A stretch of 64,000 bases of DNA from Pisaster brevispinus (Eukaryota; Echinodermata; Asteroidea; Forcipulatida; Asteriidae). Numbering within the stretch: position 1 is the first letter of the stretch; every line of letters begins with the position of its first letter. A program made the position numbers and the translations under genes. The DNA is taken from positions 323,501 through 387,500 of the forward strand of contig JAMKCF010000011.1 of assembly GCA_023634235.1 (NCBI GenBank), read 5' to 3'. Shown piece after piece: positions 1-64,000 of this stretch. Below the pieces are notes generated by a model that worked only from the letters and a program-made list of their open reading frames with translations, did no database searches and was not told the DNA's origin.

Positions 1-710
1 AATTATAGAATGGTGTGTGATACCAATAAAACAAAGCACCATTTGGGTGTTTATATAGTTCCACTTTTCTACCCTTTTGAAGAATCATCACATTTTTGAA
101 AAGCGAATGGAACGATTCATGCAAGTCGATTAATTCAGTTTATGCCCGAGCTTGCCCCATTTCAGTGTGATGCAACATTTCATGTGATTGTGTGTTGATT
201 TAGTTGCTGCAAATCTTCACCAGTGCAAACACGAACGGGAATCAGCAATTTATATACAACCCGAGCCCACATAAATGATGTTCAGTTTAAGAATGGGCCA
301 GAACCAAATATTGAGTTTTAGAAGAAAAACAGCGAGGTTGCAAACATATACTTTTTTATTTTAAATAAACAGTTTTTGGAGTAAAATATATATAATCTTA
401 AACAAAGATAATTAAATCAATTTCGTCTGTTTCAGTTTTGCACAGCCTATAAAGCGGATTGATGAAAAGAATTGTGTCTTTAATTCCCCGCCCCGAATGC
501 TGATGTTTTGTTTGTTCTGGTTTTTGTTTTGTGTGAATGTTTTTGTTGTTGTTTTGTTGTTGCTTGTTTTTTGTTTTGTTTTTTTATGAAACACGTATGT
601 ACGTGTAAGGCTTTGTGAATAAGGTATGTAAAGGGGTTCCAAGGTCGAATTCAGTTTTATGGTACCCTCATTTTCCAATAGATAGATTGTTCATGAAAGT
701 GAGGACAAAT

Positions 711-870
711 AAGAAATCTCTAACATCATGTTCAAACGGTATAAGAAATCTCTAACATCATGTTCAAACGGTATAAGAAATCTCTAACATCATGTTCAAA
801 CGGTATAAGAAATCTCTAACATCATGTTCAAACGGTATAAGAAATCTCTAACATCATGTTCAAACGGTAT
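711..870. repeat. 32-bp tandem repeat, 5 copies
   Basis: Five head-to-tail copies of a 32-bp unit beginning AAGAAATCTCTAACATCATG start at 711, 743, 775, 807 and 839. They are essentially identical, which points to recent amplification. There is no variable spacer, so this is a minisatellite. Confidence 0.95.
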
Positions 871-2854
871 AAAATGCCATTTTGTTTGATAGTTTTTCAT
901 AGTGAAATTTGAAATGTCCGAAACAAATGGGTCTGTACATTCAAATGGGAATTTTTTTTTGTTCAGCCAGTTAAAAAAAGGGTCAAATTCAATGCCGTTT
1001 TGATCGAATATCATCAAAACTATTAATGAATTAAACATTTTCTTTACAAAATTATACGAACTATAATATGTTTGAGATGTGACGTCATCGAAAATTTTTG
1101 GAATTTAAGAAAAATGCATATTGAAGGGTATTAAACACAGTGGCAGTTTACACCATTTTAACTTGTTCATCATCAAAAGGACATTATCTATTGAGTGGAT
1201 CACAAAACTTAATTCTATACCTAGGAGCCCTTCCTTTAAGATTAATTATTGAAATCTTGAGAAAAAAAATTAACCTAGTACTTTCACAAATTATGTGAAA
1301 TACGGTTTTTGGAAAATGAAAAATAGCTTATAACCACCACTGTTTTACAATATAAATGAAGTACACTAACTCTAGCCTGGTATTATTTGTACAAAAGAGA
1401 GCCAGACTAGTAGAGACACATTCCTACCGCACACTGGTTACAATCTAGTTTCAGAGCCTTGCATGCAAGGGGGGGGGGACTTTGGTAGCACATGAGGTAT
1501 TTTCCCAAAGATGTATTATAACAATCCTTAAAAAAAAATATTTGAAAAGAGAGGTATGAACGCATTTTTCTCCTTGGAGATTGCCTGGAACCGGTTGCCT
1601 GTAAACTGCCTGATCATGGTCCTATAGGTTCTGGAGTATTGACAAACGTGTGCAGCAAATAATGTTAATGTTTCCTCAAATAGGTTTTGTCATCTAGGTT
1701 ATGTCCATTATTTAAAAAACAATTGAAGTAAAAACAGTCACTTAAACATGAGTGCAATGTTATAATATAATAAGTTATTGATGTCAGATATTGAAATAAA
1801 TATATAGACATGGGAAACGAATTATGGGATATCCGAACAGGTGTTTATTACTATTATCATCTTGATGATTTTCGCGTCGGACCCTAAGTGGGGCAGATAG
1901 GGGACATATTTGGGGGAAATGTGCCTTGGACATGTTTGATGATACAAGTATGGAATTAGGCACACAGTCAGAATATGCCATGAGAAAGATAATTGGCAAT
2001 GGCAAATTTGAACTTTGAAAATAAAACCTGGGTAGAACAACAAGCAATTTATACAATGTTCAAAATTGCTGCTCGGCCTATTGCTGAAATCTACGATAAC
2101 CCTATATAGCCAAGTATATAGCCAAATATCGAATGTGTGCTAAATTACATGCATGTATTACCAAAGGCAAATTTCCATCACTTATACCTGCTGCACTAAA
2201 AGCTCAAGGGTTCGAATCAATTAGGGATCACCGTGTTTGAGAGCGTTCAACGTTGTCCTCTAATGGGAGAGTTTAATCATTAAATAATGAAGAGTCCATG
2301 AGATTCCAAAAAGAAAAGCGAAGCCTAACGAAATCCTAATGTTTGTGTTTCATATACTGCAAGGGTATTTAGTTGATGAGGTTTATTAGGAAAAAAACTT
2401 TCTCAAAAACGTTTCAATTAGAAACAACCGTTTCAATTAGAAATGCCTTTGGCAGCTGAACGTTTCCTCCGCTGGCGACCCATTAAACAATCTACTTCAA
2501 TTTGAGGCAAAATAACCGCGTAAAAAGGGATTCTTCTTCAAAAAGCAAATGAGATAATTTCTAATTCTTAAAAACATTGTGTGGCGGTATGTATATCCAC
2601 ATAAAGTCTTAATCCTTTACATTGTGTGGACATCTTGAAATGTTTTGGGGTTTGTTTGTTTTTTCTTTTTTTTCCCCGTCTTTTCTTCGTCTTCTTTATG
2701 GCGTCAGAGGAGCCTTACACTCCGCGGTCGTTCTCCTTCTTCTTCTTCTTTTGGGGTTTAACATTCTTCTTGCTCATCACGCACAACCACGTTTAAATAT
2801 TCCGATAATATAGACGGAAAAAACTTCTCAGGCGGAAATCCCCTAAATGATGCA

Positions 2855-2912
2855 GTTGGTACCCAGCGTCACCTCGCTAAGCGTGAATGGCTTCAACTTT
2901 CTTGATGAAAAG
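2855..2912 (+). repeat. Dispersed repeat, member 1 (GGTACCCA...CACCTCGCTAA)
   Basis: This segment matches 14,630-14,690 at about 80% by eye. The shared words are GGTACCCA, GTCACCTCGCTAA, CGTG and ATGG. Both copies lie outside the recognised exons in the same orientation. It looks like a fragment of an interspersed repeat of unknown class. Confidence 0.55.
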
Positions 2913-3106
2913 ACAATGGCAGTTTTTCATGTTTTCTCAACACGTATAGATTAGGCCTACATTGAAACTTTCGCAGGTAAGTTGTATCTTTCTTGATCAT
3001 TTTGCCCACATAAACCAGCATCATCTACAAAAATAAATGAAACGATGACTGTACCTTTAACAAATTATTAACTTTTTTGTAAAAATAGAAATGAGTAAGC
3101 AATCAA

Positions 3107-3391
3107 TCATGAGTAAGATAAGTGATCCAGGTTGTCGAGGTGGCTCTGACATGAGCCCGCGCCCAAATTATCCCGATCATGTTGTTGGTTGGTTTTTCTC
3201 TTCTTCCTCTCCAACTCGATATTAACCAAAGAGGGCGCCGTTGCATTCTTAGCCTGACTGAGGGACATTACTTTCAGCAGGAGCAGTTTGACGATGTCGA
3301 ACACGAGCTCGACGACTTCAAACACTGTGCACATTGAGATACCTATCCAGAGGCCGACCTGGCCGCCAAGGTTACTGATTAGGTCAAACAA
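3107..3391 (-). CDS. ENaC terminal exon: TM2, GxS selectivity filter, C-terminal tail
   Basis: The acceptor is TTTGTAG. The exon begins LFDLISNLGGQVGLWIG. The G-I-S selectivity filter then sits at the start of TM2, which continues through VFEVVELVFDIVKLLLL. The cytoplasmic tail of about 50 residues is basic then polar and ends at TGA (3107-3109). I see no PPxY (Nedd4-binding) motif. Confidence 0.95.
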   Translation of the reverse strand: MFDLISNLGGQVGLWIGISMCTVFEVVELVFDIVKLLLLKVMSLSQAKNATAPSLVNIELERKKRKTNQQHDRDNLGAGSCQSHLDNLDHLSYS

Positions 3392-4244
3392 CTACAAAGA
3401 GAAATAGATGACAGGTATGAGTCGAGGGAGAAAGAACTGAGAAGTTCACTCACAAGAGAAGAAAATTTGAACTTATTCTGACTGCATTCTGCTCCACGCG
3501 TTTCACTTTTTTTCCCCCAATAATTGACTGCTTCTGTTAAATTTAGTTGTATTTGCATACTCTGAGTTGTGTTGTCATTTGGCCTTTGAGAAAGACTCTG
3601 CTGGGTTCGAAGAGTCAGGCCACCTGCGCCGCCAAGACAGTGTCGTCAGAAGACACTATTTTTTTCTTTCTTTTTTAATAAAACCCAAAATTGTTGGGCA
3701 AATACTGTGAAACTCCAGTTATGCGACACCAGCCTTGACAAAAGGCAGCCTTTTTAGTCATCGCCCCATTAGTTTACACTGTTAACCACATTCCTTTGTG
3801 CCTGAGCCACAAGCCACTTGGTCAAAACAATGAATACACTTGTCTTGGGTGGGGGGATCTCCGGTTGGGAGGAAGTCGAGATGACCCCCATTCATGCATT
3901 TAGACTCTTGAACAAAAGGATTGTATACAGAGTTGGAGTGTACACATTACATAAACCCACATGCTTCTCCTAGCGACACTGGTGTGACCACGGTTTAAGT
4001 TTGGGTCGTTTCAGAGGCGCAGGGTTAAAAAGTTTAGCTTTTTTCTTGTTTTCCCTTTTTTACAACAGGTGCTATAACAACAGCTAATTATTCAACTATT
4101 TTTGTATTAAATGTTATGTCAGCTGAGTGAAATCAAACCCAACGTCATAAATTTTAACAGATTTTTGAAAACACCTAGCCCATTTCCGTTTCTAGATTTT
4201 TGCAGTGTGATATATTTAATCATTATAAATATATTGTTGTTGTT

Positions 4245-4282
<38 letters not shown>

Positions 4283-4302
4283 TGTTTGTTGTTGTTGTTG
4301 TT

Positions 4303-4351
<49 letters not shown>

Positions 4352-4394
4352 TTTGTTGTCATCGTCGTCGTCGTCGTCGTTGTTTGTTGTTGTT

Positions 4395-4433
<39 letters not shown>

Positions 4434-4451
4434 TTTGTTTGTTGTTGTCGT

Positions 4452-4514
<63 letters not shown>

Positions 4515-7500
4515 TGTTGTTGTTGTTATTATTATTTATTTGATTTTTTCTTTTTCAAAAAATATTATTTGTCTGGTGAACAGATAATAAAAGAAGCAAC
4601 TCGTTGAAGAAACTCTAGTTTTGAAAGATTAAGTTTAAAATTCAGGCAGATCTCTGTTTTCCTGTATCAGTTATTGAGTTTGTGAATGGTGCATGTTTGT
4701 TCATGACAATTTGTTATCTCGCATGATAAATGTTCCTTTTTGATACTTACTTCATATTTTGGAGTTTGCGAAATCATTTCGTAGTTCAGTTGTTCATAAT
4801 ATACTTGCAACTTTAAAACGTTATTCCTGAAAGAATAATCAATGTAAAACTTGGAATAAGCTAACACATTGAAAGTGACACTCTGAAACACAGACTTGCA
4901 ATAGTAAACAACATGCAATTACTATAATAACTTGGAAAGCTAAACATCCTTACTCGCAGCTGAGAAGCTGAATTGCAAAGGACGCGGCAACAATGTGGTT
5001 GCGCCACAGCCACATTGAGCGATATTATGAGTACAGAAAGTAACCAAAGATCGAAAGTGTTTTTACTTTTACGGACGAGGAAAAAAGCAGAGGTTGCGGA
5101 GGAAAGCCCTCGTGGGATGGGAGAGAACCAACGCATACTTAGAACTCTACTCACAATAGGCTTTAGCAGGGAATCATACCAAGACCACAGTGGTGAGAGA
5201 CCCACGCCGACCATTAAAACCATCTGCTTTCAGCTGATATATCTCTGAGAACCTCGGATTCCAACGTACTTTTTTGGTATAAGTTGTGAAGAAAACAGAA
5301 TAGCGCAAGAGACTTGCACTGCCAACTGCGGCTGTTTTGTTTTTTAAACTAAAATGAATCACACTCGACATTTGGGAAGTTAAAATCTCATGTAAAAAGT
5401 ATGGTGCACATGTAAACGCAATTTTGCCTAAATTGCGCAGTAGCCTACACTGTATAGTAAGCCGAGACATTGACTTCCAGAAAGGCGCACCCAATATTAT
5501 TGTGACGATGCCGTCATGGTGAGTTGGTTCCAACGAACATTTCAACAAATAATGTTTTTGTTTTGCGGTTTCGTAGTTACATGTGTTTAACACTTTGCAA
5601 CGCAACTGTGATGCACCATTTCTAAGATTTCTTGACAAGTTATAGGCATTCTAGGTTGTGGATCAAAACAGCATTTCGCACCACGGGACCGAATCTGATG
5701 CAAAAAGCCTAAATAAAATAACTTGAGATGGGCAAAAATTTGCTCTAAAACTGGCTCTTTGAAAATAGCAGTAACGGTTTGAATACTTACTGAACGAAAG
5801 TTGGATCATTCGCCACTTTGGTATTGAAATCGTCTGAAATGTCCAGAAGGTCTTGTCTTACTTGGTTCTTATTGACAAACATGGGGAATAAAGAGGAAAT
5901 CAATCAAGTATGGAATTAAACAAAAAATCATCTTAGTTTAAATTAAAGTTTCCTATAAAATGTGCCGTTGTTTGATTTCCAAGCGCTGTACGGACCTCGT
6001 GCGATGACGTCATCACGTTGCCATCTTAAAGATTTAAAACGATTGTGAAACAATGGAAAAGACACGTTTATGTACGCTCAGTGCATAGGACAGAAAGCGT
6101 AGGGCTGTTTGCATAATTAATTTGCTACTAGAAGGGTGACGCGAGTCTGCTTAAGTCACCGACTTGGCATTTTATAGCCTCAGATGCTGGGATTTAAAAT
6201 AAATAAATAAGTAACAACAGTATTAAACAAATTACATTCAGCTTCAGTAAAAAAATTAAACAAAAATTACTTTTGTAAACCAGTTCTTATACTACTGACT
6301 TCTTCCCGGGATAACGTCCAGAGTGGGGAGATTTATCCGATACAGTGAAAATACTTTAATGGGCGGCATAAAGCCTCCGCGATTCAAGTCTACGAACGCA
6401 CTAATACCACATATTATATTAAATAGAGAGCGTGATTCAAATTTTCACGCGGCTTTGCAATGTTTTCTTATTCATTATCAGCTATGAAGGTAGTAATAGA
6501 TCAAAGGTATTAGATACTGAAAATGTGATATTATCCGACCACCAATAACCCTCTCCTTCCCACCAAACTTGATCATAAACGTGTGAGTCCAAAGCGAGAC
6601 TGACAGGGAAGTGGACGGGTTTCTTTCATCAGCCAAACGGACTGCATGTAACTGGTGTTCGGGGAACCTCACAAAATGGTCACAGAACTTACGGCATATA
6701 GAGTGTTTGGCCAGGCAGCTGAAGACACTGTCATCTCAAATGACGATTCCCTGCAGTTAAAATAAATTAAACGTTTATACAATTATTATTGCCTTGCATT
6801 GTTGTGTAATACTTTTTGATAATAACAATAAGATTACCACTCTGATAAATTTCTATAAAGAATCAATCTACTTGTGTTTCCTGAAGATGGGATTAAGGCG
6901 GAGCACCACAATAACAAGGATGGGATGTAATGAGGCCCAAAACTGACTGTTTTACGAATAGTTTTTATATTCCGTCGGCCTTGGAGTTTTTTGTAACAAT
7001 GAGATTTTACTTAAGGATGATTTGTCATTTCAGGGGGGTGTTTTAGGTGTTTTTTTTGTATGAGAATATTATTGTTTGAACTTTATTGTATGTTCACATA
7101 GCTATAGCTTTTTTACGATGAGCTCAACACTACATATTCCTGTGATTGATTTAATCATTGGGCAAACCAATTTATTCTAAAGGTGTAGGGCATAAAATAT
7201 TCACAAAGCCAAATAAAGTATTTTCTGAAGCTATACATATAGTTATTTCTGCATTGCATTTTTCACCCTTGTTTCAACGTCAAGAAACAACCAGTTGTTG
7301 GTTCATCTTTACATTAATTTTTAACTCGAATAAATCATCATTTCCTGGTTTATCGTGATATTAACATGGTGGAGTCAGAAACTGGTTACTTATTAGGGGC
7401 TTGAATGGGGAACTGTCAGTATTTTAGACTTGCGCAACGTTTAATCCTCAAGACTAGAGAGTGTGCAGTCTGCTTATTTCGGCACTGGGAGAAAATGGAA

Positions 7501-10500
7501 AGTACATTACATGGCAGCAAACGTATTAGCTTAATCACCAGGAGTCAGCTACCACATAGCGTCTTAATTTAACAAGTCGCCCATTGCATACAATGGTACA
7601 TCTAGCAAGTGCTTACAAAACGTACATCCACAAACAAATACAACTCGCTCTGCGACAAATAATTGCGACAAGCCAGCGGCCCTATTTTAATAAAACGATA
7701 TAGGCCTACGTTTTTGCGAGATAAAGCCATTTCCCCATTTATCGATTTAGTGAAACACTTAACATCAGGCAATAATAAACTATGTAGGCCTGTCAGCCTA
7801 AACATTACAAAATAATTGTTTTGACTTGAGTTCACAAAAACGGTGTATGTCACACTTACATTTACTTTGAAAGCTGGAAATAAGGTAAATAGGCATATCT
7901 CGCTAACATAATATACCACTTTACATTAACCAACACCCAAAAGGTTTTTAGTACACTATTATGCATCAGTTTGGCGTGTTTAAATTAATAGCAGTGTGGG
8001 GAGCCGGTCTTCAATGTATAGTAATGACCGGGTTGGTTACTGGCCGTTCGGCTTGGTCCATTAACAGCGGATAGCCACCAACAACGTGACCAGTTTTTGA
8101 CCAATCAGAGTGCGTAAACTCTCCGAGGTGTTTATTAATACATTTTAACAGCTTAAAATGCGTAGGCTGACCATAGCTACATACTAAGCACCTTGTATGC
8201 TTGTAGATTTATATAGTGATTTTTATATGGCAATGTGACCCGGAGTAATTATTCATATGAACACAATTAGATCGACTTACTGACATGGAGATGTGCATGA
8301 ACATTCGAATTCCTCATTTGCATACTGTAGCTCGACAGTCTCTCTACATAATACTGTAAAGAAATTTAAACAAAAATATTTTTAAATATTTTGTAAAAGT
8401 AATTTTCATAACTTTATGGTAGATCGATACTATTATATCCGTTTCATTCCTGGATGAAGATGAGTCCATTCCATTTCATTTCCGTATGAAAAGAAGCACT
8501 TATGTTTAAAACCCTCCGTGACACTATCGCTCACTTAACTAAAAAGTAGGTACTCCGCCATTTTTTTTTCTCAAAAAATCTTTAAAATTCCAAGTTCTAC
8601 AACTGCACCTAGCCAAATAGCATGCCAAATGTCTTATCACTATCCGGTGTTTGTTTTTTCACTATCACAATCCAACAATGACCTGCTCTCCAGGAATTCC
8701 CATAGGAATTGTACAGCAATTACTCAGCCTTGCTAAGTTGTGTAAACAAAGGGTGTTATTCAAAGAAATGGCTGATTGAGCAGAAAGAGACATGTGGGCT
8801 CATCTCAAAATACAATTTTGCTTTAATCGATTTTATTTAGTCAAAAGGGTCTATATATAATGCTTTGGGTGATTTAAAATTGATTGGGTGATTTAAAAGT
8901 GATTTGGTTCTTCACAGAAATGTATTACACGCTAAAATCAAACTGTTACTCAAAAAGTAAGGCAGGGTGAAATGGTGTGATTTTATTTTTTTTATGGTGT
9001 CACGCAGACAGATAATATTGACCAGATATTCGAGCCAAATATTCCGGAAACGCAGTAGCCCCTGTGCAACTATTGTATTGTTAAGATAATCAACACACTG
9101 ACGAATTAAAAACAGCCTTCGACAACTTTTACTCCTGTGTACAGAGAAGCAATAGGGTTTGTGTTTTGCTCAAAAAGTGTGTATCTCATAGGAAAGATTC
9201 AGACATGTGTTGCTGTTGCGTTCAACTGGAAACCAGACACATCATCGAACTCCAACGCAAACTTATATTCATAGGTGTAGAGAAGCAATTCATCTCACTC
9301 GCTCCATGTACATTATATACGCATTGTCTCATCCAGTAAACAATACATTAGCAATAGACCCCTTGCTTTGGCCACCATTGCTGTAGTCAAACAATAGAAA
9401 CGTGCGTGTGTACGCGCCGCGCACAACTCTCAGCTAAAAATATCTTCATTGACCTCAGTGAGGGCGCTGTTTGGGTCCTGTGGAAACAGTTACCTTGAGA
9501 GGCGTTTGTAGACAAGCAAGGGTCCAGATCTGGGAGGAATCTAAAACGTGTGTCGTCACAGTCGCAACGGTCCTGGATCATGCGGTACAGACAGTGCTTC
9601 TGACAGGCCTGCCGGGATAACATAACAATCGTAATGGTCTAATCATGTGAAATACAATTTTGAGATGGGGGAACGGCGTTGTTTATTGGTATGAGTACAG
9701 ATCCAAGCCTTTTGACAGTTGAATGGCCTGATTTTTTAGTCTTAGCAATGGGTAACGACATTGCCTTGCATGGCCCGTTGATATTTTGCAGAGAGGTGCG
9801 CGATGAGGATATGGGTTTTATGAGTCACAGCTGCGTATCAGAACCGGTTGTAAAGTTGGGAATATTTTTTACAGATATTACGTTAGGTGTTGATTTGGGG
9901 TCTAATGTCAAGGGAAAATTGTCAGGCTTTGTCACTGCTCTATGTTCCTATAATTCTTCATGATCTATAAATAGGGCTAAGATTAGGGTTAGGGTTATAG
10001 TTAGGAAAATACATTAAGGGTGTCGGAAAATAGGGGCATTGGAACAGGGGTGCCGGTCTCATCGGGAAATCTGTCCCCCGGAGATTCTGTCCCCTATATA
10101 AGAAATTAACATGGGCTGGAGGAGGTTGATTCAAAAGAGGGCGCTATCAGAAGAAGTTGTACACAGTTCGCCGTATATGGCCGGACAGAATCTCCTGGGA
10201 GACACAATCTCCTGCCACACTGGAACATAGGCGTGTATACCGTCAGGTCCAGGTCAAGTTGCTCTATTTGAAAACGCAGGACGGTGTTGATTGGACCCTA
10301 ATGGCGCAGCAAAGAGGAAAGAGTGAAAAAACATCTAACATTGTATCGCTCTAGATGGTGTTAGTGTCTCACCTCGAGGCTGTAGCTGACATTGAAGAAG
10401 GAAGAGAAGATTGTATCATTAGCAATTGACGATTGCTGACACGTGCTGTAAGGATCCTCCTTACGCACTATTTCCACCTGCAACATAAATCACATCATCG

Positions 10501-13500
10501 TTATAACCTTTCCGGTCTCTACTTGAGAACTTTTATTAATTTTGTAGTAAAGCTTTTGCGAAAATATGACCCCCTTATTGTCCACCATGCTTTTTTCTTC
10601 TTTTTTTGTCACTGCTGAAATCAAACATCGAAATAACACAATCGAACACATCAAGCAAAACTATTCTGGATGAGCCTGCCTGACATTTAATTATTTCAAG
10701 TAGGGTATTTGTGTGAACCCATAATGTAGCCCGAGACCTAAATGGTGCCGGTATTGCAGGAGATTATGTTTCCCATAGGTGGCAAAATGTGTAAAAATTT
10801 TGTCTGAAAGCGCCCTCTTTTGAACCAGCTTCCTTCAGAGCATGTTTAAATATTGAGGACACACACCGGGGGGCAAACCCCCCCCCCTTGGACACCGGGG
10901 CCTTAATGTAGGCCCAATCCTGTTCCTCAATGTAGCCCTTAACATTTACCAGGCTACTTAATCCCGACTTGAACCAAAATATAGTCTGGAGCTAAAATAT
11001 ATAGCCATCCGCTTCTAAATGTAGCTCGATATAGGTCCGGACTACATTTAGGTGCCGATTACATTTAGGTCTCAGGCTGTAAGGGCCACCTTAAAGGCTC
11101 CTAATTCCGAGTTGGTTTTATAACATTCACATTTCTTCCATGAGCTGGAGAACATTTTGCCATCGTATTCTGATCTTGTGATTATGTTTTATATAACGTC
11201 GTGTTTAACGTCATCGTACCTTCCTGAGGCCTACAGAGGTCAGCAGTCCAGGGGCCACATTGATCCCAGCATCCTCAGGGAACGGCATCTTGTATTGTTC
11301 ACTGATTAATACTCGCACTCCGGATGCTTCCTGTACGGATGGTAGGTACTCGGTTTCTTCAATGTTTAGCTCTAACGTTAAACCTGAGGATTAACAAGAA
11401 ATAGTGACATTTCAAGAAAATGCATTGCAATAACAAGAAATATCCCACAACTGGGTAAATTGACTAGATAAATTATAGATATTTGTTTAGGTGAACAAAG
11501 AAAAATTGACTAGATTGAGATGTGTACCTGTGACCTCTATACAACGTGCCATTGCGCTCCACCAACTGATCTAAAAGCCCTTACCTTACCATGAGGTGCA
11601 ACTTTCATAAGATGTCTTTAGTGAAAGTTTGAACCAAAATAATACAATAAGCAACTCATGTAAAAAAAACTCCTCTCGTGGACCTGCTGTTTTTGTTAGT
11701 TACAAGATAAATCGTTGCAAACAATTGTGCCGTCAATGCTTTTAAGATACTGACCGTATAGCGGACCGGACTTGCTCGTTTCGGAAATGTCACTGCCGAT
11801 TCCCGAGTTGAAGGTGTAGCAATTACCGTACAGATAGTTGTGGAAATACGTGAAGTTCCTTGAAAATAATATATTCAATAATTACTGAGAAATAAAATAT
11901 TTAAGTGACGGTGTACCAGTATGACTATGAGCTTCTGCACCCGGCATAAACTGCAAACACGGGGGTGTTAAAATTGACACCATTGGTGTTGTCATTATAT
12001 AGATACCCCCAAAATATCAAAATTAACACCACAATTACATTGGTGTTATTTTAACCCCCTTGTGGTGTTAATTTGTATTCTCTCTTCGGTATCTATACAT
12101 GTGACAACACCCATGGTGTCAATTTTAACACCCTAGTTTTTGCAGTGTAGGCTTTAAGGTGTTCGTTGTTTGCTAATGTTGAAGAGTAACCTGAAATGGG
12201 TGGCAAAATAGCACGCGTGACATTTGGCCCTCAGAAAATTGTATGGTCTTTCTATAGACTCTCTAGGCTATGACAACTTTGCAGAATTTTCTGAGAGCAC
12301 AAAAAAAATGGAAATCAGATTTAACTAAGAAGCACATCATGTCTGAATAACAAGCTGTTCACGAGACGGGCAAATCTTGTTGTTGTATGAGTTCAACGAG
12401 AGTATTTCACTAAAAGGATGAAATTACACACAAATTACTTTGGACACTGGTTATATTTTACTGCAAGTGTCTTGCATACTACATTCGAGTAGTTATAACT
12501 TTCTACATTCTCTGGAGGAATTTTATCTCTAGTCAAATTTGATGGCTTTTTGATTGAATATGAAAATTCAGGAATTAACTAAACATTTCCTGTCCAAAAA
12601 TAAACAGACCTATGTTGGAAACGAGTCGTCATTGGATTTTTGTGTTAACAAAGTTCGCGAAAGAAGGGTTTTAAATACAATGGTATTTGCAGCACTTTAA
12701 CGTGAGTTAGACATTTTAATTTGTGCTTCCACTTTCATAAGGACTCTATCTTCTGGAAAATGAGTGCATCCCGAAGCTGAACTTAACCTTGAGAATCATG
12801 GCAGCAGCTTCAAAAACCACCGTGTAGGGCTGTAGGTCTTGGATAAGAAACGAAAAACAACTTACGATGGACTACACGGATAACCTTTAAATGTACAGGC
12901 CAGTATCATATCCTCAATCTGATGTCCAAAGTTGACCCTTTCATCGTAGGCAGCCTGGGACACGGCATCAGTGAACCGATCGAATAGATCAAGTCCTTCG
13001 TTCTTCGCCGTGAAGTCAACATTTGACCAGTCCTGGTACCGTGAAGTCTGCGGATACAACGGCAAACGGACTCGATAGAATTTGGTAAGAACTCAAGATG
13101 AGGTGTGTCGCACATGGGGGCTATTGAATATTGATAACCGATATCTGAGATAATGTTTCACTTTTCGGTGAAATTAAAATATAAATTGTTAACATCGGGC
13201 GTATATAGATTCCACTGGGCTCTTTTCCATGTAGTGGCGTTGTGGCGTTGTGGCGTGTCGTGGCCGAGCAATTTAGCTCACAGGACCCAAGCTCTGATGT
13301 TGTCAGCAGCAGAGTGTGGGCTCGATACCAGGTCGTGACACTTGTACCCTTGAGCAAGGCATTAACCACAAATGCTTAGTACACAGTTGGGACGGAGTCA
13401 AATCGTTCTACATCAACAATGCAATGTAAACAAACAAAATGTCTCCACAAATGGATGAACAAAGTACTGTAAATTTTCCCCTTGAAGACAATCAGAGTAT

Positions 13501-16500
13501 GCATATCTAAACGTCATACAACAGCCCGTTGTATATTTAAAGATATTATAGAAGGTTTTCAAGAAAGCTGTCAATTTGTCAATGATTCCCCCTCTTGAAC
13601 ATCGATCCTGATTCTTGTGGAAATAAACAAAATGATCCATGTAACAATTTTCAGAAAAAAGGAGATTAGACTAACCCTAGTTTACAAACACAGTCACCTT
13701 GTACATTCCATGGCATTTCTGGTAGGCAAGATGCTACGCTGGTCGTGTGTGAGTTTGTGCTATATTTGTTTCATAACTATTACCAGATAAGATCAATAAC
13801 AGCTGCGGAAGTTTTGAAACGTGCCCCCTTTATTCATGTAAAAAGTTGGGAAAAAAAGTCAAACAGTGCAATCTCCAAGATAATATGTCAGGTTCCATTG
13901 ATGTATGTACAACTAGTGCCTGCAGGAAGTCCAGGCTGTGTGGCTCTTTTGTAACTATGTGATGTCACAGTGTCTACAGACTATACAAACAAATCGTGTT
14001 CCTTCTCCCAAGCGTCTCCTAAACAACAGTCACTCAGGCTGTAACTCTTTTGACGGTAACTATTGAGCTTATCAAATAGTTCTCGTAAGGATCTTAAACT
14101 TTCTTTCAAGAGCAAACCAAAGATTTTTAAATGTACCAAATTGGAGAAGCGTTTTAGCAACTAGTGTTGAGAGAACTTGATCAAATGCAGAAGTGTTTTC
14201 TCTTTCTGTGTCTTTCTTGTTCCTCTTATTCCCACAATGAATCGATCGTCTTAACTCTTATGACGAGCAAACATGGCAACTGAAAGACATTTGTGTCTTT
14301 CTCACTGTAAGGAAACATCTTGTAGTTTGATTATTGGAAATTTTCATCACAGTAAACCTCGCTTTTCAAGGACACTAGAGATGACAGTGCTGATGCCGTT
14401 GTTTAAAGGCAGGGTCGTAGATTGGTAAATACTTTAAAAAAATCTATGACCATAAGAACTTACTTGGGGAGAAGCGCTGCAGCTGTTGATGGTATAATCT
14501 ATTTTGAGAAAGGACTTCCTTCGAACTATGGTTTGGTTTTGCATTATTTAAATCTGAGAAACGATTGGCGCCTGGTGATTTCTGAGGGTAGGTGTCCGTT
14601 CGCGAATGCTGCGTCTACATAATAACGGGTGGTACCCACTGTCACCTCGCTAATCGTGTATGGATTCCACGCTCTTGGGAAAATTGTGGGATTTTTTTAT
14701 TTTTGTTTATTTATTTTTTGCTGCTTTCTCAGCAAGTGGACACTGTATTCAGCTGAAATTTCACATGTGACTTTTAATGTATTTTTCTTCATAATTTTGC
14801 CTCATAACGTTTACCACAACAACAAAAACCGTATGGCCCTAAATTTAAAAACCAAACAGGGAAATATAAATTAAAAACACTTATTGCTCTGAGCCAAAAA
14901 ATGATACGTACTGAGCTAGCTCCATGACACTTATCCATATGGTAATTAATCTCAACAGGTCGATTTATCATAAGGAATAAGTCGACTCGGCAAGACAGTT
15001 CATCTCTCCACAACGCCTTTTACGACGTAGAATTATCACCTTAGTTTAGCAAGATGTATTGAATCATTTTCACACGACAACAAAAATTACCATGGTGCCT
15101 GCTACGAACGATCGCTTCCACAAGGCCAAACTAAAAAAACTAGCAACTATTGTACGCTAAGCGGAAGATTTTGTCGTATATAGGTCCGGACCTCTGACAA
15201 ATTGTACCAATGTTTGACAAGATGTTACAATGGACCCTGGACAGTACAAAAAGTGTTGTCCTTCCACACGAGGTACATTTTGTAAAATGTTACAACCCTG
15301 CTACAATTTATCAAGGGTCCCTTGCTATAATTGCTCTCATGTGGACTGGGCTGTGGTATAGATATAGCTAGTTATCTGGTTTTAATAGAGCTACCTACAT
15401 ACAATATGTAGGTGCGTTGAAGCAAATACAAAGGGTACTTCGCAATAGGCTTCACACCCTGAAGTCAAATAGCGGCTCCAAGTCAACCACGATGACATTA
15501 CCGAGACTGGAGTTTGAAAGTCGTGCTGTGATTAGTTCAAAACCCAGATTTAAAAAAAAAACTACTTAGATCGATTATGACCCTGAAAAAATGTTTGCAT
15601 ATTAAATGATTCTGCATGGTAAAGTAAATGTTTCTTGAATCTACTCTTGCGTAATAAAACAAATGATTTACTCACATCGCGTCTGCGTCTTTTTTTCCCT
15701 GGCATTATTTGTGGCTGTTTCGCATCTGTTGCTAGATTTGCTGACCCGCCTGGAGTGGACAATCCTCCCGGGGTCTCTGTCTCAACCACAGTCGACGTTT
15801 CGTTCTCAAGAGGAACGGTAGAAAACTCTGTTACCGTCTCGGTTGCGGGATTCTCCGCGTTTGTTGCCGGCAACTCATTGACGCTCTTTGCCGTACTGGC
15901 CAACTCCAAGCTTGGTGCGGTCAGGTCAGAAGCAGTGTCTCCACCAATCACGGCAGTCACAACTTGCAAACCTTGATCACTAGAGACCTGCTCCGCTTCA
16001 TTTACGGGGGTATCCGGGATATAGTTGATGGTCCCGGACAAACTTGTGCCTGTGGTGGACTCCACAGTGACAGTACTGCTGTCATCTGAGCCGAATAGGC
16101 GGTTAATATTATCGTTGTATTTGGTGGATGACGATTTGATAGGATTCAGGTTGCATATTGTGACAGCGGGAAAGTCAAGTTGAGTTCTGAAAAAAAGTAA
16201 ATAAATAAATAAATAAATTAACAACAAAGATTTTAGGTCATAAAAATATTGTATGAAGATCAATGATAATATCATTTATGCTGGTGGTTACTAGATACTA
16301 CGTTACACAATTTTACGAGAAGACGTTGTGTTCCAGAAAGCGGGGGGTTCAGGGTGAGAGTCCCGTCCGAGTATAGTTTGATAGACCCATGCAGAACCCG
16401 AAACACCGAGGAATTATATATAGGCCTAACTAATGCGGCGAAGAGATGAAGTCAATTAAAGTGAACTTTTTCTGATATTTGTTGTTGTTGAAAAACTGTG

Positions 16501-17166
16501 TAAGAAGCACCGTATTAACCATATAGTCTGAAGCCTTCAAAGATTTATCCTCCGTGTTTTCTGATGATAATATTACCGAGTGAATATTCACAGATGAAAG
16601 AAATATTTAAAAATTTTGATTTTTGAAAGAATAAATATATTTTTATGAGAGAGAGAGTTAAACCAAATACCTTCCGACAGAAATGGGTCATATAGTAGCA
16701 GCAATGTTACAAACCCGCAAAATGTATATTCGTATGTTCGTCAAAATCGTAAAAACGTTGTGTGTTTTTTTGGTGTGTGTTTTTTGGGGTTTTTTTAACT
16801 CTATAACCAACTAACGATGTGAACTTTTCATTTAATATACTTTTTGCACAACTCAATAGAGGAATTATACAATCTTAAGTTGTGCCAAGAGATTGCACTA
16901 TTTACCACATTTTGATAAAATTTGGATGAAAAGAAAAGTGGAAACACGTCTCAAAATTTTATTCAGCAGTTGGTGTTTATTTTATTTTGTATTACAAACT
17001 TACGATAGTAGGCCTACATAAAATCCAAGACCGGGTGGTATGGTTAACTTTATTCATACCACTAGACCAGCATCAAGTATAATAAATTGTATTCAAAGTG
17101 AGTAGTAATTATTGTCAGCATATAAATTATGGTAACTTACTCATATTGGATGTCGATGTTAACATC
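3107..17166 (-). CDS. ENaC/ASIC/degenerin-family sodium channel subunit (N-terminus missing)
   Basis: Minus-strand gene for a trimeric, amiloride-sensitive-type Na+ channel subunit of the plasma membrane. Twelve exons in coding order: 17141-17166 (partial), 15676-16186, 12866-13047, 11755-11858, 11220-11383, 10373-10477, 9494-9608, 8281-8353, 6693-6750, 5791-5867, 4751-4826, 3107-3391. Every junction is GT-AG and every phase matches, giving about 590 residues. Family marks in order are PAVTICNLN after TM1, FGHQIEDM, CTFKGYPC, YGNCYTFNSG, SGPLYG, GLTLELNI, GVRVLI, PFPEDAG, the paired-cysteine block, C-S-C-T-S-P-C, SSAAWP, LQVYYEQLNYE, and TM2 with the GxS filter (GIS). TM1 and the cytoplasmic N-terminus are absent because the first exon runs into (ATT)n at the boundary of the 23 kb unit. 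It is therefore either a broken gene, a gene with a huge insertion, or an assembly break. The exact subfamily cannot be set from sequence alone. Confidence 0.93.
4218..4540. repeat. (GTC)n/(GTT)n trinucleotide block with internal higher-order pattern
   Basis: About 300 bp of alternating GTT, GTC and GTTGTC tracts lie in the last channel intron. Segments repeat (pure GTC, then GTTT, then alternating GTT/GTC), so there is a second-order periodicity. All frames are open, giving low-complexity Val/Ser/Cys/Arg runs that should not be read as genes. Confidence 0.95.
4751..4826 (-). CDS. ENaC exon: pre-TM2 strand LQVYYEQLNYE
   Basis: The acceptor is TTCTTTCAG and the donor GTAAGT. V-L-K-L-Q-V-Y-Y-E-Q-L-N-Y-E matches the conserved pre-TM2 segment (consensus L-x-V-Y-F-x-x-L-N-Y). 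Phase is 2 in and 0 out. Confidence 0.93.
5791..5867 (-). CDS. ENaC exon: NQVRQDLLDISDDF
   Basis: The acceptor is GTCAATAAG and the donor GTAAGT; phase is 0 in and 2 out. The sequence (NQVRQDLLDISDDFNTK...TFVQ) is weakly conserved, but its position and phases fit the segment between the WP motif and the pre-TM2 strand. Confidence 0.82.
6693..6750 (-). CDS. ENaC exon: ESSFEMTVSSAAWP
   Basis: The acceptor is AACTGCAG and the donor GTAAGT. S-F-x-x-x-V-S-S-A-x-W-P is the wrist/thumb motif that follows the PC pair in this family. Phase is 2 in and 0 out. Confidence 0.92.
8281..8353 (-). CDS. ENaC exon: FECSCTSPC (short)
   Basis: This small exon reads VLCRETVELQYANEEFE, then C-S-C-T-S-P-C, between TTTCTTTACAG and GTAAGT. 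It is the only segment I found that supplies the C-x-C-x-x-P-C motif and also converts the phase-1 end of the previous exon to the phase-2 start of the next. Confidence 0.9.
9494..9608 (-). CDS. ENaC exon: ACQKHCLYRMIQDRCDCDD
   Basis: The acceptor is CCCGGCAG and the donor GTAACT. The C-x3-C...C-x-C pattern and the PDLDPC segment fit the thumb-domain disulphide ladder of ENaC/ASIC proteins. Phase is 0 in and 1 out. Confidence 0.94.
10133..10828. repeat. Inverted repeat with GAGGGCGCT arms around an ENaC exon
   Basis: TTCAAAAGAGGGCGCT at about 10,134 is repeated inverted at about 10,805-10,828, with a partly matching extension (TCAGA). The arms lie ~680 bp apart and enclose the exon at 10373-10477. 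They may be two independent insertions of a small repeat family. I found no clear target duplication. Confidence 0.6.
10373..10477 (-). CDS. ENaC exon: VEIVRKEDPYSTC
   Basis: This is a 35-codon exon, phase 0 on both sides, with acceptor TTGCAG and donor GTGAGA. It carries the R-x-x-x-P-Y-x-x-C segment that starts the cysteine-rich thumb region. It lies between the arms of a GGGCGCT inverted repeat near 10,134 and 10,828. Confidence 0.9.
10721..11085. repeat. Fold-back segment with ATTTAGGTCTC / GAGACCTAAAT arms
   Basis: AATGTAGCCCGAGACCTAAAT near 10,723 returns inverted, with mismatches, as ACATTTAGGTCTCAGGCTGTAA near 11,063. Words such as AATGTAGCCC recur between the arms. It looks like a degenerate small inverted-repeat element in the channel intron. 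Confidence 0.5.
11220..11383 (-). CDS. ENaC exon with GVRVLISEQ...PFPEDAG
   Basis: The acceptor is AATCCTCAG and the donor GTACGA. The exon reads GLTLELNIEETEYLPSV, then GVRVLISEQ, PFPEDAG and NVAPGLLTSVGLRK, matching the palm and beta-ball core of ENaC-type channels. Phase is 1 in and 0 out. Confidence 0.94.
11755..11858 (-). CDS. ENaC exon with YGNCYTFNSG
   Basis: The acceptor is TTTTCAAG and the donor GTCAGT. The split codon with the previous exon gives S-N-F-T-Y-F-H-N, then YGNCYTFNSG and SGPLYG, which are highly diagnostic for the family. NFT is a possible N-glycosylation site. Confidence 0.95.
11947..12150. mobile_element. MITE-like element with ~60-bp terminal inverted repeats
   Basis: The left arm (about 11,949-12,008: CTGCAAA, GGTGTTAAAATTGACACC, GGTGTTGTCA, ATAGATACC) is matched inverted by the right arm (about 12,089-12,150). 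The ends read ACTGCAAA...TTTTTGCAGT. At ~200 bp with no coding capacity it is a non-autonomous TIR element. I could not define a target-site duplication. Confidence 0.8.
12866..13047 (-). CDS. ENaC exon with FGHQIEDMILACTFKGYPC
   Basis: The acceptor is ATCCGCAG and the donor GTAAGT. It enters in phase 0 after the polybasic exon and leaves in phase 2. The FGHQIEDM and C-x-F-x-G-x-x-C motifs are the conserved ectodomain segment seen across ENaC and ASIC proteins. Confidence 0.93.
13765..13975 (+). repeat. Dispersed repeat shared with the 23 kb units
   Basis: This intronic stretch aligns by eye with 33,550-33,770 and 57,594-57,814. The shared words include AAGTTTTGA, GTGCCCCCTTT, ATGTAAAAA, TGTACAA, CCTGCAG, AAGTCCAGGCT, GTGGCTCTTT and ATGTGATGTCA, in the same order and orientation. 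It is an old interspersed repeat present in both the channel gene and the duplicated unit. Confidence 0.75.
14630..14690 (+). repeat. Dispersed repeat, member 2 (GGTACCCA...CACCTCGCTAA)
   Basis: This is the second copy of the element at 2855-2912, lying in the intron between the exons at 12866-13047 and 15676-16186. Confidence 0.55.
15676..16186 (-). CDS. ENaC exon: PAVTICNLN plus long Ser/Thr-rich insert and polybasic site
   Basis: The acceptor is TTTTTTTCAG and the donor GTGAGT. The exon starts TQLDFPAVTICNLNP, the diagnostic post-TM1 motif. About 140 residues rich in Ser, Thr, Glu and Ala follow, with an N-E-T glycosylation sequon. It ends in K-K-R-R-R-R-D, which resembles a furin site. 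The next exon continues in phase as TSRYQDW. The insert replaces the usual variable finger-proximal region and suggests a heavily O-glycosylated, protease-processed ectodomain; that role is inferred. Confidence 0.9.
17141..17166 (-). CDS. ENaC exon ending after TM1, truncated (DVNIDIQYE)
   Basis: On the minus strand DVNIDIQY plus a split GA|A codon ends at a strong donor (GTAAGT). It joins in phase to the next exon to read QYETQLDFPAVTICNLN, the typical stretch after TM1 in ENaCs. Upstream the in-frame codon becomes ATA repeated through the microsatellite, so homology stops at 17,166. An AG just before ATGTTAAC could instead be an acceptor for a 25-nt micro-exon, but the tract before it is (AAT)n with no pyrimidine run. 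Confidence 0.75.
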
Positions 17167-17214
<48 letters not shown>

Positions 17215-17216
17215 TA
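17167..17216. repeat. (ATT)n microsatellite at the junction between ENaC exon and unit 1
   Basis: About 15 ATT units end in ACTATTA. On the left is channel coding sequence; on the right the 22.9 kb unit begins with ATGGCCC. A longer tract of the same repeat sits at the junction of units 1 and 2 (40,138-40,221). Confidence 0.95.
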
Positions 17217-17779
17217 ATGGCCCATTATGGAGACATTTCGCAGTAATAAAACAGCCTTTTGGAGGACATTTTAATTACGGAGACATATAACTGTCTCCTT
17301 TATTCTTTGACCGCTCGAAACGGGTTTAGTATGCATTTGGCATGCTGGATCATGCCGGATTCATTGACTCGAAGACCGTCACCAATGAATGGACCCGTCT
17401 ACATTGGTATGTGGGGTTGTTGAAGCTTAGAAAAACACGCTTAAAATAGGGAAGGTTATATGTCACATGGTGTGAAACGAAGTAATTAGGAGACTTTACG
17501 TTTTTTGGGTAAAAGTCACACTATTCGGAATTATTATTTTGTAAAATTCTTTCTCAGTTTTTTGCAATGTTAAACCAGATAGTTTTTATTTTCAAACATT
17601 CTTTAAAAGTGAACTTATTTATGATGGTCCCCTTTTTGACTATTGGTATCGTCCATGGCTAGACTACTGGAATATTCATAACTTTTTGTCTGGTTTCTGT
17701 ACTCCTAATACCGTAATACAAACAATGTATCATTAAAACCATTTGTCCCCCTTGGCCTTGTATTTGGCGCGCAATGTGA

Positions 17780-17787
17780 TGACGTCA
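17780..17787. promoter_or_regulatory. CRE-type octamer TGACGTCA upstream of the composite gene (copy 1)
   Basis: A full palindromic CRE lies ~95 bp upstream of a short GC-rich patch (GGCGCCGGCGGCC at about 17,860) that precedes the first ATGs. It is conserved in copy 2 at 40,785-40,792. A promoter role is inferred from this setting. Confidence 0.45.
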
Positions 17788-17809
17788 AGAAACTTTCTTG
17801 ATGGTCTTT

Positions 17810-17827
17810 GTGCGTATTTTTACGCAC
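17810..17827. promoter_or_regulatory. Perfect small hairpin GTGCGTA-TTTT-TACGCAC (copy 1)
   Basis: The 7-bp arms are perfectly complementary around a TTTT loop, in the presumed promoter or 5' leader. The same hairpin occurs at 40,815-40,832 in copy 2. Function is unknown. Confidence 0.5.
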
Positions 17828-17882
17828 GTCGGGCGGTGTGTGCCGTCTCTTTTCTCCCTGGCGCCGGCGGCCATGATGCAGC

Positions 17883-18092
17883 ATGGAAAACCAAATTTTT
17901 TATTGCGTAAACAGTGAAAAGATCGATGTCATACAAGAGTATACACGAAGATTAATAATTGCAGTTTTCCTTTTAATCATTTGGTTGACAATTCTTACTT
18001 TTTTAAGTATTGCTGCTGTAGTCCTAGGCAGTGTACGCCGTGGTTCTAATTTTACTAGTAATTTCGACCTCGAGTACTCTACATCGTTTTAA
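17883..18092 (+). CDS. 69-aa membrane-segment ORF, possible upstream ORF (copy 1)
   Basis: Begins ATGG with A at -3, a good start context. It encodes MENQIFYCVNSEKID followed by a hydrophobic stretch (LIIAVFLLIIWLTILTFLSI) and a short polar end. It sits inside the presumed 5' exon of the composite gene, upstream of the donor at 18,260. It could be an upstream ORF, a small membrane peptide, or chance. The copy 2 version (40888-41097) is identical in sequence. I recognise no family. Confidence 0.3.
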   Translation: MENQIFYCVNSEKIDVIQEYTRRLIIAVFLLIIWLTILTFLSIAAVVLGSVRRGSNFTSNFDLEYSTSF

Positions 18093-18253
18093 CGTTGTCG
18101 TGACACTAACATGTAGTGTACGTAGCCGAGCTTATACAAACTCTGCAAGAATATTTTCTGGAATCTAAGTTCAGTACACATTTGGTGTCTGTGTTTTTAA
18201 ACTACTCCTACCTACTCCTCCTACTCATCATAGCGGTCTCGACTGACTTCATT

Positions 18254-21200
18254 ATGTTGGTAAGTTAAACATTTTTTCCACCATTAATACAAAACAACTT
18301 CACTTGGGCTTATTAAGTTATAATATATATATTATTTGCAACTTTACCTGAAAGGCTTAGCATGTTGTGTTGCGATAATCATAACCCTCCCCTCCCCCAA
18401 TTCTCTTGACGCGACGGTCGCACATTTTTATTCAGACCGGTCGGTACGACCGTCGATACATCGTAAGAATACAGTGTTACTATTTTATGCTTTCGAATCG
18501 ATTAACACAAAACCTGTAGAGGCCTACCTTGTTGTAGGCATCCGTAGCAAAATCTCATTTAATTTTTCTAGAATAGGACAAACAAATTGTGACACAAAAC
18601 TACATCACTGGATAGTCTGATAGTTACTGACGGTGACACTGACAGTCTGTCCTGTAGCCTTCAGTTGTGTAGTAATTTTTTATTGAATTGCTCTGAACTT
18701 TAAAAAAGTAAATAGTCAATATCCAGTGATAAGTATAAACTAGCCCACAGGTTGCCATAGTATGGTTGCATACAATCATGACAATGACTCAAACAAGACG
18801 GTATGATACTCCTGTGTGTTTAGCATAAGCTCAGCAAGTAAGCAATTAAACTCTTGATCTAGTACAGTGACATGTACATGTTAATCTCTTTGAAAGTTGA
18901 GATGAAATTTCCTCAAAAGAGTCACTCAAAGCAAAGCAAACTCGTTGTTTTTCTTGTATGCGTCTGCTGGATGGGGAAGGTGCACGATAAATTATGCTGT
19001 TCTAGCTCTTTCATAACTTAACTGTGGAAAGTGAATAACATTTTCTTTTGTACCAAGTGGTGTTGGTAGGGGAGGGGGGGGGGGCATGGCGTGAAATCTG
19101 AAATTTGTATTGAACATTTCCAGAACAAATGTTTCATTTTTCTGCTTTAATGTGATAATTTCATTTTGTAAAAATATTTTTCATATACATGCAGACAATA
19201 TTTTTTGGGGGGCCAGATTATCTTATAAAAAATGGCATAACAAGAGTGCTGAAAGAAGGCTTAAAAAATGCAAGTGTGAACTTGGCCAGAACTTGCAGAA
19301 GTGCCCCCTAATAAAAATGGTGCACCCCGTGTGCCCCTTAAACTTTTACCTTAATTTTCAATGCTGTTTGTATACCTAAACATGCTTATTCACAGTTAAT
19401 ATTTAAAACTTGCAGTTGAGTTTTCTTTGTCATACACAGTCTACGATAGCATGGTTACATTAACCACCCAGGTGCCATGTGTCATTTGAGGAGATTTGTG
19501 TCATATTCAGTGTTTAAACTTTCAACTTTCAGTCTGTGAGACAAACACGATCATCTGCAAATGTCTCTAAGGACAAGCTGATAATAGAAGCATTAAGCAA
19601 AGAGGACCCGGCAAAGACTTTCGTCGTGAAAAACTCTCCAGGCAAAGGTATACATGAGGATGAGCCTATATTTGTTTCAAAAAACTATTTGAACTATATC
19701 TTTGGCAATAACAATTATTTTCACAAGCATTTGATGTGGTAGTCTGAAGGTTCGATCATCTGAAAGTGGGGTTGAGAGGCAAGGGTGATAGTCAAACAGT
19801 TGTAGTGGGAAGCATGAAGTCTTGATAGTTTTAAATGTGTGTACCATCTTGCCATGGACTGAAACAACGATGTGTTTACATCTCAAGTTTGCTATGGTAA
19901 AGATGCGCACAGATACAGTCAATTCTACGTGGCCTTTAAAGCTTTATTGCTGGCTATTGCTGGTAAATTACATGTACATGTTAAATAACTCCTCCCTTTA
20001 GGACCATTGTGTTATGTTCACATTGCCAGTAATATAACGGCAATGGCATGATGGGACTTAAAACCTTTTATTTTACAGTGAAACGTGTCTTTTTAGTGTT
20101 AGTTTCCTAACCTCATGAAGCATATTGTGTCAGAGATAGAATTGTTTTCAAAAATTGCTGCATTGGCTTTTTGGGAGACATTGCAAATTGCAGTGATGAT
20201 TATTGAAGAAAAAATGTGCATTTGGGAGACATTGCAAATTGCTATGTGTTTTGATTATTGAAGAAAAAGTGTACGTTTGGGAGACATTGCAAATTGCTAT
20301 GTGTTATGATTATTGAAGGAAAAATGTACGTTTGGGAGACATTGGAAATTGCTGTGTGTTATGATTATTGAAGAAAAGGTGTACATTTGGGAGACATTGC
20401 AAATTGCTATGTGTTTTGATTATTGAAGAAAAAGTGTACATTTGGGAGACATTGCAAATTGCTATGTGTTATGATTATTGAAGAAAAAATGTACGTTTGG
20501 GAGACGATGCAAATTGCTATGTGTTATGATTATTGAAGAACAAATGTACATTTGGGAGACATTGCAAAATCCTGTGTGTTATGATTATTGAAGAAAAAAT
20601 GTACATTTGGGAGACATTGCAAATTGCTATGTGGTATGATTATTGAAGAACAAATGTACATTTGGGAGACATTGCAAAATCCTGTGTGTTATGATTATTG
20701 AAGAAAAAGTGTACATTTGGGAGACATTGCAAATTGCTATGTGTTTTGATTATTGAAGAAAAAATGTACGTTTGGGAGACATTGCAAATTGTTATGTGTT
20801 ATGATTATTGAAGAAAAAATGTACATTTGGGAGACATTATGTTATGATTATTGAAGAAAAAAATGTACCTTTGGGAGACATTGCAAACTGCACTGTGCTT
20901 TGATTATTGAAGGACAAATGTATTTTTGGAATACATTGCAAATTGATGTGTTATGATTATTGAAGATTAAAAATACAGTTTGGGAGATAAAGCTACTAAC
21001 TCTGTAAGATTTTTTGAGGGATTCCCAGATAATATATTAATCTACCGACATCTCAACATGTCTGAAAATCACCCCTTATTGTCAATTTTATACAAATATT
21101 GACATAATGTGGCCTGTTTAAACTTGGCTAAAACTCTTAATCAGCGCATACCAAACTTTCCTTTTGGCTTATTTATATTAAAAATTACCTTTGCCTGCAT

Positions 21201-24200
21201 ACACATAGCATATAAAACAAATTTTCCTTTTGGCTGATTGAAAACTATGTACCCGCATTTATACTTCTGCTACGATTCTAGAGAGTAGGGCCTTACTTAA
21301 TGTCTATTCAGTTTGGCAACAGACAGATCACATTACGATGGGTCACTCCCGGTTTACTGTATAAACACAACATTAATTTTGTATGTGATGCCATTATCAT
21401 CATTAACAATAAATTGACACAGACTTTTTATTGCATTGTTTCATACACACTTGAAGGTTTAGGAGTCTTTGCCACCAAAGCAATTTCACCTGGACAACCT
21501 TTGGTTGTCTATGGGGGGAAACTTATAACAAAGGAGGAGGGGGAAAGACTGGAGAACGAGAAAGAGAGTGTCTTTCGCTACTTCTTTGTGTTCAAAGGAG
21601 AGAAACTATGGTATGTACTTTTTTTGAAGTAGTTGTTGTTTAAAGGAGAGAAACTATGGTATGTGTTGTTTTTGAAGTAGATGGATACCTGTAGTTTCCA
21701 ACAATTTCCAAGAAAAACAGTTAATTTTTGATTAATATCTACTTTTTCCAATTTTCCTATATTTTGTCTTTTCTTCGTGACCTACTGTACAAGATATTTA
21801 TGGGCAAATAGTGCCTTTAAAATATATTCCAGATTGATAGACATTCAAGTTAAGTCATTTAAGTACTTTTAAAGGTGGCACATGCCCTGTTAAAAAAAAG
21901 TAGATCTTGCTGTGCGTGACAGACACACTTGGTACTCATAATAACTGTAGTGCATGTTTAACAGTGTTTAACCAAACTGGTAGGGTTTTAAATGTTTTCA
22001 CAAAATAATGACTTATTAATTCTTGTTTCCATGTGCTCTCTCATTATAACAGTTGTGACGCAACAGAACCATCAAATTTGCACCTTGGACGACTAGTAAA
22101 TCACGGCAGAGGCAAACACCAAAATGCTAGGATGAAAGTGTTAGATATTAATGGAGCACCAATCCTATGTCTCTTCTCTCTAAAAGGTTTAAAAAAAGAC
22201 GAAGAAGTCTTGTACGATTATGGGATAAAAAATCTTCCTTGGCTTCATAACGCAGGTAAATTATGGGTATATTTTGAAATGTATTTTTGTCTTTGAGAAA
22301 GGAACATCAATAACTCATCACATCCCATTCCTTGGTGGACATTCAAACTTTTAAAACTACCAAAACAATTTGGACTAGGTGGCCCACTTCAGGGTAAACC
22401 TGCCAAATGAACTTTTCCATAGTTATATTTTCAGAGATTGATTTTTTTCACTAAATGAGTCGATACTTTAGACTGCAAGGGGCCTTAGTTAGCATAAATA
22501 GTTTTAGTTTCTTAAGTTATACATATGTAATAACTAAGGGTCACTGGCTGTTGTACTGTAGCTGATCTGTTTGGTCTGTCTTTTTAATTTTCCAAAGAGA
22601 AATAAAGCAAAATTTCAGTGGAGAGACAGAAATGTATTAAAAGGACTAATTAATCTGATTTTATATTATAAAAGCAAATTATCCGAATCTGTTTGTATTT
22701 TTTCACTATTAGGCAGAAACTCCCAAGAAAGTTGTGCTTCTCTAAAACCAGAAAGTGTAAGTGCTTGTTTAAATATGTTGAAATAACTTTAATCCTCAGT
22801 GTTTACATTTTATAACATCACAGAATATACTTATTTGGTTTAGTTCAAATCAAAGAGCTCTGTGCTATTACAATAAATACAAAATGTTATTCTGAATGGT
22901 TTATGATGTACACTAAAGTCTTACATAAGTTTTGTTTTTTTAACCCTTGGCAGTCAGACAAGCCAATACCACAAGAACATCATCTTCATCAGCCCGATGA
23001 TAATCTTGTTGAGGTTGAGGTTGAACAAGTACATGTACCAGCTGACCCGAGGCAGCTTTCCAGTGTTGTTCAACAGTCAGGTTTGTGTGTGTGTTGTTGG
23101 TTTTGTTTTTGTTTCGTTTGTTGGGATGTTTTTTGTTTGTTTGTTTGTTGGGGTTGTTGGGGTGTTTTTGTTTTTGTTTTTTTTTTTTTTTTTTTTTGTT
23201 GTTACTGCTGTTGTTGTTGGGGGTGGTGGTGTTGATGTTGTCGTCGTCGCCGTCTTCGTCGTCGTCGTCGTCGTTGTTGTTGGGTGGTGTTTTTTTTTTT
23301 TTTTTTTTTTTTGGGGGGGGAGGGGGGGTTGGTTTTGTATTAGTGTAAGGTGTGTGTAATTATACCATAGCTCTGATTATACTATATGATGTAGCACCCC
23401 ACATATAAAGAGGAAAGCAGTAGACAACTTCTTCCCTGCAGACCATGGATGGCACTGCAGAGAATGTTTCTGAAGAATTCAGCTATGACCAGCAATGACC
23501 TATGGACCATGGGCCTTCTAGGCGACTGTGCTGCTAATCTCTAGAGTCTAATTTTCTGGGATGGTTTGGCAACGGTTACAAAGGCACATGTACTGCAACA
23601 AACCCTTACTTTAGAAATTTCAGGCTTCTAAGGAACTGCCACTGCTGCACTACACTAATAGCCCCTCATCAGCTAGTCTACACAGCTTTAACAGTAAAAC
23701 TATGAAAGGCTACACACCATCGGCCAACACAAGCTCATTCAGTACACAGTATGTACAACCACATCATACGTCCGAATGAATGTACACAGGCGAACCGATC
23801 TCTGATTTCTCGTACACACCATGCACAACACTTATTTCAAAGCCTTTCCAACGATGGACATGTTGATAAGCGCAGCCCGTGACATGCTTTTGGAGATCAC
23901 TACATTAATTGTGGTCTACTACACTTTGTGAGCGTTGCTAGCCCTCTGTCCCATCACAGTATACTCGATCATGTGCATAGACACATTCGCTAAATTGCTC
24001 AATATTGTTGGATATAACAGGTATGATAAGTAAATTGTTTGAATTTTTATTCAACAGGCAGCAGCATCAACAGGTTCCAAGAAAGTTGTCCATTCCTGAA
24101 GCCTGAAAATGTGAGTGTTGAGATAGCTTAAATATACGACAACGTAGCCTATGCGTGAATACATGTAGACCCACATGTATATCACTTGACATTATAAAGT

Positions 24201-27200
24201 GCACAAGCACTGCCTTTTGCAACAAGTTAATGCATTGAATGGTACATGTACATCAATAGAAACCATAGATACTTAATATAAAAATTGTTTTTGATGCCTA
24301 AAACACTTAATTAGCAATGAGACTATTTGAAATTGCAATAGTTCAAGAGGCTTTTTCTGAAACTGCTGATGTGTGCAAATGATTTGCACACATTGCAACC
24401 TTTGTCATAGGTGGAATTGGAGGGTGACACACTTGCAATAAAATCTGCATCTTGACCTCTGTTCCAACAACTTTGTTGTCTTCTCATTTCTAATTTCAAG
24501 TGCAGACTTAGTTCAACATTCATATACACAAGACAATAAAGGCAATTAGGCTTTATGATCAGCATGCCCATATGCCCATAATATGTTATTCTGAATGATT
24601 TATGATGTACACTAAAGTCTTACATAAGTTTTGTTTTTTTAACCCTTGGCAGTCAGACAAGCCAATACCACAAGAACATCATCTTCATCAGGCCGATGAT
24701 AATCTTGTTGAGGTTGAGGTTGAACAAGTACATGTACCAGCTGACCTGAGGCAGCTTTCCAGTGTTGTTCAACAGTCAGGTTTGTGTGTGTGTCTGTTAC
24801 GTTGGTTTTGTTTTTGTTTCGTTTGTTGGGGTGTTTTTTGTTTGTTTGTTTGTTTGTTGGGGTTGTTGGGGTGTTTGTTTTGTTTGTTTGTTTGTTTGTT
24901 TGTTGTTGTTGTTACAGCTGTTGTTGTTGGGGGTGGTGGTGTTGATGTTGTCGTTGTCGCTGTCGTCGTCGTTGTTGTTGGGTGGTGGTTTTTTGGGGGG
25001 GAGGGGGGGGGGGGTTTTATATTAGTGTAAGGTGTGTGTAATTATACCATAGCTCTATGATTATACTATATGATGTAGCACCCCACATATAAAGAGGAAA
25101 GCAGTAGACAACTTCTTCCCTGCAGACCATGGATGGCACTGCAGAGAATGTTTCTGAAGAATTCAGCTATGACCAGCAATGACCTATGGACCATGGGCCT
25201 TCTAGGCGACTGTGCTGCTAATCTCTAGAGTCTAATTTTCTGGGATGGTTTGGCAACGGTTACAAAGGCACATGTACTGCAACAAACCCTTACTTTAGAA
25301 ATTTCAGGCTTCTAAGGAACTGCCACTGCTGCACTACACTAATAGCCCCTCATCAGCTAGTCTACACAGCTTTAACAGTAAAACTATGAAAGGCTACACA
25401 CCATCGGCCAACACAAGCTCATTCAGTACACAGTATGTACAACCACATCATACGTCCGAATGAATGTACACAGGCGAACCGATCTCTGATTTCTCGTACA
25501 CACCATGCACAACACTTATTTCAAAGCCTTTCCAACGATGGACATGTTGATAAGCGCAGCCCGTGACATGCTTTTGGAGATCACTACATTAATTGTGGTC
25601 TACTACACTTTGTGAGCGTTGCTAGCCCTCTGTCCCATCACAGTATACTCGATCATGTGCATAGACACATTCGCTAAATTGCTCAATATTGTTGGATATA
25701 ACAGGTATGATAAGTAAATTGTTTGAATTTTTATTCAACAGGCAGCAGCATCAACAGGTTCCAAGAAAGTTGTCCATTCCTGAAGCCTGAAAATGTGAGT
25801 GTTGAGATAGCTTAAATATACGACAACGTAGCCTATGCGTGAATACATGTAGACCCACATGTATATCACTTGACATTATAAAGTGCACAAGCACTGCCTT
25901 TTGCAACAAGTTAATGCATTGAATGGTACATGTACATCAATAGAAACCATAGATACTTAATATAATAATTGTTTTTGATGCTTAAAACACTTAATTTTCA
26001 ATGAGACTATTTGAAATTGCAATAGTTCAAGAGGCTTTTTCTGAAACTGCTGATGTGTGCAAATGATTTGCACACATTGCAACCTTTGTCATAGGTGGAA
26101 TTGGAGGGTGACACACTTGCAATAAAATCTGCATCTTGACCTCTGTTCCAACAACTTTGTTGTCTTTTCATTTCTAATTTCAAGTGCAGACTTAGTTCAT
26201 TTACACAAGACAATAAAGGCAATTATCATAATCGGCATGCCCTTAATATGTATCTACCTATAGTCGGGTGCTCGATTAAGCCCTCAAAAAGTCCTGTTGC
26301 AAACATGTTCAGATTTTCGTTGAAAAAGATTGATTTAGTTGGTCGTAGAATTAAGCTTCTTGTGTTTGTGTTTTCTGGGCAATTATTCAAATTGATATAT
26401 ATTAAAATCTTACATACATTTTGCTTTTTAACCCTTGGCAGTCAGTCACTGAAGAGCCAGTGCTACCAGATCATCATCATCAACCTGATAACCTTTCTCA
26501 GGTGGGCAACAGTGCTGATGAGCATTCTGATGACTTGAGCAGGCTGCTCTCCTGGGTTCAACTTAATACAGGTTGGCCTTTATTCTTACAAGTACAAGTT
26601 TTAGTTTTTTGTATTAAACAAGGAAGATAGTGGCAGCACTTTAAGAGTAACTAATACATAACAAACTGCATGAGCTTTTGTATCAACAACTACTTCATCA
26701 TATTCATTGCATCTGATAAAGTTAAATGTTGTTACGAAAGCTCATGCAGTTTTTGTATGTGACGTCAGTTACTACACCTTACTTGTTTTATCTATCAGAC
26801 TAACACGGCTATCTCTATCATCATATACTTTTATGAACATGCCTTTTTTATAAGTGTCAATGTTTAGTTTTAGCACTGATTTTGTGCTTTTCTTGATAAA
26901 ATAGAAGTGCGCATTTAATTTGTCCTTCGTTGATCTAGGGTAGGAAAATACATAAATACACCAGGACCTTGAAAAATTGTATACAACACATAAAGTGTAC
27001 TTTGATTATACCAATGCATTCGCCCCTTTTGAATGCTGCCAACGATACAGGATGAGGGGTGGGTTATGACAGCTTTTTTCATATTCATTGCACATATCAC
27101 TATCAATTCCCCTCTGTACAATCTTGAAAGTGAAACTTTATACAGCTCTTACTTAATTGTTTGCACTCGTAGTAAAATTTGTTTGCCCATGACCATTAAC

Positions 27201-30200
27201 ATCAAGGTCATCATCTCGGTTGCTCAAAACCTACCCATGTACATGTTGTAAATGCATACTTGTTTTTTGTTGTTGTTGAACAGAAAACAGCTCCCAAGAA
27301 AATACAAGTACAAGTAGTCTTCCTTCCTGTTCCATGAAGCCGGAAAATGTGAGCATTACTTTGAATTGTTAGAGCATGTATATTATACTACTGCAATTAG
27401 CTTCTTTTTTTTATTATTCAATGATTCAGTTCCCCCACCCCAATCCATTTTTATTTTATTTTTTTTTTTTTTTTTTGGGGGGGGGGTATAATTTCTGTAA
27501 ACAAAGTATTGTTTTAATTGCAAATTCAAAAGTACGAACAAATTTTGCCTCAAAAGTCTTTTTATAAAAAAGTATGAGCATTAGTAACACTGATAATCTT
27601 GTGTTGTAAAACATTACCAGTTTTGTGTGTGGGCAGAATTTTTGGGAAGATACACAAAGTAAAAAAACAAGAGTGCAAACATAAAAAGGAAGCAAAACAC
27701 ATTGGTATTGGTATAAAATAAAGCTTTTCCTTTTTTGTGTGCATTTAGTGAGCAATTGTTCTGAATGATGTCCACTACAATCTTACATAAGTTTTGTTTT
27801 TTCAACCCTTGGCAGTCAGACAAGCCAATACCACAAGAACATCATCTTCATCAGCCCGATGACAATCTTGTTGAGGTTGAAGTTGAACAAGTACATGTAC
27901 CAGCTGACTCGAGGCAGCCTTCCAGTGTTCAACAGTCAGGTTTGTTTGTTTTTTCTTTCTTTGCTTTGCTTTTTTCCCTTTAGTTTGTTTTTTAAACAAT
28001 ACTCGTTGTTATTTTGTTTCACCCCTCCCTTAATGACAACAAATTTCCAACAGTCTTCTTGCTAAGACTTTGATTTGGATTCAATACATGTGCATTATAC
28101 AGGTGAGTTGTTGTGACATAATTTGTTAAGACATCAGAAACATGCCAAAATATACAAAAAATTAGTGCTGTGTCCGATGATTAGAATATTTTCATGAGTG
28201 GAAAAAATGTTTTTTCCCAATCAAGGAGAGTTTAATTGACAATTCAATTTTTTCAACAAATGAAAATACTCTTAACCATTGCACAAATGCAATCCATCCA
28301 ATATTGTGCTTACACAGCATTCAAATTAAGCAGATATTTGTCATTTAATGGGAGGATAAAACTATCATAAAAAAAACCCCAAAACATCCAAGATTGTATT
28401 CTTCCATCCACTTTGAGGATAGTGTACGTGTTGTGGTCAAGTGTAAATAGTCAACAAGCATAGCATGCAGTAGTAAAATAACCCAGGATGGAATGAAAAT
28501 TCTCAGTGAATAGTCCTAAAATGCATGCTTATACAGGCCATGCAATGGTTTGAGAAATGCCACGTGACCTTACAGTCCTGTTAAAGTACAAAGAGTTCTA
28601 CTTACATGCTGTAGTTGTTGTATAACACATCTTGGCATCGAAGCAACCGTCCTCATATATTGTTCGTGCATGTGACTTACAAGTACAAATATGCAATTTA
28701 CAGCTACTAAAGTGCTCTATATTGTTTGATTAAAGAGTGAATTGTTTGCATGTGTTTCCCAACAGGCAGTAGCTCACGAGAAATCTACTTAAAAGGTCTT
28801 CCTTTTCTGAACCCTGGAAATGTGAGTATTTATTATCTTAAATTGATTTGAATAAACTCTATACATCACAGAAAATTGACTAAAAAAATGCTAAGAAACT
28901 CTGTATAATACTTTGTGGCTACATTATAGCTAAGAAGGAACAAGAAGCAACATACAGAGTAGCCTTGTCCAAGGGTCTTTACGCAAGCACCCCGCTTTGA
29001 ATTCACCAGGAAGCATAACAATACTAGCACGGTACTGCAGTACTTGATATACAGTATACCGTGGGGTCGAAGCATGGTTTTTCAACCTCGTACCAAAACA
29101 CGAGGCCGAAACAGAGCCTTGTTCCCACTGTAAAAAAGGTCAGATTGTGGGCGGAGTTGCTTTATGCTAATATTTCCCGAAGGTGTAAGCTCATTGGTTA
29201 AACACATATCATTACGTCATAGCGAGAGTTTATGCTTGGACGATTATCTGCTTAGTACAGCAAGTGAATATTCAATATCCGATTTAGCGCTGGAATCCCT
29301 GCGCAAAGATAAAGAAAAACATAAGCTGCCGTTTACAATGGAAACAAGGCTCTGTTTCGGCCTCGTTTTTTGGTACGAGGTTGAAAAACCATGCTTCGAC
29401 CCCACGGTATACTGTATATCAAGTACTGCAGTACTGTGCCAGTATTGTTATGCTACCTGGTGAATTCAAAACGGGGTGTTTGCGTAAAGAGCCTTGGACA
29501 AGGCTACAGACGGAGAGGAAAAATAGATCTGGGGATAACCCCAGACATTGAGTTTCACCCTCCTTCAAATGTATCAAGTGCAGTTTCGCCACCACTCACC
29601 GAATTGGACTTATTGCCCACATGCCACGATGCCAGAAGTCCCGCTCTAACTAGAGTGACTGCATATACATTATAATTTATCAAAACATTTTAATGTTTCG
29701 ATAAATTATAATGTATATTTTGACTCTACAATTATAAACATTTAAAAATGTTTATAATTGTAGAGTCAAAATAGACACATACGAAAGTATGCATCCATGC
29801 ATGACTTTGAAACAGCTAGTGAAAATCCGGATATTGTTAGATGGTGTTGTCATGTTTGCTAGTCTGTCATTTAAAATGATGTGTATTAAAATCTCTTTTT
29901 TTTCAACCTTACAGCCAGTCACTTTGAAAGAGGCAAATGATCATCAGGGCCTGCTTTGTATACCATCTACAAGTACTAGTACCACAGCTTCAGATATAAC
30001 TGAATCTGATTCTGATGATTCAACCTATGTGTGCTCTTCTGATGACAGTGATGATTCTGTTACTGAGTCGGTGAGCTTCCCATTAGTCCATGGGACACAA
30101 CCTGTTAAGTCAATGATCTTACCTCCAGTAGCTGAAGCCATTACTGAGGCTAAATCTACATGTGCATCTAAATATGTGAAGCCCAAGCGAATGTGTCCCT

Positions 30201-33200
30201 TCTGCAGCAAAAGCATCCAAGAAAAACTAGCAAGGCACATATCAACGGTCCACAAAAGTATCAAATCAGTTTCTGACGCAATGAAGCTTCCAAAACTAGA
30301 AAGAGATGCTGTATTTGATGGTTTTAAGAAAAGGGGAATCTTCATCACAAACAAGGAGCAACTGAAAAAATCCACACCAGTCTACCAAAGAGAGAGGAGA
30401 AATCTGAGCAGTGATGACAGGCTTGTCATCTGTGGCCTCTGTAGTGGATTTTATTCAAAGAGGTGTTTTAAAAAACATAAAAACAGATGTCAAGGTGACT
30501 CTCTTTCTGCGGCATGCTCTATACCTCTTTCGATGTTGATTACTGGTGATGATATTTCTGATGAGTTTAAAAGAGAAATTTTGTGTAAGTTTCGCAACAC
30601 AGATGTAGGGGAAGTTTGCAGAACAGACCCAGTTATCCTTAACATTGGGCAGCAGCTTTGGAGAAAAGGGAAGAACAAAAAAGATAAGGTGACCGAAAAG
30701 AAAAAATCTGTGATGGCAGACATGAGAAGGCTCGCCTCATTATATGTTGTCTACAAAGATCAAGAAATAGAGTCAATTGATGCAGGGAAACAGACAGTTG
30801 GAGACATGTTCAAAAGAGAGAACTTTAAAGCATTGAGTAATGCAATCGATGTGTACACAACCCATGCCGAGTCCACTGGAATTAAAAGTGGCCTCAAGTG
30901 TGCCCTCTATTACTTGATAAAGAAGGCATGCAAGATCATCAAATCTACCCATCTGATGGAGGGTCGGGATGATGCTGCCGCAGAAATAGACAAGTTCATT
31001 CCTGTATTTGAGCTCAACCATGAGTTTATTTTTGGGGATGCGACTTATGAAATAAACAACAGACGCCAAAAGATGCTGCGAAAACCAACAGAGCTACCTT
31101 TAGAGGAGAACGTCAAGAAGCTCAGAATTTACACAATCAACAAGGTGGAACAGATGTTGGCTGACGACTTCCTTGTCTGGGATTCTCATAACTTTAATGC
31201 ACTTCGAGACCTCACTGTTTCTAGGCTTACGATGTTCAATGCCCGCAGAGGCGGGGAACCATCCCGCTTAAAAATAGCAGAATGGCAGGAAGCAGAAGAC
31301 CGTCAGTGGATTGATCAGCAGAAAGCAGACAATCTGCATGACCCACTTGACAAGTATCTCATTTCCAATCTCAGAGTAACGTACCAGACTGGAAAGGGTA
31401 ACAATCACTTGGTGCCTGTCCTTTTCCCATCCGACACAGTAGAAGCCATGAAGAAATTGACAGACACTGAAATCAGATCAACTGCAGGTGTCAGAGAGGA
31501 CAATTTGTATGTGTTTGCTTGTGTCCAGGGATCATCTACACATGTAACAGGGTGGCTTGCTCTGAATAACATATGCAGTGAAGCAGGAATCGAGTCCAAA
31601 ACAAATCTCACAGCTACAAAAAACAGACACCGCATTAGCACACTCTATGCGGCCCTTGAGCTTCCAGAGCAGGAAAGGGATCTGTTTTTTAAACACATGG
31701 GGCATTCTGGCAACATAAACCAAAACATCTACCAAGTGCCTCCAGCTATAGCGGAAGTCATAAAAGTTGGGAAGCAACTTTTGCAGATTGATAAAGGTAA
31801 ATATTCATTGCCTCACACTTTTAATGGTAAGGGAAGTTATTGAAACAACTACGGAAAACTTTGAATAAAGACATTTGAAAAACTTCTGCAACTGACTTGT
31901 CTCATGTCGACAACAGAATCAAAATGAAAAGTGTAATCCTTGGTTAACATGATGTTGACGAATGATTGCCCTAGTCAGGCAAATAAGTACAGTTTTGTGA
32001 TTTTCAATTTGTGAGCATTTGGTTATTGTTTTGTTAAGTTGATATTGTTTGAAATAAAGTTGTTGTATATTTTCCCAACAGGTAGCAGAGTCAGGTCCCA
32101 AGAAAGTCATCCTTCCCTGAAGCCCGAAAATGTGAGTGTAATTTAAATCTATAGAGTGGTACATGTTTACATTACAGAAACTGATTTATTTGGGAGAAAA
32201 ATCTGTGCAGCCACATGGCTAGATATCTTTAAAAGATGATTGACATTTAAAAAGCTGATTTTTCTGGGTTCGATCCGAAATTGTATTAATTTTTTCAATG
32301 AGAGACACATACTAAAAGCACCATGCAAGATGGCATTAAAAAATCAGCTTTTGCTCAAAAAAGCCATTAGAAAAATATGAACAATTTAGTAACATTGTCT
32401 GGAAAGAGTTTGTGTGTGTCTGATCATACATGTACAGTACATGAATCTTGGGTATTCACTTAAGTATTCACTCATAAAAGTGTCCATTTTTAGATGGATT
32501 ATGTTTAAATTTGTCAGTGACACCACACAGTAATATGCATGCAAATTATTTGTAAAATTTAGCAATAAAATAACTTACATGACAGCTATAATTGAACTTC
32601 TTTTCATTACAAAACGTCTCTCAAAACTGCTGTGCTTTGAGATGCTTTTTCTCATTGAGAGACTCGATACTTTGAACTTGATATGTTGTTTTTGACACTG
32701 CTATGAACTAAATTAATCAGTGATAATGGAGAAAAGATAAGTTTTAGTTTGTGACAAACCTGAACCGATTAAAGTAAAACACTTTTGTATTTCATGACTG
32801 CCAATTTTTTTGAAATTGGCAGAAAAAATACATGTGTTTTTTTATTGTGTTTTTTATTTGTGCATTTGAGCAGAACTTTCACGAAACATTACATGGAGCG
32901 TGAGTGCTACTTAATGAAAATGGGAAATTTCACTTTTGGGCACCGCAAAGGTTACTATGAATAATTAGTGTAATTAATAAATAAAGTAAAACTCTTTAAA
33001 TTTGTAACTGCTAAAACTGTAGGCATTGATGAAGAAGTTTTGGGGAGATACACAAAGTAAGGACAGTGCAAAAACGAATAAGAAAAACACAAGGGATCGG
33101 TAAAAAAATACAGCTGTATAAACAAAAGAGGGACAATAGGTTGCAGGTGTTGTATACAGAATGATGTATCTTAAAATGTAAAATGTTTTTACCCTTGGCA

Positions 33201-34518
33201 GTCAGTCGTTGCATTGAAAGAGCCAATCTTATCACAAGATTTTCATCCTGATGATCTTTCTATGATGAACAACAACGCTGATGAACCAGCTGACGCAAAG
33301 GAAAGGCAGCTTCCTCATGTTCAACAATCAGGTTTGTTTCTTGGGAGTTTGTTTTTCTTCAATTCCCCAAAACTTGAGAACGGTCCCTGTTTCATCAGTA
33401 CATCGATTACACTCGATGATATTTGTGTTTCTTTCTTTTTCAAAGTAAGGCCCCCCCTGCCCCCCCCCCCCCCCTCTGGTGACGCCACTGTTCAGGGCGT
33501 ATCTGACAGATAAGATCCTACACTGGTCCTATGGGAAATTTCACATGCTGTATCATAGTTACCACATAAATTAAAGAGTAATAAAACAGTTGTACAAGTT
33601 TTGAGATGTGCCCCCTTTCTTTATGTAAAAAATTGACATAAATTGTATGGTGCAATTTCCATAAAATGTAAGATTTGTATGTTTTTCTGCCATTGAGTTG
33701 TGTACAAAATGTACCTGCAGTAAGTCCAGGCTCTGTGGCTCTTTGGTAAACATGTGATGTCAAATGTTACATGGTCTATAGGAAATAATGAATGCTTAAA
33801 ACAATAATGCATGTTACCACTTTCTTGCAGTAAGGAAAAGGTACCTTGTCTGGCCAAAATCGCATGAAAAAAAGGTAACGACATTCTTCATGGAGATTAT
33901 CAAAGGAGAAAGTCAGCAGTCTCTACCTAGTAAGTACAAGTATAATTCCCCTTAAGCCCTGCATGTTCATCTAGATGTATGTACTCAAACTTTGACTCAC
34001 TATAAAAGGTTCACCGATTTATACTCGCCAATTTGTAGATTACTTAAGAATAATCTTGTCGCCTACTGACAAATAAAATGAAGGTTTCACTGCTTCTTTT
34101 GTGGTTCTGATGAAAAGTGAGTTTATTTATGTCTCTCTTTTCATGTCACAGCTCACATGAGATAGTTTAACAATTTTAGGAATCAAAATCTATGTATTTC
34201 TAGCAGTTAGAAAAAATGTAACAATATCATCCAGATAAGCTTACATTTAAAAAGATAAAAGTCTATTAGATTAACAGTTTGAGATGTGTTTACAAGAGTC
34301 TCTACTTGAAAACTGTCTAATGAGCGAAGGGTTAACGTGGAATAAATATAGTCTTTATTGTGTTTTTTTTCACAGGAAGAAATCAAATTGAATCCTTCTT
34401 AAAAGAAGAACCAGAAATTCCTTACAGTTGGACAACAATAAGGACCAAAGTAATGAACGAGAAGGCAAAGTGGCAAAGGATTATGAAAAAAAGGATGGAA
34501 GAAATGGGGGAAGACTAG
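18254..34518 (+). CDS. Composite SET - zinc knuckle - tyrosine-recombinase-like gene, copy 1
   Basis: Inferred coding exons: 18254-18259, 19533-19647, 21457-21610, 22053-22255, 22713-22756, 22954-23080, 24058-24110, 24653-24779, 25742-25794, 26442-26571, 27284-27348, 27816-27939, 28766-28821, 29915-31796, 32082-32131, 33202-33331, 33831-33929, 34376-34518. All are GT-AG and the phases match throughout, giving 3,561 nt or 1,186 aa plus stop. Residues ~41-158 form a KMT5A/SET8-like SET domain, 160-419 alternate B and A modules, 420-1046 carry zinc knuckles and a tyrosine-recombinase-like core, and 1107-1186 form a W-containing basic end. The start ATG abuts the first donor and is the least certain part. 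The recombinase half resembles a large family of uncharacterised fish and invertebrate proteins that I recall. A nuclear, chromatin-linked role is inferred; catalytic activity is unproven. Confidence 0.85.
19533..19647 (+). CDS. Composite gene exon 2: N-terminal lead into SET (copy 1)
   Basis: The acceptor is CAACTTTCAG and the donor GTATAC. It reads SVRQTRSSANVSKDK and ends NSPGK plus one base, which joins the next exon as KGLGVFATK. That is the first SAM-binding motif of SET domains, so the junction itself supports the model. Preceding it, ATGTTG|GTAAGT at 18,254 gives an in-phase start. Confidence 0.8.
20168..20990 (+). repeat. 5' minisatellite, ~55-bp unit, ~15 copies (copy 1)
   Basis: Units start TTTGGGAGACATTGCAAATT and continue through GTGTTATGATTATTGAAGAA. 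Period is about 54-56 bp with scattered substitutions and some AATCC variants. It lies in the intron between exon 2 and the SET exons. The unit is visibly related to the 3' array. Confidence 0.97.
21457..21610 (+). CDS. SET domain exon a (copy 1)
   Basis: Starts after TTGAAG to give GLGVFATKAISPGQPL, then VVYGGKLITKEEGERLE and FRYFFVFKGEKL, closely following the N-terminal half of KMT5A/SET8 (H4K20 methyltransferase). An alternative AG at 21,421-21,422 would break phase. The donor is GTATGT. Just downstream a ~30-bp segment holding the exon's end and donor is repeated (GGAGAGAAACTATGGTATGT at about 21,642), leaving a decoy donor. Confidence 0.9.
22053..22255 (+). CDS. SET domain exon b (copy 1)
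   Basis: Joins as KLCCDATEPSNLHLGRLVNHG, then MKVLDINGAPILCLFSLKG and EEVLYDYG, ending PWLHNA. This matches KMT5A's DATxxxxxLGRLINHS...DIDG...LYDYG...PWL order. The SAM-pocket N-H is kept, but the usual Ser after it is Gly (NHG). The pseudoknot YDYG is intact. Confidence 0.92.
22713..28821 (+). CDS. Alternating B-A exon modules B1-A1-B2-A2-B3-A3-B4-A4-B5 (copy 1)
   Basis: B exons: 22713-22756, 24058-24110, 25742-25794, 27284-27348, 28766-28821. They enter in phase 1, leave in phase 0 and encode variants of S-S-Q-E-S-x-P-x-L-K-P-E-N. A exons: 22954-23080, 24653-24779, 26442-26571, 27816-27939. They enter in phase 0, leave in phase 1 and encode acidic variants of SDKPIPQEHHLHQPDDNLVE ending VQQS. 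A is preceded by CCCTTGGCAG and mostly followed by GTTTGT. B+A pairs are phase-neutral, so modules can be gained or lost without frameshift. The sequence looks disordered and acidic, likely a linker or interaction region; no known domain was recognised. Confidence 0.85.
22880..26240 (+). repeat. Recent ~1.7 kb internal tandem duplication of an A-B module (copy 1)
   Basis: The segment about 22,884-24,580 recurs at about 24,582-26,240. It holds exon A, the G/T-rich intron, exon B and the following intron. Differences are few and centre on the GTTT, GTC and poly-G tracts (for example 23,100-23,340 against 24,790-25,020). The same duplication is present in copy 2 (about 45,885-49,245), so it predates the unit duplication. 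Confidence 0.9.
26645..26825 (+). repeat. Dispersed repeat with GAAAGCTCATGCAG and AGACTAACACGGCTA (copy 1)
   Basis: Contains an inverted pair (ACTGCATGAGCTTT at about 26,668; AAAGCTCATGCAGT at about 26,737) and a tail AGACTAACACGGCTATCTC. From memory these words resemble a repeat tail widespread in animal genomes, but I cannot name its class. Copy 2 lacks 22 bp of the left arm region. Confidence 0.45.
28945..29510. mobile_element. Fold-back element with ~170-bp inverted arms (copy 1)
   Basis: The left arm about 28,952-29,125 (TAGCCTTGTCCAAGG...CGAGGCCGAAACAGAGCC) is repeated inverted at about 29,340-29,508, near-perfect, around a ~215-bp centre. The flanking bases are CAGAG on the left and CAGAC on the right, a possible imperfect target duplication. 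It lies in the intron before the recombinase exon. There is no convincing coding capacity. The same element is at about 51,904-52,467. Confidence 0.8.
29663..29771. repeat. Two adjacent long palindromes just 5' of the recombinase exon (copy 1)
   Basis: Palindrome 1 (29,663-29,718) has arms ATATACATTATAATTTATC, with one mismatch further in. Palindrome 2 (29,718-29,771) is perfect, with 26-bp arms starting TTTTGACTCTACAATTATAA and a 2-bp centre. Both contain AAACATT at the apex. They end 143 bp before the exon. Copy 2 has one substitution in the outer stem of palindrome 1. Confidence 0.9.
29915..31796 (+). CDS. Zinc knuckle and tyrosine-recombinase-like exon (copy 1)
   Basis: A 1,882-nt exon (acceptor AACCTTACAG, donor GTAAAT) forms residues 420-1046 of the spliced protein. 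An acidic Ser/Asp-rich stretch comes first. Two zinc motifs follow, C-x2-C-x10-H-x4-H (C513, C516, H527, H532) and C-x2-C-x11-H-x3-C (C592, C595, H607, C611). The C-terminal part has R864 in ARRGGE, R990 in KNRHRIST, G-H1016 in KHMGHS and Y1025 in NIYQVP, in the order and spacing of tyrosine recombinases. The His of the usual HxxR box is a Thr. Phase is 0 in and 1 out, the same as an A module. If the donor is not used, a stop comes at 31,841. Confidence 0.9.
31841..31869 (+). promoter_or_regulatory. Read-through stop and AATAAA behind the recombinase exon (copy 1)
   Basis: Without splicing, the exon reads on for 15 codons to TGA (31,841-31,843). AATAAA follows at 31,864-31,869. This could allow an alternative poly(A) isoform that ends after the recombinase core and lacks the last four exons. 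It is conserved in copy 2. Confidence 0.4.
32082..33331 (+). CDS. Modules B6 and A6 after the recombinase exon (copy 1)
   Basis: B6 (32082-32131) gives GSRVRSQESHPSLKPEN. A6 (33202-33331) gives SVVALKEPILSQDFHPDD and ends HVQQS. They use the same phases and splice sites as the earlier modules, so the module series continues on the far side of the recombinase exon. Confidence 0.85.
33448..33498. mobile_element. Right-end remnant of a hAT-like MITE (copy 1)
   Basis: Only the C-rich right end, GGTGACGCCACTG (element end at 33,490) and the following TTCAGGGC remain. The complete element is present in copy 2 at 57,295-57,534. The rest was lost in a 1,084-bp deletion with AGGC at both breakpoints. 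Confidence 0.85.
33550..33770 (+). repeat. Dispersed repeat shared with the channel intron (copy 1)
   Basis: Counterpart of 13,765-13,975, same orientation. It lies in the intron before exon 17. Confidence 0.7.
33831..34518 (+). CDS. Composite gene last two exons: W-containing C-terminus (copy 1)
   Basis: Exon 33831-33929 (acceptor TTTCTTGCAG, donor GTAAGT) reads VRKRYLVWPKSHEKKV then FFMEIIKGES. Exon 34376-34518 (acceptor TTTTCACAG) reads RRNQIESFLKEEPEIPYSW then TIRTKVMNEKAKWQRI and ends MGED-stop (TAG 34,516-34,518). The W...F...F spacing loosely resembles the Myb/SANT-like end of the related fish proteins. The reading is tentative. Confidence 0.75.
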
Positions 34519-36388
34519 CTTATATAAGACCAGTGTTACAGGTATTGTTTAGAAATATGCAATGGGGGGAGGGGGGACATTGCCAGTTGCAGTGTGTTAT
34601 AACTTTTGGGAGGAGAGAGTAAAATTGAAGAAATTGAAGTGTTAAAACTATCGTAGGGAAAGACGTACATTTTGGAGACAGAGCCAGTTTCTATATGTTA
34701 ATTTTGTTTTTGTGAGGAAATGTACTTGTGGGGAACATTGTCAAATTGGAGACTGCAAAATTGCAATTTGCTATGATTTTTTGAAAAAGGTACAATTTGA
34801 GACATTGCCAATTTGCAACGTGTTATAATTTTGGTGGGAAAAAATGGTTTATTAGGGAGACTTTGCCAATTTGCATCAGTTATGATTTGTGTTCATGAAA
34901 AAAGGTGCAAATGGAAACTTAGCCATTTGCAATGTGTTATAATTTTGGTGGGAAAAATTGTTTATTGCCAGTTTGCATCAGTTATGATTTGTGCTCGTGA
35001 AAAAAGGTGCAATTGGAGACATTGCCAATTTGCAATGTGTTATAATTTTGGTGGGAAAAAATGGTTTATTAGGGAGACTTTGCCAATTTGCAATATGTTA
35101 TGATTTGTGCTCATGAAAAAAAGGTACAATTGGAGACATTGCCAATTTGCAATGTGTTATAATTTTGGTGGGGAAAATGGTTTATTAGGGAGACTTTGCC
35201 AATTTGCAATATGTTATGATTTGTGCTCATGAAAAAAGGTGCAATTGGAGACATTGCCAATTTGCAATGTGTTATAATTTTGGTGGGAAAATAATTTACT
35301 TGGGAGACTTTGCCAATTTGCAATATGTTATGATTTGTGTTCATGAAAAAAGGTGGAAATGGAAACATTGCCAATTTGCAATGTGTTATAATTTTGGTGG
35401 GAAAAATGGTTTATTGCCAGTTTGCATCAGTTATGATTTGTGCTCGTGAAAAAAAGGTGCAATCGGAGACATTGCCAATTTGCAATGTGTTATAATTTTG
35501 GTCGGAAAAATGGTTTATTAGGGAGACTTTGCCAATTTGCAATATGTTATGATTTGTGCTCATGAAAAAAGGTACAATTGGAGACATTGCCAATTTGCAA
35601 TGTGTTATAATTTTGGTGGAAAAAAATGGTTTATTAGGGAGACTTTGCCAATTTGCAATATGTTATGATTTGTGCTCATGAAAAAAGGTACAATTGGAGA
35701 CATTGCCAATTTGCAATGTGTTATAATTTTGGTGGGGAAAATGGTTTATTAGGGAGACTTTGCCAATTTGCAATATGTTATGATTTGTGCTCATGAAAAA
35801 AGGTGCAATTGGAGACATTGCCAATTTGCAATGTGTTATAATTTTGGTGGGAAAATAATTTACTTGGGAGACTTTGCCAATTTGCATCAGTTATGATTTG
35901 TGTTCATGAAAAAAGGTGGAAATGGAAACATTGCCAATTTGCAATGTGTTATAATTTTGGTGGGAAAAATGGTTTATTGCCAGTTTGCATCAGTTATGAT
36001 TTGTGCTCGTGAAAAAAAGGTGCAATCGGAGACATTGCCAATTTGCAATGTGTTATAATTTTGGTCGGAAAAATTGTTTATTTTTGGAGACTTTGCAAAT
36101 TTGCAATGTGTTATTATTTGTGTTCTTGAAAAAAAAGGTACAATTGGAAACAATGCCAATTTGCAATGTGTTATAATTTTGGTCGGAAAAATGGTTTATT
36201 AGGGAGACTTTGCCAATTTGCAATATGTTATGATTTGTGCTCATGAAAAAAGGTACAATTGGAGACATTGCCAATTTGCAATGTGTTATAATTTTGGTGG
36301 GAAAATGGTTTATTTGGGAGACTTCGCCAATTTGAAATTCGTATGATGTGTTGTCATAAAAAAAGGGTACATTTAAAAAGACATTGTA

Positions 36389-36445
36389 AAGTGGCAAAGG
36401 ATTATGAAAAAAAGAATTGAAGAGATGGGGAAAGACTAGCTTATA
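36389..36445 (+). pseudogene. Captured fragment of the last coding exon, first copy (copy 1)
   Basis: AAAGTGGCAAAGGATTATGA... matches the last exon from 34,468, including the region of its stop and the following TTATATAAGACCAGTGTTAC. A few bases are deleted (GAATTGAAGAGATGGGG in place of the longer original). It has no splice acceptor, so it is non-functional sequence amplified with the satellite. Confidence 0.85.
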
Positions 36446-37249
36446 TAAGACCAGTGTTACAGGTATTGTTTAGAAATATGCAATGGGGGAGGGGGGACAT
36501 TGCCAGTTGCAGTGTGTTATAACTTTTGGGAGGAGAGAGTAAAATTGAAGAAATTGAAGTGTTAAAATTATCGTAGGGAAAGAGGTCATTTTGGAGACAA
36601 AGCCAGTTTCTATATGTTAATTTTGTTTTTGTGAGGAAATGTACTTGTGGGGAACATTGTCAAATTGGAGACTGCCAAATTGCAATTTGCTATGATTTTT
36701 TGAAAAAGGTACAATTTGAGACATTGCCAATTTGCAATGTGTTATAATTTGTGCTCATGAAAAACAAGTGCAATTGGAGACATTGCCAATTTTCAATGTG
36801 TTATAATTTTGGTGGGAAAATGGATTATTTGGGAGACTTTGCCAATTTGCAATATGTTATGATTTGTGCTCATGAAAAAAGGTACAATTGGAGACATTGC
36901 CAATTTGCAATGTGTTATAATTTTGGTGGGAAAAAATGGTTTACTAGGGAGACTTTGCCAATTTGCAATATGTTATGATTTGTGCTCATGAAAAAAGGTA
37001 CAATTGGAGACATTGCCAAATTGCAATGTGTTATAATTTTGGTGGGAAAAAATGGTTTATTAGGGAGACTTTGCCAATTTGCAATATGTTATGATTTGTG
37101 CTCATGAAAAAAGGTACAATTGGAGACATTGCCAATTTGCAATGTGTTATAATTTTGGTGGGAAAATGGTTTATTTGGGAGACTTCGCCAATTTGAAATT
37201 CGTATGATTTGTTGTCATAAAAAAAGGGTACATTTAAAAAGACATTGTA

Positions 37250-37305
37250 AAGTGGCAAAGGATTATGAAAAAAAGAATTGAAGAGATGGGGAAGCTTATA
37301 TAAGA
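37250..37305 (+). pseudogene. Captured fragment of the last coding exon, second copy (copy 1)
   Basis: This is a second relic, about 860 bp after the first. It carries an extra small deletion that removes the AAGACTA around the stop. It is the start of the next higher-order block. Confidence 0.85.
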
Positions 37306-38370
37306 CCAGTGTTACAGGTATTGTTTAGAAATAAGCAATGGGGGAGGGGGGACATTGCCAGTTGCAGTGTGTTATAACTTTTAAGAGGAGAGAGTAAAAT
37401 TGAAGAAATTGAAGTGTTAAAATTATCGTAGGGAAAGAGGTCATTTTGGAGACAAAGCCAGTTTCTATATGTTAATTTTGTTTTTGTGAGGAAATGTACT
37501 TGTGGGGAACATTGTCAAATTGGAGACTGCCAAATTGCAATTTGCTATGATTTTTTGAAAAAGGTACAATTTGAGACATTGCCAATTTGCAATGTGTTAT
37601 AATTTGTGCTCATGAAAAACAAGTGCAATTGGAGACATTGCCAATTTTCAATGTGTTATAATTTTGGTGGGAAAATGGATTATTTGGGAGACTTTGCCAA
37701 TTTGCAATATGTTATGATTTGTGCTCATGAAAAAAGGTACAATTGGAGACATTGCCAATTTGCAATGTGTTATAATTTTGGTGGGAAAAATGGTTTACTA
37801 GGGAGACTTTGCCAATTTGCAATATGTTATGATTTGTGCTCATGAAAAAAGGTACAATTGGAGACATTGCCAAATTGCAATGTGTTATAATTTTGGTGGG
37901 AAAAAATGGTTTATTAGGGAGACTTTGCCAATTTGCATCTGTTATGATTTGTGGTCATGAAAAAAAGGTACAATTGGAGACATTGCCAATTTGCCATGTT
38001 ATCATTTTTTTTTTTTTGAAAAAAAAGATGCAAATTGAGACATTGCCAATTTGGAATATCATAACTATAAAAAAAATATTTTGGGAATTGTTGCCATTTT
38101 GCCATGTTATGATTTATTTAATTTTATATTGTTTTGTTTGAAAAAGGGGGTACAGTTTGAGACATTGCTGATAGCAATGTGTTATAATTATTGCGGGGAA
38201 AAGGTTACAGTTGGAAGACATTTCAGTGTGTAAAATTATAGCTTTCGAAAAATAGGTAGGTATACTTTGAGGAAAATAGTACAATTGGAGACGTTGCCAA
38301 TTTGGCAATTTTTTTAATTATTTTATTGGGGGAGGAGTACATTTGGGAGACATTGCCAGGTACTACGTGT

Positions 38371-40134
38371 TATTATTGTAAACAATTATATTATTGTAAA
38401 CAGTTTTGGCAATTTTTTTGTTAATTATAGTTGCAAACTTTTCGAAAAATGTTTTTTATCGTTACAAATGTTCATGTCAGTCTCCATGTAATGGCTGCTT
38501 TGAATGCACTCATTTTTGCAAATGAAAGGATATCTAAAAAAAATTCAGGATTCAAAAATCTACCCGTGACACTTTTGCCTGACTACCTTTTTCATTGCCG
38601 CAAATATACTGCTGCACATTAATGTGTTTAAAGAAACATTATGAGAAGTGTGTATGCTTTTACATTATAAATGTATGTGTATACAAAAACTATAATAATC
38701 CTTTTCGAAATGTATTCACCAATTAACTGTGTCTGCTTCTCTTGCCGTAAGTAAGCATTTACCACAAAATTTAAACGTGTCTTTGAAGTGGTAATTCTTT
38801 CTGAAAGCAATGCTGCTATAGCTCTATTATTTTTTTTACTGGTAGTTAGATAACCAACACAATATTGATAAGCAGCTGTGCTGTCTCTATAAGACCAGTC
38901 TTACAGGTGTTGTTTTTGTAAATGTCGACAGTTTAGTGCGGTTTGTGGCCATCCATATGCATTCGACGTTCCCCAGCCTTTTCAGAACAAATTAAATAAG
39001 AATTAACCAAGAGTGAGATATGAATAAAACATGCTCTGATCCTGTTGTTGCACGTGGAATTTGTGTCTTTTTTGGTTTTTTGGTGTTTTTTTTAACAAAG
39101 TCATTGTAGTTGGTATTTGATTGTACTTGTCCTATTTGTTTATTTATTAGATTATGTTTATATACTTCCAAAAAAACCTCCACACACACTACACACATTT
39201 TTGAAGACAAAGGAGTTTTTAACAAAAATTTAAAAGTATAAGTACAAGTTTTCATTGGGGCCTATCGATCTCCCCCAAAAAATGCATTTGGCAGTGGTGC
39301 ATAGGTTTGACGTGACAGCAACCCGGTCCTCTATATAGAATTCTGACAAAGCAACGCCATTCTTTTTTTTTAGGGGATTTTTTCATTAAGGTTATAAGGA
39401 CTTGGTACAGTGGTTCGACCCCCTCTACTCTTCTTTTCATTTAATTATTTATAATGTTTTTTACGTGGGCGTGAGGGACTGCGCGCATAGTAACCCCTCT
39501 TTATATTCCAAAGTCCACTGCTTACTTTCACGGACCTTTAAACACCTACATGATTCATGATTGTTTTTGTATGTTGAGAGACACTAGTGGGAAATAATGT
39601 CATGTCAAAGACATCCCTTCAAAGTTTATTACAGTGACAGTACCCTCCCCCACCTCAACTAATTTCCCTCTTTGCGTGCGTTTTCTTCATCTTATCATTA
39701 ATCATTAGTGTGTTTAGTGTTACCATCTGCCTTTTCCTTATAGTCGTCAATGTTTACGTATTCTTTTTTGTTTAGATTAAATATTAATTCTTTTTTATTT
39801 TGAACCATTTAAATAAACCACAGTATTTATCTGAAGGTAAATCTAACAAAACAGCAAAACACATGTTATATGATGGTTTCAATCATTACGTCTCCGAAAG
39901 GTCCATCTTAAGGTTTGAAAACCATTAGGGAGACAATAAAAACTACCTCAAGTAATTATGTTCTAAGCAGGATATGGAGCAAACTTTATTTTTATTTCTT
40001 TTTAATTTAATGTTGTTCAAGACGATTTTGTAAACAAACCATACAAATTGAATGGTTGGTTTCCTAAATAAAACAGTAAATGTCATTTGTCTCCTAAACG
40101 TTCAGTTTTTAATGATGTCTACCAAGGGGGCCAT
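38371..40134. other. Right arm of unit 1, no gene seen
   Basis: No supported coding region. A diverged echo of the exon-trailer sequence (ATAAGACCAGTCTTACAGGT) is at about 38,890-38,910, and a plus-strand AATAAA is at about 39,022. GGAGACA words in both orientations occur near 39,890, 39,929 and 40,088, and the unit ends GGGGGCCAT|TTA. Confidence 0.6.
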
Positions 40135-40137
40135 TTA

Positions 40138-40139
40138 CG

Positions 40140-40219
<80 letters not shown>

Positions 40220-40221
40220 TA
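40138..40221. repeat. (TTA)n microsatellite between units 1 and 2
   Basis: About 25 units, longer than the left-hand tract, ending with the same ACTATTA before ATGGCCC. Confidence 0.95.
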
Positions 40222-40887
40222 ATGGCCCATTATGGAGACATTTCGCAGTAATAAAACAGCCTTTTGGAGGACATTTTAATTACGGAGACATATAACTGTC
40301 TCCTTTATTCTTTGACCGCTCGAAACGGGTTTAGTATGCATTTGGCATGCTGGATCATGCCGGATTCATTGACTCGAAGACCGTCACCAATGAATGGACC
40401 CGTCTACATTGGTATGTGGGGTTGTTGAAGCTTAGAAAAACACGCTTAAAATAGGGAAGGTTATATGTCACATGGTGTGAAACGAAGTAATTAGGAGACT
40501 TTACGTTTTTTGGGTAAAAGTCACACTATTCGGAATTATTATTTTGTAAAATTCTTTCTCAGTTTTTTGCAATGTTAAACCAGATAGTTTTTATTTTCAA
40601 ACATTCTTTAAAAGTGAACTTATTTATGATGGTCCCCTTTTTGACTATTGGTATCGTCCATGGCTAGACTACTGGAATATTCATAACTTTTTGTCTGGTT
40701 TCTGTACTCCTAATACCGTAATACAAACAATGTATCATTAAAACCATTTGTCCCCCTTGGCCTTGTATTTGGCGCGCAATGTGATGACGTCAAGAAACTT
40801 TCTTGATGGTCTTTGTGCGTATTTTTACGCACGTCGGGCGGTGTGTGGCGTCTCTTTTCTCCCTGGCGCCGGCGGCCATGATGCAGC

Positions 40888-41097
40888 ATGGAAAACCAAA
40901 TTTTTTATTGCGTAAACAGTGAAAAGATCGATGTCATACAAGAGTATACACGAAGATTAATAATTGCAGTTTTCCTTTTAATCATTTGGTTGACAATTCT
41001 TACTTTTTTAAGTATTGCTGCTGTAGTCCTAGGCAGTGTACGCCGTGGTTCTAATTTTACTAGTAATTTCGACCTCGAGTACTCTACATCGTTTTAA
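40888..41097 (+). CDS. 69-aa membrane-segment ORF (copy 2)
   Basis: Same sequence as 17883-18092, in the presumed 5' exon of the second composite gene. Status is equally uncertain. Confidence 0.3.
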   Translation: MENQIFYCVNSEKIDVIQEYTRRLIIAVFLLIIWLTILTFLSIAAVVLGSVRRGSNFTSNFDLEYSTSF

Positions 41098-41258
41098 CGT
41101 TGTCGTGACACTAACATGTAGTGTACGTAGCCGAGCTTATACAAACTCTGCAAGAATATTTTCTGGAATCTAAGTTCAGTACACATTTGGTGTCTGTGTT
41201 TTTAAACTACTCCTACCTACTCCTCCTACTCATCATAGCGGTCTCGACTGACTTCATT

Positions 41259-44200
41259 ATGTTGGTAAGTTAAACATTTTTTCCACCATTAATACAAAAC
41301 AACTTCACTTGGGCTTATTAAGTTATAATATATATATTATTTGCAACTTTACCTGAAAGGCTTAGCATGTTGTGTTGCGATAATCATAACCCTCCCCTCC
41401 CCCAATTCTCTTGACGCGACGGTCGCACATTTTTATTCAGACCGGTCGGTACGACCGTCGATACATCGTAAGAATACAGTGTTACTATTTTATGCTTTCG
41501 AATCGATTAACACAAAACCTGTAGAGGCCTACCTTGTTGTGGGCATCCGTAGCAAAATCTCATTTAATTTTTCTAGAATAGGACAAACAAATTGTGACAC
41601 AAAACTACATCACTGGATAGTCTGATAGTTACTGACGGTGACACTGACAGTCTGTCCTGTAGCCTTCAGTTGTGTAGTAATTTTTTATTGAATTGCTCTG
41701 AACTTTAAAAAAGTAAATAGTCAATATCCAGTGATAAGTATAAACTAGCCCACAGGTTGCCATAGTATGGTTGCATACAATCATGACAATGACTCAAACA
41801 AGACGGTATGATACTCCTGTGTGTTTAGCATAAGCTCAGCAAGTAAGCAATTAAACTCTTGATCTAGTACAGTGACATGTACATGTTAATCTCTTTGAAA
41901 GTTGAGATGAAATTTCCTCAAAAGAGTCACTCAAAGCAAAGCAAACTCGTTGTTTTTCTTGTATGCGTCTGCTGGATGGGGAAGGTGCACGATAAATTAT
42001 GCTGTTCTAGCTCTTTCATAACTTAACTGTGGAAAGTGAATAACATTTTCTTTTGTACCAAGTGGTGTTGGTAGGGGAGGGGGGGGGGGCATGGCGTGAA
42101 ATCTGAAATTTGTATTGAACATTTCCAGAACAAATGTTTCATTTTTCTGCTTTAATGTGATAATTTCATTTTGTAAAAATATTTTTCATTTACATGCAGA
42201 CAATATTTTTTGGGGGGCCAGATTATCTTATAAAAAATGGCATAACAAGAGTGCTGAAAGAAGGCTTAAAAAATGCAAGTGTGAACTTGGCCAGAACTTG
42301 CAGAAGTGCCCCCTAATAAAAATGGTGCACCCCGTGTGCCCCTTAAACTTTTACCTTAATTTTCAATGCTGTTTGTATACCTAAACATGCTTATTCACAG
42401 TTAATATTTAAAACTTGCAGTTGAGTTTTCTTTGTCATACACAGTCTACGATAGCATGGTTACATTAACCACCCAGGTGTCATGTGTCATTTGAGGAGAT
42501 TTGTGTCATATTCAGTGTTTAAACTTTCAACTTTCAGTCTGTGAGACAAACACGATCATCTGCAAATGTCTCTAAGGACAAGCTGATAATAGAAGCATTA
42601 AGCAAAGAGGACCCGGCAAAGACTTTCGTCGTGAAAAACTCTCCAGGCAAAGGTATACATGAGGATGAGCCTATATTTGTTTCAAAAAACTATTTGAACT
42701 ATATCTTTGGCAATAACAATTATTTTCACAAGCATTTGATGTGGTAGTCTGAAGGTTCGATCATCTGAAAGTGGGGTTGAGAGGCAAGGGTGATAGTCAA
42801 ACAGTTGTAGTGGGAAGCATGAAGTCTTGATAGTTTTAAATGTGTGTACCATCTTGCCATGGACTGAAACAACGATGTGTTTACATCTCAAGTTTGCTAT
42901 GGTAAAGATGCGCACAGATACAGTCAATTCTACGTGGCCTTTAAAGCTTTATTGCTGGCTATTGCTGGTAAATTACATGTACATGTTAAATAACTCCTCC
43001 CTTTAGGACCATTGTGTTATGTTCACATTGCCAGTAATATAACGGCAATGGCATGATGGGACTTAAAACCTTTTATTTTACAGTGAAACGTGTCTTTTTA
43101 GTGTTAGTTTCCTAACCTCATGAAGCATATTGTGTCAGAGATAGAATTGTTTTCAAAAATTGCTGCATTGGCTTTTTGGGAGACATTGCAAATTGCAGTG
43201 ATGATTATTGAAGAAAAAATGTGCATTTGGGAGACATTGCAAATTGCTATGTGTTTTGATTATTGAAGAAAAAGTGTACGTTTGGGAGACATTGCAAATT
43301 GCTATGTGTTATGATTATTGAAGGAAAAATGTACGTTTGGGAGACATTGGAAATTGCTGTGTGTTATGATTATTGAAGAAAAGGTGTACATTTGGGAGAC
43401 ATTGCAAATTGCTGTGTTTTGATTATTGAAGAAAAAGTGTACATTTGGGAGACATTGCAAATTGCTATGTGTTATGATTATTGAAGAAAAAATGTACGTT
43501 TGGGAGACAATGCAAATTGCTATGTGTTATGATTATTGAAGAACAAATGTACGTTTGGGAGACATTGCAAAATCCTGTGTGTTATGATTATTGAAGAAAA
43601 AATGTACATTTGGGAGACATTGCAAATTGCTATGTGGTATGATTATTGAAGAACAAATGTACATTTGGGAGACATTGCAAAATCCTGTGTGTTATGATTA
43701 TTGAAGAAAAAGTGTACATTTGGGAGACATTGCAAATTGCTATGTGTTTTGATTATTGAAGAAAAAATGTACGTTTGGGAGACATTGCAAATTGTTATGT
43801 GTTATGATTATTGAAGAAAAAATGTACATTTGGGAGACATTATGTTATGATTATTGAAGAAAAAAATGTACCTTTGGGAGACATTGCAAACTGCACTGTG
43901 CTTTGATTATTGAAGGACAAATGTATTTTTGGAATACATTGCAAATTGATGTGTTATGATTATTGAAGATTAAAAATACAGTTTGGGAGATAAAGCTACT
44001 AACTCTGTAAGATTTTTTGAGGGATTCCCAGATAATATATTAATCTACCGACATCTCAACATGTCTGAAAATCACCCCTTATTGTCAATTTTATACAAAT
44101 ATTGACATAATGTGGCCTGTTTAAACTTGGCTAAAATTCTTAATCAGCGCATACCAAACTTTCCTTTTGGCTTATTTATATTAAAAATTACCTTTGCCTG

Positions 44201-47200
44201 CATACACATAGCATATAAAACAAATTTTCTATTTGGCTGATTGAAAACTATGTACCCGCATTTATACTTCTGCTACGATTCTAGAGAGTAGGGCCTTACT
44301 TAATGTCTATTCAGTTTGGCAACAGACAGATCACATTACGATGGGTCACTCCCGGTTTACTGTATAAACACAACATTAATTTTGTATGTGATGCCATTAT
44401 CATCATTAACAATAAATTGACACAGACTTTTTATTGCATTGTTTCATACACACTTGAAGGTTTAGGAGTCTTTGCCACCAAAGCAATTTCACCTGGACAA
44501 CCTTTGGTTGTCTATGGGGGGAAACTTATAACAAAGGAGGAGGGGGAAAGACTGGAGAACGAGAAAGAGAGTGTCTTTCGCTACTTCTTTGTGTTCAAAG
44601 GAGAGAAACTATGGTATGTACTTTTTTTGAAGTAGTTGTTGTTTAAAGGAGAGAAACTATGGTATGTGTTGTTTTTGAAGTAGATGGATACCTGTAGTTT
44701 CCAACAATTTCCAAGAAAAACAGTTAATTTTTGATTAATATCTACTTTTCCCAATTTTCCTATATTTTGTCTTTTCTTCGTGACCTACTGTACAAGATAT
44801 TTATGGGCAAATAGTGCCTTTAAAATATATTCCAGATTGATAGACATTCAAGTTAAGTCATTTAAGTACTTTTAAAGGTGGCACATGCCCTGTTAAAAAA
44901 AAGTAGATCTTGCTGTGCGTGACAGACACACTTGGTACTCATAATAACTGTAGTGCATGTTTAACAGTGTTTAACCAAACTGGTAGGGTTTTAAATGTTT
45001 TCACAAAATAATGACTTATTAATTCTTGTTTCCATGTGCTCTCTCATTATAACAGTTGTGACGCAACAGAACCATCAAATTTGCACCTTGGACGACTAGT
45101 AAATCACGGCAGAGGCAAACACCAAAATGCTAGGATGAAAGTGTTAGATATTAATGGAGCACCAATCCTATGTCTCTTCTCTCTAAAAGGTTTAAAAAAA
45201 GACGAAGAAGTCTTGTACGATTATGGGATAAAAAATCTTCCTTGGCTTCATAACGCAGGTAAATTATGGGTATATTTTGAAATGTATTTTTGTCTTTGAG
45301 AAAGGAACATCAATAACTCATCACATCCCATTCCTTGGTGGACATTCAAACTTTTAAAACTACCAAAACAATTTGGACTAGGTGGCCCACTTCAGGGTAA
45401 ACCTGCCAAATGAACTTTTCTATAGTTATATTTTCAGAGATTGATTTTTTTCACTAAATGAGTCGATACTTTAGACTGCAAGGGGCCTTAGTTAGCATAA
45501 ATAGTTTTAGTTTCTTAAGTTATACATATGTAATAACTAAGGGTCACTGGCTGTTGTACTGTAGCTGATCTGTTTGGTCTGTCTTTTTAATTTTCCAAAG
45601 AGAAATAAAGCAAAATTTCAGTGGAGAGACAGAAATGTATTAAAAGGACTAATTAATCTGATTTTATATTATAAAAGCAAATTATCCGAATCTGTTTGTA
45701 TTTTTTCACTATTAGGCAGAAACTCCCAAGAAAGTTGTGCTTCTCTAAAACCAGAAAGTGTAAGTGCTTGTTTAAATATGTTGAAATAACTTTAATCCTC
45801 AGTGTTTACATTTTATAACATCACTAAATATACTTATTTGGTTTAGTTCAAATCAAAGAGCTCTGTGCTATTACAATAAATACAAAATGTTATTCTGAAT
45901 GGTTTATGATGTACACTAAAGTCTTACATAAGTTTTGTTTTTTTAACCCTTGGCAGTCAGACAAGCCAATACCACAAGAACATCATCTTCATCAGCCCGA
46001 TGATAATCTTGTTGAGGTTGAGGTTGAACAAGTACATGTACCAGCTGACCCGAGGCAGCTTTCCAGTGTTGTTCAACAGTCAGGTTTGTGTGTGTGTTGT
46101 TGGTTTTGTTTTTGTTTCGTTTGTTGGGATGTTTTTTGTTTGTTTGTTTGTTGGGGTTGTTGGGGTGTTTGTTTTTTTGTTTGTTTGTTTGTTTGTTGTT
46201 GTTACTGCTGTTGTTGTTGGGGGTGGTGGTGTTGATGTTGTCGTCGTCGCCGTCTTCGTCGTCGTCGTCGTTGTTGTTGGGTGGTGTTTTTTTTTTTTTT
46301 TTTTTTTTTGGGGGGGGGAGGGGGGGTTGGTTTTGTATTAGTGTAAGGTGTGTGTAATTATACCATAGCTCTGATTATACTATATGATGTAGCACCCCAC
46401 ATATAAAGAGGAAAGCAGTAGACAACTTCTTCCCTGCAGACCATGGATGGCACTGCAGAGAATGTTTCTGAAGAATTCAGCTATGACCAGCAATGACCTA
46501 TGGACCATGGGCCTTCTAGGCGACTGTGCTGCTAATCTCTAGAGTCTAATTTTCTGGGATGGTTTGGCAACGGTTACAAAGGCACATGTACTGCAACAAA
46601 CCCTTACTTTAGAAATTTCAGGCTTCTAAGGAACTGCCACTGCTGCACTACACTAATAGCCCCTCATCAGCTAGTCTACACAGCTTTAACAGTAAAACTA
46701 TGAAAGGCTACACACCATCGGCCAACACAAGCTCATTCAGTACACAGTATGTACAACCACATCATACGTCCGAATGAATGTACACAGGCGAACCGATCTC
46801 TGATTTCTCGTACACACCATGCACAACACTTATTTCAAAGCCTTTCCAACGATGGACATGTTGATAAGCGCAGCCCGTGACATGCTTTTGGAGATCACTA
46901 CATTAATTGTGGTCTACTACACTTTGTGAGCGTTGCTAGCCCTCTGTCCCATCACAGTATACTCGATCTTGTGCATAGACACATTCGCTAAATTGCTCAA
47001 TATTGTTGGATATAACAGGTATGATAAGTAAATTGTTTGAATTTTTATTCAACAGGCAGCAGCATCAACAGGTTCCAAGAAAGTTGTCCATTCCTGAAGC
47101 CTGAAAATGTGAGTGTTGAGATAGCTTAAATATACGACAACGTAGCCTATGCGTGAATACATGTAGACCCACATGTATATCACTTGACATTATAAAGTGC

Positions 47201-50200
47201 ACAAGCACTGCCTTTTGCAACAAGTTAATGCATTGAATGGTACATGTACATCAATAGAAACCATAGATACTTAATATAAAAATTGTTTTTGATGCCTAAA
47301 ACACTTAATTAGCAATGAGACTATTTGAAATTGCAATAGTTCAAGAGGCTTTTTCTGAAACTGCTGATGTGTGCAAATGATTTGCACACATTGCAACCTT
47401 TGTCATAGGTGGAATTGGAGGGTGACACACTTGCAATAAAATCTGCATCTTGACCTCTGTTCCAACAACTTTGTTGTCTTCTCATTTCTAATTTCAAGTG
47501 CAGACTTAGTTCAACGTTCATATACACAAGACAATAAAGGCAATTAGGCTTTATGATCAGCATGCCCATACTATGCCCATAATATGTTATTCTGAATGAT
47601 TTATGGTGTACACTAAAGTCTTACATAAGTTTTGTTTTTTTAACCCTTGGCAGTCAGACAAGCCAATACCACAAGAACATCATCTTCATCAGGCCGATGA
47701 TAATCTTGTTGAGGTTGAGGTTGAACAAGTACATGTACCAGCTGACCCGAGGCAGCTTTCCAGTGTTGTTCAACAGTCAGGTTTGTGTGTGTGTCTGTTA
47801 CGTTGGTTTTGTTTTTGTTTCGTTTGTTGGGGTGTTTTTTGTTTGTTTGTTTGTTTGTTGGGGTTGTTGGGGTGTTTGTTTTGTTTGTTTGTTTGTTTGT
47901 TTGTTGTTGTTGTTACAGCTGTTGTTGTTGGGGGTGGTAGTGTTGATGTTGTTGTTGTCGCTGTCGTCGTCGTTGTTGTTGGGTGGTGGTTTTTTTGGGG
48001 GGAGGGGGGGGGGTTTTATATTAGTGTAAGGTGTGTGTAATTATACCATAGCTCTATGATTATACTATATGATGTAGCACCCCACATATAAAGAGGAAAG
48101 CAGTAGACAACTTCTTCCCTGCAGACCATGGATGGCACTGCAGAGAATGTTTCTGAAGAATTCAGCTATGACCAGCAATGACCTATGGACCATGGGCCTT
48201 CTAGGCGACTGTGCTGCTAATCTCTAGAGTCTAATTTTCTGGGATGGTTTGGCAACGGTTACAAAGGCACATGTACTGCAACAAACCCTTACTTTAGAAA
48301 TTTCAGGCTTCTAAGGAACTGCCACTGCTGCACTACACTAATAGCCCCTCATCAGCTAGTCTACACAGCTTTAACAGTAAAACTATGAAAGGCTACACAC
48401 CATCGGCCAACACAAGCTCATTCAGTACACAGTATGTACAACCACATCATACGTCCGAATGAATGTACACAGGCGAACCGATCTCTGATTTCTCGTACAC
48501 ACCATGCACAACACTTATTTCAAAGCCTTTCCAACGATGGACATGTTGATAAGCGCAGCCCGTGACATGCTTTTGGAGATCACTACATTAATTGTGGTCT
48601 ACTACACTTTGTGAGCGTTGCTAGCCCTCTGTCCCATCACAGTATACTCGATCATGTGCATAGACACATTCGCTAAATTGCTCAATATTGTTGGATATAA
48701 CAGGTATGATAAGTAAATTGTTTGAATTTTTATTCAACAGGCAGCAGCATCAACAGGTTCCAAGAAAGTTGTCCATTCCTGAAGCCTGAAAATGTGAGTG
48801 TTGAGATAGCTTAAATATACGACAACGTAGCCTATGCGTGAATACATGTAGACCCACATGTATATCACTTCACATTATAAAGTGCACAAGCACTGCCTTT
48901 TGCAACAAGTTAATGCATTGAATGGTACATGTACATCAATAGAAACCATAGATACTTAATATAATAATTGTTTTTGATGCTTAAAACACTTAATTTTCAA
49001 TGAGACTATTTGAAATTGCAATAGTTCAAGAGGCTTTTTCTGAAACTGCTGATGTGTGCAAATGATTTGCACACATTGCAACCTTTGTCATAGGTGGAAT
49101 TGGAGGGTGACACACTTGCAATAAAATCTGCATCTTGACCTCTGTTCCAACAACTTTGTTGTCTTTTCATTTCTAATTTCAAGTGCAGACTTAGTTCATT
49201 TACACAAGACAATAAAGGCAATTATCATAATCGGCATGCCCTTAATATTTTATCTACCAAAAAGTCCTGTTGCAAACATGTTCAGATTTTCGTTGAAAAA
49301 GATTGATTTAGTTGGTCGTAGAATTAAGCTTCTTGTGTTTGTGTTTTCTTGGCAATTATTCAAATTGATATATATTAAAATCTTACATACATTTTGCTTT
49401 TTAACCCTTGGCAGTCAGTCACTGAAGAGCCAGTGCTACCAGATCATCATCATCAACCTGATAACCTTTCTCAGGTGGGCAACAGTGCTGATGAGCATTC
49501 TGATGACTTGAGCAGGCTGCTCTCCTGGGTTCAACTTAATACAGGTTGGCCTTTATTCTTACAAGTACAAGTTTTAGTTTTTTGTATTAAACAAGGAAGA
49601 TAGTGGCAGCACTTTAAGAGTAACTAATACATAACAAACTGCATGAACTACTTCATCATATTCATTGCATCTGATAAAGTTAAATGTTGTTACGAAAGCT
49701 CATGCAGTTTTTGTATGTGACGTCAGTTACTACACCTTACTTGTTTTATCTATCAGACTAACACGGCTATCTCTATCATCATATACTTTTATGAACATGC
49801 CTTTTTTATAAGTGTCAATGTTTAGTTTTAGCACTGATTTTGTGCTTTTCTTGATAAAATAGAAGTGCGCATTTAATTTGTCCTTCGTTGATCTAGGGTA
49901 GGAAAATACATAAATACACCAGGACCTTGAAAAATTGTATACAACACATAAAGTGTACTTTGATTATACCAATGCATTCGCCCCTTTTGAATGCTGCCAA
50001 CGATACAGGATGAGGGGTGGGTTATGACAGCTTTTTTCATATTCATTGCACATATCACTATCAATTCCCCTCTGTACAATCTTGAAAGTGAAACTTTATA
50101 CAGCTCTTACTTAATTGTTTGCACTCGTAGTAAAATTTGTTTGCCCATGACCATTAACATCAAGGTCATCATCTCAGTTGCTCAAAACCTACCCATGTAC

Positions 50201-53200
50201 ATGTTGTAAATGCATACTTGTTTTTTGTTGTTGTTGAACAGAAAACAGCTCCCAAGAAAATACAAGTACAAGTAGTCTTCCTTCCTGTTCCATGAAGCCG
50301 GAAAATGTGAGCATTACTTTGAATTGTTAGAGCATGTATATTATACTACTGCAATTAGCTTCTTTTTTTTATTATTCAATGATTCAGTTCCCCCACCCTA
50401 ATCCATTTTTATTTTATTTATTTATTTTTTTTTTTTTGGGGGGGGTATAATTTCTGTAAACAAAGTATTGTTTTAATTGCAAATTCAAAAGTACGAACAA
50501 ATTTTGCCTCAAAAGTCTTTTTATAAAAAAGTATGAGCATTAGTAACACTGATAATCTTGTGTTGTAAAACATTACCAGTTTTGTGTGTGGGCAGAATTT
50601 TTGGGAAGATACACAAAGTAAAAAAACAAGAGTGCAAACATAAAAAGGAAGCAAAACACATTGGTATTGGTATAAAATAAAGCTTTTCCTTTTTTGTGTG
50701 CATTTAGTGAGCAATTGTTCTGAATGATGTCCACTACAATCTTACATAAGTTTTGTTTTTTCAACCCTTGGCAGTCAGACAAGCCAATACCACAAGAACA
50801 TCATCTTCATCAGCCCGATGACAATCTTGTTGAGGTTGAAGTTGAACAAGTACATGTACCAGCTGACTCGAGGCAGCCTTCCAGTGTTCAACAGTCAGGT
50901 TTGTTTGTTTTTTCTTTCTTTGCTTTGCTTTTTTCCCTTTAGTTTGTTTTTTAAACAATACTCGTTGTTATTTTGTTTCACCCCTCCCTTAATGACAACA
51001 AATTTCCAACAGTCTTCTTGCTAAGACTTTGATTTGGATTCAATACATGTGCATTATACAGGTGAGTTGTTGTGACATAATTTGTTAAGACATCAGAAAC
51101 ATGCCAAAATATACAAAAAATTAGTGCTGTGTCCGATGATTAGAATATTTTCATGAGTGGAAAAAATGTTTTTTCCCAATCAAGGAGAGTTTAATTGACA
51201 ATTCAATTTTTTCAACAAATGAAAATACTCTTAACCATTGCACAAATGCAATCCATCCAATATTGTGCTTACACAGCATTCAAATTAAGCAGATATTTGT
51301 CATTTAATGGGAGGATAAAACTATCATAAAAAAAACCCCAAAACATCCAAGATTGTATTCTTCCATCCACTTTGAGGATAGTGTACGTGTTGTGGTCAAG
51401 TGTAAATAGTCAACAAGCATAGCATGCAGTAGTAAAATAACCCAGGATGGAATGAAAATTCTCAGTGAATAGTCCTAAAATGCATGCTTATACAGGCCAT
51501 GCAATGGTTTGAGAAATGCCACGTGACCTTACAGTCCTGTTAAAGTACAAAGAGTTCTACTTACATGCTGTAGTTGTTGTATAACACATCTTGGCATCGA
51601 AGCAACCGTCCTCATATATTGTTCGTGCATGTGACTTACAAGTACAAATATGCAATTTACAGCTACTAAAGTGCTCTATATTGTTTGATTAAAGAGTGAA
51701 TTGTTTGCATGTGTTTCCCAACAGGCAGTAGCTCACGAGAAATCTACTTAAAAGGTCTTCCTTTTCTGAACCCTGGAAATGTGAGTATTTATTATCTTAA
51801 ATTGATTTGAATAAACTCTATACATCACAGAAAATTGACTAAAAAAATGCTAAGAAACTCTGTATAATACTTTGTGGCTACATTATAGCTAAGAAGGAAC
51901 AAGAAGCAACATACAGAGTAGCCTTGTCCAAGGCTCTTTACGCAAGCACCCCGCTTTGAATTCACCAGGAAGCATAACAATACTAGCACGGTACTGCAGT
52001 ACTTGATATACAGTATACCGTGGGGTCGAAGCATGGTTTTTCAACCTCGTACCAAAACACGAGGCCGAAACAGAGCCTTGTTCCCACTGTAAAAAAGGTC
52101 AGATTGTGGGCGGAGTTGCTTTATGCTAATATTTCCCGAAGGTGTAAGCTCATTGGTTAAACACATATCATTACGTCATAGCGAGAGTTTATGCTTGGAC
52201 GATTATCTGCTTAGTACAGCAAGTGAATATTCAATATCCGATTTAGCGCTGGAATCCCTGCGCAAAGATAAAGAAAAACATAAGCTGCCGTTTACAATGG
52301 AAACAAGGCTCTGTTTCGGCCTCGTTTTTTGGTACGAGGTTGAAAAACCATGCTTCGACCCCACGGTATACTGTATATCAAGTACTGCAGTACTGTGCCA
52401 GTATTGTTATGCTACCTGGTGAATTCAAAACGGGGTGTTTGCGTAAAGAGCCTTGGACAAGGCTACAGACGGAGAGGAAAAATAGATCTGGGGATAACCC
52501 CAGACATTGAGTTTCACCCTCCTTCAAATGTATCAAGTGCAGTTTCGCCACCACTCACCGAATTGGACTTATTGCCCACATGCCACGATGCCAGAAGTCC
52601 CGCTCTAACTAGAGTGACTGCATATACATTATAATTTATCAAAACATTTTAATGTTTCGATAAATTATAATGTGTATTTTGACTCTACAATTATAAACAT
52701 TTAAAAATGTTTATAATTGTAGAGTCAAAATAGACACATACGAAAGTATGCATCCATGCATGACTTTGAAACAGCTAGTGAAAATCCGGATATTGTTAGA
52801 TGGTGTTGTCATGTTTGCTAGTCTGTCATTTAAAATGATGTGTATTAAAATCTCTTTTTTTTCAACCTTACAGCCAGTCACTTTGAAAGAGGCAAATGAT
52901 CATCAGGGCCTGCTTTGTGTACCATCTACAACTACTAGTACCACAGCTTCAGACATAAGTGAATCTGATTCTGATGATTCAACCTATGTGTGCTCTTCTG
53001 ATGACAGTGATGATTCTGTTACTGAGTCGGTGAGCTTCCCATTAGTCCATGGGACACAACCTGTTAAGTCAATGATCTTACCTCCAGTAGCTGAAGCCAT
53101 TACTGAGGCTAAATCTACATGTGCATCTAAATATGTGAAGCCCAAGCGAATGTGTCCCTTCTGCAGCAAAAGCATCCAAGAAAAACTAGCAAGGCACATA

Positions 53201-56200
53201 TCAACGGTCCACAAAAGTATCAAATCAGTTTCTGACGCAATGAAGCTTCCAAAACTAGAAAGAGATGCTGTATTTGATGGTTTTAAGAAAAGGGGAATCT
53301 TCATCACAAACAAGGAGCAACTGAAAAAATCCACACCAGTCTACCAAAGAGAGAGGAGAAATCTGAGCAGTGATGACAGGCTTGTCATCTGTGGCCTCTG
53401 TAGTGGATTTTATTCAAAGAGGTGTTTTAAAAAACATAAAAACAGATGTCAAGGTGACTCTCTTTCTGCGGCATGCTCTATACCTCTTTCGATGTTGATA
53501 ACTGGTGATGATATTTCTGATGAGTTTAAAAGAGAAATTTTGTGTAAGTTTCGCAACACAGATGTAGGGGAAGTTTGCAGAACAGACCCAGTTATCCTTA
53601 ACATTGGGCAGCAGCTTTGGAGAAAAGGGAAGAACAAAAAAGATAAGGTGACCGAAAAGAAAAAATCTGTGATGGCAGACATGAGAAGGCTCGCCTCATT
53701 ATATGTTGTCTACAAAGATCAAGAAATAGAGTCAATTGATGCAGGGAAACAGACAGTTGGAGACATGTTCAAAAGAGAGAACTTTAAAGCATTGAGTAAT
53801 GCAATCGATGTGTACACAACCCATGCCGAGTCCACTGGAATTAAAAGTGGCCTCAAGTGTGCCCTCTATTACTTGATAAAGAAGGCATGCAAGATCATCA
53901 AATCTACCCATCTGATGGAGGGTCGGGATGATGCTGCCGCAGAAATAGACAAGTTCATTCCTGTATTTGAGCTCAACCATGAGTTTATTTTTGGGGATGC
54001 GACTTATGAAATAAACAACAGACGCCAAAAGATGCTGCGAAAACCAACAGAGCTACCTTTAGAGGAGAACGTCAAGAAGCTCAGAATTTACACAATCAAC
54101 AAGGTGGAACAGATGTTGGCTGACGACTTCCTTGTCTGGGATTCTCATAACTTTAATGCACTTCGAGACCTCACTGTTTCTAGGCTTACGATGTTCAATG
54201 CCCGCAGAGGCGGGGAACCATCCCGCTTAAAAATAGCAGAATGGCAGGAAGCAGAAGACCGTCAGTGGATTGATCAGCAGAAAGCAGACAATCTGCATGA
54301 CCCACTTGACAAGTATCTCATTTCCAATCTCAGAGTAACGTACCAGACTGGAAAGGGTAACAATCACTTGGTGCCTGTCCTTTTCCCATCCGACACAGTA
54401 GAAGCCATGAAGAAATTGACAGACACTGAAATCAGATCAACTGCAGGTGTCAGAGAGGACAATTTGTATGTGTTTGCTTGTGTCCAGGGATCATCTACAC
54501 ATGTAACAGGGTGGCTTGCTCTGAATAACATATGCAGTGAAGCAGGAATCGAGTCCAAAACAAATCTCACAGCTACAAAAAACAGACACCGCATTAGCAC
54601 ACTCTATGCGGCCCTTGAGCTTCCAGAGCAGGAAAGGGATCTGTTTTTTAAACACATGGGGCATTCTGGCAACATAAACCAAAACATCTACCAAGTGCCT
54701 CCAGCTATAGCGGAAGTCATAAAAGTTGGGAAGCAACTTTTGCAGATTGATAAAGGTAAATATTCATTGCCTCACACTTTTAATGGTAAGGGAAGTTATT
54801 GAAACAACTACGGAAAACTTTGAATAAAGACATTTGAAAAACTTCTGCAACTGACTTGTCTCATGTCGACAACAGAATCAAAATGAAAAGTGTAATCCTT
54901 GGTTAACATGATGTTGACGAATGATTGCCCTAGTCAGGCAAATAAGTACAGTTTTGTGATTTTCAATTTGTGAGCATTTGGTTATTGTTTTGTTAAGTTG
55001 ATATTGTTTGAAATAAAGTTGTTGTATATTTTCCCAACAGGTAGCAGAGTCAGGTCCCAAGAAAGTCATCCTTCCCTGAAGCCCGAAAATGTGAGTGTAA
55101 TTTAAATCTATAGAGTGGTACATGTTTACATTACAGAAACTGATTTATTTGGGAGAAAAATCTGTGCAGCCACATGGCTAGATATCTTTAAAAGATGATT
55201 GACATTTAAAAAGCTGATTTTTCTGGGTTCGATCCGAAATTGTATTAATTTTTTCAATGAGAGACACATACTAAAAGCACCATGCAAGATGGCATTAAAA
55301 AATCAGCTTTTGCTCAAAAAAGCCATTAGAAAAATATGAACAATTTAGTAACATTGTCTGGAAAGAGTTTGTGTGTGTCTGATCATACATGTACAGTACA
55401 TGAATCTTGGGTATTCACTTAAGTATTCACTCATAAAAGTGTCCATTTTTAGATGGATTATGTTTAAATTTGTCAGTGACACCACACAGTAATATGCATG
55501 CAAATTATTTGTAAAATTTAGCAATAAAATAACTTACATGACAGCTATAATTGAACTTCTTTTCATTACAAAACGTCTCTCAAAACTACTGTGCTTTGAG
55601 ATGCTTTTTCTCATTGAGAGACTCGATACTTTGAACTTGATATGTTGTTTTTGACACTGCTATGAACTAAATTAATCAGTGATAATGGAGAAAAGATAAG
55701 TTTTAGTTTGTGACAAACTTGAACCGATTAAAGTAAAACACTTTTGTATTTCATGACTGCCAATTTTTTTGAAATTGGCAGAAAAAATACATGTGTTTTT
55801 TTATTGTGTTTTTTATTTGTGCATTTGAGCAGAACTTTCACGAAACATTACATGGAGCGTGAGTGCTACTTAATGAAAATGGGAAATTTCACTTTTGGGC
55901 ACAGCAAAGGTTACTATGAATAATTAGTGTAATTAATAAATAAAGTAAAACTCTTTAAATTTGTAACTGCTAAAACTGTAGGCATTGATGAAGAAGTTTT
56001 GGGGAGATACACAAAGTAAGGACAGTGCAAAAACGAATAAGAAAAACACAAGGGATCGGTAAAAAAATACAGCTGTATAAACAAAAGAGGGACAATAGGT
56101 TGCAGGTGTTGTATACAGAATGATGTATCTTAAAATGTAAAATGTTTTTACCCTTGGCAGTCAGTCGTTGCATTGAAAGAGCCAATCTTATCACAAGATT

Positions 56201-58562
56201 TTCATCCTGATGATCTTTCTATGATGAACAACAACGCTGATGAACCAGCTGACGCAAAGGAAAGGCAGCTTCCTCATGTTCAACAATCAGGTTTGTTTCT
56301 TGGGAGTTTGTTTTTCTTCAATTCCCCAAAACTTGAGAACGGTCCCTGTTTCATCAGTACATCGATTACACTCGATGATATTTGTGTTTCTTTCTTTTTC
56401 AAAGTAAGGCTTTTTTATTGTAAACTGAAAGTTTGCTCGGGTTTTTTACTTCCTTTTTTCTATGGTGCCAACAGATAAATCCTTGTTTATTTCATTATGT
56501 TTGGAAGATAAGAACCCTGGTTGCTGGTTTTTTGTTTGTTTATAATAATCAATTGTCAATGAGTCAAGCGTTTCATTATCATGGCACTTGTCCATGGAGC
56601 CTGGAAAAAGCTAAGCTAAGGATTGTGTAAGTGATTGCACCTTTTTTTAGGGCTACTAAGATAATCAGAGACAATTAAATTATCATTCCTTCAAAGTAAT
56701 ATTGGGTGCCCATGTCACCATGTTATATGAAAGATAGGATCCTGTAATGTGTGTAACCGGTTCAAGGGTGCAGCAAGATTAAACCAAAATGATTCAACAA
56801 CGAATATGAGTTCGATGAACAACAATCTGATCTTAATATTTTTCACTAAAACCAATTCTCCAAGTAGGCTAGTAATGTCAAAGGACATTTTAAGATGAAA
56901 ATCAAGAAGAAATAGTAATACAATTCCAACTTAAACAAAAATATAAAAAGTTCACATAGGAAAGAATTAATGCCATGAAAGTAATAAAAGGTAGAAATAA
57001 ACTTAGCAGCTTGAAGAACTCTTGGTTGAAAAAACGATGACAAACCACTGAACGTTACACGACACTACTCACAATCCACGCGAATACAAACAAGTTTAAA
57101 TGAAGAAAATGATGAAACAATATCCAGAAACATCAGGAAAAGTTTAAAAGTTCAGATTCTAGAAGACACATTATCTACATTGCTGTGGTCACATTCTTTG
57201 TGAAACTTTTGTAAATAAAAAAAAATAAAAATCAAGTCATGGTAAAGACCATGTCCCCATGTTTACAAAAGTGTGACTTTGTACACTTCAGGGCCAGTGG
57301 CGTAACTAGACATTTTCATTTGGGGGGCAAGTGGGGGCAAAGATTAAATTTGGGGGTGCCAAAGAAGTGCAAGGCTATCATTAAATATGTTAACTGATTT
57401 ATATATTATAAGAATATACTTTTCTGTGATTTCATATGGGGGGGCAAGGGTTCTGTGCGGGGGGGGGGGGGGGGGGGGGGGGGGGGGCGCAGGCCCCCCC
57501 TGCCCCCCCCCCCCCCCCTCTGGTGACGCCACTGTTCAGGGCGTATCTGACAGATAAGATCCTACACTGGTCCTATGGGAAATTTCACATGCTGTATCAT
57601 AGTTACCACATAAATTAAAGAGTAATAAAACAGTTGTACAAGTTTTGAGATGTGCCCCCTTTCTTTATGTAAAAAATTGACATAAATTGTATGGTGCAAT
57701 TTCCATAAAATGTAAGATTTGTATGTTTTTCTGCCATTGAGTTGTGTACAAAATGTACCTGCAGTAAGTCCAGGCTCTGTGGCTCTTTGGTAAACATGTG
57801 ATGTCAAATGTTACATGGTCTATAGGAAATAATGAATGCTTAAAACAATAATGCATGTTACCACTTTCTTGCAGTAAGGAAAAGGTACCTTGTCTGGCCA
57901 AAATCGCATGAAAAAAAGGTAACGACATTCTTCATGGAGATTATCAAAGGAGAAAGTCAGCAGTCTCTACCTAGTCAGTACAAGTATAATTCCCCTTAAG
58001 CCCTGCATGTTCATCTAGATGTATGTACTCAAACTTTGACTCACTATAAAAGGTTCACCGATTTATACTCGCCAATTTGTAGATTATTTAAGAATAATCT
58101 TGTCGCCTACTGACAAATAAAATGAAGGTTTCACTGCTTCTTTTGTGGTTCTGATGAAAAGTGAGTTTATTTATGTCTCTCTTTTCATGTCACAGCTCAC
58201 ATGAGATAGTTTAACAATTTTAGGAATCAAAATCTATGTATTTCTAGCAGTTAGAAAAAATGTAACAATATCATCCAGATAAGCTTACATTTAAAAAGAT
58301 AAAAGTCTATTAGATTAACAGTTTGAGATGTGTTTACAAGAGTCTCTACTTGAAAACTGTCTAATGAGCGAAGGGTTAACGTGGAATAAATATAGTCTTT
58401 ATTGTGTTTTTTTTCACAGGAAGAAATCAAATTGAATCCTTCTTAAAAGAAGAACCAGAAATTCCTTACAGTTGGACAACAATAAGGACCAAAGTAATGA
58501 ACGAGAAGGCAAAGTGGCAAAGGATTATGAAAAAAAGGATGGAAGAAATGGGGGAAGACTAG
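41259..58562 (+). CDS. Composite SET - zinc knuckle - tyrosine-recombinase-like gene, copy 2
   Basis: Exons: 41259-41264, 42538-42652, 44460-44613, 45056-45258, 45716-45759, 45957-46083, 47056-47108, 47654-47780, 48741-48793, 49415-49544, 50242-50306, 50775-50898, 51725-51780, 52874-54755, 55041-55090, 56161-56290, 57875-57973, 58420-58562. Every exon has the same length and phase as in copy 1, so this copy is also intact at 1,186 aa. Differences include P for L in module A2 (ADPRQ against ADLRQ), three residues near the start of the recombinase exon (I/V, S/T, T/S), and a GTCAGT donor at 57,974 in place of GTAAGT. Both copies could be expressed. Confidence 0.83.
43175..43990 (+). repeat. 5' minisatellite (copy 2)
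   Basis: Same ~55-bp unit order as in copy 1, with a 2-bp net length difference. Variant units fall in the same positions, so it was copied as a block. Confidence 0.97.
44460..45258 (+). CDS. SET domain exons a and b (copy 2)
   Basis: Exons 44460-44613 and 45056-45258 encode the same residues as copy 1, including GLGVF, the NHG variant and YDYG. The decoy donor downstream of exon a is also kept. Confidence 0.9.
45716..51780 (+). CDS. Alternating B-A modules (copy 2)
   Basis: Same nine module exons in the same order as copy 1. The internal 1.7 kb duplication is present. Intron tracts (GTTT, GTC, poly-T/poly-G near 46,170-46,330 and 47,880-48,010) differ in length from copy 1. Confidence 0.85.
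51904..52467. mobile_element. Fold-back element (copy 2)
   Basis: Counterpart of 28,945-29,510. One left-arm base differs (CTCTTTACG here, GTCTTTACG in copy 1), and here it pairs with the right arm. Confidence 0.8.
52622..52730. repeat. Two adjacent palindromes 5' of the recombinase exon (copy 2)
   Basis: Same pair as in copy 1. An A-to-G change (ATGTGTAT) introduces one mispair in the outer stem of the first; the second remains perfect. Confidence 0.9.
52874..54755 (+). CDS. Zinc knuckle and tyrosine-recombinase-like exon (copy 2)
   Basis: Same length as copy 1. All candidate metal ligands and the R, R, H and Y positions are unchanged. By eye only five substitutions separate the two exons. 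Four of them fall within about 41 bp at the Ser/Thr/Asp-rich start. Confidence 0.9.
55041..56290 (+). CDS. Modules B6 and A6 (copy 2)
   Basis: Exons 55041-55090 and 56161-56290 are identical in coding content to copy 1. Confidence 0.85.
57295..57534. mobile_element. hAT-like non-autonomous element with 8-bp target duplication
   Basis: Terminal inverted repeats CAGTGGCGTAACTAGA and (inverted) CAGTGGCGTCACCAGAG bound a 240-bp element. TTCAGGGC directly flanks it on both sides (57,287-57,294 and 57,535-57,542), an 8-bp target duplication as made by hAT transposases. Its centre holds long G and C runs that could fold together. No coding capacity. Confidence 0.9.
57594..57814 (+). repeat. Dispersed repeat shared with the channel intron (copy 2)
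   Basis: Counterpart of 33,550-33,770 and 13,765-13,975. Confidence 0.7.
57875..58562 (+). CDS. Composite gene last two exons (copy 2)
   Basis: Exons 57875-57973 and 58420-58562 encode the same residues as copy 1 and end at TAG. The donor after 57,973 is GTCAGT rather than GTAAGT. It is still a GT donor but weaker, and could reduce inclusion of this end. Confidence 0.75.
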
Positions 58563-58594
58563 CTTATATAAGACCAGTGTTACAGGTATTGTTT

Positions 58595-61500
58595 AGAAAT
58601 ATGCAATGGGGGGAGGGGGGACATTGCCAGTTGCAGTGTGTTATAACTTTTGGGAGGAGAGAGTAAAATTGAAGAAATTGAAGTGTTAAAACTATCGTAG
58701 GGAAAGACGTACATTTTGGAGACAGAGCCAGTTTCTATATGTTAATTTTGTTTTTGTGAGGAAATGTACTTGTGGGGAACATTGTCAAATTGGAGACTGC
58801 AAAATTGCAATTTGCTATGATTTTTTGAAAAAGGTACAATTTGAGACATTGGCAATTTGCAACGTGTTATAATTTTGGTGGGAAAAAATGGTTTATTAGG
58901 GAGACTTTGCCAATTTGCATCAGTTATGATTTGTGTTCATGAAAAAAGGTGCAAATGGAAACTTAGCAATTTGCAATGTGTTATAATTTTGGTGGGAAAA
59001 ATTGTTTATTGCCAGTTTGCATCAGTTATGATTTGTGCTCGTGAAAAAAGGTGCAATTGGAGACATTGCCAATTTGCAATGTGTTATAATTTTGGTGGGA
59101 AAAAATGGTTTATTAGGGAGACTTTGCCAATTTGCAATATGTTATGATTTGTGCTCATGAAAAAAGGTACAATTGGAGACATTGCCAATTTGCAATGTGT
59201 TATAATTTTGGTGGGGAAAATGTTTTATTAGGGAGACTTTGCCAATTTGCAATATGTTATGATTTGTGCTCATGAAAAAAGGTGCAATTGGAGACATTGC
59301 CAATTTGCAATGTGTTATAATTTTGGTGGGGAAAATGTTTTATTAGGGAGACTTTGCCAATTTGCAATATGTTATGATTTGTGCTCATGAAAAAAGGTGC
59401 AATTGGAGACATTGCCAATTTGCAATGTGTTATAATTTTGGTGGGAAAATAATTTACTTGGGAGACTTTGCCAATTTGCAATATGTTATGATTTGTGTTC
59501 ATGAAAAAAGGTGGAAATGGAAACATTGCCAATTTGCAATGTGTTATAATTTTGGTGGGAAAAATGGTTTATTGCCAGTTTGCATCAGTTATGATTTGTG
59601 CTCGTGAAAAAAAGGTGCAATCGGAGACATTGCCAATTTGCAATGTGTTATAATTTTGGTCGGAAAAATGGTTTATTAGGGAGACTTTGCCAATTTGCAA
59701 TATGTTATGATTTGTGCTCATGAAAAAAGGTACAATTGGAGACATTGCCAATTTGCAATGTGTTATAATTTTGGTGGGAAAAAATGGTTTATTAGGGAGA
59801 CTTTGCCAATTTGCAATATGTTATGATTTGTGCTCATGAAAAAAGGTACAATTGGAGACATTGCCAATTTGCAATGTGTTATAATTTTGGTGGGGAAAAT
59901 GGTTTATTAGGGAGACTTTGCCAATTTGCAATATGTTATGATTTGTGGTCATGAAAAAAGGTGCAATTGGAGACATTGCCAATTTGCAATGTGTTATAAT
60001 TTTGGTGGGAAAATAATTTACTTGGGAGACTTTGCCAATTTGCATCAGTTATGATTTGTGTTCATGAAAAAAGGTGGAAATGGAAACATTGCCAATTTGC
60101 AATGTGTTATAATTTTGGTCGGAAAAATTGTTTATTTTTGGAGACTTTGCAAATTTGCAATGTGTTATTATTTGTGTTCTTGAAAAAAAAGGTACAATTG
60201 GAAACAATGCCAATTTGCAATGTGTTATAATTTTGGTCGGAAAAATGGTTTATTAGGGAGACTTTGCCAATTTGCAATATGTTATGATTTGTGCTCATGA
60301 AAAAAGGTACAATTGGAGACATTGCCAATTTGCAATGTGTTATATTTTTGGTGGGAAAAAATGGTTTATTAGGGAGACTTTGCCAATTTGCAATATGTTA
60401 TGATTTGTGCTCATGAAAAAAGGTACAATTGGAGACATTGCCAATTTGCAATGTGTTATAATTTTGGTGGGAAAATGGTTTATTTGGGAGACTTCGCCAA
60501 TTTGAAATTCGTATGATGTGTTGTCATAAAAAAAGGGTACATTTAAAAAGACATTGTAAAGTGGCAAAGGATTATGAAAAAAAGAATTGAAGAGATGGGG
60601 AAAGACTAGCTTATATAAGACCAGTGTTACAGGTATTGTTTAGAAATATGCAATGGGGGAGGGGGGACATTGCCAGTTGCAGTGTGTTATAACTTTTGGG
60701 AGGAGAGAGTAAAATTGAAGAAATTGAAGTGTTAAAATTATCGTAGGGAAAGAGGTCATTTTGGAGACAAAGCCAGTTTCTATATGTTAATTTTGTTTTT
60801 GTGAGGAAATGTACTTGTGGGGAACATTGTCAAATTGGAGACTGCCAAATTGCAATTTGCTATGATTTTTTGAAAAGGTACAATTTGAGACATTGCCAAT
60901 TTGCAATGTGTTATAATTTGTGCTCATGATAAACAAGTGCAATTGGAGACATTGCCAATTTTCAATGTGTTATAATTTTGGTGGGAAAATGGATTATTTG
61001 GGAGACTTTGCCAATTTGCAATATGTTATGATTTGTGCTCATGAAAAAAGGTACAATTGGAGACATTGCCAATTTGCAATGTGTTATAATTTTGGTGGGA
61101 AAAAATGGTTTACTAGGGAGACTTTGCCAATTTGCAATATGTTATGATTTGTGCTCATGAAAAAAGGTACAATTGGAGACATTGCCAAATTGCAATGTGT
61201 TATAATTTTGGTGGGAAAAAATGGTTTATTAGGGAGACTTTGCCAATTTGCAATATGTTATGATTTGTGCTCATGAAAAAAGGTACAATTGGAGACATTG
61301 CCAATTTGCAATGTGTTATAATTTTGGTGGGAAAATGGTTTATTTGGGAGACTTCGCCAATTTGAAATTCGTATGATTTGTTGTCATAAAAAAGGGTACA
61401 TTTAAAAAGACATTGTAAAGTGGCAAAGGATTATGAAAAAAAGAATTGAAGAGATGGGGAAAGACTAGCTTATATAAGACCAGTGTTACAGGTATTGTTT

Positions 61501-62545
61501 AGAAATATGCAATGGGGGAGGGGGGACATTGCCAGTTGCAGTGTGTTATAACTTTTAAGAGGAGAGAGTAAAATTGAAGAAATTGAAGTGTTAAAATTAT
61601 CGTAGGGAAAGAGGTCATTTTGGAGACAAAGCCAGTTTCTATATGTTAATTTTGTTTTTGTGAGGAAATGTACTTGTGGGGAACATTGTCAAATTGGAGA
61701 CTGCCAAATTGCAATTTGCTATGATTTTTTGAAAAAGGTACAATTTGAGACATTGCCAATTTGCAATGTGTTATAATTTGTGCTCATGAAAAACAAGTGC
61801 AATTGGAGACATTGCCAATTTTCAATGTGTTATAATTTTGGTGGGAAAATGGATTATTTGGGAGACTTTGCCAATTTGCAATATGTTATGATTTGTGCTC
61901 ATGAAAAAAGGTACAATTGGAGACATTGCCAATTTGCAATGTGTTATATTTTTGGTGGGAAAAATGGTTTACTAGGGAGACTTTGCCAATTTGCAATATG
62001 TTATGATTTGTGCTCATGAAAAAAGGTACAATTGGAGACATTGCCAAATTGCAATGTGTTATAATTTTGGTGGGAAAAAATGGTTTATTAGGGAGACTTT
62101 GCCAATTTGCATCTGTTATGATTTGTGGTCATGAAAAAAAGGTACAATTGGAGACATTGCCAATTTGCCATGTTATCATTTTTTTTTTTTTTTGAAAAAA
62201 AAGATGCAAATTGAGACATTGCCAATTTGGAATATCATAACTATAAAAAAAATATTTTGGGAATTGTTGCCATTTTGCCATGTTATGATTTATTTAATTT
62301 TATATTGTTTTGTTTGAAAAAGGGGGTACAGTTTGAGACATTGCTGATAGCAATGTGTTATAATTATTGCGGGGAAAAGGTTACAGTTGGAAGACATTTC
62401 AGTGTGTAAAATTATAGCTTTCGAAAAATAGGTAGGTATACTTTGAGGAAAATAGTACAATTGGAGACGTTGCCAATTTGGCAATTTTTTTAATTATTTT
62501 ATTGGGGGAGGAGTACATTTGGGAGACATTGCCAGGTACTACGTG
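58595..62545 (+). repeat. 3' minisatellite with higher-order repeats (copy 2)
   Basis: Same dimeric ~116-bp unit. The array is about 130 bp longer than in copy 1, and the order of variant units differs in places. For example, dimer units are gained or lost near 59,150-59,400 and 60,100-60,480. Exon-fragment relics lie at about 60,559 and 61,419. Confidence 0.97.
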
Positions 62546-64000
62546 TTATTATTGTAAACAATTATATTATTGTAAACAGTTTTGGCAATTTTTTGTTAAT
62601 TATAGTTGCAAACTTTTCGAAAAATGTTTTTTATCGTTACAAATGTTCATGTCAGTCTCCATGTAATGGCTGCTTTGAATGCACTCATTTTTGCAAATGA
62701 AAGGATATCTAAAAAAAATTCAGGATTCAAAAATCTACCCGTGACACTTTTGCCTGACTACCTTTTTCATTGCCGCAAATATACTGCTGCACATTAATGT
62801 GTTTAAAGAAACATTATGAGAAGTGTGTATGCTTTTACATTATAAATGTATGTGTATACAAAAACTATAATAATCCTTTTCGAAATGTATTCACCAATTA
62901 ACTGTGTCTGCTTCTCTTGCCGTAAGTAAGCATTTACCACAAAATTTAAACGTGTCTTTGAAGTGGTAATTCTTTCTGAAAGCAATGCTGCTATAGCTCT
63001 ATTATTTTTTTTACTGGTAGTTAGATAACCAACACAATATTGATAAGCAGCTGTGCTGTCTCTATAAGACCAGTCTTACAGGTGTTGTTTTTGTAAATGT
63101 CGACAGTTTAGTGCGGTTTGTGGCCATCCATATGCATTCGACGTTCCCCAGCCTTTTCAGAACAAATTAAATAAGAATTAACCAAGAGTGAGATATGAAT
63201 AAAACATGCTCTGATCCTGTTGTTGCACGTGGAATTTGTGTCTTTTTTGGTTTTTTGGTTTTTTTTAAAACAAAGTCATTGTAGTTGGTATTTGATTGTA
63301 CTTGTCCTATTTGTTTATTTATTAGATTATGTTTATATACTTCCAAAAAAACCTCCACACACACTACACACATTTTTGAAGACAAAGGAGTTTTTAACAA
63401 AAATTTAAAAGTATAAGTACAAGTTTTCATTGGGGCCTATCGATCTCCCCCAAAAAATGCATTTGGCAGTGGTGCATAGGTTTGACGTGACAGCAACCCG
63501 GTCCTCTATATAGAATTCTGACAAAGTAACGCCATTCTTTTTTTTTAGGGGATTTTTTCATTAAGGTTATAAGGACTTGGTACAGTGGTTCGACCCCCTC
63601 TACTCTTCTTTTCATTTAATTATTTATAATGTTTTTTACGTGGGCGTGAGGGACTGCGCGCATAGTAACCCCTCTTTATATTCCAAAGTCCACTGCTTAC
63701 TTTCACGGACCTTTAAACACCTACATGATTCATGATTGTTTTTGTATGTTGAGAGACACTAGTGGGAAATAATGTCATGTCAAAGACATCCCTTCAAAGT
63801 TTATTACAGTGACAGTACCCTCCCCCACCTCAACTAATTTCCCTCTTTGCGTGCGTTTTCTTCATCTTATCATTAATCATTAGTGTGTTTAGTGTTACCA
63901 TCTGCCTTTTCCTTATAGTCGTCAATGTTTACGTATTCTTTTTTGTTTAGATTAAATATTAATTCTTTTTTATTTTGAACCATTTAAATAAACCACAGTA
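62546..64000. other. Right arm of unit 2, no gene seen
   Basis: Matches 38,371-39,826 with few changes. No supported coding region. The window ends before the right terminus of the unit. Confidence 0.7.

Follow-up and report, generated by a model that had tools for sequence, protein, structure and literature searches.

SETMAR joins a SET methyltransferase to a mariner DDE transposase and is a single domesticated gene of primates; it is the nearest idea to the gene described here, with another enzyme. In fungi, the large Starship elements are moved by a tyrosine recombinase (YR). Sea urchin, cnidarians and other animals contain Cryptons, DNA elements that carry a tyrosine recombinase and for which a circle has been proposed (Kojima and Jurka 2011; PMC3212892). 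As described there, Cryptons have short direct repeats and lack both inverted ends and long direct repeats, and their YR matches DUF3504; the paper makes no mention of SET or methyltransferases. It also describes the Crypton-derived DUF3504 host genes KCTD1, KIAA1958, ZMYM2-4, QRICH1 and WOC, in which most catalytic residues have been lost (PMC3212892).

The DNA analysed (the window) is a stretch of 64,000 nucleotides from the sea star Pisaster brevispinus; positions are those of the window and features lie on the forward strand unless otherwise stated. Taken as a whole, it is fairly probable that the window holds a 22.9 kb YR DNA transposon lying in TTA repeats, whose one 18-exon gene encodes a recombinase fused to a KMT5A-like SET domain. 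As in SETMAR, a SET methyltransferase is joined to a transposition enzyme, but here the partner is a YR, the copies are dispersed and several phyla are involved. Starships have many cargo genes, whereas this element was found to have one gene, in which YR and SET are fused. With Cryptons it shares the nature of a DNA element with a tyrosine recombinase, and it differs from them, as portrayed in PMC3212892, in its imperfect inverted ends, TTA flanks, length of 22.9 kb, 18 exons, SET domain and lack of a DUF3504 match. Since it departs from two features of animal Cryptons (no inverted ends and a DUF3504-type YR), it was not filed as a Crypton, although it is Crypton-like in a broad sense. Like the DUF3504 genes, it gives an animal protein with a YR-derived domain, but one that keeps R, K, R, H and Y and sits in a dispersed element. 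No description of a SET-YR element was found in the literature searched, which included the parts considered of PMC3212892, PMC9004415 and PMC9406493, with subscription journals and Repbase outside its scope; the element is classed here, as a working assignment, as a YR DNA transposon, and the SET-YR combination appears new within that literature.

A sequence-only reading had proposed a gene of 18 GT-AG exons with unbroken phase encoding 1,186 amino acids, and exact placement of the exons in the sequence agreed with it. The model (18254..34518) has a coding sequence of 3,561 nt with one terminal stop, all its introns are GT-AG and the phases are continuous over the 18 exons. Exon 17 ends at 33929, as an end at 33930 would break the frame. 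Since exon 1 contributes only six coding bases (two codons), no part of the model is more open to doubt than the start codon. Exons 5 to 13 (22713..28821) form, by the gene model and self-comparison, a linker of repeated exon pairs. One such pair, at 22881-26225, is duplicated within the gene, introns included, so the length of the linker may differ among copies. Exons 17 and 18 (33831..34518) encode a C-terminal domain of unassigned kind that recurs in relatives and had no match when PDB sequences were searched up to E 1. Intron 13 contains a fold-back repeat (28959-29507) with 176 bp arms that are 95% complementary, perhaps a small nonautonomous transposon.

The SET domain (21457..22255, amino acids 41-159) is encoded by exons 3 (21457-21610) and 4 (22053-22255). 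The Pfam search of the protein matched amino acids 41-149 to PF00856 with 53.3 bits against a cut-off of 22.4 (E 4.1e-14), and KMT5A/SETD8 supplied the 14 best of the 47 matching solved (PDB) sequences, the best with E 1.2e-17. The earlier assignment of a SAM-dependent, KMT5A-like methyltransferase domain at the front of the protein was thus upheld. The domain is of KMT5A type by its nearest solved sequences, a placement by sequence similarity; the rest of the window protein, with its linker, zinc fingers and YR, has no known counterpart in KMT5A.

We infer that the protein could both mark histones and recombine DNA; that the marks would be placed on the element itself is possible but tentative. 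KMT5A also has non-histone substrates, and in several relatives of the window protein the NH motif of the SET domain is changed to ND. The transposon might therefore have a joined SET-recombinase whose SET domain acts on the recombinase itself or on a host protein, or has lost its activity. This seems rather unlikely, as the nearest solved relatives are KMT5A and the window gene retains both the NH and the YDYG motifs.

Exon 14 (29915..31796) encodes two zinc-finger-like sets followed by the YR core, with R864, K913, R990, H1016 and Y1025 as catalytic residues; the evidence is residue conservation and predicted fold. In an alignment of 68 rows, where each denominator is the number of rows with a letter at that position, the residues were kept in 67/68 (R864), 66/68 (K913), 67/67 (R990), 66/66 (H1016) and 66/66 (Y1025). 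The strand-exchange-like domain had originally been read as R...R...H...Y; it is present and conserved, as R...K...R...H...Y, and what had been called zinc knuckles are two conserved sets ahead of the core, C..C..H..H and C..C..H..C. The predicted structure of the exon 14 core has a YR fold, as opposed to one unlike tyrosine recombinases, and the lists of fold matches held nothing notable beyond YRs and topoisomerases.

Profile searches, proposed with that reading for both domains, succeeded for SET alone. Up to E = 1, the window protein matched neither the integrase profile of Pfam nor those of DUF3504 and DDE transposases, and DUF3504 was absent from the 25 Pfam families listed for 34 sequences. 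What supports the recombinase call is therefore the predicted fold together with the conserved residues. Pfam as sole ground for it was dropped, given that the window protein has no integrase match and relatives match PF00589 only weakly (best 5.5e-4, in protein P0069). Two results count against the favoured explanation: Foldseek by itself found nothing at or below E 0.001, and the His of the HxxR motif is replaced by Thr in 63 of the 68 rows and in 25 of 27 in a second alignment. This His is not strict across the tyrosine recombinase superfamily. Taken together, the modelled fold and the conserved residues suggest that the core is likely to belong to this superfamily, with strand exchange as its predicted activity.

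A search with amino acids 500-1046 found 67 proteins, in species including sea urchin, crinoid, sea cucumber, Hydractinia, Hydra, Haliotis and oyster. A SET domain was recorded in 11 of them, and a profile built from four SETs detected at least a partial one in 14. A second YR subfamily, found with P0069 of Apostichopus as query, comprised 631 proteins, and 18 of the 120 listed had SET, among them proteins of the fish Epinephelus, Nothobranchius and Betta. Over all 189 proteins compared, the window model included, 27 had both a near-complete SET and a YR. These relatives are predicted proteins and some of the models may be wrong; within them, the SET-YR fusion recurs in cnidarians, molluscs, echinoderms and fish. 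The same order of domains in other animals, together with a second intact copy of the gene 23 kb downstream, makes the fusion more than chance. A single protein with both domains had been thought new: the fusion itself was upheld, by these proteins and by the genome-wide co-location described below, and its novelty was not, the architecture being already in public protein sets, mostly unnamed. One Holothuria member is annotated KMT5A-B.

YR proteins without SET are common, so SET and recombinase could be two adjacent genes within the element, which the exon model alone has united. This is improbable in view of the continuous phase over 18 exons and of the fused predicted proteins in several animals, and there is good confidence that one joined protein, as predicted, contains both domains. 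The 56 of 67 relatives and 102 of the 120 listed with no recorded SET nevertheless weigh against the overall explanation. So does P0068, which has the same SET type without a YR and was one of only two proteins found, from 231 length-filtered candidates, in a search with SET residues 18-172. A further point against it is that in 25 non-redundant fusions the distances between SET domains correlated weakly with those between YRs (Mantel r 0.25; 6 of 2,000 permutations as high), and a single inherited fusion is therefore not claimed; probably some exchange of domains has taken place, or else the signal has reached saturation. Some relatives have extra domains (P0027, P0042, P0044, P0054, P0110, P0145 and P0165), a kinase in hydrozoans and BRCT, OTU and HECT in others, and an oyster relative has a herpes-tegument-type domain in precomputed Pfam that was not found in the rerun profile search. 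It looks as though the YR core gathers further domains.

The fused gene lies in a repeated element. Copy 1 (17210..40140; 22,931 bp, with both borders known to within a few TTA bases) was delimited by its ends, which recur at dispersed copies whose flanks are different. It is preceded by a TTA repeat (17167..17209, unstranded) and followed by another (40141..40214, unstranded), which forms a head-to-tail junction with copy 2 (40215..64000), cut by the window edge. The copies are 99.4% identical over 16,291 columns (17167-33451 against 40172-56410), and the gene of copy 2 (41259..58562) has all 18 exons intact, with 6 nt and 4 amino acid differences from copy 1. Intron 16 of copy 2 contains about 1.1 kb (56411-57490) that is missing from copy 1. 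Compared with each other, the left end (17210..17236) and the right end (40115..40140, reverse strand) are imperfect terminal inverted repeats, with 64% identity in an alignment of 64 columns (E 7.9e-4) to which TTA repeat contributes about 10. Among open reading frames of at least 120 amino acids within the element, judged by eye, only exon 14 looks like a protein gene; two further frames in the window had no Pfam matches.

The assembly of P. brevispinus (549.7 Mb, 512 contigs) was searched for further copies. The YR exon of the window had at least 82 matches (79 of the 148 candidates scored). Four were perfect, two in the window, one on contig C1 and one on C11 at 8.78 Mb; the C8 copy was 99% identical. 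A second group comprised eight copies with identical score, on eight contigs. Some copies contain stops, which is a point against the favoured explanation. The left 410 bp of the element was found at 11 loci. At nine of these the end is preceded by ATTAT and reads (T/C)ACTATTAAT, and the flanks, when the two tandem junctions are set aside and one identical-flank pair is merged, are of six different kinds. At C13 and C4 the left ends have merely two or three TTA units. The other two loci, L053 and L054, resemble each other; their left end adjoins a different tandem repeat, with ATTACTATTATT, and they also count against the explanation; both are stop-bearing copies of the window's family beside a TTTTACTAG-type tandem repeat instead of TTA.

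At the right end, 8 of the 10 loci examined have CGG followed by TTATTATTA: three of the window's family (family A), three of family C and two tandem junctions, that of the window included. The motif is absent from L059 (C13) and L067 (C1, 20.27 Mb). No two of the six right flanks at dispersed copies match. Near-identical copies on other chromosomes share their ends but not their flanks, and nearly all of them sit in TTA repeats; the borders are therefore the element's own. The left flanks of the copies on C1 and C11 (8.78 Mb; L040/L042 on the left, L041/L043 on the right) are identical for at least 2,040 bp, but no right flank is shared, possibly through a misjoin or an exchange between copies; this too speaks against the explanation.

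In family C the YR exon is 66% identical to that of the window, and copies lie on C1 (two, head to tail, 23.2 kb apart), C8 and C4. Their ends are of the same kind as in family A and lie within TTA repeats, with a tandem dimer here too, and a 75%-identical SET exon is found 4.8-5.8 kb upstream of every YR exon. In family B (63% identical YR) the SET domain is spread over two exons matching amino acids 41-91 and 94-161, limits that are close to the borders of window exons 3 and 4. Searching with the window SET exon gave 57 matches. Of 64 YR loci, some of which may be one locus assembled twice, 39 had such an exon no more than 25 kb upstream and on the same strand; the controls gave 0 (upstream, opposite strand), 3 (downstream, same strand, two of them tandem neighbours) and 0 (downstream, opposite strand). 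The Pfam SET model found 28 of 64, with 0, 1 and 0 at the same controls. At the remaining 25 of 64 there was no SET exon within 25 kb, which speaks against the explanation. Comparison of YR exons across families gave dN 0.16-0.64; synonymous sites had reached saturation in every pair except two (dS 3.7 and 3.6 at dN 0.18). Such values would be expected of a protein kept functional, and we put forward no dN/dS ratio.

Direct observations cover the repeated element with its constant ends and its surroundings, the tandem junctions, the design common to two families and the conserved catalytic residues. Together they lead to the conclusion that the element is very probably a large YR DNA transposon and probably a recently active one. 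The domains and the fusion of the original reading stand, but not its lone gene: this is the gene of a dispersed, tandemly repeated element, and a lone host gene is ruled out by the second copy in the window and the dispersed copies. The many introns, the tandem copies and the left flank common to C1 and C11 would also suit a domesticated host gene family spread by segmental duplication, with no transposon, but fixed ends in TTA repeats, six left and six right flanks that differ and two families make this very improbable. An assembly artefact is likewise very improbable: several copies on small contigs are identical to chromosomal ones over the stretch compared, perhaps as haplotypes that were not merged, and one left flank is found twice, but six left and six right flanks still differ after identical ones are merged.

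For the transposon, a likely docking motif of its protein is GGAGAC, on the basis of its distribution, with binding itself an inferred step. The 310 bp ends of family A contain it 4 and 3 times, the family C ends 5 and 5 times; mononucleotide shuffles of these ends gave 0.05-0.08 expected, and in each case none of 5,000 had as many. The motif is also in a 55 bp minisatellite in intron 2 (20170..20987) and in 58/115 bp minisatellites 3' of the gene (34541..38060), and occurs 55 times on one strand of these internal arrays against 4 times in 17 kb of left flank.

In the proposed mechanism, the recombinase would cut and rejoin DNA at the inverted-repeat-like ends, probably via a circular form, and integration would be into TTA repeats, including a TTA repeat beside a resident copy. 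The latter would produce the head-to-tail dimers seen in two families, for which unequal exchange between TTA arrays is an alternative origin. Zinc fingers and recombinase would hold the protein on GGAGAC at the ends and internal arrays. The SET domain would then methylate a lysine on nearby nucleosomes, with H4K20 as first candidate by kinship to KMT5A, and so might set the chromatin state of element copies or of the target. More tentative still is the widest version, in which an animal-wide class of YR transposons, from hydroids to fish, would have captured a KMT5A-type SET and, docked on GGAGAC, would methylate nucleosomes of its own copies or of the TTA target, one protein serving excision, integration and chromatin state.

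If this is true, DNA movement and histone marking would be combined in one mobile-element protein, and copies alike enough to be recent would offer a direct test of whether a transposon sets its own chromatin. Some 'KMT5A-like' annotations, such as that in Holothuria, could then be of transposon genes. A YR lineage with its catalytic residues kept would also be added to animals, in which the DUF3504 genes described have lost most of theirs (PMC3212892).

Two minor observations concern the surroundings of the element. An open frame at 15562-16275 on the reverse strand has a weak match to PF00858 (E 7e-6, above the cut-off) and is probably an exon of a sodium-channel gene adjoining the element. 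Contig C1 holds 25 of the 64 YR loci yet makes up 6.3% of the assembly, which may reflect a hot spot, a special chromosome or an effect of assembly.
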